Source of the DNA: Deltaproteobacteria bacterium
GTDB taxonomy: Bacteria; Myxococcota_A; Bradymonadia; REDH01
Direction of reading: 5' to 3'
Assembly (NCBI GenBank): GCA_013205435.1
Contig: JABMMX010000352.1
Coordinates: 1 to 39,068 of the forward strand
DNA: 39,068 nt
A model generated the notes under the pieces. It saw only the letters and a list, made by a program, of their open reading frames with translations, searched no databases and was not told the DNA's origin. This document shows positions 1-39,068 of the stretch, in pieces (position 1 is the first letter of the stretch; every line of letters begins with the position of its first letter). Made by a program: the position numbers and the translations under genes.

Positions 1-877
1 GATCACCGCCGCGCTGCACGACGCCGGCCTCCGATTCTTCGCCCTCAAAGGCTGCGACCTCCTCCTCACAACCTACGAGCAGATTGGCGCCCGCCACCTC
101 GACGACATTGACCTGCTCTTCCACCCCGACGACCTCGCTGCTGCCTCCGCCGCCCTCCTCGCCGCCGGCTATCCGCTCCAGACTGCCGGCACCGAGGTCC
201 CCTTCGTCGATGGCAACTCCTACGCCGACTATGTCGCCTCCCAGGCCGCCGATAAGATCCACCCAGCCGTCCACGAGAGCGCCGACGGCCTCTCCATCGA
301 ACTCCACCGCATGCTCCCGCAGTCCGAGGCCCCTGCCGCAGACTTCGACCGGCTCTGGGCCGCACGCACGACCCATGCCCGCGACGGCCTCCTCATCCCG
401 CTCCTGCCGCGTGAAGAGCTCACCCGACACCTCTGCATCCACGCCTTCGTGCAGCACTACGGCGACTGGCGCATCCTCGCCCGCCACCTCGCCGATGCGC
501 TCCGACTCCACCGCGCCGGCTGGCTCCTCAACACCGACGCTCCGGCGCAAACAGACCTCCCCCTCCGCCTCACCAAAGCACTCGTAGCCCTCCACGCAAG
601 CGCCTCGCCTCCGGCCGCTGCCACGCTCAGGCGACTCGTCTTCCCAGGGCCCCGCGCGCAGCGGCTCTGGGACCAGTCCATCTTCCAGCGGCTACTCCTG
701 CAGCGGGTCGCACACGACGCCCTGCACCAGCCCCAGATGCTCCTCCGCAAGCTGCTTCCGAGCGACGACTACCTCGCCTATCACTACGGCGACGAGGCCC
801 TCGCGGCAGGCCGCAAGCGGCTCCTCCTCAAGCGGCTCGCCATGCTCCCCTTTCGCCCCTTCACAGGCGCACGATGA
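1..877 (+). CDS. Nucleotidyltransferase-family protein (NTP_transf_5-like), 5' partial
   Basis: The reading frame is already open at the left edge (first full codon at base 2) and ends at a TGA at 875-877, leaving about 291 visible residues. The start of the visible part has the pattern LKGCDLL, then about twenty residues later RHLDDIDLLF. This is the LKG...R..DID signature of the uncharacterised nucleotidyltransferase family (PF14907), where the two aspartates resemble the metal-binding pair of the nucleotidyltransferase fold. The remainder is Arg/Leu-rich and helical in character. The stop overlaps the next gene's start as ATGA, so the two are probably translationally coupled. Members of this family occur beside HPr-kinase-like proteins in some lasso-peptide clusters, where they are thought to modify the peptide further. 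The substrate here is unknown. Family assignment is fairly secure; the RiPP role is inferred from neighbours. Confidence 0.8.
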   Translation, partial: ITAALHDAGLRFFALKGCDLLLTTYEQIGARHLDDIDLLFHPDDLAAASAALLAAGYPLQTAGTEVPFVDGNSYADYVASQAADKIHPAVHESADGLSIELHRMLPQSEAPAADFDRLWAARTTHARDGLLIPLLPREELTRHLCIHAFVQHYGDWRILARHLADALRLHRAGWLLNTDAPAQTDLPLRLTKALVALHASASPPAAATLRRLVFPGPRAQRLWDQSIFQRLLLQRVAHDALHQPQMLLRKLLPSDDYLAYHYGDEALAAGRKRLLLKRLAMLPFRPFTGAR

Positions 878-1857
878 GCGGCCTGCGTCGCGCACAGCTC
901 GCAGGTATCGACATCGTCTGGCTGCCCTGGGCCGCCTCCGACCCGCTCGCTGCCATCCTCGACTGCCTCGGCGAGCCAGAGGCCCCAGCAACCGCCACGC
1001 TAAGCGTGTCGCTTCGGCCTGCCGACGGGCCTCCTGCGCCGCTCCCCGATGCCAGCCATCGCCCCCTCTTCTTCCACGGTCGCACCCGCGTCTTTGCAGC
1101 CGATGACCGCATCCTGCTCTGGGACGGCGCCAGCCTGCTCTCCCTCGCGGACGACGGCAGCGAGCTGCACGGCGAGGTCCACCCCAACTCGCTCGACGAC
1201 GGCCACACCTTCAGCAGCGCCACCCTCCTCATCGCGCTCGCTGTCGCGCTCCGCCTCCGCCGCCGCTTCCACCTCCACGCCGGCCTCGTCTCGCTCGAGG
1301 GCCTCGGCACCCTCCTAGTCGCCGGCGATGCCGCCCACGGCAAGACCACAACCACCCTCTCGCTGCTGCGGCGCGGTGGCCTGCTGGCGGGCGACGACAC
1401 CCTCTACATCGACCCCGCCGCGCGCTGCATCTGGGGCCTCCCCAAGCCCCTCAACCTCTCGCCGCGAACTGCCCACACCTTCGCCGAACTCACCGCCCGC
1501 CACCCCAGCCCTGCGGCCGCCGAGAGCGGCAAGAGCAGCTACCCTGCGGCCCTGCTCTTCCCTGGCGCGCTCCGCCCCTCGCTCGGCTACCCAGACTGGC
1601 TCCTCTTCCCACGCATCACGGGCGAGCCCACAACACGCCTCGAGGCGCTCGCACCCACGGACGCGCTCGGCAACCTCATGACTGCCTCGGCGCTCGTCGC
1701 CGTCGACGAACTCGCAGGCGCCGAAGAACACCTCGCAGCCCTCCTCGCCCTTGTCTCACACGGCCGCTCCTACGAGCTCCTGCTGGGCCTCGACGCGCTC
1801 GAACGGCCGGAGGCGATCCTCGACCTGCTCACCGCCGAAGCGAACCGCCCGCGCTAG
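874..1857 (+). CDS. HPr-kinase-like ATP-binding protein, putative RiPP-tailoring kinase
   Basis: This is a 327-aa protein starting with the ATG of the ATGA overlap with the upstream gene. A P-loop GDAAHGKTT lies at residues 151-159, preceded by a hydrophobic strand, and is followed by the acidic segment LLAGDDTLYI. This layout is that of the HprK/P C-terminal kinase domain. The N-terminal half is not recognisable as the HPr kinase N-domain. Related kinases (PadeK, ThcoK) phosphorylate the C-terminal Ser of lasso precursors. The candidate precursor in this locus ends Leu-Thr-Ala-Ser-Gly, so a Ser/Thr there is a plausible target, by inference only. The gene converges on the PqqD-like gene and both stops lie in one shared CTAG at 1854-1857, leaving no room for a terminator between them. 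Confidence 0.78.
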   Translation: MSGLRRAQLAGIDIVWLPWAASDPLAAILDCLGEPEAPATATLSVSLRPADGPPAPLPDASHRPLFFHGRTRVFAADDRILLWDGASLLSLADDGSELHGEVHPNSLDDGHTFSSATLLIALAVALRLRRRFHLHAGLVSLEGLGTLLVAGDAAHGKTTTTLSLLRRGGLLAGDDTLYIDPAARCIWGLPKPLNLSPRTAHTFAELTARHPSPAAAESGKSSYPAALLFPGALRPSLGYPDWLLFPRITGEPTTRLEALAPTDALGNLMTASALVAVDELAGAEEHLAALLALVSHGRSYELLLGLDALERPEAILDLLTAEANRPR

Positions 1858-2174
1858 GCCAGCGCGACCACGACCAGCTTGTCGGCAGCCAGCGATGCAA
1901 CCATCTCCGCCAGGTCTGCGGCAGCAACTTCGCCCGTGACCTCGAACTCCTCGACCAACCCGGCGACGAGTTCTGACGCCAACTTCGAGCGGCCACCAAA
2001 GCGCTTCCAGAGGAAGACGCCCGTCACGTTCAGCTCGTAGTAAAACTTCGTGTCCATATCGAGCAGGACCCCCTTTCCGTCGGGCATCTCGGTGAGGATG
2101 ACGCGGGCGCTGGGGGTGATGCGGGTGGTTTCGAGGTCCAAGGCAGTCTCACGCGGCTGAGGGAGGATAGACAA
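1854..2174 (-). CDS. PqqD-like RiPP recognition element protein (lasso B1 type)
   Basis: This is a 106-aa protein matching PqqD-family length and pattern. An N-terminal strand region contains RITPSARVILTEMPDGKGVLLDMDT-type sequence, followed by YYELNVTGVFLWKRF, then a helical tail ending LAADKLVVVAL. PqqD-like proteins bind the leader of a RiPP precursor and present it to a protease or radical SAM enzyme; the discrete form in lasso systems is B1. The only suitable start is a TTG at 2174, preceded by AGGTGA. The first internal Met, in the EMPDGKG segment, would remove part of the fold. The gene overlaps the B2 protease gene by 26 bases, which is typical of a B1/B2 pair, here in the order B2 then B1. 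Its expected ligand is the YxxPxL motif in the 66-aa peptide encoded at 5609-5809. Confidence 0.85.
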   Translation of the reverse strand: MSILPQPRETALDLETTRITPSARVILTEMPDGKGVLLDMDTKFYYELNVTGVFLWKRFGGRSKLASELVAGLVEEFEVTGEVAAADLAEMVASLAADKLVVVALA

Positions 2175-2589
2175 AGGTCACCTGATAGTCGGTGGACTCC
2201 CTCTCAAGCACAGGTTGCCCCCGAAGTTCAATCCAAGCGTGGCCCTCCATCACACCTTCGCGCTCGCGGAGCCCCATTTTGAAGACCACCTCCACGCCCC
2301 GCTCCCGCAGGCAGCGGTAACGGATGAGACTCCGCAGCATGCAGGTTGTCCGCGTGAAGCGCACACGGCGCAACACCAGCTCGGTCGCCCGCTCAACCGC
2401 CTCCAGCGTCCCTGCCTCGCTGCGACCGCCAAACCGGACAGCGGCGGGCGTCAGGCCACGCAGCAGTCGGTCCATGGGCAGCCTCTCAAGGGCAACAGGC
2501 AGCAGGCCGCGTAGCAGCACAACCTCCGCCACCAGCCCAGGCGCTGCTGCCACCTCCTGAAGGAGGCTAGGCAATCTTCTTCGGGCCAC
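2149..2589 (-). CDS. Lasso-peptide biosynthesis B2-type transglutaminase-like cysteine protease
   Basis: This is a 146-aa protein of the usual length for the family (PF13471). The catalytic Cys is seen at about residue 83 in TTCMLRSLIRYRCLRERG and the His at about 117 in EGHAWIEL. Both sit in the spacing typical of lasso B2 leader peptidases, where a C-H-D/E triad cleaves the precursor after the residue following a conserved Thr. The protein probably works with the PqqD-like partner whose gene overlaps it. The GTG start at 2589 lies within the end of the radical SAM gene (23-base overlap) and has no clear ribosome binding site. A CCTCC-TGAA-GGAGG hairpin at 2553-2566, just inside the gene, could affect initiation, and a slightly later start cannot be excluded. 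No lasso cyclase accompanies it in the window. Confidence 0.85.
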   Translation of the reverse strand: MARRRLPSLLQEVAAAPGLVAEVVLLRGLLPVALERLPMDRLLRGLTPAAVRFGGRSEAGTLEAVERATELVLRRVRFTRTTCMLRSLIRYRCLRERGVEVVFKMGLREREGVMEGHAWIELRGQPVLERESTDYQVTFVYPPSAA

Positions 2590-3646
2590 CGCCGCAGCCG
2601 GTCACCTTCTCTGCGTCGACCGCCCACTTGCCGCGCCAGCGCTCCCGCTTGGCCTCCACGCCGCCGCGACCCTCGTCGGTCCAGTAGGGCTTCTTGAAGA
2701 GCTTCATGCAGAAGTTACAGGGGAAGAGGTCCCACTCCGAGAGCGTGCCCTCCTTGATGGCCTTGTTCTTCTCGGTCTGCGCGTAGTGGATGACATCGAG
2801 CATCTTCTGATGCGCGTCTGCGAGGCTCACCTCGTGCAGGTTTCCGAGCACGTCGGCGGGCGCCCCTTCCGTCGGCACGCCGGAGTGCTGGCAGCAGAGC
2901 GTCAGGTTGCCCTTCGGGTCCACATGGAGAATCTCCGAGCGGAAGGGCTGACAGACGAAGAAGGGCTCTTCGCGGTAGAAGCTGTCCGTGAAGGAGACCG
3001 GCATATGCAGGCTGCCCTGCAGGCGGGTGATGGTGTCGAGCACCGTCCGCCACTCCGCCGTCGAGAGGAACATCTCCTCGTCGAGGTAGGTGCCCGTAGG
3101 CTGCGTCATGCCGAACGACATGCGCCCCGAACCCAGGTGGCTCGCCATCATCGCCATCTGCTCAATCTGGTGAGCGTTGTAGGCGTTGACCGTCATCTGC
3201 ATGATGAAGGGAATCTTCCGCATGGTGCAGATGGCAACCGCCTGCATCACGTTGCGGAAGCTACCGGGGCCGCGCACCTTGTCGTGCACCTCTTCGGTCG
3301 CACCATCGATGGAGAAGTTCATCGCGGTGCAGGTCGAAAGCCGCTCGGGCTTCTCATCGAGTTTGGCCACCATCCTCGAAAACTTTTCGGAGTTGGTCAC
3401 CACGTGCCACGTGTAGCCGCGGGCCACGATGGCATCGATGATCTCGTAGAACTGAGGGTGGAGCGAGGGCTCGCCGCCCGTCAGGCCAACATGCTTGCAG
3501 CGGTAGAGCTGCCAGGCCTCGTCCAGCACATTGCAGATGAGGTCGAGCGAGAGGTCTTGCGACTTAATCTCGGGGTCCCGGAGGCAGTGCTTGCAGTTAA
3601 GCTGGCACCGGTCGGTGATGTGAAAGACAACCCAAGTTGGATTCAT
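2567..3646 (-). CDS. Radical SAM / SPASM-type peptide maturase
   Basis: This is a 359-aa protein. The N-terminal radical SAM cluster motif CxxxCxxC is at residues 14, 18 and 21 (TDRCQLNCKHC), followed by the SAM-binding GGEP motif (LTGGEPSLHP). Toward the C-terminus lie Cys232, Cys251-Cys252, Cys310, Cys313 and Cys352, consistent with a SPASM domain carrying auxiliary Fe-S clusters as in many RiPP maturases. The chemistry (epimerisation, C-C or ether crosslink, decarboxylation) cannot be read from sequence. Immediate neighbours are the B2 protease (overlapping) and a lipoprotein gene ending 18 bases upstream, so it is part of a minus-strand operon. A role in maturing the Gly-rich peptide at 5609-5809 is inference. 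The core has no Cys, so Cys-based sactionine chemistry on that peptide is unlikely. Confidence 0.88.
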   Translation of the reverse strand: MNPTWVVFHITDRCQLNCKHCLRDPEIKSQDLSLDLICNVLDEAWQLYRCKHVGLTGGEPSLHPQFYEIIDAIVARGYTWHVVTNSEKFSRMVAKLDEKPERLSTCTAMNFSIDGATEEVHDKVRGPGSFRNVMQAVAICTMRKIPFIMQMTVNAYNAHQIEQMAMMASHLGSGRMSFGMTQPTGTYLDEEMFLSTAEWRTVLDTITRLQGSLHMPVSFTDSFYREEPFFVCQPFRSEILHVDPKGNLTLCCQHSGVPTEGAPADVLGNLHEVSLADAHQKMLDVIHYAQTEKNKAIKEGTLSEWDLFPCNFCMKLFKKPYWTDEGRGGVEAKRERWRGKWAVDAEKVTGCGGGPKKIA

Positions 3647-3664
3647 AGGACCCCGTAGCGGACG

Positions 3665-5335
3665 CTAGCGCGCGATCGCCGGATTGAGAGTGGTGGCTTC
3701 GATGAGACCCGGGCGGGGACCACCATCGAGGACCTCGTTGGTGGTGATACGGGTGGTAAGGCCGGTCGTGATGTTGAGCACCATGATCTCGGTCTGGACG
3801 ACGCTGGCCGAGGCAAAGATGCGCTCGGAGGTGACCAGGTTCCCGTTGGGGAAGAAGGCGGGCGAGCTATCGTTGGTCGAGCCCGAGACGGGCGTCGGCG
3901 TACCGGAGGTGCGGTGCGTCGTGCAGTTGAACGCGTTGCTGTGGAACTGCGTTGCGCCGCCGCCGAGGTCCTTCGTCCAGAGTGCGGAGGTGCCGGCCGG
4001 GCTGATGGCGGGCGCGCCAAGGTAGCCTGTGAGGCTGGCAGTGCTGTTGCCGGCACCGTCAACACCTACCGAGAACAGGGTCACAGCGCCGCCAGCTGCC
4101 TGCTTGGTGTAGATGACCGTGGAGGGGTCGCACTCGGCGATGGCCGGGTCGGCCTCGCCGTTGCCGCCGTTGTCGACAAGTACGGTGCAGGCAGCGCCGC
4201 TCGCGTCGAGGGGCTGCGTGAAGAGGCCGAAGTCGCCGCTGTAGAAGTTGGTGAAGACCAGCGCCGACTCATCGGGCAGCACGGTGAAGCCACCGCTCAG
4301 GAGACCGGTCGGGTCGGGGTTGCCCTGGTAGGCGAGTTCGGGGCAGACCGGCGTGAGCTGGTCGATAGCGCCCGTCTCGATGGCCAACTTGTAGATGCCA
4401 ACGTTGGTGTTGGCAGGCGCCGAGCAGTCGGTAACCTTCATGGAGAAGTAGACGGAGCGACCGTCGGGCGACCAGCGGGCCGCCAGCTTCTGACCGGGGA
4501 GGTTCGTGACGCGACGCTCATCGGTGCCGTCCGCGCGGACGACGTAGAGCTGCGATGCCTGCTGCTCAGCGCAAGCCGAACCGGGCGTGCGAACGAAGAG
4601 GATCCAGGGGTCCTCGGTGACGGGAACGGCAACGCACTCGCCGGCGTCGCAGTTCGTGCCTGTGGGGCAGGCGGTCTCGCTCTCGGCGTCGCGGCACTCG
4701 CAGCTCGTCCCGATATCGTAGGCCGTGCGGGCCGTCTCAACACGGTTGTTGCCGCGGCAGAAAGGCGCAGGCGCCGCATCGCAGATGGTCGCGTCGCAGA
4801 CGCAGGTGCCGGCTTGGTCAACGAAAGTGTCGAGGCAGTCGCCACAGGAATCGGGGCCGTCCGCAACGTCGCAGGCGCGGTTGTCGGGCTCGCAATCACG
4901 GGGGTTGAGGGTGTCGCACTCCAAGCAGGCAATGTTGTTCGCACAGTCAGAGTCGGCGCAGTCGGCGTTGCCGTCGCCATCATCATCCGTGCCGTTGCCG
5001 CAGCTCTCTTGGATGCCGCCGGTGTCGGTACCCGCGTCGACCGTCGTGTCCTCGACCGCGGTGTCGACCTCGGTGTCCTCCACGTTGGTGTCCTCCTCGG
5101 TCGTATCGGCCGTGCCGGTATCCGTGGAGGTGTCCGCGGTGGTGTCGGGCGCGGTGTCCTCGCAGCCCTCACCGGTGAAGAGGTTGCACGAGGCGCCCGT
5201 GTCCTCGGTCTTTTCCGTGGTCTCATCGCCGCAAGCCACGAGGGCCAGCGAGGCGACAAAGGTCGCGGCGGTGAGCGTGGAGGGCCCGCGGAGCAGCGCG
5301 AGCAGAGAGGTCGAATTCAGCGTCGTGCGAGCCAT
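3665..5335 (-). CDS. Lipoprotein with Asp/Thr-rich linker, MopE-like Cys repeats and TolB-like propeller
   Basis: I place the start at the ATG at 5335, with GGAG upstream, giving 556 aa. It begins with a signal peptide and a lipobox (SLALVAC, Cys35) followed by Gly-Asp, which predicts a lipid-anchored exported protein. Next is a low-complexity stretch of Asp-Thr repeats (roughly residues 45-100), then a calcium/metal-binding-like segment CGNGTDDDGDGNADC and further CxxC-rich sequence like the MopE-type repeats of Myxococcota. The C-terminal two thirds contains repeats such as WSPDGRSVYFS and LYVVRADGTDERRVT, typical of PD40/TolB beta-propeller blades. The gene lies between the candidate precursor and the radical SAM gene, 18 bases from the latter. 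It could be an exported receptor or binding partner for the product, or an unrelated passenger. The sequence does not decide. Confidence 0.8.
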   Translation of the reverse strand: MARTTLNSTSLLALLRGPSTLTAATFVASLALVACGDETTEKTEDTGASCNLFTGEGCEDTAPDTTADTSTDTGTADTTEEDTNVEDTEVDTAVEDTTVDAGTDTGGIQESCGNGTDDDGDGNADCADSDCANNIACLECDTLNPRDCEPDNRACDVADGPDSCGDCLDTFVDQAGTCVCDATICDAAPAPFCRGNNRVETARTAYDIGTSCECRDAESETACPTGTNCDAGECVAVPVTEDPWILFVRTPGSACAEQQASQLYVVRADGTDERRVTNLPGQKLAARWSPDGRSVYFSMKVTDCSAPANTNVGIYKLAIETGAIDQLTPVCPELAYQGNPDPTGLLSGGFTVLPDESALVFTNFYSGDFGLFTQPLDASGAACTVLVDNGGNGEADPAIAECDPSTVIYTKQAAGGAVTLFSVGVDGAGNSTASLTGYLGAPAISPAGTSALWTKDLGGGATQFHSNAFNCTTHRTSGTPTPVSGSTNDSSPAFFPNGNLVTSERIFASASVVQTEIMVLNITTGLTTRITTNEVLDGGPRPGLIEATTLNPAIAR

Positions 5336-5464
5336 AACAATCTCCGAGGTCGAATAGAGGGCAAACGGTGGGGTGCGTTGAGCGCAAGGTTTACGGTCGA
5401 ATCCCACGTAGCACAGCCACAGAGATGAGATCAAAAGAAGATCTTATGCAACAGCCCGCTACAT

Positions 5465-5481
5465 GTGACAGAATTTGTCAC
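5465..5481. promoter_or_regulatory. Perfect dyad GTGACA-N5-TGTCAC upstream of the lipoprotein gene
   Basis: A 6-bp inverted repeat with a 5-bp AT-rich spacer (GAATT) lies about 130 bases upstream of the lipoprotein start and beyond the terminator that follows the peptide gene. The symmetry and spacing are those of a homodimeric regulator site. No regulator can be named and no convincing -35/-10 pair was found next to it. Confidence 0.4.
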
Positions 5482-5539
5482 CCCGACCCGCCCAGACTGT
5501 CTCTTTCCGTCACCGAAGCGACCGGCGAAGGCAGACACG

Positions 5540-5580
5540 AAAAAGGGCCGACAGGTCTTTTTCGAGACTTGTTCGGCCCT
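5540..5580 (-). terminator. Strong rho-independent terminator after the precursor peptide gene
   Basis: Outer arms AGGGCCGA (5544-5551) and TCGGCCCT (5573-5580) pair perfectly. The stem continues inward through CAGGTCT / AGACTTG with one bulge and one G-U pair to a six-base loop. On the minus strand the hairpin is followed at once by five T (complement of 5540-5544). It starts 28 bases after the stop of the 66-aa peptide gene and so separates that gene from the downstream lipoprotein and maturation genes. Confidence 0.88.
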
Positions 5581-5608
5581 GTCAGGCGAACCGAGATACG
5601 AGGTTTGA

Positions 5609-5809
5609 CTAGCCGGAAGCCGTGAGGCCGCCAGCCGAAACGCCGCCGCCCGAGAAGAGCGTAACGCGCGCCACAGAGCGCTTCTTGGCGAGGCTGGGAG
5701 CCTCGTAAGAGCGACGACCCGTCAATACAGCCTCCTCGAGGCCGACCGACTCAGCGACCACATCCGTGGTCGAATCCTGTTGCTTTGGCATTGGCCGTTG
5801 CTTGCTCAT
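5609..5809 (-). CDS. Candidate RiPP precursor peptide with lasso-type leader (66 aa)
   Basis: The ATG at 5809 has an excellent AAGGAG site 7 bases upstream. The open frame extends further upstream, but the longer form has no such site. The N-terminal half is hydrophilic (KQQDSTTDVVAE). The C-terminal half has Tyr34-x-x-Pro37-x-Leu39 and then Thr49, ten residues after the Leu. This is the exact register of lasso leaders (YxxPxL...T, cleavage after the residue following Thr). If cleaved after Leu50, the core would be FSGGGVSAGGLTASG. That core has no Asp or Glu for a lasso ring and no Cys. The Gly usually found in the leader at position 10 counting from the Tyr is Arg. Neighbouring B1/B2-like, radical SAM and ABC genes support the reading. 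Alternatively it is a stand-alone leader-like peptide. Confidence 0.68.
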   Translation of the reverse strand: MSKQRPMPKQQDSTTDVVAESVGLEEAVLTGRRSYEAPSLAKKRSVARVTLFSGGGVSAGGLTASG

Positions 5810-5826
5810 GTCTCGGCTCCTTCGAA

Positions 5827-5840
5827 GGGGCGGTAGCCCC
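5827..5840 (-). promoter_or_regulatory. Small 5'-leader hairpin before the precursor gene
   Basis: GGGGC-GGTA-GCCCC is a perfect 5-bp GC stem with a four-base loop. In the minus-strand transcript it ends about 5 bases before the AAGGAG ribosome binding site of the peptide gene. It could protect the messenger or tune initiation; function is not shown by the sequence. Confidence 0.4.
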
Positions 5841-5861
5841 GATGGGTGTCTGCGAATCGTC

Positions 5862-5876
5862 ACGTCAATCCGACGT
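5862..5876. promoter_or_regulatory. Dyad ACGTC-N5-GACGT in the precursor upstream region
   Basis: A perfect 5-bp inverted repeat with spacer AATCC lies 53-67 bases upstream of the peptide start codon. It is near the direct repeats at 5882-5910, which suggests a compact regulatory region in the 117-base gap between permease and peptide genes. Confidence 0.35.
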
Positions 5877-5881
5877 AAGGG

Positions 5882-5910
5882 AACAATGCATGAATCAAGC
5901 CAACAATGCA
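5882..5910. promoter_or_regulatory. Direct repeats AACAATGCA spaced by 20 bp (two helical turns)
   Basis: The nonamer AACAATGCA occurs at 5882-5890 and again at 5902-5910. The 20-bp period places both copies on the same DNA face, as for tandem response-regulator or activator half-sites. They lie 73-101 bases upstream of the peptide gene start. The repeats are seen directly; the regulatory role is inference. Confidence 0.4.
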
Positions 5911-5926
5911 ACATCTTCGATCGCAC

Positions 5927-6727
5927 TTAGTAGTGCGCCAGCGATCCTTCCTTGAGAACCGTCCGGACTGCCGCTCGAACCGTGAACAGTGCAACCGTCG
6001 ATGCAATCGCGAAGAGGATTACCAGCCGAAGCGCCACCGGCGCCAACTCCGCCCAACCGCCACCGGCCAGCGCCAAGCGAACCCCGTCCACCACGGGAGC
6101 AATCGGAACCCAAGCTCCGATCGCGCCCACCTCGGCCGGAAGTTGCGCCCGAGGCACAAATACGCCGCCAGTCACCACCGCCGACAGGTGCACGGCCCGG
6201 TTCAAAGGATCTCCCGCCTTGTAGCGGAGCAACAACGAGGCCGAGATCAGACCGACCGCCAGGAAGAGGAGCATTCCGCCTGCACCGAACAGCGCCGCGT
6301 AGAACCAGGCAACCGGATTCGGCGCAGGCGTCATGAAGAGGCTCGCCAGCACGACGATCCCGGTCGAGCGCATGACGCTCACCGAGAGATCAAAGCTCGG
6401 CATCGCAGTCATCAACGCGGGCAAAGAGTGGCCGGTCATCAGGCAGGCCTCGAGCATGCCCGTTGTCTGGTGGCGACGCAGCTTGCTCGTGAAGGCGCCA
6501 AGCGAGGTCCACATGAGGTCCATCACCGCGAAACCGCAGGCAAGAAAGGGGAGGACACCCAGGCCGCCCGCTCCCATCCCGTCGCCCACCAGCTTGGAGA
6601 GCCCGTGCAGCAGAAAGAAGAGCATCGCCAGCCCCGCCAGCCGGTTGAAGTGAACCAGAGGATAGCTCTGGGCTTCGCGGAAATCATGGAGCCAGAAGGC
6701 GCGGAGAAGCTTTGCTTGCCTCATCAT
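5927..6727 (-). CDS. ABC-2 type transporter permease
   Basis: This is a 266-aa protein with about six hydrophobic segments, starting around LAGLAMLFFLLHGL and ending with LVILFAIASTVALFTV. The C-terminal half has the ABC-2 arrangement: a segment such as GGVFVPRAQLPAEVGAIGAWVPIAPVVDG ahead of the last helix. Its ATG overlaps the ATPase stop as ATGATGA-type coupling (starts at 6727 or 6724 are both possible; the longer is given). With the ATPase it forms an inner-membrane exporter lacking any peptidase domain, so leader removal must come from the separate B2 protease. Export of the mature peptide is a reasonable inference because the next gene downstream is the candidate precursor. Confidence 0.85.
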   Translation of the reverse strand: MMRQAKLLRAFWLHDFREAQSYPLVHFNRLAGLAMLFFLLHGLSKLVGDGMGAGGLGVLPFLACGFAVMDLMWTSLGAFTSKLRRHQTTGMLEACLMTGHSLPALMTAMPSFDLSVSVMRSTGIVVLASLFMTPAPNPVAWFYAALFGAGGMLLFLAVGLISASLLLRYKAGDPLNRAVHLSAVVTGGVFVPRAQLPAEVGAIGAWVPIAPVVDGVRLALAGGGWAELAPVALRLVILFAIASTVALFTVRAAVRTVLKEGSLAHY

Positions 6728-7539
6728 GCCTCCTCCTCGTCCTGCTCCCGGGCGAAGACGGCATCGGCCGCGGCCGACACTTCCGCAAAGCCCCCCGACG
6801 CAACGATACGACCGCCATCGAGGAGATGGAGCACGTCGCAGAGGGCCTCCAACTCTGCCATGTCGTGAGAGGCGATCAGAATGGCCTTTCCCTGCTCCTT
6901 GGCGAGCTGCAGACAGAGCCGCTTGAACGATTCACGACGGCCTGGATCGAGGCCGGTGCTGGCCTCGTCAAGCAACAGCAGCGCCGGGTCGGCAATGAGC
7001 GCGCGACCCATCGACAGCCGCTGCCGCATGCCCGACGAGTAGGTCCGAAAGGGGCGATCGGCCTGCTTCGTGAGACCCACACGGGCCAACGCTTCCGCCA
7101 CCGCTTCGGCCCGTGACCCGCCATCCATCTGCGCTAGTTCGGCGAAGAAGGAGAGGTTCTCACGGCCTGTCAGCCGGAGGTTAAAGGAGCGGTCCTCGCG
7201 TGAGACCCAGCCGATACGCCGGCGCTGTCTACCACCCCCCGTGGTAGGCGCCGAACCATCCACCAGGAGTTCGCCCGAGGTCGGCACCACCAGCCCCGCA
7301 ACGCACCTCATCAGCGTACTCTTGCCGGCCCCGTTGGGCCCGATGAGCCCTACAATCTGACCCGCATTGATCTCGAACGAGATGTCGCGAAGCACCTCGA
7401 CCGGCGGCGGTCGGCGAAAGCGTAGAAGCTCTCTGATACGAGGCGTGACCGTGAAGGTCTTGCAGACCTCATGCAGCCGCAGCACGGGCCTAGATGCCAA
7501 AGAGGGCGCCTCTTGGTGCAGGGCCCCTGGCTGATCCAC
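6724..7539 (-). CDS. ABC transporter ATP-binding protein
   Basis: This is a 271-aa protein. Walker A GPNGAGKST is at residues 67-75, the signature YSSGMRQRLSMG and Walker B LLLLDEAST follow in normal order, and the H-loop is in IASHDMAELEAL. An N-terminal extension of about 20 residues precedes the usual beta-strand (VLRLHEVCKTF). The GTG start at 7539 shares its first G with the TAG stop of the Mrp-like gene (TAGTG), so translation is probably coupled to it. It pairs with the downstream permease, whose start overlaps its stop. The subfamily resembles ABC-2 exporters for polysaccharide, drug or peptide; substrate assignment rests on the RiPP context. Confidence 0.88.
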   Translation of the reverse strand: MDQPGALHQEAPSLASRPVLRLHEVCKTFTVTPRIRELLRFRRPPPVEVLRDISFEINAGQIVGLIGPNGAGKSTLMRCVAGLVVPTSGELLVDGSAPTTGGGRQRRRIGWVSREDRSFNLRLTGRENLSFFAELAQMDGGSRAEAVAEALARVGLTKQADRPFRTYSSGMRQRLSMGRALIADPALLLLDEASTGLDPGRRESFKRLCLQLAKEQGKAILIASHDMAELEALCDVLHLLDGGRIVASGGFAEVSAAADAVFAREQDEEEA

Positions 7540-8768
7540 TACGAGCGCTTGAAGGAGAAGAGCCCCGGCTTGGGCGCGCTTCCCGGCGAGGCAAGCGGCT
7601 TAGCATCCGTGACCCGCTGCGCGAGCTCCAGGAAGGCCTTCGTCACCGCGCTGTCGGGGCTGCCGACCACAACAGGACGGCCCTCGTCGCCCATCTTCCG
7701 CACGGCGCCATCGAGCGGGATCTCGCCCAGCATGGTCGTGCCGAGGCGAGCCGCTTCGCGCGTGCCGCCGCCCTGTCCGAAGATGTAGGTGCGCTCCTCA
7801 TCGGCGACGATTTTATCGAGCGCAGCCGCGCTCTGCTCGTCGCCCTTGGCTCGCAGGCTCGCAGCAAGGTTGCGGGCCTCGGCTGCTCCGGGCCAGAGGT
7901 AGTAGGACATGTTCTCGACCATGCCGAGCACATCCACATTGAGCTGGGTGAACATGCGGAGGCCGCGCGCTGCATCGATGAGCGCCAGGTCGCTGGGGGT
8001 CGTCACGATAATCGCCCCATCGACCGGCACCGTCTGCGCAAGACTCAGCTGCGCATCGCCCGTGCCGGGAGGCATGTCGACGATGAGGTAGTCGATGCCG
8101 CGCCAGTCCACATCCTGCAGAAACTGACGGATGATGCCGGTGACGATGGGTCCGCGCCAGATGACCGGCGCGTCGTCATCCATGAGGAAGCCGAGCGACA
8201 TCAGCTTGAGGCCGTGGGCCTCGACCGGGATGATGCGCTTCTCGCGGACTGCGGGGCGCACGTTGATGCCGAGCAGCGTGGGGACGCTGGGGCCGTAGAT
8301 GTCGACGTCGAGCAGTCCAACATGGAAGCCCAGGCGGGCGAGCGCGAGCGCAAGGTTCACAGCCACCGTCGACTTACCAACGCCGCCCTTGCCCGAGGCG
8401 ACCGCAATCACGCGACCAACGCCCTCGAGCGCCTTGGGTGCCTGGGATGCGCCCTTGGCAGCAGCAGGTGCAGCAGCCGCCTCCGGAGCCGGTGCCGCGC
8501 TGGCCTGATAGCCTTCGACGAAGCTCGAGACCCGAGCCTCCTTCACGCCCTCAACCTTCTCGGCGGCCGTCGCAGCAGCGTCCTCGAGGGCCCAGCGCTG
8601 CTCCTTGGTATGCTCTGCTTTGAACTTGAGCACGACGGAGGCGATGCCGCCTGCGACCTCGATCTTCTCGAGGATGTGGGCGTCCAGCAGTCCTTCGCCC
8701 GAGAGCGGGTCAACGACGGCGGAAACCTGATCAATCACTTCGCCCTTGAGCGCAAAATCGTCGGCCAT
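7539..8768 (-). CDS. Mrp/NBP35-family P-loop ATPase lacking all cysteines
   Basis: This is a 409-aa protein. Residues 1-90 look like the MIP18/DUF59 domain, then comes an Ala/Pro linker, then the deviant Walker A SGKGGVGKST (125-134), the switch region DVDIYGPSVP (154-163) and DMPPGTGD (231-238). These define the Mrp/ApbC Fe-S carrier family. Normally VENMS is followed within a few residues by a CxxC that binds a bridging 4Fe-4S cluster. Here VENMSYYLWPG (284-294) leads instead into a Lys/Glu/Ala-rich insertion before IFGQGGG, and no Cys occurs anywhere in the protein. Classical Fe-S carriage is therefore doubtful and another ATPase role is possible. It is coupled by a one-base overlap to the ABC ATPase gene. 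Confidence 0.85.
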   Translation of the reverse strand: MADDFALKGEVIDQVSAVVDPLSGEGLLDAHILEKIEVAGGIASVVLKFKAEHTKEQRWALEDAAATAAEKVEGVKEARVSSFVEGYQASAAPAPEAAAAPAAAKGASQAPKALEGVGRVIAVASGKGGVGKSTVAVNLALALARLGFHVGLLDVDIYGPSVPTLLGINVRPAVREKRIIPVEAHGLKLMSLGFLMDDDAPVIWRGPIVTGIIRQFLQDVDWRGIDYLIVDMPPGTGDAQLSLAQTVPVDGAIIVTTPSDLALIDAARGLRMFTQLNVDVLGMVENMSYYLWPGAAEARNLAASLRAKGDEQSAAALDKIVADEERTYIFGQGGGTREAARLGTTMLGEIPLDGAVRKMGDEGRPVVVGSPDSAVTKAFLELAQRVTDAKPLASPGSAPKPGLFSFKRS

Positions 8769-8837
8769 GATGCGTATCCAAACTATCCAGAGAGGGAGCG
8801 CGGAGCCTAGGCTTGGACGGCTACCAGCCGCAAGAGG

Positions 8838-10106
8838 TTAGACGGCTGCGTTGTTGCGCAGAATGGTGACGACGGCGGTGCGGTCGTCGCCGCCCATGTT
8901 CGCCGCGATGCCATGCTTGATGTCGTGGCCGACCTGGTAGTCTCCGCAGCGCTTCTGCATCTGGCGAGCCACCTCGAGCACCTGCTTGATGCCGGTCGCG
9001 CCGACGGGGTGACCGAAGGCGAGAAGGCCGCCGCCCGTGTTCACCGGGATGTCGCCGCCAATCGCCGTCCGACCCTCGCGGGCGAGCGCGCCGCCCTGCC
9101 CGTGCGCCGCAAAGCCGAGCGCCTCGGTCATGAGCAGCTCCGTGATGGCAAAGCAGTCGTGAACCTCGGCAACTTTCATGTCGCCGGCCGTCAGACCGGT
9201 GTCTGCGTAGGCCTCCTTGGCCGCACGCTCGGTGATGCCCATGCGGGTGAAGTCGGAGACCTGCCCGAGCGCGCCGTTCGACTGCGCGTAGGAGAGCACC
9301 TCAACGGCATCGTCAGGCGAGAGTCCGAGCGCGCGCAGCCCCTCTTCGGAGGCCAGGACCATGGCGGCTGCGCCGTCAGAGACCTGCGAGCAGTCGCTGA
9401 TCTTGAGGAAGGGCGACAGGTCGGGGTTCTTGAGGAAGGTGGGGTTGCGATCGCTGGCGGTCGCTGCCTGCTCGAAGGTCATCGGAACGGCCTTCATGTG
9501 GGCGTTCGGGTTCTTCGCCGCGTTGGCGTAGGCCTTCACAACCACATGGGCGACATCCTCCTCGGTCACGCCGGTCTCTGCACGGCAATGCATCGTGCGA
9601 CGGGCGAACATAGCGGGGAAGGTGAAGTCGTCGAGGCCGCGCTCGGTCTCGTAGTGAGAGGCGCGGGCGAGGAAGTCTGCACCCTCGCGTGCCGACACGG
9701 TGGTCTGGGCCTCGGCGCCGATGGCGAGCGTGATGTTGCGGCCGGCCTGGATGGCCTCAATGGCGCCAATCATCGCGAGTGCGCCGGAGGCGCAGGCGCC
9801 CTCCACACGGGTGAAGGGGACGCCCTCAAGACGGCTCTCCACGCGGGCGAGCATCGAGCCGAGGTGGCCCTGCTTGCTGAAGAGTTCGCCAGCGAAGTTG
9901 CCGACGTAGCCCTTCTCGATGCGGGCGGGCTCCAGCCCAGTCTCTGCAAAGAGCTTGGCAAGCACCTGCGCGAAGTACTCCTCAAGCGTCGGGTTCTCGC
10001 GCTTGCCGAAGTCGGAATGCCCCTTCCAGATGAAGTCGGGATGCGACTTGCCGATGAAGGGAGTGAGCGCACCGCCCACAAGGAAGACGCGACGAAGAGG
10101 CTTCAT
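8838..10106 (-). CDS. Thiolase-family protein (SCP2/SCP-x type acetyl-CoA acetyltransferase)
   Basis: I chose the ATG at 10106, with GGAG upstream, over an upstream in-frame start; the protein then begins MKPLRRVFLVGG and has 422 aa. The nucleophilic Cys105 lies in GACASG, a HDCF motif at about residue 316 (AEVHDCFAITE) and the catalytic His at about 366 in FGHPVGATG. The C-terminal Cys-Gly loop of classical thiolases is replaced by ANMGGDDR. This combination is that of SCP2-type thiolases, in which the HDCF Cys takes over. It would catalyse thiolytic cleavage or condensation of acyl-CoA in lipid metabolism. It stands apart from the RiPP genes, about 70 bases from the Mrp-like gene. Confidence 0.88.
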   Translation of the reverse strand: MKPLRRVFLVGGALTPFIGKSHPDFIWKGHSDFGKRENPTLEEYFAQVLAKLFAETGLEPARIEKGYVGNFAGELFSKQGHLGSMLARVESRLEGVPFTRVEGACASGALAMIGAIEAIQAGRNITLAIGAEAQTTVSAREGADFLARASHYETERGLDDFTFPAMFARRTMHCRAETGVTEEDVAHVVVKAYANAAKNPNAHMKAVPMTFEQAATASDRNPTFLKNPDLSPFLKISDCSQVSDGAAAMVLASEEGLRALGLSPDDAVEVLSYAQSNGALGQVSDFTRMGITERAAKEAYADTGLTAGDMKVAEVHDCFAITELLMTEALGFAAHGQGGALAREGRTAIGGDIPVNTGGGLLAFGHPVGATGIKQVLEVARQMQKRCGDYQVGHDIKHGIAANMGGDDRTAVVTILRNNAAV

Positions 10107-10215
10107 GAAGATGCTCCAGCAGAGTGAATGTAGGCCGAGCGGCGTGGGCCTGCCGGCGCGGCGCAACTAGTCAGGTTTGGGCTGTTTGGCCACACCCCGC
10201 GCGAAACGCGGCGCG

Positions 10216-11454
10216 TTACTCGGGCAGCGTCTCGAGCGTCCCTGCGGTGCCGGTTTCGTCCAGCAGCACGAGGTCGTCGCGATGGATGACCGCATCGCCA
10301 TTGGAGTATCCGAGCGTCTCGGCGATCTGCTCGCTGCGGAGGCCCCGAAGGCGCCGAATCTCCGAAGCCGAGTAGGCCACCAACCCGCGCGCAAAGGTGT
10401 TGCCAGCCTCGTTCTGGAGGTCGACGGCAGCGCCTGGGCCGAAGTCTCCGCTCACGCCGAGCAGACCGCTTGGGAGCAAGGACTTTCCAAGCTCCCGAAG
10501 CGCGCGCGAAGCGCCGGCATCGACCGAGATAACGCCGCTCGGACGGGCTCCGAACTTGATCCAGCTCTTGCGGGCACCGAGCTGCTGATCGCGGGGCACA
10601 AGCAGGGTGCCGAAGCCGGGGCCGCCGCTCAGTGCCGCACCCAGGCCGCTCAGTTCGCGGCCGGGGCCGATGATGGTTGGCACGCCGTAACCTGCAGCGA
10701 TGCGTGCAGCCCTGATCTTGGAGGCCATGCCGCCTGTGCCCGGACCATCTTGACTGGCGGGACCGGCGATGGCGAGCAGCCCCGGGTCGTCGGCAAAGGC
10801 CACCGCGATGGGGTTGGCGCTGTTGTCGCGGGTCGGGTCGGCATCGAAAACGGCGCTGACATCAGAAAGGATGATGAGCAGGTCGGCGCCGACGACGCTC
10901 GTGAGCAGTCCGGCCAGCTGATCGTTGTCGCCGAAGCGGAGCTCCTCGGTCGCCACGGTATCGTTCTCGTTCACGATGGGGATGATGGAGGGCACAAGCT
11001 CCATCTCGCGGAAGGTGATGCGGGCGTTGAGGAACCGCTCCCGGTTGGCGATGTCGTCGCGTGTGAGCAGCACCTGGGCGACCTGCTTGCCGTAGAAGGC
11101 GAACTCCTCGCCGTAGAGGTGCATCAGGCGGGGCTGACCGATGGCTGCGAGCGCCTGCTTGGCCGACAGCGTATCGGGGCGCGCCTCATCCGCACGGCGC
11201 AGCGAAGCGATGGTGCGACGGCCCACCGCCACCGCTCCCGAGGTCACCAGCACGATGTGGCGACCCGGCACATCGGCGAGACGAGCGATGGTCTCGACGA
11301 TCGCGCAGAAGTTGTGGCGGTCGATCAGGTTGGCTGACCCGCCGACCAGGACATTCGAGCCAACCTTGATGACAATCCGCTTGGCCCGCGCAAGACGAGC
11401 ACGGGTCTCTGCTTCGGTCGCTGGGGCGACCCGCTCAACTTGAATTCTCGACAC
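10216..11454 (-). CDS. proB: Glutamate 5-kinase
   Basis: This is a 412-aa protein catalysing ATP-dependent phosphorylation of glutamate, the first step of proline synthesis. The amino-acid kinase domain starts with IVIKVGSNVL, followed by VTSGAVAVGRR, the substrate loop IPIVNENDTVATEELRFGDND and GTGGMASKIRAA. The C-terminal part (SWIKFGARPSGVISVDAGASRAL onward) is a PUA domain, as in Escherichia coli ProB. It is longer than the typical 367 residues, mostly through an N-terminal extension of about 25 residues. No proA or obg lies next to it; the neighbouring thiolase is about 110 bases downstream. The gene is divergent from the DUF2723 gene. Confidence 0.93.
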   Translation of the reverse strand: MSRIQVERVAPATEAETRARLARAKRIVIKVGSNVLVGGSANLIDRHNFCAIVETIARLADVPGRHIVLVTSGAVAVGRRTIASLRRADEARPDTLSAKQALAAIGQPRLMHLYGEEFAFYGKQVAQVLLTRDDIANRERFLNARITFREMELVPSIIPIVNENDTVATEELRFGDNDQLAGLLTSVVGADLLIILSDVSAVFDADPTRDNSANPIAVAFADDPGLLAIAGPASQDGPGTGGMASKIRAARIAAGYGVPTIIGPGRELSGLGAALSGGPGFGTLLVPRDQQLGARKSWIKFGARPSGVISVDAGASRALRELGKSLLPSGLLGVSGDFGPGAAVDLQNEAGNTFARGLVAYSASEIRRLRGLRSEQIAETLGYSNGDAVIHRDDLVLLDETGTAGTLETLPE

Positions 11455-11533
11455 GGAGCAGACTCGGTTAGGGTTGACGGCTGGACATCTTCACGGCTTG
11501 AAGTCGCCATCGGCTACCACGCAAGGCCTCGTC

Positions 11534-13483
11534 GTGACAACGCGCTCCAACCATAACGCGACCATCGCCCTCTGGGTAGCGAGCTGGGTCGTCGCTGCGG
11601 TCTGCGTGTGGAACACGACGCCGGGGCTCGGCTGGCTCGACGCAGGCGATTTTGCCACCGCCGGCTTCACGCTTGGGGTGCCCCACCCGACCGGCTTTCC
11701 GCTGCTCACCCAGCTCACCAACTTCACGGGGCTGCTTCCGGCGGGGAGCCTTGGCAGCCGTTCCGCATGGCTCTCTGCAGCGGCCACGGGCGGCGCCATC
11801 GGACTGCTCCTCGCCGCCCTCTTCCGCTCGTCTGTCGGCAAGTCATACGCCCTCCTCGTCGCGGTCGCCGCGCTCCATGGTATCGCCACGCTGAGCATCC
11901 ACGCCCGCACAACGGAGGTCTACGGGCTCACGCTCCTGCTTGGCGCCGCCATCATCTGGCTGCTCGCGCGGGCCGACGACCGACGCGATACGCCAGACCT
12001 TCGCCTCTCGCTGTTGCTCGGACTCCTGCTTGGGCTCGGCTTCGCCCATCACGCTATCTTCCGCCTCTGGGCGCCCGCCGTGGTGCTGCTCCATCTCCGT
12101 CAGCTCCCGCAGCCTCAACGCAGCCGCGCACTGCTCCTCGGTAGCTCGGGTGCCATCGCGGGAGGTCTCACCAACCTCTATCTGGTTGCCGCTGCGCTCC
12201 GTGGAGGCCCTCACAACTGGGGCGACCCGTCTACCCTCCCCGCGCTGCTGCGGGTGCTCGCCGGGACGGAGATTCGCGAGGCCTTCACGGGCGAGATGGG
12301 GAGCCTCGCCCACGCCTCCGGACACCTGCTCGAGGCGGTGCGGCAGCTCGGCGGCGCGGTGCCCCTTCTCGCATGCTGTCTGATGGTACTGTTCGGCCTG
12401 CTGCGGTGGCGAAGAGGCGAAGATCGGGCGACCTCAGCGCTCACCGCGGTGGCCACGATGATTGTCATCGAGGTCGTCTACGCCATCTTCCTCAACCCCA
12501 TGGGGCTCCGCGACCTCCAGAACCTGCAGTGGACGGCGCTCCTTCTCCCGCTGCTTGGCATCGCCTGGGTCGAGAGAGCCGCAGGCCCCGTTCCGGCCAG
12601 AAGGTGGCTGCTTCCCGTCGCTGCCATCGCGCTCGCGCTGCTGTTGCGTGCACCCACCGACGCCCGCGCCGTGGGGCTGGCAGATGACTGGAGCTCCGAA
12701 GACCTCGCGTTGAGTGCCCTCGCGACTGCGCCCTCCGAGGCTGTTCTCCTTCCCGCGAGCGACAGCCTCATCGCCGGCACCCTCTTCCTCAAGGTGGCGG
12801 GCGACGCGCGCCCCGACCTCTACCTTCTCGGTCGTTCGCAGGCCTCGCGCGAGGCTTCGCTCCGCTACCTCGATGCACGCCAGCCCTTCACGCTGCTTGC
12901 TGACGCTCCAGAGAGGGGCGACCTCGCCGACCTCCGTCCCCGCTTTGACCGACTGCTCGCGCGGGCAACCGCATCGGGCCACGCGGTGCTCTGGGAGCGC
13001 CTCACCCGAGACACAGATCTGCCCGCGGCAACTGTACTGACCGACTGTTGGCCTCTCGCCATCGCCACACCAGGCGGCAGCTGCCCCGTGGAGCGGCGCA
13101 TCGGAACCGGCTCGCTCGACGTCGACTTCGGCCAAGCCGCCAGAGCCACCTCAGGCGCAGCGCTCCCGCCCTACCAGAGTTGGCTCGCAGAGCAGCAGGG
13201 CGCTCGAGGCTCCGATGCAGCGCGTGCGGGCGACTGGCGGAGCGCCCTGCCCGCCTTTGCCGGCGCGGCGACGCTCGAACCCTCCTCGAGCCGGCTCTCC
13301 AACCTTGCCGTGGCGCTCGCAAACCTCGGGCGCTCCGACGAGGCCTTCGCGGCGCTCGAAGCGGCCTGGCCGCTCTATCCGCAGAGCACCAAGCTCTGCA
13401 GCAACGCTGCCTCCTTCCCCAACACGAACCCCGAAGTTCGGGCGCGCTGGGCAGAGCGCTGCCCGGCTCAGCCCGCGGAGTAG
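11534..13483 (+). CDS. DUF2723 multi-pass membrane protein with C-terminal TPR region
   Basis: The protein has about 649 aa. I prefer the GTG at 11534 because the earlier TTG at 11474 would leave only 19 bases to the divergent proB start; neither has a strong ribosome binding site. After the first helix comes DAGDFATAGFTLGVPHPTGF, with Asp36 and Asp39, the acidic signature of DUF2723 (TMEM260-like, GT-C fold). About ten further hydrophobic segments follow to around residue 400. The C-terminal 90 residues show a tetratricopeptide pattern (AARAGDWRSALPAFAGAATLEP, then LSNLAVALANLGRSDEAFAALEAA). By family it may be a lipid-linked-sugar-dependent glycosyltransferase; the acceptor is unknown. It converges on a DegT gene with a 16-base overlap. 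Confidence 0.82.
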   Translation: MTTRSNHNATIALWVASWVVAAVCVWNTTPGLGWLDAGDFATAGFTLGVPHPTGFPLLTQLTNFTGLLPAGSLGSRSAWLSAAATGGAIGLLLAALFRSSVGKSYALLVAVAALHGIATLSIHARTTEVYGLTLLLGAAIIWLLARADDRRDTPDLRLSLLLGLLLGLGFAHHAIFRLWAPAVVLLHLRQLPQPQRSRALLLGSSGAIAGGLTNLYLVAAALRGGPHNWGDPSTLPALLRVLAGTEIREAFTGEMGSLAHASGHLLEAVRQLGGAVPLLACCLMVLFGLLRWRRGEDRATSALTAVATMIVIEVVYAIFLNPMGLRDLQNLQWTALLLPLLGIAWVERAAGPVPARRWLLPVAAIALALLLRAPTDARAVGLADDWSSEDLALSALATAPSEAVLLPASDSLIAGTLFLKVAGDARPDLYLLGRSQASREASLRYLDARQPFTLLADAPERGDLADLRPRFDRLLARATASGHAVLWERLTRDTDLPAATVLTDCWPLAIATPGGSCPVERRIGTGSLDVDFGQAARATSGAALPPYQSWLAEQQGARGSDAARAGDWRSALPAFAGAATLEPSSSRLSNLAVALANLGRSDEAFAALEAAWPLYPQSTKLCSNAASFPNTNPEVRARWAERCPAQPAE

Positions 13484-14613
13484 AAGTCGGCCACGGCCTC
13501 CACGACATAGGCCTGCTGCGCCTCTGTGAGGCCGGGGAAGATGGGGAGCGCGAGCGAGTCGCGCGTCGCCGCCTCAGCATTCGGGAACGAGGCACCCTGC
13601 GGCACAAAGGCAGCCAACGAGGGCTGCTGCGCAAGCGTCTTGGGGTAGTAGACAGCGCTGCCGATTCCGCGCCGGTCGAGGAAGGCTACCAGCTCATCCC
13701 GCCGCGGCGCCCGCACCACGAACTGGTTGTAGACATGGTAGAAGCGACCATCCGCACCGTCATCTGCCGGCAGCGCGAAGCCTTCAGGCAACGAGGCCGC
13801 AGCGAAAAGCGCACGGTAGCGAGCAGCGTTGCTCCGCCGCTCCTCTTCCACCGCGTGGAGGTCGGGGAGTTTGGCGCGGAGGATCGCGGCTTGCATGCCA
13901 TCGAGGCGGGCGTTGTAGCCAAGCACGACGCTGTTGTACTTCGCCGCGAAGCCGTGCTGGCGCACCATTCGTAGCTGCTGCACCTCTGCCTCGGTGCGGA
14001 CGAAGGCCATGCCGCCATCACCGTATGCCCCCAGGTTCTTGGCCGGAAAGAAGGAGACGCAGGCCATGTCGCCGAGCGTGCAGACAGGCTGGCCGTCCAG
14101 CCGCGCGCCGAGGCCCTGCGCCGCATCTTCGATGATGCGCACATCGCTGCGGCCAGCCTCCGCAAGCGCCGCACGAAGGGCGACCACATCGGCTGCGCGA
14201 CCAAAGAGGTGCACGGCAATGATCGCGCGTGTCTTCGCTGTCAGCGCTCCGACCATCGCCTCCGGCGTCAGGTTGAGCGTCAGCGGGTCCACATCGGCGA
14301 AGACGGGGCGGGCTCCCACCAGTGCCACGGTGCTCGCCGTCGACATGAAGGAGTAGGCGGGCACGATGACCTCATCGTCGCCCTTCAGTTCGAGCAGCCG
14401 AAGCGCGAGCATGAGCGCCGCTGTGCCCGAGCTGGTTCCAACGCCCTGCCAACCCGGCACCTCGAGCCAGGCCGCGAGCTCCGCTTCAAGCGCTGCTGCT
14501 TCGGGACCTAGGATGAACTGCTGGTGTTCGAGGCAGCGGGCAACCGCCTGCTCAATCTCCGTCTTGCGGCGGAGGTGGAGCAACTTCATGTCGAGCAGGG
14601 GGACCGTCATCAT
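13468..14613 (-). CDS. DegT/DnrJ/EryC1/StrS-family PLP-dependent sugar aminotransferase
   Basis: This is a 381-aa protein of standard length. The PLP-binding Lys192 lies in SFFPAKNLGAYGDGG, with the upstream signature GTSSGTAALMLAL and IIEDAAQGLGA, whose Asp contacts the pyridine nitrogen. Such enzymes transfer an amino group from glutamate or glutamine to a nucleotide-linked keto-sugar. Its ATG overlaps the stop of the DUF2723 gene (ATGATGA; 14613 or 14610). It is the last gene of the eight-gene operon that begins at 21886. A second DegT gene lies in the same operon, with only modest similarity outside the catalytic motifs, so they are probably not recent duplicates. Confidence 0.9.
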   Translation of the reverse strand: MMTVPLLDMKLLHLRRKTEIEQAVARCLEHQQFILGPEAAALEAELAAWLEVPGWQGVGTSSGTAALMLALRLLELKGDDEVIVPAYSFMSTASTVALVGARPVFADVDPLTLNLTPEAMVGALTAKTRAIIAVHLFGRAADVVALRAALAEAGRSDVRIIEDAAQGLGARLDGQPVCTLGDMACVSFFPAKNLGAYGDGGMAFVRTEAEVQQLRMVRQHGFAAKYNSVVLGYNARLDGMQAAILRAKLPDLHAVEEERRSNAARYRALFAAASLPEGFALPADDGADGRFYHVYNQFVVRAPRRDELVAFLDRRGIGSAVYYPKTLAQQPSLAAFVPQGASFPNAEAATRDSLALPIFPGLTEAQQAYVVEAVADFYSAG

Positions 14614-16436
14614 CGCGTTAGCCGTCGTCGAAAGGTGGGTGCAGGTGTGGGACGCAGAGCGTCGGCACGGTGACGGCAGCCCTCGGCACGGTCACCCATG
14701 CTGATGGCTGCGAAGGCAGATGCGAGCTGCTCCCATGGCCGAACATAGTCCTGTGCGACCAACCCCGCCCAGCTGCCGGCCACCGCCGGATACTCGGGCA
14801 GCCAGTAGCGCTCGAACAGCTCCACATTCAGTCGCTCCACCTCAAGCGGATGTGGCGGCGATGCCCCCCGCGGCAGCACGCGGTAGAGCAGCCCTGCAGG
14901 GTAGGTGGCGAAGTTCTTCGGGATGCCTGAAGAGAAGATATTGGTAACGAAAAGGGGGCGCCCTGCGCTCAAGACCGCGTCAGCAATCGCGACTGTGCTG
15001 ACGGTCTCACCCTCGGGCTCCGGCAGCGTCAGGCCGGTCAACTCCGCCATGCGATTCCGATACCAAGCGTAGTGCATCATCGTCGGATCGAGGTACTGCA
15101 CATCGGCCCGCTCACCGAGTGCGGCCTGATGGTAGAGGAAGCCGAAGAGCCGGTGATCCTCGGTGCCCATGATGACCGCCCGTGCTGGCACAGAGACCAG
15201 TACATTCTCCACATAGCGGGAGACATCGGGGCGATGGTGTTCGCGCACCTGCTGAAAAGACATCGCTGCGCACAGCGTGATGAGCGCGCCCAGGATGGAA
15301 AACTGCACATCGTTTCGCAGCTCGAGCCGCCGAAACCAACCCTCAAATCCGAGCGCGACAATCACGGACCCGATGGTGAGCGGCAGCAGGTAGAACCGTT
15401 CCACGACCCGCGCAGCCACACCCACAGGCGCAAGATTCATCAGCGATACAAAGAGCGGTCCCACGCACACCAACGTGACGACGAGAAAAACGACGGCGAG
15501 GCGGGGCGGCATCTGCGCAAAGCGATTCCGTGTCGACAGCAGCCAGACCGTGCCACCTAGGAAGGCGATGAACCCGACCCAGTGGGTCTGCTCCATGAGG
15601 GCAATGGTGAGCGCGCCCACCTGGGTCCAGGCGTCAACCTTGTCTGCACGGATGCCGAGCTGCAGCGTCCCGAAGTCGACGCGCAAGATGTGGTGCACCA
15701 GCCCCTGCAGCGCCGTGAAGTCACCCCACACCCAGAGCGCTTCCGGGTTGGCAGCCTGGCTCTCAAGAAGCGCGTAGGGGAGCAGCCCAACCAGCGCTGC
15801 GCCCAGCGCAACTCCAAGCGCTCGGAGCGGCGCAACCGACTCTCGGATGCCAACCACGAGCCCGTAGAAGCCGATAGGGGCCATCAGTACAGCAGAGTGA
15901 TGGTTGGAGAGCGCTAGCCCCGCAAGAAGACCGAGCAGGCCTGCGCGAAGGGTACCTCGATGGGGCGAGAAGGGGCCAGCAACTGCGACCATGCCAACGC
16001 AGAGCGCCGCGTTGAGTGCGAAGACCTCGGGGCTGGTCGACAGCGACCAGGTGAGCGGAGCGAAGGCCCAGATCACTACCGCAACGCCCGCCGCCAGTGG
16101 CTCGGCACCCCAGGCGATAGCAGCACGAAAGAGCCCTACGGCAGCCCCCATTCCTATCACTGCGGTAAGGAACGAGGCCCGCGCCGCGGGCGATGCAATG
16201 GGCACAAAGTCCAGCAGCCGGAGCAGCATCGTATAGAGCGGATAGCCAGGCGGGTGCGCCACGCCCGGACCGCCCGCCAGCGTCGCAAACTCGCCTGCGT
16301 CGCCACCCAGCACCTCGGTGGAGAGCGTCGCTCCATACACCACAGCGATGCAGCCGAAGAGGAGCAGCATCAGCCCCTTCGGCCCCACCAGCCAGGCGAG
16401 GGTCTCGTACCGTTCGGACTGGCGCTCGCTAGGCAT
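14610..16436 (-). CDS. DUF2723 multi-pass membrane protein (GT-C-like)
   Basis: This is a 608-aa protein starting at an ATG that overlaps the end of the upstream small membrane gene by 8 bases. After the first transmembrane helix is GGDAGEFATLAGGPGVAHPPG, with Asp46 and Glu49, followed by YPLYTMLLRLLDFVP; this matches the DUF2723/TMEM260 signature closely. About ten hydrophobic helices follow, then a soluble C-terminal region of about 200 residues. It lacks the TPR end of its paralogue at 11534-13483. The family includes protein O-mannosyltransferase-like enzymes, so a glycosylating role in the envelope or on pilins is plausible. It lies between a small membrane protein and a sugar aminotransferase. 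Confidence 0.83.
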   Translation of the reverse strand: MPSERQSERYETLAWLVGPKGLMLLLFGCIAVVYGATLSTEVLGGDAGEFATLAGGPGVAHPPGYPLYTMLLRLLDFVPIASPAARASFLTAVIGMGAAVGLFRAAIAWGAEPLAAGVAVVIWAFAPLTWSLSTSPEVFALNAALCVGMVAVAGPFSPHRGTLRAGLLGLLAGLALSNHHSAVLMAPIGFYGLVVGIRESVAPLRALGVALGAALVGLLPYALLESQAANPEALWVWGDFTALQGLVHHILRVDFGTLQLGIRADKVDAWTQVGALTIALMEQTHWVGFIAFLGGTVWLLSTRNRFAQMPPRLAVVFLVVTLVCVGPLFVSLMNLAPVGVAARVVERFYLLPLTIGSVIVALGFEGWFRRLELRNDVQFSILGALITLCAAMSFQQVREHHRPDVSRYVENVLVSVPARAVIMGTEDHRLFGFLYHQAALGERADVQYLDPTMMHYAWYRNRMAELTGLTLPEPEGETVSTVAIADAVLSAGRPLFVTNIFSSGIPKNFATYPAGLLYRVLPRGASPPHPLEVERLNVELFERYWLPEYPAVAGSWAGLVAQDYVRPWEQLASAFAAISMGDRAEGCRHRADALRPTPAPTFRRRLTR

Positions 16437-17109
16437 ACCGCACCAGCGTCAGCCAGAGGCAGAAGAGCACCAGTGCTGTGCCAGCCCAACCCAAGGCAGC
16501 CTTCCAAACAAAGCTGCCGTCGGCGCGGAGGCCAAACCAGGCAAACCCGGCCACGGCGCCCAGCCAGCCCACGAAGCCGAGCGAACCGGCGAGTGCGAGC
16601 CAAGGATTGGGGCGGCGAGCCTCGTAGCCATCGAGCTGCGCGAGATAGCGCGCCTGGTCGTCCGGCTGCGCCTTGCCCGAGAGACGCCGCTCCGCCGCCA
16701 TCCGCGCGGCGATCTCGGCGTGCAGCCGGGGCAAGCGCCCCGCGTGCGGCGTATAGAGGCCGCGGGTGAGCATGATCGAGGTGCGCGCGCTCCGGAGCGC
16801 AACGAGCGCAAGTTCACCCTGTCCGGTGGCGTCGGCCTTCGCGGCAACCTCATCGAGCAGGGTCAGACCGACCTCGGAGCAGCCGTCGAGCGGCACATAC
16901 CACTCCGCCGCGTGGCGCGCAGCGAGCAGCGCCGATGCCAGGTCACCCGATGCGAGAAACCCCTCTGCCGCATGCAGCTCCTTTCGGCAGGAGACCGCTG
17001 CGCGACCCGCTGCAACCGCGAAGAGGCCAGCGAGCAGGAGCAACACCACGCCAACAGCTCCGGCGATCCTCCTCGGGCCCCACGGCCGCTCATCACGCGG
17101 TTCGAGCAT
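16429..17109 (-). CDS. Membrane protein of unknown function
   Basis: This is a 226-aa protein. There is one hydrophobic segment near the N-terminus (GVVLLLLAGLFAVAAG) and two near the C-terminus (WLALAGSLGFVGWLGAVAGF and ALGWAGTALVLFCLWLTLV). The soluble middle is Ala/Leu/Arg-rich and helical, perhaps TPR-like (AEGFLASGDLASALLAARHA). I do not recognise a family. It starts 6 bases after the ABC permease gene and overlaps the following DUF2723 gene by 8 bases, so it is firmly in the operon. Its position next to the pilH/pilI-like pair suggests an accessory role in pilus or transporter assembly, by inference only. Confidence 0.7.
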   Translation of the reverse strand: MLEPRDERPWGPRRIAGAVGVVLLLLAGLFAVAAGRAAVSCRKELHAAEGFLASGDLASALLAARHAAEWYVPLDGCSEVGLTLLDEVAAKADATGQGELALVALRSARTSIMLTRGLYTPHAGRLPRLHAEIAARMAAERRLSGKAQPDDQARYLAQLDGYEARRPNPWLALAGSLGFVGWLGAVAGFAWFGLRADGSFVWKAALGWAGTALVLFCLWLTLVRYA

Positions 17110-17115
17110 GAAGCC

Positions 17116-17883
17116 TCAGATGAAGTCGCGGCGACGGAAGATGAAGATGGCAGCACCCATCGCAACCACGATGTAACCTAGGCCATAGAGCGTAACAGCG
17201 CCAAAGTAGGCCATCCCCACGGGGTAGCCGTAGGTCAGCTGCGTCGTGATCGTGAACAGATTGAGATCCGGCGCGAGCGCCACAATCCCCTGAAGCAGAT
17301 GGCGTGCCGCCGGCTCCTCAACCTTGGTGAGGAAGGCTGCCAGCTCCTGCACCAAGCGGCCGATGAGCCAGATTCCAAGCGTGATGAAGCCCGACACATA
17401 GGGCGTCGAGAAGGAGCCACAGAAGAGCGCAAACGAAGCGATCATGACCGACTCAACATAGGTCAGCCAGAAGGCGCCCAGCAGCTGCAGGTCGACCGTG
17501 CCCCCGCGAAACAGCAGGGTTGTAGAGAGCGCGGCCGCCATAAGCATCAGCTGCACCGCAAGCGTCATCGCGATGCCGCCGAACTTGCCGAGGAAGTAGG
17601 TGGCCCGATCGATCGGCTTGGAGAGCACATTGTAGAGCGTCTTGCGCTCAATCTCCTGGAACACGGAGGTGATGCCCAGGAAGATGGCGATGATGTCGCC
17701 GAAGAGGTTGATGGAGAAGAGGCCGATATCGAGCAGGAACCGGCTGTCTTGATGCACCGAGGCCGAACCGAGCACCACGGAGAGCAGGATGAGCAGGATG
17801 GCGAAGAAGAGGATGGAGTAGAGGATCTTGTTCCTCACTGCCTCGCGGAAGGAGTAGAGCGCGATGGCCGCAACGGTCTTCAT
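17116..17883 (-). CDS. ABC transporter permease, NosY/PilI-like
   Basis: This is a 255-aa protein. It begins with a short cytoplasmic helix (IALYSFREAVRNKILYSI), then six hydrophobic segments, with the conserved loop FQEIERKTLYNVLSKPIDR between the second and third. This is typical of ABC-2 permeases of the multicopper/NosY type. Its ATG overlaps the stop of the ATPase gene as ATGA. The position after pilA in a pilBTCSRA locus matches pilI of Myxococcus, whose PilGHI transporter is needed for pilus formation. I assign the pilI resemblance by synteny rather than by strong sequence memory. Confidence 0.85.
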   Translation of the reverse strand: MKTVAAIALYSFREAVRNKILYSILFFAILLILLSVVLGSASVHQDSRFLLDIGLFSINLFGDIIAIFLGITSVFQEIERKTLYNVLSKPIDRATYFLGKFGGIAMTLAVQLMLMAAALSTTLLFRGGTVDLQLLGAFWLTYVESVMIASFALFCGSFSTPYVSGFITLGIWLIGRLVQELAAFLTKVEEPAARHLLQGIVALAPDLNLFTITTQLTYGYPVGMAYFGAVTLYGLGYIVVAMGAAIFIFRRRDFI

Positions 17884-18830
17884 GGCGCCTCCTTCCGAGC
17901 AGCCTCAAGAAGGAAGATATCCTCAAGCCGCTGGCGGTGCGGCGCGACGGAGAGCACCGAGCCGCCGGCTGTCAGCACGGCCTGCAGGAAGCCGTCCAGA
18001 GAGGCCTCCGGAGCGAGCAGATAGCGGGTGGTCCCGAGCGGCTCACGCGTGGTCCGGGAAGCCAGCGCCGCCAGCCCCGCGAGCCCTGCCTCGTCGCCCC
18101 GCACGACAACCTCCACGTCACGCAGCGAGCCGTCCACCAGCTCGTCCAAGCGGCCCACTTTGCGTACCGTGCCGCCCACCATCATCGCCACCCGATCGCA
18201 GATCTGCTCCACGTCGGGCAGGATATGGCTCGAGAAGAGCACCGTCTTACCCTCATCACGGAGCGACTCGATGATCTGTCGCACGTCGCGCCGCCCCATC
18301 GGATCGAGCCCGGACTGCGGCTCATCCAGAATCACAAGCTCGGCATCCGGCAGCAGCGCCTGGGCCAGCCCAACCCGTTGCAGCATGCCCTTGCTGAACT
18401 TGCGCAGCTGCTTGTCGCCCACCTGCCCCAACCCCACACGGTCGAGGAGCTCGGGGATGCGCCGCTCCGCCACCTTGCCATCCATGCCGTAGAGGTGGGC
18501 AAAGTAGGTGAGGAGCTCATCGGCGCGGAGGTAGTCGTAGAAGTGGGGCGTCTCGGGGAGGAAGCCAACCTTGGCGCGCGAAGCGGCCTGCGAGGCATCG
18601 ATGCCGAAGATGGTCGCGCTACCTGCGTCGGGCTTGATGAGCCCCATCAGCATCTTCAGCGTCGTTGTCTTTCCCGCGCCGTTGGGTCCGATGAGGCCGA
18701 AGATCTCGCCCCGCTGCACCGAAAACGAGGCGTGCCGTACCGCAGCCACCTGCTTGCGCCAGAAGCCGATGCGGAAGGTCTTCTCCAGCCCGGAGATCTC
18801 GACCACCGTCTCTGCCGAAACACTACCCAT
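17880..18830 (-). CDS. ABC transporter ATP-binding protein, PilH-like by position
   Basis: The start is the ATG at 18830, giving 316 aa. A longer open frame upstream lies inside the DegT gene and is not coding. Walker [11 protein letters not shown] is at residues 48-57, signature [13 protein letters not shown], Walker [14 protein letters not shown] and H-loop [11 protein letters not shown]. The C-terminal extension (about residues 225-316) is the regulatory domain common in ABC-2 partners, ending with an EDIFL motif. The gene overlaps the upstream aminotransferase by 8 bases and the permease by 4. Given the synteny with pilBTCSRA-GHI of Myxococcus, it is the likely counterpart of PilH. Confidence 0.88.
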
Positions 18831-19950
18831 GAAGGCCCTCCTGCCACTCGCTCTCCACCAGACGCAACGCAGCAACCACGGTCTCCACCTCCGACAGCTC
18901 CATCTTCGGATGCAGCGGCAGCGAAAGCAACTCTGACGCGCCTGCTGTCGCAACGGGGTAGGCCTCGGGACGCGAGCCGAGATGCTCGCGATAGAAGGGC
19001 TGCGACGCACAGCTGTAGGTCCCCATCGTCGTCTCCACGCCAAGCTCCCGCATGCGTGCCACGACCCTCGGTCGAGGCGTCTGCCCGCGCCACCAGACCA
19101 CGAAGGCCTGAAAGACGGCGCCCGGGTCTCGCCAGCCTGCGGGAATCTCCACGAGCGGCTCCTCCTGCAGCACCTCCAGGTAGCGCTCTCCGAGGCTCCT
19201 GCGCGTCGCGATGATGCCCTCCAGCCGCTCCATCTGACCCACACCGAGCGCGCCACCCAGCTCCGAGAGCCGGTAGTTCAGTCCCGCATCCAGAAAGGTC
19301 ATGCCCTCGCCGCCGGGCTCCATGCCATGGTTGCGCAACCGACGCAGCCGGCGGGCCAGCTCCGCGTCACGCGTCACCAGCAGGCCACCCTCCCCCGTCG
19401 TCACAATCTTGCGCGGATGGAGGCTCACGCAACCCACCCAGCCAATGGTGCCGGCCATCGCTCCGCCCACCCGCGTCCCGATCGCGCAGGCCGCATCTTC
19501 GATCAGCCGAACCGACGGCGCGCGCCGCTCCAGCATCGCCGCCATCTCAACAACCGGTGCCGCGAGCCCGAAGAGATGCACCGCGATCACGGCCCGCGTC
19601 GCCGGCGTAAGCGCAGCCTCCACCTCGGCGACACCGGGTGAGAGCGTCGCAGGGTCCATGTCGACAAAGACGGGTGTCGCGCCCTCCCGCACCACACAGT
19701 TTGCCACGGAGGGCCAAGTGAAGGTTGGCAGGATGACCTCGTCGCCGGGCCGCAGATCGAGCGCCATCAAGGCCAGGTGGACCGCCGCCGTACCGCTCGA
19801 GCAGGCCACCACCTCGGCACCGAGAAAGGCCGCTGCGAGCGCCTCGGTCTCGGCAACCATCCTGCCCTGAATCAGCATCCCCGAAGCAAGTACCTCGGCG
19901 ACGCGTTCCAGATCGCGCGGCTCAAAGCTGGGGTGGCTGAGTCGGATCAT
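18823..19950 (-). CDS. DegT/DnrJ/EryC1/StrS-family PLP-dependent sugar aminotransferase
   Basis: I use the ATG at 19950, which overlaps the epimerase stop as ATGA, rather than an upstream TTG; this gives 375 aa. The PLP Lys181 is in SLHPRKIVTTGEGG, with SSGTAAVHLAL and LIEDAACAIG also present. It would aminate a keto-sugar nucleotide in surface glycan synthesis. The gene is sandwiched between an NAD-dependent sugar epimerase/dehydratase and the pilH-like ATPase. That pairing (epimerase plus aminotransferase) is the usual core of an amino-sugar pathway, although no nucleotidyltransferase or 4,6-dehydratase for the sugar is visible nearby. Confidence 0.9.
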   Translation of the reverse strand: MIRLSHPSFEPRDLERVAEVLASGMLIQGRMVAETEALAAAFLGAEVVACSSGTAAVHLALMALDLRPGDEVILPTFTWPSVANCVVREGATPVFVDMDPATLSPGVAEVEAALTPATRAVIAVHLFGLAAPVVEMAAMLERRAPSVRLIEDAACAIGTRVGGAMAGTIGWVGCVSLHPRKIVTTGEGGLLVTRDAELARRLRRLRNHGMEPGGEGMTFLDAGLNYRLSELGGALGVGQMERLEGIIATRRSLGERYLEVLQEEPLVEIPAGWRDPGAVFQAFVVWWRGQTPRPRVVARMRELGVETTMGTYSCASQPFYREHLGSRPEAYPVATAGASELLSLPLHPKMELSEVETVVAALRLVESEWQEGLHG

Positions 19951-20912
19951 GCGCCCGTCCGATACCAAGCGATGGTGCGCTCGATGCCAGCTCGAAGATC
20001 GACCTCGGGCGCGAAGCCTAGCAGCGTGCGGGCCAGGTCGATGCTCGGGATACGGACCTCGATATCGGGGTAGTCCCGCGACTCCGAGACGATGGGCGAC
20101 GATGAGCCCGAAACTTCAACAATGAGTTCGGCAAGCTCGCGGACCGAGACGGTCGCCTCTGGGTTGCCCAGGTTGAAGGCCTGACCGACGGCCTCGTCAC
20201 GCTCCATGGTCGCGATGGTGCCAGTGACCATGTCGTCGACGAAGAGCCAAGAGCGGAGCTGCGCGCCGTCGTTATGCACCACCAGCGGCTCGCCCAGAAG
20301 CGCCTTGCGCACAAAGTGATGGATCGCGCCCTCCCCTACTTGGCGCGGGCCGTAGACGTTGAAGGGACGCACGGTCGCAACCTGCAGACCATGCTCGCGC
20401 CCGAAGGCGTGAGCGACGTGCTCCACGGCGAGCTTGGCCGAGGCGTAGGTCCACCGGCTCTGCGACACGGGCCCCACGGCGGTGTCATCGGACTCCGACA
20501 CATTGCGCGCCTGCCGGCCGTAGACCTCCGAGGTGGAGAAGACCACGACCCTCGGCGGAACAGGCTGTGCGATGGCCGCATCGAGCACCGCAAATGTGCC
20601 CTGAATTGCCACCCGCATGGTGCGGACGGGGTGGTTGAGCACGGTGGCCACGCCGGCGATAGAGGCGAGGTGGTAGACTTGGTCAACGCCCTGCATCGCG
20701 GCTGCGACGCCGGCGCCATCAAGCACATCACCGCGAACAAGCGTTACGGCAGGGTGGGCCTCTAGGCCTGTCCCAGCCATGGCGTTGCGTGCGAAGGTAT
20801 CGAAGATGCGAACATCGCAACGGTCTGCGAGGCGGAGCGCGAGCGTGCTCCCGATGAAGCCCGCTCCCCCGGTGATGAGGACAACAGGCCTGCGCGTTGT
20901 GGAACTGCTCAT
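19947..20912 (-). CDS. NAD-dependent epimerase/dehydratase (extended SDR)
   Basis: This is a 321-aa protein from the ATG at 20912, which shares a base with the upstream TGA; a GTG one codon earlier is possible. The dinucleotide-binding motif GGAGFIG is at residues 15-21, Asp39 follows the second strand (RIFDTF), and the catalytic Ser126/Thr127, Tyr156 and Lys160 form the S/T...YxxxK set (STSEVYGR, YASAK). The PFNVYGPRQ motif follows. This is the pattern of UDP-sugar epimerases and UDP-glucuronate decarboxylase-like enzymes. The exact substrate cannot be read from the sequence. It probably works with the adjoining aminotransferase. Confidence 0.88.
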   Translation of the reverse strand: MSSSTTRRPVVLITGGAGFIGSTLALRLADRCDVRIFDTFARNAMAGTGLEAHPAVTLVRGDVLDGAGVAAAMQGVDQVYHLASIAGVATVLNHPVRTMRVAIQGTFAVLDAAIAQPVPPRVVVFSTSEVYGRQARNVSESDDTAVGPVSQSRWTYASAKLAVEHVAHAFGREHGLQVATVRPFNVYGPRQVGEGAIHHFVRKALLGEPLVVHNDGAQLRSWLFVDDMVTGTIATMERDEAVGQAFNLGNPEATVSVRELAELIVEVSGSSSPIVSESRDYPDIEVRIPSIDLARTLLGFAPEVDLRAGIERTIAWYRTGA

Positions 20913-21886
20913 CACTCTACCTCGTCGATGGTCGGGATGGCCAGTTCAGAGGCCGAAAAGAGGAGTCGCGGCTCGGGATGGAGTTGCAGCGAAGTTTCGG
21001 CAGCAAGCGCTCCCCAATGGAGCTCGTTGCGGAGCGCGACAAGCACCTGCCGCTCCTGCAGCAGCGCGTGCAACTCGGGCCCGCGAAGCGCCGCACCTAG
21101 CTGTGTGCGGAGCGAACGCACCTGCTCTGCGCCGTCGTCGGCCAGGAGTCCTGCGCGGGCCGTAGCGAAGGCCTCCGCGCGGGTGCCGGACTTGCGCGCG
21201 ATCGTGGCTGCTGCGAGCCGGATGGTGGACGATGCCTCGGGCGTATTAGCGGCCGCAATCAGTGCCTGCCGACCGAGCTGCTGTACGCGCTCTTTGTCTG
21301 CGGCGTTCACGGGCTGGTACTCAAACAGGTAGTTGACCGCGAGCATGGAGAGCAGCACCGAGTCGCCGGGGAAGCGCTCCAATCCCCGCTCAAGGTGGCG
21401 ATTGGAGGCATTGACGGAGTCATTGTTGATCAGGGAACCATACATGACGATGGTGCCAGCCCACTCGTAGACGATGCGGTAACGAGGGTCGACGCCAACG
21501 ACGGCGTCGATGTGCTGGTCCATCCAGCGCGGGTTGCGTGCGAGCCCGTAGGTCTTCGCGAACTGAGAGAGCGCATTGAGCCAGAGCAGGTCGGCGGCGG
21601 CCTCGTAGTGCCCTAACGAGAGCACCCGCCACACGGTCGCGGAGGAGGCGGGCGAGGCAGCGACGCTCCGCGAAGGGATGGGCTCGCCGGCCCGGAGCAG
21701 CGTCGCACTCAGCTTCGCCTGCGCGATGAAGGCAGCGCCTACAAGACAGGCGACCGCGGGCAGCAGCGAGGCGAACCGGGCGGGTTTCGATGTCGCGAGG
21801 AGTTGCACGGTTCGACCATCGAGACGGGAGCGGCAAAGGCCTGCCGCAGCGTAGGAACCGATAGGCGAAACCGGCGCCGCTGTCAT
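20912..21886 (-). CDS. Membrane-anchored TPR-like protein, possible PilG counterpart
   Basis: This is a 324-aa protein. A single hydrophobic segment at about residues 38-58 (FASLLPAVACLVGAAFIAQA) follows a short basic N-terminus, suggesting an inner-membrane anchor with the rest periplasmic. The remainder is helical with TPR-like periodicity, and includes SLGHYEAAADLLWLNALSQF and NRHLERGLERFPGDS. I do not recognise a named family with certainty. It is the first gene of the eight-gene operon and follows the pilins, the place held by pilG in Myxococcus. A terminator at 21922-21955 separates it from the pilin upstream. Confidence 0.68.
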   Translation of the reverse strand: MTAAPVSPIGSYAAAGLCRSRLDGRTVQLLATSKPARFASLLPAVACLVGAAFIAQAKLSATLLRAGEPIPSRSVAASPASSATVWRVLSLGHYEAAADLLWLNALSQFAKTYGLARNPRWMDQHIDAVVGVDPRYRIVYEWAGTIVMYGSLINNDSVNASNRHLERGLERFPGDSVLLSMLAVNYLFEYQPVNAADKERVQQLGRQALIAAANTPEASSTIRLAAATIARKSGTRAEAFATARAGLLADDGAEQVRSLRTQLGAALRGPELHALLQERQVLVALRNELHWGALAAETSLQLHPEPRLLFSASELAIPTIDEVE

Positions 21887-21921
21887 GTTCGGAGCGAGGG
21901 GAAAGAGGGAGAAAGAGGCGA

Positions 21922-21955
21922 CAAAAACGAAGAGAGCCAGCCCGAGAGCTGGCTC
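21922..21955 (-). terminator. Rho-independent terminator after the second pilin
   Basis: Perfect 8-bp arms GAGCCAGC (21934-21941) and GCTGGCTC (21948-21955) flank a six-base loop. In the minus-strand transcript the hairpin is followed by TCTTCG and then five T (complement of 21923-21927). It lies about 20 bases beyond the stop of the pilin at 21976 and ahead of the TPR gene, so pilin messenger can be kept separate from the operon behind it. Confidence 0.8.
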
Positions 21956-21975
21956 ATCATCCTACACGGAATCGA

Positions 21976-22506
21976 TTACTCGATTTCCTTGTCGATGTAG
22001 AGGCCAGCGCCGCCCTTGATCTCCATCGCGGTGACGGAGGCAACGCGGGTGAAGGTGGCGAATTCGGCATCACCGTCAAGGTTACCGAAGGCCGTTGCAG
22101 TGAACTTGGCCTGGTTGGTGGTCGAGCCATTCGAGTTGTACTGGTAGGCGTAGTAGCTCGGGTCGGAGACGGCGAACTGCAGTGCGTTCCAGGTGGGAAC
22201 TCCGTCCCACGAGGAGGGCGCCGTGGTGACCTTCACATCGCCGATGGTGGCGAGCGCCGGGAGGGGACCGGCGGTGTCGGGGAAGCTGGCGGCAAGGATG
22301 CCACCGCCCGTACCGGCGTGCTCGGAGGCGAAGTAGGTGACGGAGGCATCGAAGAGCTTCCGGACGTTCATCGTGGCTTCGGCCGTCTTGGCGCGCTTGA
22401 TGTACTTGAGGAAGGCCGGAATCGCGACCGCGGCAAGGATGCCGAGGATGGCGACGACGATCATGAGCTCAATGAGGGTGTATCCCTTGCGGTTACGGAC
22501 GGACAT
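21976..22506 (-). CDS. pilA: Type IV major pilin paralogue 2 (Tyr at mature position 1)
   Basis: This is a 176-aa prepilin. The short basic leader MSVRNRKG is cleaved by the prepilin peptidase before YTLIELMIVVAILGILA. The mature protein starts with Tyr instead of the usual Phe and keeps Glu5. A hydrophobic N-terminal helix and the pattern YIKRAKTAEATMNVRKL follow, then a variable globular part and the end GGAGLYIDKEIE. There is no C-terminal disulfide pair. It is the same length as the pilin encoded at 22810-23340 and nearly identical in the first 60 and last 15 residues, so the two are tandem duplicates. It has its own candidate sigma-54 promoter and its own terminator. Confidence 0.92.
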   Translation of the reverse strand: MSVRNRKGYTLIELMIVVAILGILAAVAIPAFLKYIKRAKTAEATMNVRKLFDASVTYFASEHAGTGGGILAASFPDTAGPLPALATIGDVKVTTAPSSWDGVPTWNALQFAVSDPSYYAYQYNSNGSTTNQAKFTATAFGNLDGDAEFATFTRVASVTAMEIKGGAGLYIDKEIE

Positions 22507-22550
22507 AGTGCCTCGATGTCTTTTGAGAGGGGAGAGTCAGGAGGAGATAC

Positions 22551-22566
22551 TGCACAAGTCAGGCCA
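22551..22566 (-). promoter_or_regulatory. Candidate sigma-54 promoter for pilin 2
   Basis: On the minus strand TGGCCTGACTTGTGCA has GG and GC elements exactly ten bases apart. It matches the TGGCAC-N5-TTGC consensus with three mismatches outside the invariant positions. Transcription would begin near 22539, about 33 bases before the pilin start. It is weaker than the match in front of pilin 1. Confidence 0.45.
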
Positions 22567-22722
22567 TTGTGACGATCTTCACGCGCTCAGGCAAACAAAT
22601 TGTGCAGCGCAAGGAAAGACGGGGGCTCGCGAGATCCGAGCGGCCCGGAGAGCTGCCCTGCAGGGCGCATCGTCGTCCGGCCAAAGGCGACAAAAGTTGT
22701 CAGACGGCCTGGGTGGCGGACG

Positions 22723-22780
22723 AAAAACGCCGAACGGCTAGCCAAAAACGCCGAACGGCCGGCGATGAATTCGCCGACCG
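22723..22780 (-). terminator. Terminator with two tandem T-tract repeats after pilin 1
   Basis: In the minus strand, about 30 bases after the pilin stop, CGGTCGGCGA (22780-22771) pairs with TCGCCGGCCG (22765-22756), ten pairs including one G-T, around a five-base loop. Two identical 16-base copies of GCCGTTCGGCGTTTTT follow (22744-22759 and 22723-22738), each ending in five T. Each copy can itself form a small GCC/GGC hairpin, so this may act as a repeated terminator. Confidence 0.65.
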
Positions 22781-22809
22781 CCCGGGGTGACCGAATGGGT
22801 CGGGATCGA

Positions 22810-23340
22810 TTACTCGATCTCCTTGTCGATGTAGAGACCAGCGCCGCCCTTGACTTCCATGTCAACGACTGCGCCGACGCGGGTGAAGGTCGAGTAGATG
22901 GCGTCGCCATCAAGGTTGCCGAAGGCGGTGGCGGTGAACTTCGAGTCGTTGGTCACGCCAGTTGAGTCGTACTGGTAGGCGAAGTAGGACGGGTCAGAGA
23001 CCGAGAACTGGAGGGAGTTCCAGGTGGAGTCCGCGTCCCACGAGGAGGGCGCCGTGGTGATCTTGACGTCGCCGATGGCGGCGAGCGTGGGAAGGGTCGC
23101 CGTGGTGGCCGAGAACTGAGCCTGGATGATGGCGCCAGCGGGCGAGGTGTGCTCACCAGCGAAGTAGGTGACCGACGAGTCGTACAGCTTGCGGACGTTC
23201 ATCGTCGCCTCGGTCGTCTTCGAGCGCTTGATGTACTTGAGGAAGGCCGGGATGGCGACCGCGGCAAGGATGCCGAGGATCGCGACGACGATCATGAGCT
23301 CAATGAGCGTGATACCCTTGCGATTGTTGATGCTGTTCAT
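22810..23340 (-). CDS. pilA: Type IV major pilin (Ile at mature position 1)
   Basis: The ATG at 23340 has a very good GAGGAG site, so the open frame's upstream extension is discarded; this gives 176 aa. The leader MNSINNRKG is followed by ITLIELMIVVAILGILA. Prepilin peptidase would leave Ile at position 1, unlike the usual Phe, and Glu5 is kept. No cysteines are present. The globular part is moderately conserved with the second pilin (for example TTAPSSWD and DPSYFAYQYD), and both end GGAGLYIDKEIE. A near-consensus sigma-54 promoter with an upstream dyad precedes it, so it is the best candidate for the main PilS/PilR-regulated pilin. Confidence 0.93.
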   Translation of the reverse strand: MNSINNRKGITLIELMIVVAILGILAAVAIPAFLKYIKRSKTTEATMNVRKLYDSSVTYFAGEHTSPAGAIIQAQFSATTATLPTLAAIGDVKITTAPSSWDADSTWNSLQFSVSDPSYFAYQYDSTGVTNDSKFTATAFGNLDGDAIYSTFTRVGAVVDMEVKGGAGLYIDKEIE

Positions 23341-23398
23341 TGCTTCTCTCCTCAAATGTGGTGGCGAGATTGCCACCGGGGTTGGATGTCAGATTAGA

Positions 23399-23415
23399 TG
23401 CGACCTTCGTGCCAA
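23399..23415 (-). promoter_or_regulatory. Sigma-54 promoter of the first major pilin
   Basis: The minus-strand sequence TTGGCACGAAGGTCGCA matches the YTGGCACG-N4-TTGCW consensus with a single mismatch (TCGC for TTGC). The invariant GG (-24) and GC (-12) are kept at the right distance. The start of transcription would be near 23388, giving a leader of about 48 bases to the pilin ATG. PilR-type activators with sigma-54 drive pilA in Pseudomonas and Myxococcus, and a PilR gene lies less than 1 kb upstream. Confidence 0.8.
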
Positions 23416-23486
23416 CTCTGAAGACCGGAAAGATCAGGTGGCCAAGTGTTTCGATATCTTCATGAATTCAAACGAAAAATATGGAA

Positions 23487-23505
23487 AACTGTTTTTGCTA
23501 CAGTT
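23487..23505. promoter_or_regulatory. Dyad AACTGT-N7-ACAGTT, possible PilR enhancer site
   Basis: A perfect 6-bp inverted repeat with a seven-base spacer (TTTTGCT) lies in an AT-rich patch, about 108 bases upstream of the predicted sigma-54 start site. This is the usual distance for an enhancer-binding activator. Binding by PilR is inference. Confidence 0.5.
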
Positions 23506-23632
23506 GTTGGAAGTGACCGCTCGCGACAACTCTCTTTCCGTTTACCCGCGCATACCTGAAGGGCTGTCCGACACCTGCGCCCAATTTTGTCAGCGGCGCG
23601 CGCTCGCCCGTCTGTTTTTGGGCAGATCCGGC

Positions 23633-24178
23633 TCACTCCGCCGAATTCACAACCAATGGCACGCCCTCTGTCATGCCACTGGTCAGCACAAACCTCGCTG
23701 GGGTGCCGTCGCCGTCCTGGTCGCTCACCGCAAAAAGCTGCCAGTAGAAGGAGCCCGCAGCCACAGAATCACAGGCCTCCGAAGAGCTGAAGCTCGCGCC
23801 GCTGATCGCAGGGGGCGTGCCACAGGTGTCTGCAGGTGTTCCCGACTGAACATAGAAGGCAAACCTGCTCTGGGACGGCACATTGATGCCGAGTGCCGAG
23901 AAAACGCCATCGACGGGCGTGAAGGGGGCGTCGACACTCTGCGGCACCGCCGTGGGCGACCAGGCTGATGCTCCCGCATACTGGCCCCGTGAGCTGCGAT
24001 AGGTCTCCTGCGCCGTTGCAAGGGAGGCGAAGAGCTGGTTGACCTTCACCTCGCGGCCCTTGCGGACCTGCTTGCCCCAGGCGACGGCAGCGAGGGAGGC
24101 GAGGACGCCGATGATCGAGACAACGATCATCAGCTCGACGAGAGAGAAGCCGCGGCGAGAAGAGGCGTGGTTTGGCAT
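23633..24178 (-). CDS. Type IV pilin-like protein (minor pilin/pseudopilin)
   Basis: This is a 181-aa protein. The leader MPNHASSRRG is followed by FSLVELMIVVSIIGVLASLA, a standard prepilin peptidase site with Phe1 and Glu5. The globular part differs from the two major pilins and has two cysteines (in DTCGTPPAI and SEACDSV) that could form a disulfide. The C-terminus contains SDQDGDGTPARF, a possible calcium-binding loop. The ATG at 24178 has a GGAG site. The gene begins 21 bases after pilR, so it is probably cotranscribed with pilS-pilR rather than driven by the sigma-54 promoter of the major pilins. Confidence 0.87.
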   Translation of the reverse strand: MPNHASSRRGFSLVELMIVVSIIGVLASLAAVAWGKQVRKGREVKVNQLFASLATAQETYRSSRGQYAGASAWSPTAVPQSVDAPFTPVDGVFSALGINVPSQSRFAFYVQSGTPADTCGTPPAISGASFSSSEACDSVAAGSFYWQLFAVSDQDGDGTPARFVLTSGMTEGVPLVVNSAE

Positions 24179-24199
24179 GAGCGTGTTCTCCTTGGAGGG

Positions 24200-25594
24200 T
24201 TACGAGGGGTCGTCGATGTCGCCGCCGTCGATGCCATACTTCTGCAGGCGGTAGCGAAGGGAGCGGAAGCTGATCTTCAGCAGGCCGGCGGCGTCGGTGC
24301 GAACGCCCGATGCGCGCTTGAGCGCCTTTGAAATGAGGGTGCGTTCGAGCTGCTCCACGATGGCCTCGAGGTCGACGCCCTCCGCGGTCACTTCGAGCGA
24401 TCCGCCGATCTCGCTGGGGCGGACGGCCTCCTGCATCCCCTGCGGGAGTGAGTCGCGGGTGATGATCTCTCCGAGTTCGAGCGTGACGGCGCGTTCGACG
24501 ATGTTCTCCAGCTCACGGACATTGCCCTGATAGGGGTGGCCGAGCAGACACTGCATCGCGTCCTTCTCCACGCCCCGGATGGTCTTGCCGAGATCGGCCG
24601 CATACTTGGCGATGAAGTGGTGAATGAGGAGCGGGATGTCGTCGCGCCGCTCGCGCAGCGGAGGCAGGTGAAGTTCGATAACATTGAGGCGGTAGAAGAG
24701 ATCTTCGCGGAAGGTTCCTGCCTTGACCATGTCTCGGAGGTCACGGTTGGTTGCGGCCACCACGCGGGCATCAACGGTCTCTTCGGTTGCCGAGCCGACC
24801 CGCTTGATCTTGCGCTCCTGAAGTACACGGAGCAGTTTTACCTGCATGGGGAGCGGGAGCTCTCCGATCTCGTCGAGGAAGATGGTGCCGCCCTCCGCGG
24901 CCGAGAAGAGACCCTTTTTGTCACCCGTGGCGCCCGTGAAGGCCCCCCTGGTGTGGCCGAAGAGTTCGCTCTCGATGAGGCTCTCGGGGATCGCACCGCA
25001 GTTGATGGGGATGAAGGCCCGCGAGGAGCGGTCGCTCTGGGCGTGGATGGAGCGGGCGAACATCTCCTTGCCCGTGCCGCTCTCGCCAGTGATGAGCACG
25101 GTAGTTTTGGCAGGCGCGACGCGCGCCACCATCTCGTTCACGCGGCGCATGGCCTCGCTCGTCCCCACAAGCCCTACCCCCTTTCGGGTGGTGGCGAGCT
25201 GTTTCTTGAGGGAAATGTTCTCGCGCTCGAGCTGCCGGACATCGAGAGCCTTGGCGACCTGAACGGTGAGTTCGTCGATCTTGAAGGGCTTGGTGATGTA
25301 GTCGGCCGCCCCCTCTTTCATGGCTGCGATTGCGGTGTCGGTGCTGGCAAAGGCGGTCATGAGGATGACCTGTGTGCTGCGGTCGGCAGCCTTGGCTGCC
25401 AGCAGGACCTCCATGCCCGACTTTCCGGGCATCTTGAGGTCGGTAACGACGAGATCAAAGTTGTCTTGCGCGAGGCGGATGCAGGCGATGTCACCCGACT
25501 CGCAGAGCTCAACCTCGTGGCCCTCCTTCTTGAGGACAATCGCCGCGAGCTCACGGATGCTGCGCTCATCATCAACAACAAGGATCTTTGCCAT
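24200..25594 (-). CDS. pilR: Sigma-54-dependent response regulator PilR (NtrC family)
   Basis: This is a 464-aa protein. The receiver domain has the acidic pair DD (residues 8-9), phospho-acceptor Asp51 in DLVVTDLKMPG and Lys in ITKPFK. The AAA+ domain has Walker A GESGTGKE, the sigma-54 contact loop ESELFGHTRGAFTGA and Walker B GGTIFLDEIGELP. The C-terminal Fis-type helix-turn-helix lies in AAGLLKISFRSLRYRLQKYG. It activates sigma-54 promoters after phosphorylation by PilS, whose gene ends one base before this start. The sigma-54 promoters in front of both pilins are the expected targets. Confidence 0.95.
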   Translation of the reverse strand: MAKILVVDDERSIRELAAIVLKKEGHEVELCESGDIACIRLAQDNFDLVVTDLKMPGKSGMEVLLAAKAADRSTQVILMTAFASTDTAIAAMKEGAADYITKPFKIDELTVQVAKALDVRQLERENISLKKQLATTRKGVGLVGTSEAMRRVNEMVARVAPAKTTVLITGESGTGKEMFARSIHAQSDRSSRAFIPINCGAIPESLIESELFGHTRGAFTGATGDKKGLFSAAEGGTIFLDEIGELPLPMQVKLLRVLQERKIKRVGSATEETVDARVVAATNRDLRDMVKAGTFREDLFYRLNVIELHLPPLRERRDDIPLLIHHFIAKYAADLGKTIRGVEKDAMQCLLGHPYQGNVRELENIVERAVTLELGEIITRDSLPQGMQEAVRPSEIGGSLEVTAEGVDLEAIVEQLERTLISKALKRASGVRTDAAGLLKISFRSLRYRLQKYGIDGGDIDDPS

Positions 25595-25595
25595 G

Positions 25596-27404
25596 TTAGG
25601 ACCTGGTGGGGAGCGCGGACGGCGGAACGGGATGAGTTGCGGTGCTGATGGCCGCGGCGCGCACGGCCCCTCTTACCCGTTCCGAGGCTGCCGGCGCTAC
25701 CTCTGCGGGAAGGTCGGACGAGGAGAGCAGTGGCATCATGAGAACAAACCGTGCGCCGCCGCCTGGGGCGTTGTCTGCGAGCAGCACGCCGCCGAGCTCG
25801 CTAACGATGCGGTAGCTGGTGGCGAGTCCGAGTCCCGTCCCCGACTGCTTGGTGGTGAAGAAGGGCTCGAAGAGGTTCTGCCGCACCTCCTCTGTGAGGC
25901 CCGGACCGGTATCGTCGACCTGGACGGCGACATAGGGGCTTCCGCCCGCTCCGAAGGCCATGCGGGAGGTCGTGACGCGCAACCTGCCGCCCCGCTCCAT
26001 GGCCTGGCAGCCGTTTCGGACGAGGTTGACCAGCACCTGGCGGATCCGCTGGGGATCGGAGTCGAGCATGAGTTCGCCGGAGGCGTGGTGCTTGAGTTCG
26101 ATGACGACACCATCCGAGATGCGGGCATCGAGCGTGGCCATCTGCACCACCTCTGCCACCAGCTCGGTGAGCGGGAAGCGGCGACGATTCACCTGGATCG
26201 GGCGGGCATACTCAAGAAACTCCTCGACGAGTCCGTTGAGCCGGTCGACCTCGCGGACGACGATGTCTGTGAGCTGTCGTTCTTCTGCCCCCTCGGGGGT
26301 ACGCTTTGCCAAGAGCTCCACACAGCCGGAGATGGAGGCGAGTGGGTTCCGAATCTCGTGGGCGATGGCGGCGGAGAGTTTTCCGATGGCGGCGAGGTGG
26401 TCTCTGCGTTGCACCTCGACCTCCATCGACTTGAGCGCTGTCAGGTCTTGAAAGGTGAGCACGTAGCCGTTGGGCAGGCCGCGCGGGTCGCGCAGGAGCG
26501 CGACCGAGAGCCCCACCACGAGGTCGTCGCCGTTGGGCCGAGTGAGCGTGCCCTCGACTCTGCCGTCGGGAAGGGTCGCGTCTCGGGTGGCCTCGGCGAG
26601 CAGGGCGGCGAGTTCGGGAAGCAGGGTTGCAAGTGGCTGAAAGCGGGCGGTCTCTTCGGGCACGCCGGTGATTTCTGAGGCGGCGGGATTGAAGAAGGAG
26701 ACGCGTCCGTCGAGGTCTAGCGTGACGAGGCCTGCCGAAAGGGAGCGGACGATGTTGTCGTTGAGGGCGCGGAGCTGCCGGATATCGAGCTGTCTGCGTT
26801 CGAGTTCCGAGCCCACCTGCCCGATGCGCTCGGCGAGGTAGCCGGCGCCGAAGCCGACGGCGTAGAAGGCGGCGACATGGACGACGACGTTGTCGAAGGG
26901 GAGCTGCTGCGAGGCGGTGGCCTCGGCAAAGAAGAGTGCGGGGACGGAGCCGAAGGAGCTGAACTGAATGACGAAGATTACCAGATAGCTGAGCGCGGCG
27001 ATGGTGGCGGTAAAGAGAGCGCCCTGCCTTCCGCGGAGAATCGCGCCGGTGAAGATGGTGAAGAAGAAGAGGAAGGTGAAGATGGACTCGATGCCTCCCG
27101 TCATGAGGACGAGCGAGGTGGCGAGGAAGGCGTCACCAAGGATCTGGACAGGGACAAGGAGGTCGAGCTGGGCCGCGCGTCGGAGCCAGAGAGCGAGTCC
27201 GATGGTGCCGATGTAGGTGACGATAATGATGGCTGCGACGGCGATGTAGGTCGGGTCGGAGAAGCCGGCAGGGTCGTCAAGGTTGGCGATGACGGCGGAG
27301 CCAAGGAGAAGCGAAGCCACCACGACCCGGAAGAGCATGAGCCATTCGAGCCGTTCGCGGAGCGATCCGTGTGGGAGGCTCGCGGCGCCCGTGTTGGGGT
27401 TCAA
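25596..27404 (-). CDS. pilS: Sensor histidine kinase PilS
   Basis: This is a 602-aa protein from a TTG at 27404 with a G-rich site upstream. An N-terminal block of about six hydrophobic helices (to about residue 190) resembles other PilS/FrgA-type sensors, which sense the pilin pool in the membrane. A PAS domain follows (around residues 215-330, LNDNIVRSLSAGLVTLDLDGRV). The dimerisation and phospho-acceptor motif AIAHEIRNPLASISG is at about residue 349, then come the N-box (LVNLVRNGCQAM), the G1 box (DTGPG) and the G2 box (GTGLGLA). It phosphorylates PilR. It is one base from pilR and 24 bases from pilC. Confidence 0.93.
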   Translation of the reverse strand: MNPNTGAASLPHGSLRERLEWLMLFRVVVASLLLGSAVIANLDDPAGFSDPTYIAVAAIIIVTYIGTIGLALWLRRAAQLDLLVPVQILGDAFLATSLVLMTGGIESIFTFLFFFTIFTGAILRGRQGALFTATIAALSYLVIFVIQFSSFGSVPALFFAEATASQQLPFDNVVVHVAAFYAVGFGAGYLAERIGQVGSELERRQLDIRQLRALNDNIVRSLSAGLVTLDLDGRVSFFNPAASEITGVPEETARFQPLATLLPELAALLAEATRDATLPDGRVEGTLTRPNGDDLVVGLSVALLRDPRGLPNGYVLTFQDLTALKSMEVEVQRRDHLAAIGKLSAAIAHEIRNPLASISGCVELLAKRTPEGAEERQLTDIVVREVDRLNGLVEEFLEYARPIQVNRRRFPLTELVAEVVQMATLDARISDGVVIELKHHASGELMLDSDPQRIRQVLVNLVRNGCQAMERGGRLRVTTSRMAFGAGGSPYVAVQVDDTGPGLTEEVRQNLFEPFFTTKQSGTGLGLATSYRIVSELGGVLLADNAPGGGARFVLMMPLLSSSDLPAEVAPAASERVRGAVRAAAISTATHPVPPSALPTRS

Positions 27405-27428
27405 GGAGGCCCCCCGGCAGGTCGACTG

Positions 27429-28634
27429 CTAGCCAACATTGTCGGCCATGGTGAAGATGGGGAGATACATGGCGATGAGCATTCCACCGACGACCCCGCC
27501 GATGAAGATCATCATGACCGGCTCGAGGAGTGCGGTGAGGGCGTCGACGGCGACGTCGACCTCGTCTTCGTAGAAGTCAGCGATTTTGTTAAGCATGGTA
27601 TCCATGGCGCCGGTGGCCTCACCAACGCCGATCATCTGAACGACCATCTTGGGGAAGATGCCGGTCTCGGCGAGGGGCTCAGCCATGGTGCGGCCTTCGG
27701 AGATCTTCTCGCGAACGCGCATGATGGCCCGCTCGATCACCTTGTTTCCAGCCGTACGGGAGACGATCTCAAGTCCATCGAGGATTGGGACACCGGCAGA
27801 GACGAGGGTACCGAGCGTTCGGGTGAACTTTGCGACGGCCGACTTTCGGATGAGGGTACCGAAGATGGGCGTCCGGAGCATGAAGGAGTCGAAGAGGTAT
27901 CGGCCTTTCGGATTGGCGACCAGGGTGCGGAAGCCGGTAATGGCTCCGAAGATACCGCCAATGTAGATATACCAGTTGCTGGCGAAGTTGTCGGAGAGGT
28001 CGATAACGAACTGGGTGGGGGCGGGGAGCGCCTTCTTTCCCATCGATTGGAACATGCCCTGGAATGTGGGGATGACCTTCCAGAGGAGGACGATGACGAC
28101 GACGAGAGCGATGGCCGCGATCGAAAGCGGGTAGGTGAAGGCACCCGCGACCTTTCGGTTCAGCTTCACCGACTTTTCGATGTAGATGGCGAGACGGTTG
28201 AGGATGGTGTCGAGAATACCGCCGACCTCGCCGGCGGCGACGAGATTGACGTAGAGTTCGTCGAAGACTTTGGGGTGCTTGTTGAGCGCAGTGGCGAAGG
28301 TGGATCCGGTCTCGACGTCGTTTTTGACCGAGAGGATGATCTTGGCGAAGTTCTTGTTGGGTTCGCCGTTGCCGAGGATTTCGAGGCACTGCACGAGGGG
28401 CAGACCTGCATCAATCATGGTGGCGAACTGGCGGGTGAAAATAACCAACTCTTTGTTGGTGACGCCGCCACCCAAGGAGGGAAGCGCGATGCCGGCAGAC
28501 TTCTTCTTGATCTTTCCGGGCTGGATGTTCTGGGCCCGGAGCCGGTTGATGACGTCGGCCTCGTTGTCGGCCTGCATCTCGCCCGAGCTCTCTTCGCCGG
28601 TGCGTGTTCTTCCTTCCCAGAGATAGGTAGCCAT
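27429..28634 (-). CDS. pilC: Type IV pilus inner-membrane platform protein PilC
   Basis: This is a 401-aa protein of normal length for PilC/GspF. It has two tandem T2SSF domains, each with a conserved stretch near its start (ELVIFTRQFATMIDAGLPL and VAKFTRTLGTLVSAGVPIL). The hydrophobic segments include LSIAAIALVVVIVLLWKVI and the C-terminal VMMIFIGGVVGGMLIAMYLP. It forms the platform that connects the PilB and PilT motors to the growing pilus. The gene lies between pilT and pilS in the usual order. Confidence 0.96.
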   Translation of the reverse strand: MATYLWEGRTRTGEESSGEMQADNEADVINRLRAQNIQPGKIKKKSAGIALPSLGGGVTNKELVIFTRQFATMIDAGLPLVQCLEILGNGEPNKNFAKIILSVKNDVETGSTFATALNKHPKVFDELYVNLVAAGEVGGILDTILNRLAIYIEKSVKLNRKVAGAFTYPLSIAAIALVVVIVLLWKVIPTFQGMFQSMGKKALPAPTQFVIDLSDNFASNWYIYIGGIFGAITGFRTLVANPKGRYLFDSFMLRTPIFGTLIRKSAVAKFTRTLGTLVSAGVPILDGLEIVSRTAGNKVIERAIMRVREKISEGRTMAEPLAETGIFPKMVVQMIGVGEATGAMDTMLNKIADFYEDEVDVAVDALTALLEPVMMIFIGGVVGGMLIAMYLPIFTMADNVG

Positions 28635-28652
28635 GGTGGTTGCTCGGGTCAG

Positions 28653-29741
28653 TTAGGAGGAGTGAGGGCGGACTCCGCCGCCGTGGCCGCTGAGCATGCT
28701 TTTGAGCTCATCGACATCGGTGGAGCGGTTGATCGCCTCTTCGACGGTAATCTGCTTACGCTGCAAAAGCGAAAACAGGGACTGGTTCATGGTCTGCATG
28801 CCATACTTTCCACCAGTCTGCATCTGACTGTAGATCTGGTGAAGTTTGTCTTCGCGGATGAGGTTCCGGATGGCCGGGGTGATCACGAGCACCTCGAGGC
28901 ACATGGAGCGGCCGGGTCCGTGGGCTTTGGGAGCAAGCTGCTGGCTGACGACCCCTTCGAGAACGAAGGAGAGTTGCGCCCGCACCTGGTCCTGCTGATG
29001 GGAGGGGAAGACATCGACAATGCGGTTGATGGTGGCGATGGCTCCGTTGGTGTGGAGCGTGGCCAGCGCAAGGTGGCCCGTCTCGGCGACCTGGAGGGCG
29101 GCCTCGATGGTCTCTAGGTCGCGGAGTTCGCCCACGAGGACAACATCGGGATCCTGTCGCAGGACATAGCGGAGCGCGGTCTTGAAGCCGCTGGTGTCGG
29201 AGCCGACCTCACGCTGGTTGACGATGGAGTTCTTGTGCGGGTGAAGGAACTCGATCGGGTCTTCGATGGTGAGGATGTGGTGGTGCTTCTCCTCGTTGAT
29301 CTTGTCGATCATGGCAGCGAGGGTGGTCGATTTTCCGGAGCCGGTGGGGCCCGTGACCAGCACGAGCCCGCGCTTCTTGTTTGCGAGTTCGCCGAGCGCA
29401 GGGGGCAGCGAGAGCTCGTCGAAGGAGCGGATCTTGAAGGGGATCTGGCGGAAGACACCGGCGACGGCGCCGCGCTGCATGAAGACGTTGGCGCGGAATC
29501 GAGCGAGCGCTTTAACGCCAAAGGAGAGGTCGAGTTCGTTGCTCTCTTCGAACTTCTGCCGCTGGCTGTCGGTGAGGACGGAGTAGCAGAGTTGGCGCGT
29601 CTCGGCGCTGGTCAGCGCGGGGAGGTTGAGCGGCTGCAGGTGGCCGTCGACGCGGACGCGGGGTGGGCTACCGACGGTGATGTGAAGGTCGGAGGCACCC
29701 TGTTCGTGCATGACCTTGAGGAGCTGATGAAGATTGGCCAC
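28653..29741 (-). CDS. pilT: Type IV pilus retraction ATPase PilT
   Basis: This is a 362-aa protein starting with GTG at 29741. Its beginning DLHITVGSPPRVRVDG, Walker A GPTGSGKSTT at about residue 134, Asp box (ILTIEDPIEF), His box with HTNGAIATINR and the retraction motif AIRNLIRE are all present. PilT hexamers power pilus retraction for twitching. It is encoded between pilB and pilC. Confidence 0.96.
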   Translation of the reverse strand: MANLHQLLKVMHEQGASDLHITVGSPPRVRVDGHLQPLNLPALTSAETRQLCYSVLTDSQRQKFEESNELDLSFGVKALARFRANVFMQRGAVAGVFRQIPFKIRSFDELSLPPALGELANKKRGLVLVTGPTGSGKSTTLAAMIDKINEEKHHHILTIEDPIEFLHPHKNSIVNQREVGSDTSGFKTALRYVLRQDPDVVLVGELRDLETIEAALQVAETGHLALATLHTNGAIATINRIVDVFPSHQQDQVRAQLSFVLEGVVSQQLAPKAHGPGRSMCLEVLVITPAIRNLIREDKLHQIYSQMQTGGKYGMQTMNQSLFSLLQRKQITVEEAINRSTDVDELKSMLSGHGGGVRPHSS

Positions 29742-29766
29742 AACAGAGCCTTGCGCCGGAGTTCGA

Positions 29767-31488
29767 CTAGTCGGGGGCGGAACAGCGGACGACCTCTGGG
29801 ATGGTCGTGACGCCCTCCAGGAGTTTGGTGATGGCGGCCTGCCGGAGTGTCTTCATGCCAAGGCGGATGGCCTCGTTTTTGAGTTCGGCGGCCGAGAATC
29901 CCTGCAAGATGCACTCCTTGAGTCCGTCGTTGATGACAAGGACCTCGTAGAGCGCGACGCGGCCCTTGTAGCCCGTGCCGTTGCAGCGGGTGCAGCCTGT
30001 GCCGCGCCCCTTGTAGAGTTTGGTCATGGGGATGAGCTCTTCGGGGACCTGGACCTCGCGGAGACCCGCCTCATCGAGGGGGATTTCCTCTTTGCACTCG
30101 CCGCAGACGCGTCGTGCGAGACGTTGGGCGACGATGACATTGAGGGCTGCTGTGACGAGGAAGGGCTCGATGCCCATGTTCAGCAGACGGGAGATGGTCG
30201 ACGGGGCGTCGTTGGTGTGCAGGGTCGAGATGACCATGTGACCGGTGAGCGCGGCCTTGATGGCTATTTCCGCGGTTTCGAAGTCGCGGATCTCACCGAC
30301 CATGATGATGTCGGGGTCTTGCCGGAGGAAGGAGCGGAGCGCCGCGGCGAAGTTGAAGCCGATGGACTCTGCCATCTGGCACTGGTTGATGCCGGGGAGA
30401 TTGAACTCGACGGGGTCTTCGGCGGTCGAGATGTTCTCGCTCGACTTGTTGAGTTCTGCGAGGGCTGAATAGAGCGTGGTGGTCTTTCCGGAGCCAGTGG
30501 GGCCGGTGACCAGGCACATGCCGTAGGGGCGGTGGATGCAGTCCTTGAAGGCGCGCAGGGGCTCGGCTTCGAATCCGAGCTTGGTCATGTCGAGCTGAAG
30601 GTTCCCCTTGTCGAGCAGACGCATGACGATTTTTTCGCCAAAGAGCGTTGGGCAGACGGAGACGCGGTAGTCCATCTCCTTGTCTTTCCCGAGCTTGAGC
30701 TTGATGCGGCCGTCCTGCGGCAGGCGCCTCTCGGCGATGTCGAGCCGTGCCATGATCTTCATACGCGAGGTCATCGCGTTCTTGAGTTTGAGAGGTGGCT
30801 TCATGACCTCATAGAGCACGCCGTCGATGCGGTAGCGGACGCGCATCTCCTTCTCGTAGGGCTCGATATGGATGTCGGATGCATTGCGCTTGATGGCATC
30901 GACGAGGATCAGGTTGCAGAGCCGGACGACGGGTGCCTCTTCCGCGCTCTTGTTGAGGTCGGAGAGGTCGATGGCCGCACTTCCGCTGCCATCTCCATCG
31001 CCGTCACCGTCGGCGTCGTCGAAGTTGAGGTCGCGCCAGAGGCCCTCCACATCGACGCCCTTCTCGTAATACTTGGTGATGGCCTCGCGAATGGCCGCCT
31101 CGGAGGCGACGACGACCTCGATATTGTAGGAGGTGAGGAACTTGAGGTCGTCGATGGCCGTCAGGTTGGACGGATCGGCCATGGCGACGATGAGGGTTCC
31201 GCCGGCGCGGTTGACAGGAATGCAGAGGTGGCGGGTGGCAACCTCCTTGGGCACGAGATCGATGACCTCGCGCTTGATGTCGAAGTCGGCCAGCGAGATG
31301 GAGGGGACGCCGTAGGCCTTCGAGAGGAACTGTGTGAGCTCCGTCTCGTCGATGAAGCCTAGCTTTGTGAGGGTGTAACCAAGCCGCTCACCGGACTGCC
31401 GCTGCTCGTCGTGGGCCCGCTGGAGCTGGGCAAGCGAGATGAGGTTCTCGCGGACTAGAAGTTCTCCGAGGCGACCACCTGACGACAT
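29767..31488 (-). CDS. pilB: Type IV pilus assembly ATPase PilB
   Basis: This is a 573-aa protein from an ATG with a strong GGAGGT site. An N-terminal MshEN/GspE-type domain (LGELLVRENLISLAQL) precedes the ATPase. Walker A GPTGSGKTTTLYSAL is at about residue 328, followed by AEDPVEF and TLHTNDAPST. The tetracysteine zinc site is seen as CGEC and CTRC around residues 458-505. A low-complexity acidic insert (DDADGDGDGDGSG) sits in the N-terminal third. PilB drives pilus extension. It is the first gene of the minus-strand pil operon, with a 125-base gap to the divergent epimerase-like gene. Confidence 0.96.
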   Translation of the reverse strand: MSSGGRLGELLVRENLISLAQLQRAHDEQRQSGERLGYTLTKLGFIDETELTQFLSKAYGVPSISLADFDIKREVIDLVPKEVATRHLCIPVNRAGGTLIVAMADPSNLTAIDDLKFLTSYNIEVVVASEAAIREAITKYYEKGVDVEGLWRDLNFDDADGDGDGDGSGSAAIDLSDLNKSAEEAPVVRLCNLILVDAIKRNASDIHIEPYEKEMRVRYRIDGVLYEVMKPPLKLKNAMTSRMKIMARLDIAERRLPQDGRIKLKLGKDKEMDYRVSVCPTLFGEKIVMRLLDKGNLQLDMTKLGFEAEPLRAFKDCIHRPYGMCLVTGPTGSGKTTTLYSALAELNKSSENISTAEDPVEFNLPGINQCQMAESIGFNFAAALRSFLRQDPDIIMVGEIRDFETAEIAIKAALTGHMVISTLHTNDAPSTISRLLNMGIEPFLVTAALNVIVAQRLARRVCGECKEEIPLDEAGLREVQVPEELIPMTKLYKGRGTGCTRCNGTGYKGRVALYEVLVINDGLKECILQGFSAAELKNEAIRLGMKTLRQAAITKLLEGVTTIPEVVRCSAPD

Positions 31489-31613
31489 GAAATGACCTCC
31501 GCTGTGCGCGTGGACTTCCGCTCACGCGACGAACTAGGTAACAAGTGGAGATCGGAGGTGTCAACGAAGCCGAGTGGCTCGAACAGCTCCGAATGATCCC
31601 CCTCCCCTGGTCG

Positions 31614-33137
31614 ATGATGTCTGACGCCACGCCGAAGAAGCGCGCTACCCTGGCCGTAAAGCCCGCCCCTGCCACCCTAGCGCAGGCTCCAAAGGCAGCA
31701 AAGCCCGCCCCTGCTACCCGAGCGCCTGCTCCGAAGGCCGCAAAGCCTGCTCCGAAGGCGGCCACGAAGGCCGAGCCCAAGCCGAAGGCGGCTCCGAAGG
31801 CCGAGCCCAAGCCGGTGAAGACAGCGGCCGCGAAGCCGGCCACGAAGGCGGCCCCGAAGGCGGAAAAGCCTGCTCCGCAGGCGGCTCCGCAGGCGGAAAA
31901 GCCTGCTCCGAAGGCGGCTCCGGAGGCGGCAAAGCCTGCTCCGAAAGCGGCCGCGAAGGCCGAGCCAAAGCTGAAGGCGGCTCCGAAGGCCGAGCCCAAG
32001 CCGAAGGCGTCTCCGAAGGCCGAGCCCAAGCCAAAGGCGGCTCCGAAGGCTCCGGAGGCGGCAAAGCCTGCTCCGAAAGCGGCCGCGAAGGCCGAGCCCG
32101 CCGCGAAGCCGGAGGCCACCACCTCGCCTCCGACGAAGCTTCTGCTGGTGACCGGCGCGACAGGCTTTCTGGGACGCCATGTTGTGGCTGCTGCGAAAGG
32201 AGCAGGCTGGCGCGTGCGGGTGCTTGCTCGAGCTACCTCCAATCTCGGCCCGATCGCCGGTCTCTACGACGAGGTCCACACAGGCGATGTTACAGACGCG
32301 GCGTCACTCCGTGGATCGTGCGAGGGTGTGACGGCCGTTGTTCACTGCGCCTGTGCGGTTGCTTCGACCTTCGACGCAGGGCGTGCGGCCGACGCGGCCT
32401 TCATGGCTGTGAATGCGGAGGGCACGGCAAATCTGGCCGACGAGGTGCTGAAGGTTCCGGGGCTGCGCTTTGTGCAGGTCTCGAGCACGGCCGCGATGGG
32501 CGCGCCGCAGACGGCGGTGGTCGGGCCAGACAGCCCCTGCCAGCCCAAGACACCCTACCAGCGGTCGAAGCGGGCGGCAGAGCTGCTGCTGCTCGAGCGG
32601 GCGGAGCGGGGCCTCAATGTGGTGATCGTCCGCACCTGCGTCATTGCCGGTCCGGGCAAAGAGCGGAGCGAACTGCTCAAGATGTTCAAGCTGGTGAAGG
32701 CCGGCCTCTTTCCCTTCCTGGGCAACAATCTCGACATCCAGAAGCCGCTCATCGATGTGGATGATGTGGTGCAGGCGCTGCTGCTGGCGACCGAGCGTGG
32801 CACGGGTGGCGGCATCTATCTGGTGACCTCCGGCGGCCGCCACACGATGCGTGAGATTCTAGAGGTGGCGCAGTCGCTGACCGGCGGGCCGCGGACCCAT
32901 GTGGCCATTCCCGTCGCAGCGGCGCGACTTGCTGCGCGAGCCTTTACGCAGGCCAGCAAGTTCCTGCCTGACTGGAATGTGCCCATCACCGATGAGCGCA
33001 TCGACCTGTTTCTGGCAGACCGCCAGATCGACATTTCGCGCGCGGAGCGCGAACTCGGCTATGCGCCGAAACACCAGAGCGTCGAAGAGATGCTGGGTGC
33101 CACCTACCGATACTATCGGCAGCGAGGGATGATATGA
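31614..33137 (+). CDS. NAD-dependent epimerase/dehydratase with long Lys/Ala/Pro-rich N-terminal tail
   Basis: About 507 aa with the ATG at 31614; no start has a good ribosome binding site, and ATG 31593 or GTG 31545 would add 7 or 23 residues. Residues about 8-170 are almost only Lys, Ala, Pro and Glu in short repeats such as AKPAPKAA and AEPKPKAAPK. This is strongly basic, disordered and similar to histone H1-like bacterial tails. From residue 181 a complete extended SDR domain follows: GATGFLG (181-187), VSSTAAMG and the catalytic YQRSK (Tyr315, Lys319). The SDR part resembles NAD(P)-dependent sugar or sterol dehydrogenases. The tail could bind nucleic acid or polyanionic polysaccharide. 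It overlaps the next gene by ATGA. Confidence 0.78.
   Translation: MMSDATPKKRATLAVKPAPATLAQAPKAAKPAPATRAPAPKAAKPAPKAATKAEPKPKAAPKAEPKPVKTAAAKPATKAAPKAEKPAPQAAPQAEKPAPKAAPEAAKPAPKAAAKAEPKLKAAPKAEPKPKASPKAEPKPKAAPKAPEAAKPAPKAAAKAEPAAKPEATTSPPTKLLLVTGATGFLGRHVVAAAKGAGWRVRVLARATSNLGPIAGLYDEVHTGDVTDAASLRGSCEGVTAVVHCACAVASTFDAGRAADAAFMAVNAEGTANLADEVLKVPGLRFVQVSSTAAMGAPQTAVVGPDSPCQPKTPYQRSKRAAELLLLERAERGLNVVIVRTCVIAGPGKERSELLKMFKLVKAGLFPFLGNNLDIQKPLIDVDDVVQALLLATERGTGGGIYLVTSGGRHTMREILEVAQSLTGGPRTHVAIPVAAARLAARAFTQASKFLPDWNVPITDERIDLFLADRQIDISRAERELGYAPKHQSVEEMLGATYRYYRQRGMI
31680..32120 (+). repeat. Low-complexity imperfect repeat array encoding the Lys/Ala/Pro tail
   Basis: Short units such as GGCTCCGAAGGC and GCAAAGCCTGCTCCGAA recur many times, usually in multiples of three bases, so the frame is kept. 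They are interleaved imperfect copies rather than a clean tandem array and carry no palindromic unit or unique spacers. Length variation between strains would be expected. Confidence 0.75.
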
Positions 33138-33955
33138 GCCAGACGAAGCATGATGGCGCTGCGCGCCAGCGCGAAACGGAGCCGCTTGGCATCACCTACG
33201 ACCGGCTCCGGCTTGACGCGCTGCTGACGCGGCTCGTACGCGAGCGGGGGATCAAGACGGCGCTGGAGCTTCCCGCCGACGGGGCGAAGGCGATGCCGAG
33301 CATTTACAGTCTGGCGCTTGCGCGGGCAGGGGTCCATGTGACGCTCTATCGCCCGGAGGAGCAGGGACTTGAGGTTTGGCTCCGGCTTGGGCTGATCGAC
33401 AAGGTAACGGCCGTCTACGAAGGGACGCCGGCTGCAACGGGGTTGCCCGATCGGTCGTTTGACCTGGTCTGGAACTTCGTCTCGGTGGGTTTCCGCCCCG
33501 ACTTTGGCGACATCATTGGTGAGATGGCCCGGCTGTCGAACCGGCATGTGCTGACGGTGCACTGCAACGGTTTCAACTGGGGCTATCCGTGGCACAAGCT
33601 GTTGCACGCCGCCTTCCGGCTGCCCTGGACGCATGGTGAGACAGCCTACTTCTTCCCGAACCGGGTCCGTGACGTCTACCGCGGGCGCGGCCTGAACCCT
33701 GCAGAGTTCGGCCACCTCGACATGCCGTGGTGGCCCGATCCGCCGGGCTTCCGCGATGTGCGTCTGCACCTGTCGGGTGGAGACCGGGTCGAGGATCTGG
33801 AATGGACGGCGCCCATCGAGGCCATCTACGCCGGCGGCGAGGTACCCAAGCTGGTGCAGCGGCTGGCGAAGATTGAAGAGAGCGAGATCCCGACGCCTGT
33901 GCGAACGATCTTCAGCCATCTCTTCTACCAGCTCGGTGAGAGGACCAGCGCGTGA
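33134..33955 (+). CDS. SAM-methyltransferase-like protein with divergent motif I
   Basis: This is a 273-aa protein whose ATG lies in the ATGA overlap with the epimerase gene. The arrangement is that of a class I methyltransferase: strand TALELPADGAKA (residues 42-53), a next strand HVTLYRP, then LPDRSFDLVWNFVSVGFRPD, which resembles motif IV. However, the GxGxG loop is replaced by PADGAK, so SAM binding is uncertain. The C-terminal region includes TAYFFPNRVRDVYRGRG. It may be an active divergent methyltransferase or a degenerate partner. It is coupled to the downstream large membrane protein (GTGA overlap). Confidence 0.65.
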   Translation: MSQTKHDGAARQRETEPLGITYDRLRLDALLTRLVRERGIKTALELPADGAKAMPSIYSLALARAGVHVTLYRPEEQGLEVWLRLGLIDKVTAVYEGTPAATGLPDRSFDLVWNFVSVGFRPDFGDIIGEMARLSNRHVLTVHCNGFNWGYPWHKLLHAAFRLPWTHGETAYFFPNRVRDVYRGRGLNPAEFGHLDMPWWPDPPGFRDVRLHLSGGDRVEDLEWTAPIEAIYAGGEVPKLVQRLAKIEESEIPTPVRTIFSHLFYQLGERTSA

Positions 33956-35838
33956 AGGTTGTCGTCGAGAGGTCGGGGGCAGCCCGGGCGGACGACGAGG
34001 CTGACGAAGAGGTTGCGCCGCGGGAGAATCCGTTTGAGCCGCACGCGGTCTGGTACTGGCCGGTGGCGCTGCTGCTCTGCCTGCTCGCGCTGGCTGTGAT
34101 CTGGGTGCCGGCCTTTGTGCCGGGCCAAGACACGCCGGTGCATGCCTTCTTCGCGCGGGCGTTGCGTGAGCGGGGCCTCTTTGAGGGGCTGCTGGAGGGC
34201 CGGTTCGCGCCGACCTCGCAGCTGTCGGTCTATCTGAGTGTTCCGTTCGCTTCGCTGGAGCCGGCGCTGGTGGGCAAGCTGACGCGGACGCTGGCGGGCG
34301 GCCTGCTGCTGGCCGCGATGCTGCTATGCGGTCGTGAGACGGGCGAGCGTCGGCCCATCGGGTTTCTGCTGGCGCCGGCGCTGACCTGCGCCTTTCCGCA
34401 GGCGATGGGGTTCGACAATTTCGCGCTTGGCATGGCGCTCGGCGTGTTGGCGATTGCGGCGACGCTACGCGCATTGTCGGGGCGCAAGATTTGGTATCTT
34501 CTTGGTTTGATGGTCGCGGGCATGCTGCTGGCGTTCGCCCATGCGGTGGCCTTCGGGTTGACCGCGGTGGTGGCAGGGATGCTGGCGCTGCTGCTGGCCA
34601 CCGACAGGATGAGCACCCGCGTCGCACGGGTTGGCCTGACGATGATCGGCTTTCTGCCGGGCGGGCTCTATGCGATCTGGGCGACGCTGGTCGTGACAGC
34701 GACGCAGACGACAAACGGCGTGTCAGAGGGGCTCGGCGTGCAGCGGCTTCCGCTGCTGGAGCAGTTCACAAACCTGTGGGATGTATCGTTCGGTGGGTTC
34801 TCATCGTTCGGACTGCTGCCGGTCGCGGTGGCCTTCACGGCCTTCTTGCTGCACCTGCGCGGGCGTTCGGAGGGTGGGCGTCGCACGCGGCTGTTTGTGG
34901 GCGTAGCGACCGTGGCACTGCTCGGACTCTACTTCGCGGTTCCGTTTCACATCCCCGGCTGGGCCTATGCGCAGCCGCGTGTGCTGGCGGCGCTCTTCAC
35001 GCTGCTGCTGCCCTTCGCGGCATGGGGCGGGAAGTGGCGGTTCTTTCTGCCGGCCTACAGCGGGCTGATCGCGGTCTTCCTCGGCGCGAGTATCGTCGGG
35101 GCAACAGCGATGGGCGAAGAGGTGCGGGCTGAGACAATGCGGCTCGGTCGCACTGGGCCGGGCTTGGTCATGCCTGCTGTGGTTTCGGCCGGTCGCGCAT
35201 CGAAGAACCCCTATGTCTCCCCGCTGCAGAACGCAGCATACTACGCCCTGTGGGATGGCGGCGCGCTGCCGGAACTGTGGGTTAGCAACCCTGCGATTCA
35301 TGCTGTGTATGGCGTCGCGGGGGTGCAGATGCCGTCCGCTCCACCGGCCTACTTCGCGCGGTCGCTGGCCTGCGACGGTCCAAAGGCCTGCGAGGCTGCG
35401 CGGAGGCGTTTTGTGGACCGCGTCGCAACGCAGGGCGTGCGATTCGGGAGGACGCTGCTGGTGGGCGCGGATGAGGCCATGCTGGCGCAGTTCGCTGCGC
35501 GGGGATTCGGGCCGGTCGCGCCTGCGCAGTTCACCTCTCATCCCGCTTCGGCGCGGGTGCGATTCCGGATTCCCGCTGAGGCTGCGACACGACCAGTTTC
35601 GGTCAGGCTGGGCTACACGGGATCAATCGGCTGGTTCGCCGGCATGACGCGCCCGCCTAGCCTGGTTCCCGCCGACGGGATGGCCGAAGTTCGGTTCGAC
35701 GGACTACCGGCAGGTGTCACGCAGCTGATGGTGACGCTCGAGGCCTCGAAGGAGGCTGCATCGCGCTCGCTCTACCAGGTGGAGTGGGAACAGGGTGCTG
35801 GCCGAGAGCAGGTGGTGACGCTCGGAGTGGCGCCCTAG
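33952..35838 (+). CDS. Large multi-pass membrane protein, probable GT-C-like envelope protein
   Basis: This is a 628-aa protein starting with GTG in a GTGA overlap. After a short acidic N-terminus (DDEADEEVAPRE) come roughly ten transmembrane segments from WPVALLLCLLALAVIWVP to about residue 385, followed by a soluble C-terminal domain of about 240 residues. The first loop has VPGQDTPVHAFFARALRE, reminiscent of the acidic loop of GT-C glycosyltransferases, but I cannot name a family. The C-terminal domain has strand-like segments (RVRFRIPAEA, SVRLGYTGSIGWF). The stop sits in a shared CTAG with the convergent neighbour. A role in envelope glycan synthesis is inferred from context. Confidence 0.7.
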   Translation: MKVVVERSGAARADDEADEEVAPRENPFEPHAVWYWPVALLLCLLALAVIWVPAFVPGQDTPVHAFFARALRERGLFEGLLEGRFAPTSQLSVYLSVPFASLEPALVGKLTRTLAGGLLLAAMLLCGRETGERRPIGFLLAPALTCAFPQAMGFDNFALGMALGVLAIAATLRALSGRKIWYLLGLMVAGMLLAFAHAVAFGLTAVVAGMLALLLATDRMSTRVARVGLTMIGFLPGGLYAIWATLVVTATQTTNGVSEGLGVQRLPLLEQFTNLWDVSFGGFSSFGLLPVAVAFTAFLLHLRGRSEGGRRTRLFVGVATVALLGLYFAVPFHIPGWAYAQPRVLAALFTLLLPFAAWGGKWRFFLPAYSGLIAVFLGASIVGATAMGEEVRAETMRLGRTGPGLVMPAVVSAGRASKNPYVSPLQNAAYYALWDGGALPELWVSNPAIHAVYGVAGVQMPSAPPAYFARSLACDGPKACEAARRRFVDRVATQGVRFGRTLLVGADEAMLAQFAARGFGPVAPAQFTSHPASARVRFRIPAEAATRPVSVRLGYTGSIGWFAGMTRPPSLVPADGMAEVRFDGLPAGVTQLMVTLEASKEAASRSLYQVEWEQGAGREQVVTLGVAP

Positions 35839-37682
35839 TCGAGGGCGAGATTGAGGCGGCGACCGAGTTCGCGCACGGCGGGATGGTCGGGGGCGCGCTG
35901 GCGGAGCTGGCTCCAGTAGGCGTCTCGCTGCTCCATCGCGGCGGGGCCGAGCGAGCCGTAGAAGAGGACGAGGAGGCTGTTGCTCTGTACGCCATCGGGC
36001 GACGCACCATGCATGCGCACGAGCTCGTCTTCGAGCAGCGCAAGCCTGCTGCGCTCTCCTGCGGCTGCTCGCAGCGCAGCACCAAGCGAAGCAACGGGGT
36101 CGGATGGTCGGATAAATCGGAGCGCCTTCGCTTCGAGGGCCGGGTAGCGGCCGCGGCGCGCGTAGATTGTGGCCGGTTCTGACCAGAAGAGGGGGATGAA
36201 GTCGGGGTCACGGTCGAGGAAGCCGAAGGCGGGGCTCACGCCGGGGTTGGCCGCGAGGATCCAGTCGCTCGGAAGCCGTTGCTCGAGGTCGCGGAAGGCA
36301 GCCGGGTCGTCTTCCGCTGTGATGCATTCGAGGAAGAATTTGGCGTCGAAGACCATGTCGTTGCGGCCATCAACGAGCGTCTGGAATCCTGGGGCGCCCG
36401 CCCAGATGAGGTAGCCGCCGAAGTGAAAGGCGTTGTGGACGCGGGGACCGAGTTGATGCTTGTGTGCGAAGGCGATGGCGGCTGCGGGCATCTGCGGTGA
36501 TTCACCCACCCCGAGTTGGTGGGGCGAGGCGAGGTGAATGATTGCGGCACCCATGACCGTCGCGGAGGCAAGCGCCGAGGCAGGTCGCAACGCCGGCATA
36601 TGAAGCGGGCGACGCTCGGCGAACCAGACAAGAAGCAGCAGCGCCGAGGCCGCAAGATAGGGGAGCCAGCGGACAGACCCGGGCGCCTGCGCGAGGAAGA
36701 GCAGCAGGACCGCGGCGGGCCAAGCGATGCCCGAGAAGGAAGCATCTCCCCGCACCAACCTGCGCAGCGCTGCCGCCGCAGCTACAAGCGCCGCCACCAC
36801 GAGGAGGACGAGCGCCGGGAAGTGCAGCCAGGCATCGTGCAGCGAGATGGGCTGAAACTCGGAGACGTGCTGCCGGTAGATTTCGGTGTTCATGACACCG
36901 AAGGTGGAGGTGAGGAGCGCCATGCCCGCAGGGTGCAGCAGGGCTGCGACGAGGGGCGCGAGGATAAGGAGCGCTGCGGCAATGAGCCCGCGCCGGTCGG
37001 GAGCTGGGCCGAAGATCAGCTGCGCTATGCTCCACCTCGATAGGAGGCGTGCAGTCGCGAGATAGAGGAACAGCCCGACCAGGAGCGGAGCAATCGCGAG
37101 TCCGCCGCGGTGGAGCTGGAGCCAGGTGACGACGAGCATCGCGACGGCGCCGAACCAGATGGCGATTTCACGGCTGGGGGCGCGGCGCTGCGCGGCTGCT
37201 CGTGCCTGCTCGATGAGCACCAGCGCGAGCGGAAAGAGCGCGAGGGTGAAGAGGCGAGGCCGCGGTGTGGCGCTCATGGAGACGGCAGCAAGATAGGCCG
37301 CAGCGAGCAGTACCGGCACAACGGCACTGCGGCGCGGGGCGAGCGACTGGAGCGCGGCCGGCAACGGGAGGAAGAAGAGCGCGACGAGGATGGCAACGCC
37401 TGCGTAGCTGGCGACCGCGAAGGCCCCCCAGAGGAGGAGGTCACCGCCGAGGTCCTTTACGCGCCAAGGCTGCCCGAAGTGGGAGAAAGAGAAGGTGTCG
37501 GTGGGGAGCGTGTAGCCCGTCGCCGCGGAGAGCCTCCCCGATGCGAGATGCCAGAAGGCATCGGGGTCGCCTGTGATGCGCCAGGTAGTGACGAGCCCGA
37601 GGAGGAGACCGACCGCGAGCAGCGCCCAGGCGCCTCTGGAAGAGGCGGGCCGATGATCGGGCTGGGGCGCGTTTCCTTCCAT
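35835..37682 (-). CDS. Multi-pass membrane protein, GT-C-like
   Basis: This is a 615-aa protein. After the first helix is TGDPDAFWHLASGRLSAATG (residues about 38-56), then LPTDTFSFSHFGQPWRVKDLGGDLLLW. This DPD-x-x-WH-x-x-x-G and DTFSFS/W pattern is common in bacterial GT-C-like membrane proteins. About ten hydrophobic helices reach to roughly residue 400, then a soluble C-terminal part has a tryptophan/tyrosine-rich section (NAFHFGGYLIWAG). The function is probably sugar transfer in the envelope, but no substrate can be named. It is divergent from the methyltransferase gene at 37819 and convergent with the membrane protein at 33952-35838. Confidence 0.72.
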   Translation of the reverse strand: MEGNAPQPDHRPASSRGAWALLAVGLLLGLVTTWRITGDPDAFWHLASGRLSAATGYTLPTDTFSFSHFGQPWRVKDLGGDLLLWGAFAVASYAGVAILVALFFLPLPAALQSLAPRRSAVVPVLLAAAYLAAVSMSATPRPRLFTLALFPLALVLIEQARAAAQRRAPSREIAIWFGAVAMLVVTWLQLHRGGLAIAPLLVGLFLYLATARLLSRWSIAQLIFGPAPDRRGLIAAALLILAPLVAALLHPAGMALLTSTFGVMNTEIYRQHVSEFQPISLHDAWLHFPALVLLVVAALVAAAAALRRLVRGDASFSGIAWPAAVLLLFLAQAPGSVRWLPYLAASALLLLVWFAERRPLHMPALRPASALASATVMGAAIIHLASPHQLGVGESPQMPAAAIAFAHKHQLGPRVHNAFHFGGYLIWAGAPGFQTLVDGRNDMVFDAKFFLECITAEDDPAAFRDLEQRLPSDWILAANPGVSPAFGFLDRDPDFIPLFWSEPATIYARRGRYPALEAKALRFIRPSDPVASLGAALRAAAGERSRLALLEDELVRMHGASPDGVQSNSLLVLFYGSLGPAAMEQRDAYWSQLRQRAPDHPAVRELGRRLNLALD

Positions 37683-37818
37683 GTTTCCTGCGTCAGAGAG
37701 ACAGGAGGTTGCTACCGAGTGGCAGCGGTGTTTCGCAAGCCCAATGCCGCGGCGTGGGTGGAGTTTGGCCGCTGCCCCTGCTAGCCGAGCCAGGAGAAGT
37801 TGTCGTCCGGAGGCACCG

Positions 37819-38583
37819 TTGCAACGCGAACAATTTGAGCTGCACGCTTCGTTGGAGTCGCGCCACTGGTGGTTTGTGGGTCGTCAGCGCGTACTGCGGG
37901 CCATCGTGGAGCGGCTCGGCGCTCCCGTCGCCGGCGCCGAGATGTTCGAATTCGGCTGCGGCACGGGCGGTACGCTAGCTGCAATCGGTGGCGGCTACCG
38001 GTGTGCGGGAGTGGACCCAGACGAAGCGGGGATTGCTGCCGCGCAGCAGCGCTTTCCGCAGCACAGTTTTGCGGTCTGGCAGCCCGGCGAGCCTCTTCCT
38101 GAAGCACTCGGCCGGGCAGAGGTGGTGCTGATGCTCGATGTGTTGGAGCACATTGAGCGGTCGAGAGAGGCGCTGAGCGCGGTCATCACCGCGATGAAGC
38201 CGGGCGCCCATCTACTGATCACGGTGCCTGCCGACATGAGCATCTGGAGCGGGCACGATGAGCACTTTGGACACTATCGCCGGTATGACGCGGAGATGCT
38301 TCGCTGGGAGTGGAGCGACCGGCCTGTGGAGGTGCGCCTGCTGAGCCACTTCAATGCGCTGCTGCATCCCGTTGTGTCTGCGATACGACGGTTGAATCGG
38401 CTGCGCGGGAGGTCGTCCGGCGCCGCAGGCACCGATCTCTCGATGCCTCCCGAGGCTGCGAATGGCCTGCTCACGCGGCTCTTCGCGGGGGAGCGCCGTG
38501 CGCTGGTCGCGGCCATCGACACGGGTGAGCCCGCCTACGCGCGGGGCGTAAGCCTCGTGGCTTTGCTGCGGAAGCAGCCTTGA
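37819..38583 (+). CDS. Class I SAM-dependent methyltransferase
   Basis: I choose the TTG at 37819: it has CCGGAGG six bases upstream, whereas the longer open frame to 37681 is Arg/Pro-rich and lacks a site. This gives 254 aa, beginning MQREQFELHASLESRHWWF. Motif I is EFGCGTGGTLAAI (residues 44-56), then VDPDEAG, motif II/III-like VVLMLDVLEHIERSREAL and GAHLLITVPAD. The HWWF-x-GR beginning and the H-x-x-HFGHYRRY segment are shared by methyltransferases in polysaccharide and lipid-sugar clusters. Its stop overlaps the following glycosyltransferase start as TTGA. Confidence 0.88.
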   Translation: MQREQFELHASLESRHWWFVGRQRVLRAIVERLGAPVAGAEMFEFGCGTGGTLAAIGGGYRCAGVDPDEAGIAAAQQRFPQHSFAVWQPGEPLPEALGRAEVVLMLDVLEHIERSREALSAVITAMKPGAHLLITVPADMSIWSGHDEHFGHYRRYDAEMLRWEWSDRPVEVRLLSHFNALLHPVVSAIRRLNRLRGRSSGAAGTDLSMPPEAANGLLTRLFAGERRALVAAIDTGEPAYARGVSLVALLRKQP

Positions 38584-39068
38584 AGCCGGCGCTGCTTGAG
38601 GCGTTGACGCTCGTTGTGCCCTGCTACAACGAGGCGAAGCGATTCGACGCAGCCCGGTTTTCGGAGGCGCTCTCTCGGTTTTCCGGGTTGCAGCTGCTGC
38701 TGGTCAACGACGGGAGCAGCGACGCGACAGGGTCGGTGATCGAGTCCTTCGCGGCCAGCTCTGCCGGGCGGGTGCGGACGCTATCGCTGGCCCAGAATCG
38801 GGGGAAGGCGGAGGCGGTTCGCCGTGGTCTGCAGGCTGCTATGGACGATGGGGCGTCCTGGGTTGGATTCTGGGACGCCGACCTCGCGACGCCGCTCGAC
38901 GCGCTGGCGGAATTTTCGGCTGCAGCCTCGCGGCACGACGGGGCGCGAGCGTTGATTGGGTCGCGTGTGCGGCTGCTGGGCCGAGAGATCGACCGGAACC
39001 CAGTGCGCCATCTGCTCGGGCGGTTCTTCGCAACGGCGGCCTCGGTAACGCTCGACCTGCCCGTCTAC
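38580..39068 (+). CDS. Family 2 glycosyltransferase, 3' partial
   Basis: An open frame without a stop runs to the window edge from the TTG at 38580, which overlaps the methyltransferase stop (TTGA), giving 163 visible residues. It shows the GT-A/GT2 pattern: strand LTLVVPCYNEAKRF (9-22), LLLVNDGSSDATG (39-51), NRGKAEAVRRGL (73-84) and the metal-binding DAD motif in FWDADLATP (97-105). This resembles dolichyl-phosphate glucose/mannose synthase-type enzymes that make polyprenyl-phosphate sugars, the donors used by GT-C enzymes such as those nearby. The C-terminal end is cut off. Confidence 0.87.
   Translation, partial: MKPALLEALTLVVPCYNEAKRFDAARFSEALSRFSGLQLLLVNDGSSDATGSVIESFAASSAGRVRTLSLAQNRGKAEAVRRGLQAAMDDGASWVGFWDADLATPLDALAEFSAAASRHDGARALIGSRVRLLGREIDRNPVRHLLGRFFATAASVTLDLPVY

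Follow-up and report, generated by a model that had tools for sequence, protein, structure and literature searches.

In lasso peptide clusters, the B1 protein promotes the action of tailoring enzymes, the kinase PadeK phosphorylates the precursor and PsmN acts after PadeK (PMC9266682), while cleavage by the B2 protease depends on the RRE and follows a rule placing Thr at position -2 (PMC10885120). In a review published in 2023, lasso peptides are the only class for which the C96 (B2) protease is described. According to the available excerpt of the RRE-Finder study, about 300 of its “false positives” are discrete RREs of lasso type that occur together with radical SAM enzymes (PMC7470986). Among peptide-modifying radical SAM enzymes, EpeE holds two clusters and requires a catalytic Cys (PMC8326336), and TvgB is described, in the part of the source at hand, as making cyclopropylglycine from Val in TVGG repeats (PMC9062424).

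The locus analyzed here occupies positions 1-7539 of the window, i.e. the whole stretch of DNA under study (39,068 nucleotides). Each gene listed there by the original prediction was recovered at its coordinates, giving the following features:

2..877, + strand: nucleotidyltransferase-family gene (PF14907; NTP_transf_5 80.5 bits, Pfam), 5' end cut by the contig end
874..1857, + strand: HprK/PEPCK-fold kinase, P-loop GDAAHGKT, in a PadeK-like cluster position
1854..2174, - strand: discrete RRE (PqqD / lasso B1-like; PqqD 52.9 bits, Pfam)
2149..2589, - strand: B2-type transglutaminase-fold (C96) leader protease (Transglut_core3 55 bits; lasso B2 model NF033537 51.6 bits, cut-off 33)
2567..3646, - strand: radical SAM enzyme, apparently twitch-like (Radical_SAM 78.4 bits, Pfam; CxxxCxxC at 14/18/21)
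3665..5335, - strand: beta-propeller (PD40/TolB-like) lipoprotein (Pfam PD40, NCBIfam TolB propeller; lipobox LVAC)
5540..5582, - strand: intrinsic-terminator-like hairpin and U run, from folding, directly 3' of the precursor gene
5609..5809, - strand: precursor peptide of 66 aa, present in 4/4 genomes of the genus at 95% identity
5657..5707, - strand: lasso-type leader motif YEAPSLAKKRSVARVTL (Y-x2-P-x-L-x9-T-L), its register shared with 14 lasso precursors of the phylum
5612..5656, - strand: predicted core FSGGGVSAGGLTASG, 15 residues, assuming cleavage after T-L as in the lasso rule
5927..6727, - strand: ABC-2 type permease (PF01061 29.8 bits)
6724..7539, - strand: ABC transporter ATPase (PF00005 112.8 bits)

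Head-to-tail overlaps of 22-26 nt link the radical SAM, B2 and PqqD genes, consistent with one operon. The lipoprotein gene (3665-5335) sits between the precursor gene and the radical SAM gene and probably encodes an accessory protein. The hairpin after the precursor gene (-24.4 kcal/mol, z -2.9) was absent from the output of a stricter terminator consensus scan, and an Rfam scan gave no match. HPr kinase models match the kinase with E 1.9e-6, and the Pfam HPr kinase C-terminal domain does so at 25.7 bits, under its cut-off of 33.3; the predicted structure of this protein (AF2 pLDDT 90.5) matches PEPCK and HprK/P in Foldseek, and H135, A136, G151, G156, K157, T158 and D174 are invariant in 14 homologues. 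The RRE scores 38.2 bits against the lasso_PqqD_Strm model, below the cut-off of 70, and the B2 protease conserves its Cys and His, with an acid at His+12.

Two traits of lasso peptide clusters are present, the pairing of an RRE (B1) with a B2 protease and a precursor leader of the form Y-x2-P-x-L-x9-T with Thr at -2, whereas the macrolactam cyclase was found neither in the window, nor in the left flank provided by a same-genus genome (G001), nor in related loci. The family search annotated no asparagine-synthetase-like gene in the cluster (1-7539). The original prediction had noted this absence and allowed for a cyclase to the left; it held when the locus was extended leftwards in G001, where the cluster boundary is the nucleotidyltransferase gene (a complete homologue occurs in the same-genus loci L010 and L021, at 92% identity), where housekeeping genes of MoxR/DUF58/transglutaminase type come next, and where the 14 kb further left contain neither a cyclase nor an acidic-core precursor. 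The PF00733 profile had no match on the G001 contig carrying the cluster, and none of the 26 radical SAM loci outside the genus holds a lasso-type cyclase. Myxobacterial genomes carry asparagine-synthetase homologues elsewhere, away from the cluster, so that gene content by itself leaves room for a distant cyclase.

Searching with the single radical SAM protein returned only members of the genus and generic radical SAM proteins of archaea and Clostridia, and a profile search was required to retrieve the gene from 26 Myxococcota genomes outside the genus (34-52% identity where aligned). The possibility had been raised that relatives would mostly carry this gene without B1/B2; the opposite was seen, B2 adjoining it in 24/26 of the loci examined outside the genus and PqqD and the kinase accompanying it in 25/26, an arrangement conserved in 13 genera of one class besides the window's genus. 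The near-complete genomes G200, G340 and G356 are among the carriers of the cluster. Locus L109 (genome G062) retains the radical SAM, PqqD, kinase and precursor genes, a Pfam search finding no B2, and L148, one of two loci in G540, consists of the radical SAM and precursor genes only. Plasmid records yielded, among the matches listed, only PqqE-like or generic radical SAM proteins at 21-28% identity, and viral contigs only two weak radical SAM matches. Within the genus, the radical SAM protein is almost invariant (dN 0-0.011 at dS about 0.30). The B2 proteases of the radical SAM loci group in a single clade (99/97) that is separate from the B2s of lasso clusters, indicating that the joining of B2 and radical SAM genes is older than this genome. 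Together with the missing cyclase, this clade and the B2 and PqqD counts support the central proposal of the original prediction, namely that lasso leader recognition and cleavage have been joined to radical SAM chemistry. With a radical SAM enzyme standing in for the one that ties the knot, these loci most likely yield no lasso product, and they represent a new RiPP variant and not a lasso cluster.

The precursors agree with this assignment. A small precursor in the lasso register lies upstream of the radical SAM gene in all 15 discovery loci, against a chance expectation of 2.2 such peptides in their entire 305 kb, and in 12 later loci, independent of the setting of the leader pattern, it was found by a precursor profile in 12/12 and by the fixed pattern in 10/12. 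A small precursor of this kind accompanies the radical SAM gene in all 26 loci outside the genus, and the family register reads Y/F-x2-P-x-L/I/V-x9-T-L. The core FSGGGVSAGGLTASG is devoid of Asp/Glu, Cys, Lys, Trp and Tyr and does not start with Gly, Ala, Ser or Cys. Asp/Glu at core positions 7-9 is missing in 24/26 family cores and present in 14/14 lasso control precursors, a comparison biased by the choice of these controls with a pattern requiring a downstream acid; the divergent loci L110, L111 and L116 have Asp/Glu near core 7-9, yet no cyclase nearby. Cys is absent from 24/26 family cores and Lys/Trp/Tyr/His from 25/26, while position 2 is Ser or Thr in 24/26. A C-terminal Ser, the PadeK-type phosphorylation site, occurs in none of the 26, so that PadeK-style C-terminal phosphorylation is not directly transferable. 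Several known classes were rejected: an ordinary lasso cluster for want of a cyclase and an Asp/Glu acceptor, a sactipeptide or ranthipeptide for want of Cys thioether donors in 24/26 cores, and a cyclophane (triceptide) or a streptide-type Lys-Trp crosslink for want of the required core residues.

The description of the enzyme as a radical SAM protein with SPASM-like cysteines was upheld for the radical SAM core and its CxxxCxxC motif, and not for a full SPASM domain, the SPASM model scoring 16.6 bits, below cut-off. In a 15-sequence alignment, the only invariant cysteines after the core are C232, C251, C252, C310 and C313, arranged as C232-x13-G-x4-C251-C252 ... C310xxC313. Judging from this alignment, the auxiliary domain appears to be of a single-cluster, twitch-like type and not a seven-cysteine SPASM with two clusters. 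One invariant Cys (C251 or C252) exceeds the four cluster ligands and is a putative counterpart of the spare Cys of EpeE. The predicted structure (AF2 pLDDT 83.5, pTM 0.83) matches DesII, SuiB, SkfB, BlsE and PqqE in Foldseek.

We regard it as highly probable that the product of the locus is a ribosomal peptide that is modified but not a lasso, made by the following pathway, an estimate that excludes the specific radical SAM reaction. By analogy with lasso biochemistry, the discrete PqqD-like RRE would bind the lasso-type leader (YEAPSL...T-L) and present the core to the twitch-type radical SAM enzyme, which would abstract hydrogen from core residues. The HprK-like kinase may phosphorylate a core Ser/Thr, the best candidate being the near-invariant one at core position 2, and the nucleotidyltransferase-family protein would possibly elaborate the phosphorylated residue. 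The B2 protease, activated by the leader-bound RRE, would then cut after T-L, as lasso proteases do, and the ABC-2 exporter would secrete the product. Epimerization at C-alpha is tentatively favoured, although unproven, as the radical SAM reaction, because most cores are without the Cys, Lys and aromatic residues on which known peptide crosslinkers act and the enzyme possesses an invariant Cys beyond its four ligands. Val, Met, Thr or Leu could instead be the site of a crosslink, a desaturation or a cyclopropane, and these options, taken together, would be about equally probable.

That the same pathway would instead leave aliphatic residues with a cyclopropane or with a new carbon-carbon or carbon-heteroatom bond is a serious possibility, since Gly/Thr/Val/Ser-rich cores resemble the TVGG repeats of TvgA as given in the available part of its description (PMC9062424), twitch or SPASM domains are common among crosslinking enzymes and the best peptide-modifying Foldseek match, SuiB, makes a Lys-Trp bond; however, no Val is position-conserved across the family cores, Lys and Trp are absent from them, and identity to the peptide-modifying matches is only 12-21% in structure alignments. 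A redox cofactor, or a peptide tag that acts on the propeller lipoprotein encoded next door, in place of a secreted antibiotic or signal, seems improbable. In favour of it, the nearest named radical SAM models, none of which reaches its cut-off, include those for mycofactocin and PqqE maturases, and propeller lipoproteins recur (9/25 radical SAM loci versus 0/19 lasso loci). Against it, ABC-transporter genes occur in many of the related loci, the sequence and length of the cores differ widely, as those of a cofactor precursor would not, and the cores show no Tyr/Glu pair as in PqqA.

It is very unlikely that the locus is a lasso cluster served by a cyclase gene at another place in the genome, with a radical SAM enzyme that does no more than tailor the lasso. 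The leader register, PqqD, B2, kinase and nucleotidyltransferase are all as in lasso clusters and asparagine-synthetase homologues are present on other contigs of the genome (G000), but the nearest cyclase homologues of the related loci are AsnB-like (250-366 bits), 9-33 kb away and limited to two families, the core has neither an acidic acceptor nor a suitable first residue, and the B2s stand in a clade of their own. A chance juxtaposition of unrelated genes has a negligible probability and is refuted by the recurrence across genera. The non-lasso radical SAM pathway being preferred, these loci likely constitute a distinct RiPP class spread over Myxococcota. In it, a lasso leader, RRE and C96 protease would serve an HprK-like kinase and a dedicated radical SAM enzyme of the single-cluster type, and the secreted peptides, rich in Gly/Ser/Thr/Met, would bear phosphate-based modifications as well as radical-made ones, the latter probably D-amino acids.

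Such a stable lineage, with a radical SAM enzyme replacing the cyclase, suggests portability of the lasso “front end” as a module, and it points to radical SAM chemistry that acts on an aliphatic core without the usual reactive residues. Genome mining based on B1/B2 could misfile such clusters as broken lasso clusters; the combination of B2, PqqD, this radical SAM enzyme and a Y-P-L-T-L leader, with no cyclase, is offered as a search signature.

Compared with known systems, the SynChlorMet (Scm) cassette, which contains a pair of radical SAM/SPASM proteins and is not known to include a B2, shares a PqqD-like protein (ScmD) and radical SAM proteins. The window's proteins match the ScmD/E/F models below cut-off, and this cassette was considered and rejected. 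TvgB also acts on a Gly/Thr/Val-rich core, but on a repeated TVGG motif and, in the portion of the source available, with no B2 or kinase reported (PMC9062424). Epipeptides (EpeE/YydG) share aliphatic targets and a radical SAM enzyme that has a single auxiliary cluster; they differ in that no lasso-type leader, PqqD or B2 is described in that account, and the enzyme likeness seen here is at superfamily level (PMC8326336). In the RRE-Finder set, too, a radical SAM enzyme adjoins a lasso-like RRE with no cyclase, but the members were, as far as the excerpt goes, only counted, with no precursor, link to B2 or definition of a class given (PMC7470986). The paeninodin and pseudomycoidin lasso clusters share the discrete PqqD/B1, the B2 (C96) protease, the HprK-like kinase, the nucleotidyltransferase, the ABC exporter and the leader register Y-x2-P-x-L-x9-T, whereas the present loci lack their asparagine-synthetase-like cyclase, Asp/Glu acceptor and C-terminal Ser, add a radical SAM enzyme, begin their cores with Phe, Leu or Val and, in most members, carry a basic KKR where the lasso leader has its Gly.

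The gene set announced by the original prediction is present within the first 7.5 kb of the window (contig C337, from a Myxococcota genome fragmented into 404 contigs totalling 3.67 Mb), according to gene calls and family searches.

Genes of the first 7.5 kb, from left to right
Nucleotidyltransferase-family gene, leftmost, truncated at the contig end
HPr-kinase-like gene, second from the left
Minus strand: PqqD, B2, radical SAM, lipoprotein, small peptide, ABC-2 permease and ATPase genes

The B2 protein scores 51.6 bits, above the curated lasso B2 cut-off of 33; the kinase scores under its Pfam cut-off and its predicted structure (pLDDT 90.5) matches PEPCK and HprK/P. The radical SAM, B2 and PqqD genes overlap by 22-26 bases, and the gene of the precursor, MSKQRPMPKQQDSTTDVVAESVGLEEAVLTGRRSYEAPSLAKKRSVARVTLFSGGGVSAGGLTASG, is preceded by a Shine-Dalgarno-like GGAG and followed by a terminator-like hairpin. 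Mrp, thiolase and further housekeeping-type genes, named by resemblance, lie right of position 7539. Farther away (21976-31488), type IV pilus-like genes were recognised by resemblance only: three pilin-like ORFs, a response regulator, a sensor and PilB/T/C-like ORFs.

A lasso cyclase could have been located just left of the window. Leftward extension through G001, a lake genome of the same genus harbouring the same cluster (L010/L021) with a 100% identical radical SAM protein, uncovered instead a complete nucleotidyltransferase gene followed by housekeeping-type genes (MoxR ATPase, DUF58 and transglutaminase, named by sequence resemblance). Asparagine-synthetase searches found no homologue on this contig, and the two matches in the window's own genome are both on other contigs. 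Similarly, cyclase searches indicated that a lasso-type cyclase accompanies none of the radical SAM loci outside the genus. AsnB-like proteins (250-366 bits) occur 9-11 kb from these loci in G186 and G483, two genomes of family f28. In G200 and G356 the distance is about 33 kb, and the radical SAM contig of G246, another f28 genome, lacks such a protein.

The B2 domain was scanned in 379 Myxococcota genomes, with PqqD and cyclase searches in the carriers. This told ordinary lasso loci, which have a cyclase nearby, apart from others where a radical SAM homologue is present and a cyclase is lacking. The radical SAM profile was positive in 18 of the 379 genomes drawn from the phylum, four of them from the window's genus, the only one of its class where the gene was seen, and in 25 of 318 genomes (13 genera) of one other class. 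Outside the genus this represents 26 genomes and 27 loci; the G591 locus is cut by a contig end and the following counts rest on the remaining 26. The predicted association with B1/B2 genes in relatives is borne out by this neighbourhood search, since B2 is present in 24/26 loci, PqqD and the kinase in 25/26, and a precursor upstream of the radical SAM gene in all 26. Several members depart from this organisation. G540 has two radical SAM paralogues (L148, L149), one without B2 and PqqD, and precursors retaining a lasso-like leader Gly (LERLGSVAKVAL). The divergent L109 belongs to a genome (G062) in which a Pfam search found no B2 domain. At L151 (9495-10558, G554) the radical SAM gene is broken into overlapping frames of 82 and 273 aa, through either a sequencing-error frameshift or decay. 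L087 (4489-8976), from a genome of the window's family (G005), combines B2, PqqD, an HprK-like kinase, the peptide YAAPTVSLAVPVGKVTMGLSLGVSPP and a propeller ORF; no radical SAM enzyme or cyclase was seen at the locus, which is possibly a further variant.

The B2s of the radical SAM loci form one clade (99/97) separate from lasso B2s, in a tree where many deeper nodes are unresolved; it includes one extra B2 (L092) from a short contig carrying no radical SAM gene. This single clade argues that the coupling of lasso-type recognition and cleavage to this radical SAM enzyme probably arose once or a few times and has persisted since. In the window's genus, the radical SAM protein is nearly unchanged (dN 0-0.011, dS 0.30); at the nucleotide level, the most conserved gene of the region is that of the precursor (96-97% identity).

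Precursor homologues at radical SAM loci
L070: leader YEPPRLTKKRSVARATL, core FTPMGPAMTGTTFMG
L080: leader YVAPRVEKRRSLARVTL, core LSGMGATGVGVISTMN
L144: leader YSRPKVQKRRSVNYATL, core VSGGGTSGALTTG
L109: leader FVRPKLIKRGDARQVTA, core GFFGTFYP (8 residues)

These precursors share their register with lasso precursors of the phylum (e.g. leader YEAPRLVELGSLRDLTH, core GGGGESDLAGGGPDS), but differ by a usual Arg instead of Gly at leader position 9, Leu at position 16 (25/26) and a core starting with a hydrophobic residue (22/26) followed by Ser/Thr (24/26). The pattern was fixed only after the first loci had been seen; random sequence of matched composition contains 2.2 matches to it per 305 kb. 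Among 12 loci added later, the pattern recovered 10 precursors and a profile all 12; the two missed, with Ala for Thr and Gly at position 9, are lasso-like intermediates. The acid found in 14/14 lasso controls is partly built in, because they were chosen by a pattern requiring it 7-10 residues past the cut; its absence from the radical SAM set is not. The genes, their association, the leader register and the missing acceptor residue are shown here.

Beta-propeller lipoprotein genes, of two sequence types, occur at 9/25 radical SAM loci vs 0/19 lasso loci (Fisher p 0.006, the loci not being independent), and could encode a receptor, immunity or target protein.

Beta-propeller lipoproteins
Window 3665-5335
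L053 2380-3831
L111 5295-7442 and 11032-13134 (two)
L114 7875-9956
L116
L144 9026-9868
L145 3146-5299
L148 11376-12485
L152 4388-6490

In lasso systems, B1 promotes some tailoring enzymes and the kinase acts on the precursor (PMC9266682), while B2 requires an RRE and Thr at -2 (PMC10885120); by analogy, the B1-like PqqD would aid tailoring, the kinase would modify the precursor and an RRE-dependent B2 would cut with Thr at -2. The C-terminal Ser of PadeK-type substrates is missing from the cores; the Ser/Thr at core position 2 is the better candidate for the kinase target. In the RRE-Finder report, about 300 lasso-type RREs beside radical SAM enzymes were counted among the lasso model's false positives (PMC7470986). 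A search of the open-access literature found no description of this class with B2 and precursor.

The twitch domain has the cysteine spacing C-x9-15-G-x4-C. The enzyme is a radical SAM protein as predicted, but its invariant cysteines past the core domain (C232, C251, C252, C310 and C313 in the alignment) are spaced as in this domain, with one Cys to spare, rather than SPASM-like. The cores are almost entirely without Cys, Lys, Trp, Tyr and His, and thioether, cyclophane and Lys-Trp crosslink chemistries, which need these residues, were therefore rejected for most members. The main rival to epimerization is a cyclopropane or aliphatic crosslink, for which TvgB is a precedent (PMC9062424). We infer that epimerization fits best: in EpeE, which likewise has two clusters, a Cys is required to donate hydrogen (PMC8326336), a role that the spare invariant Cys of the window-type enzyme may play.
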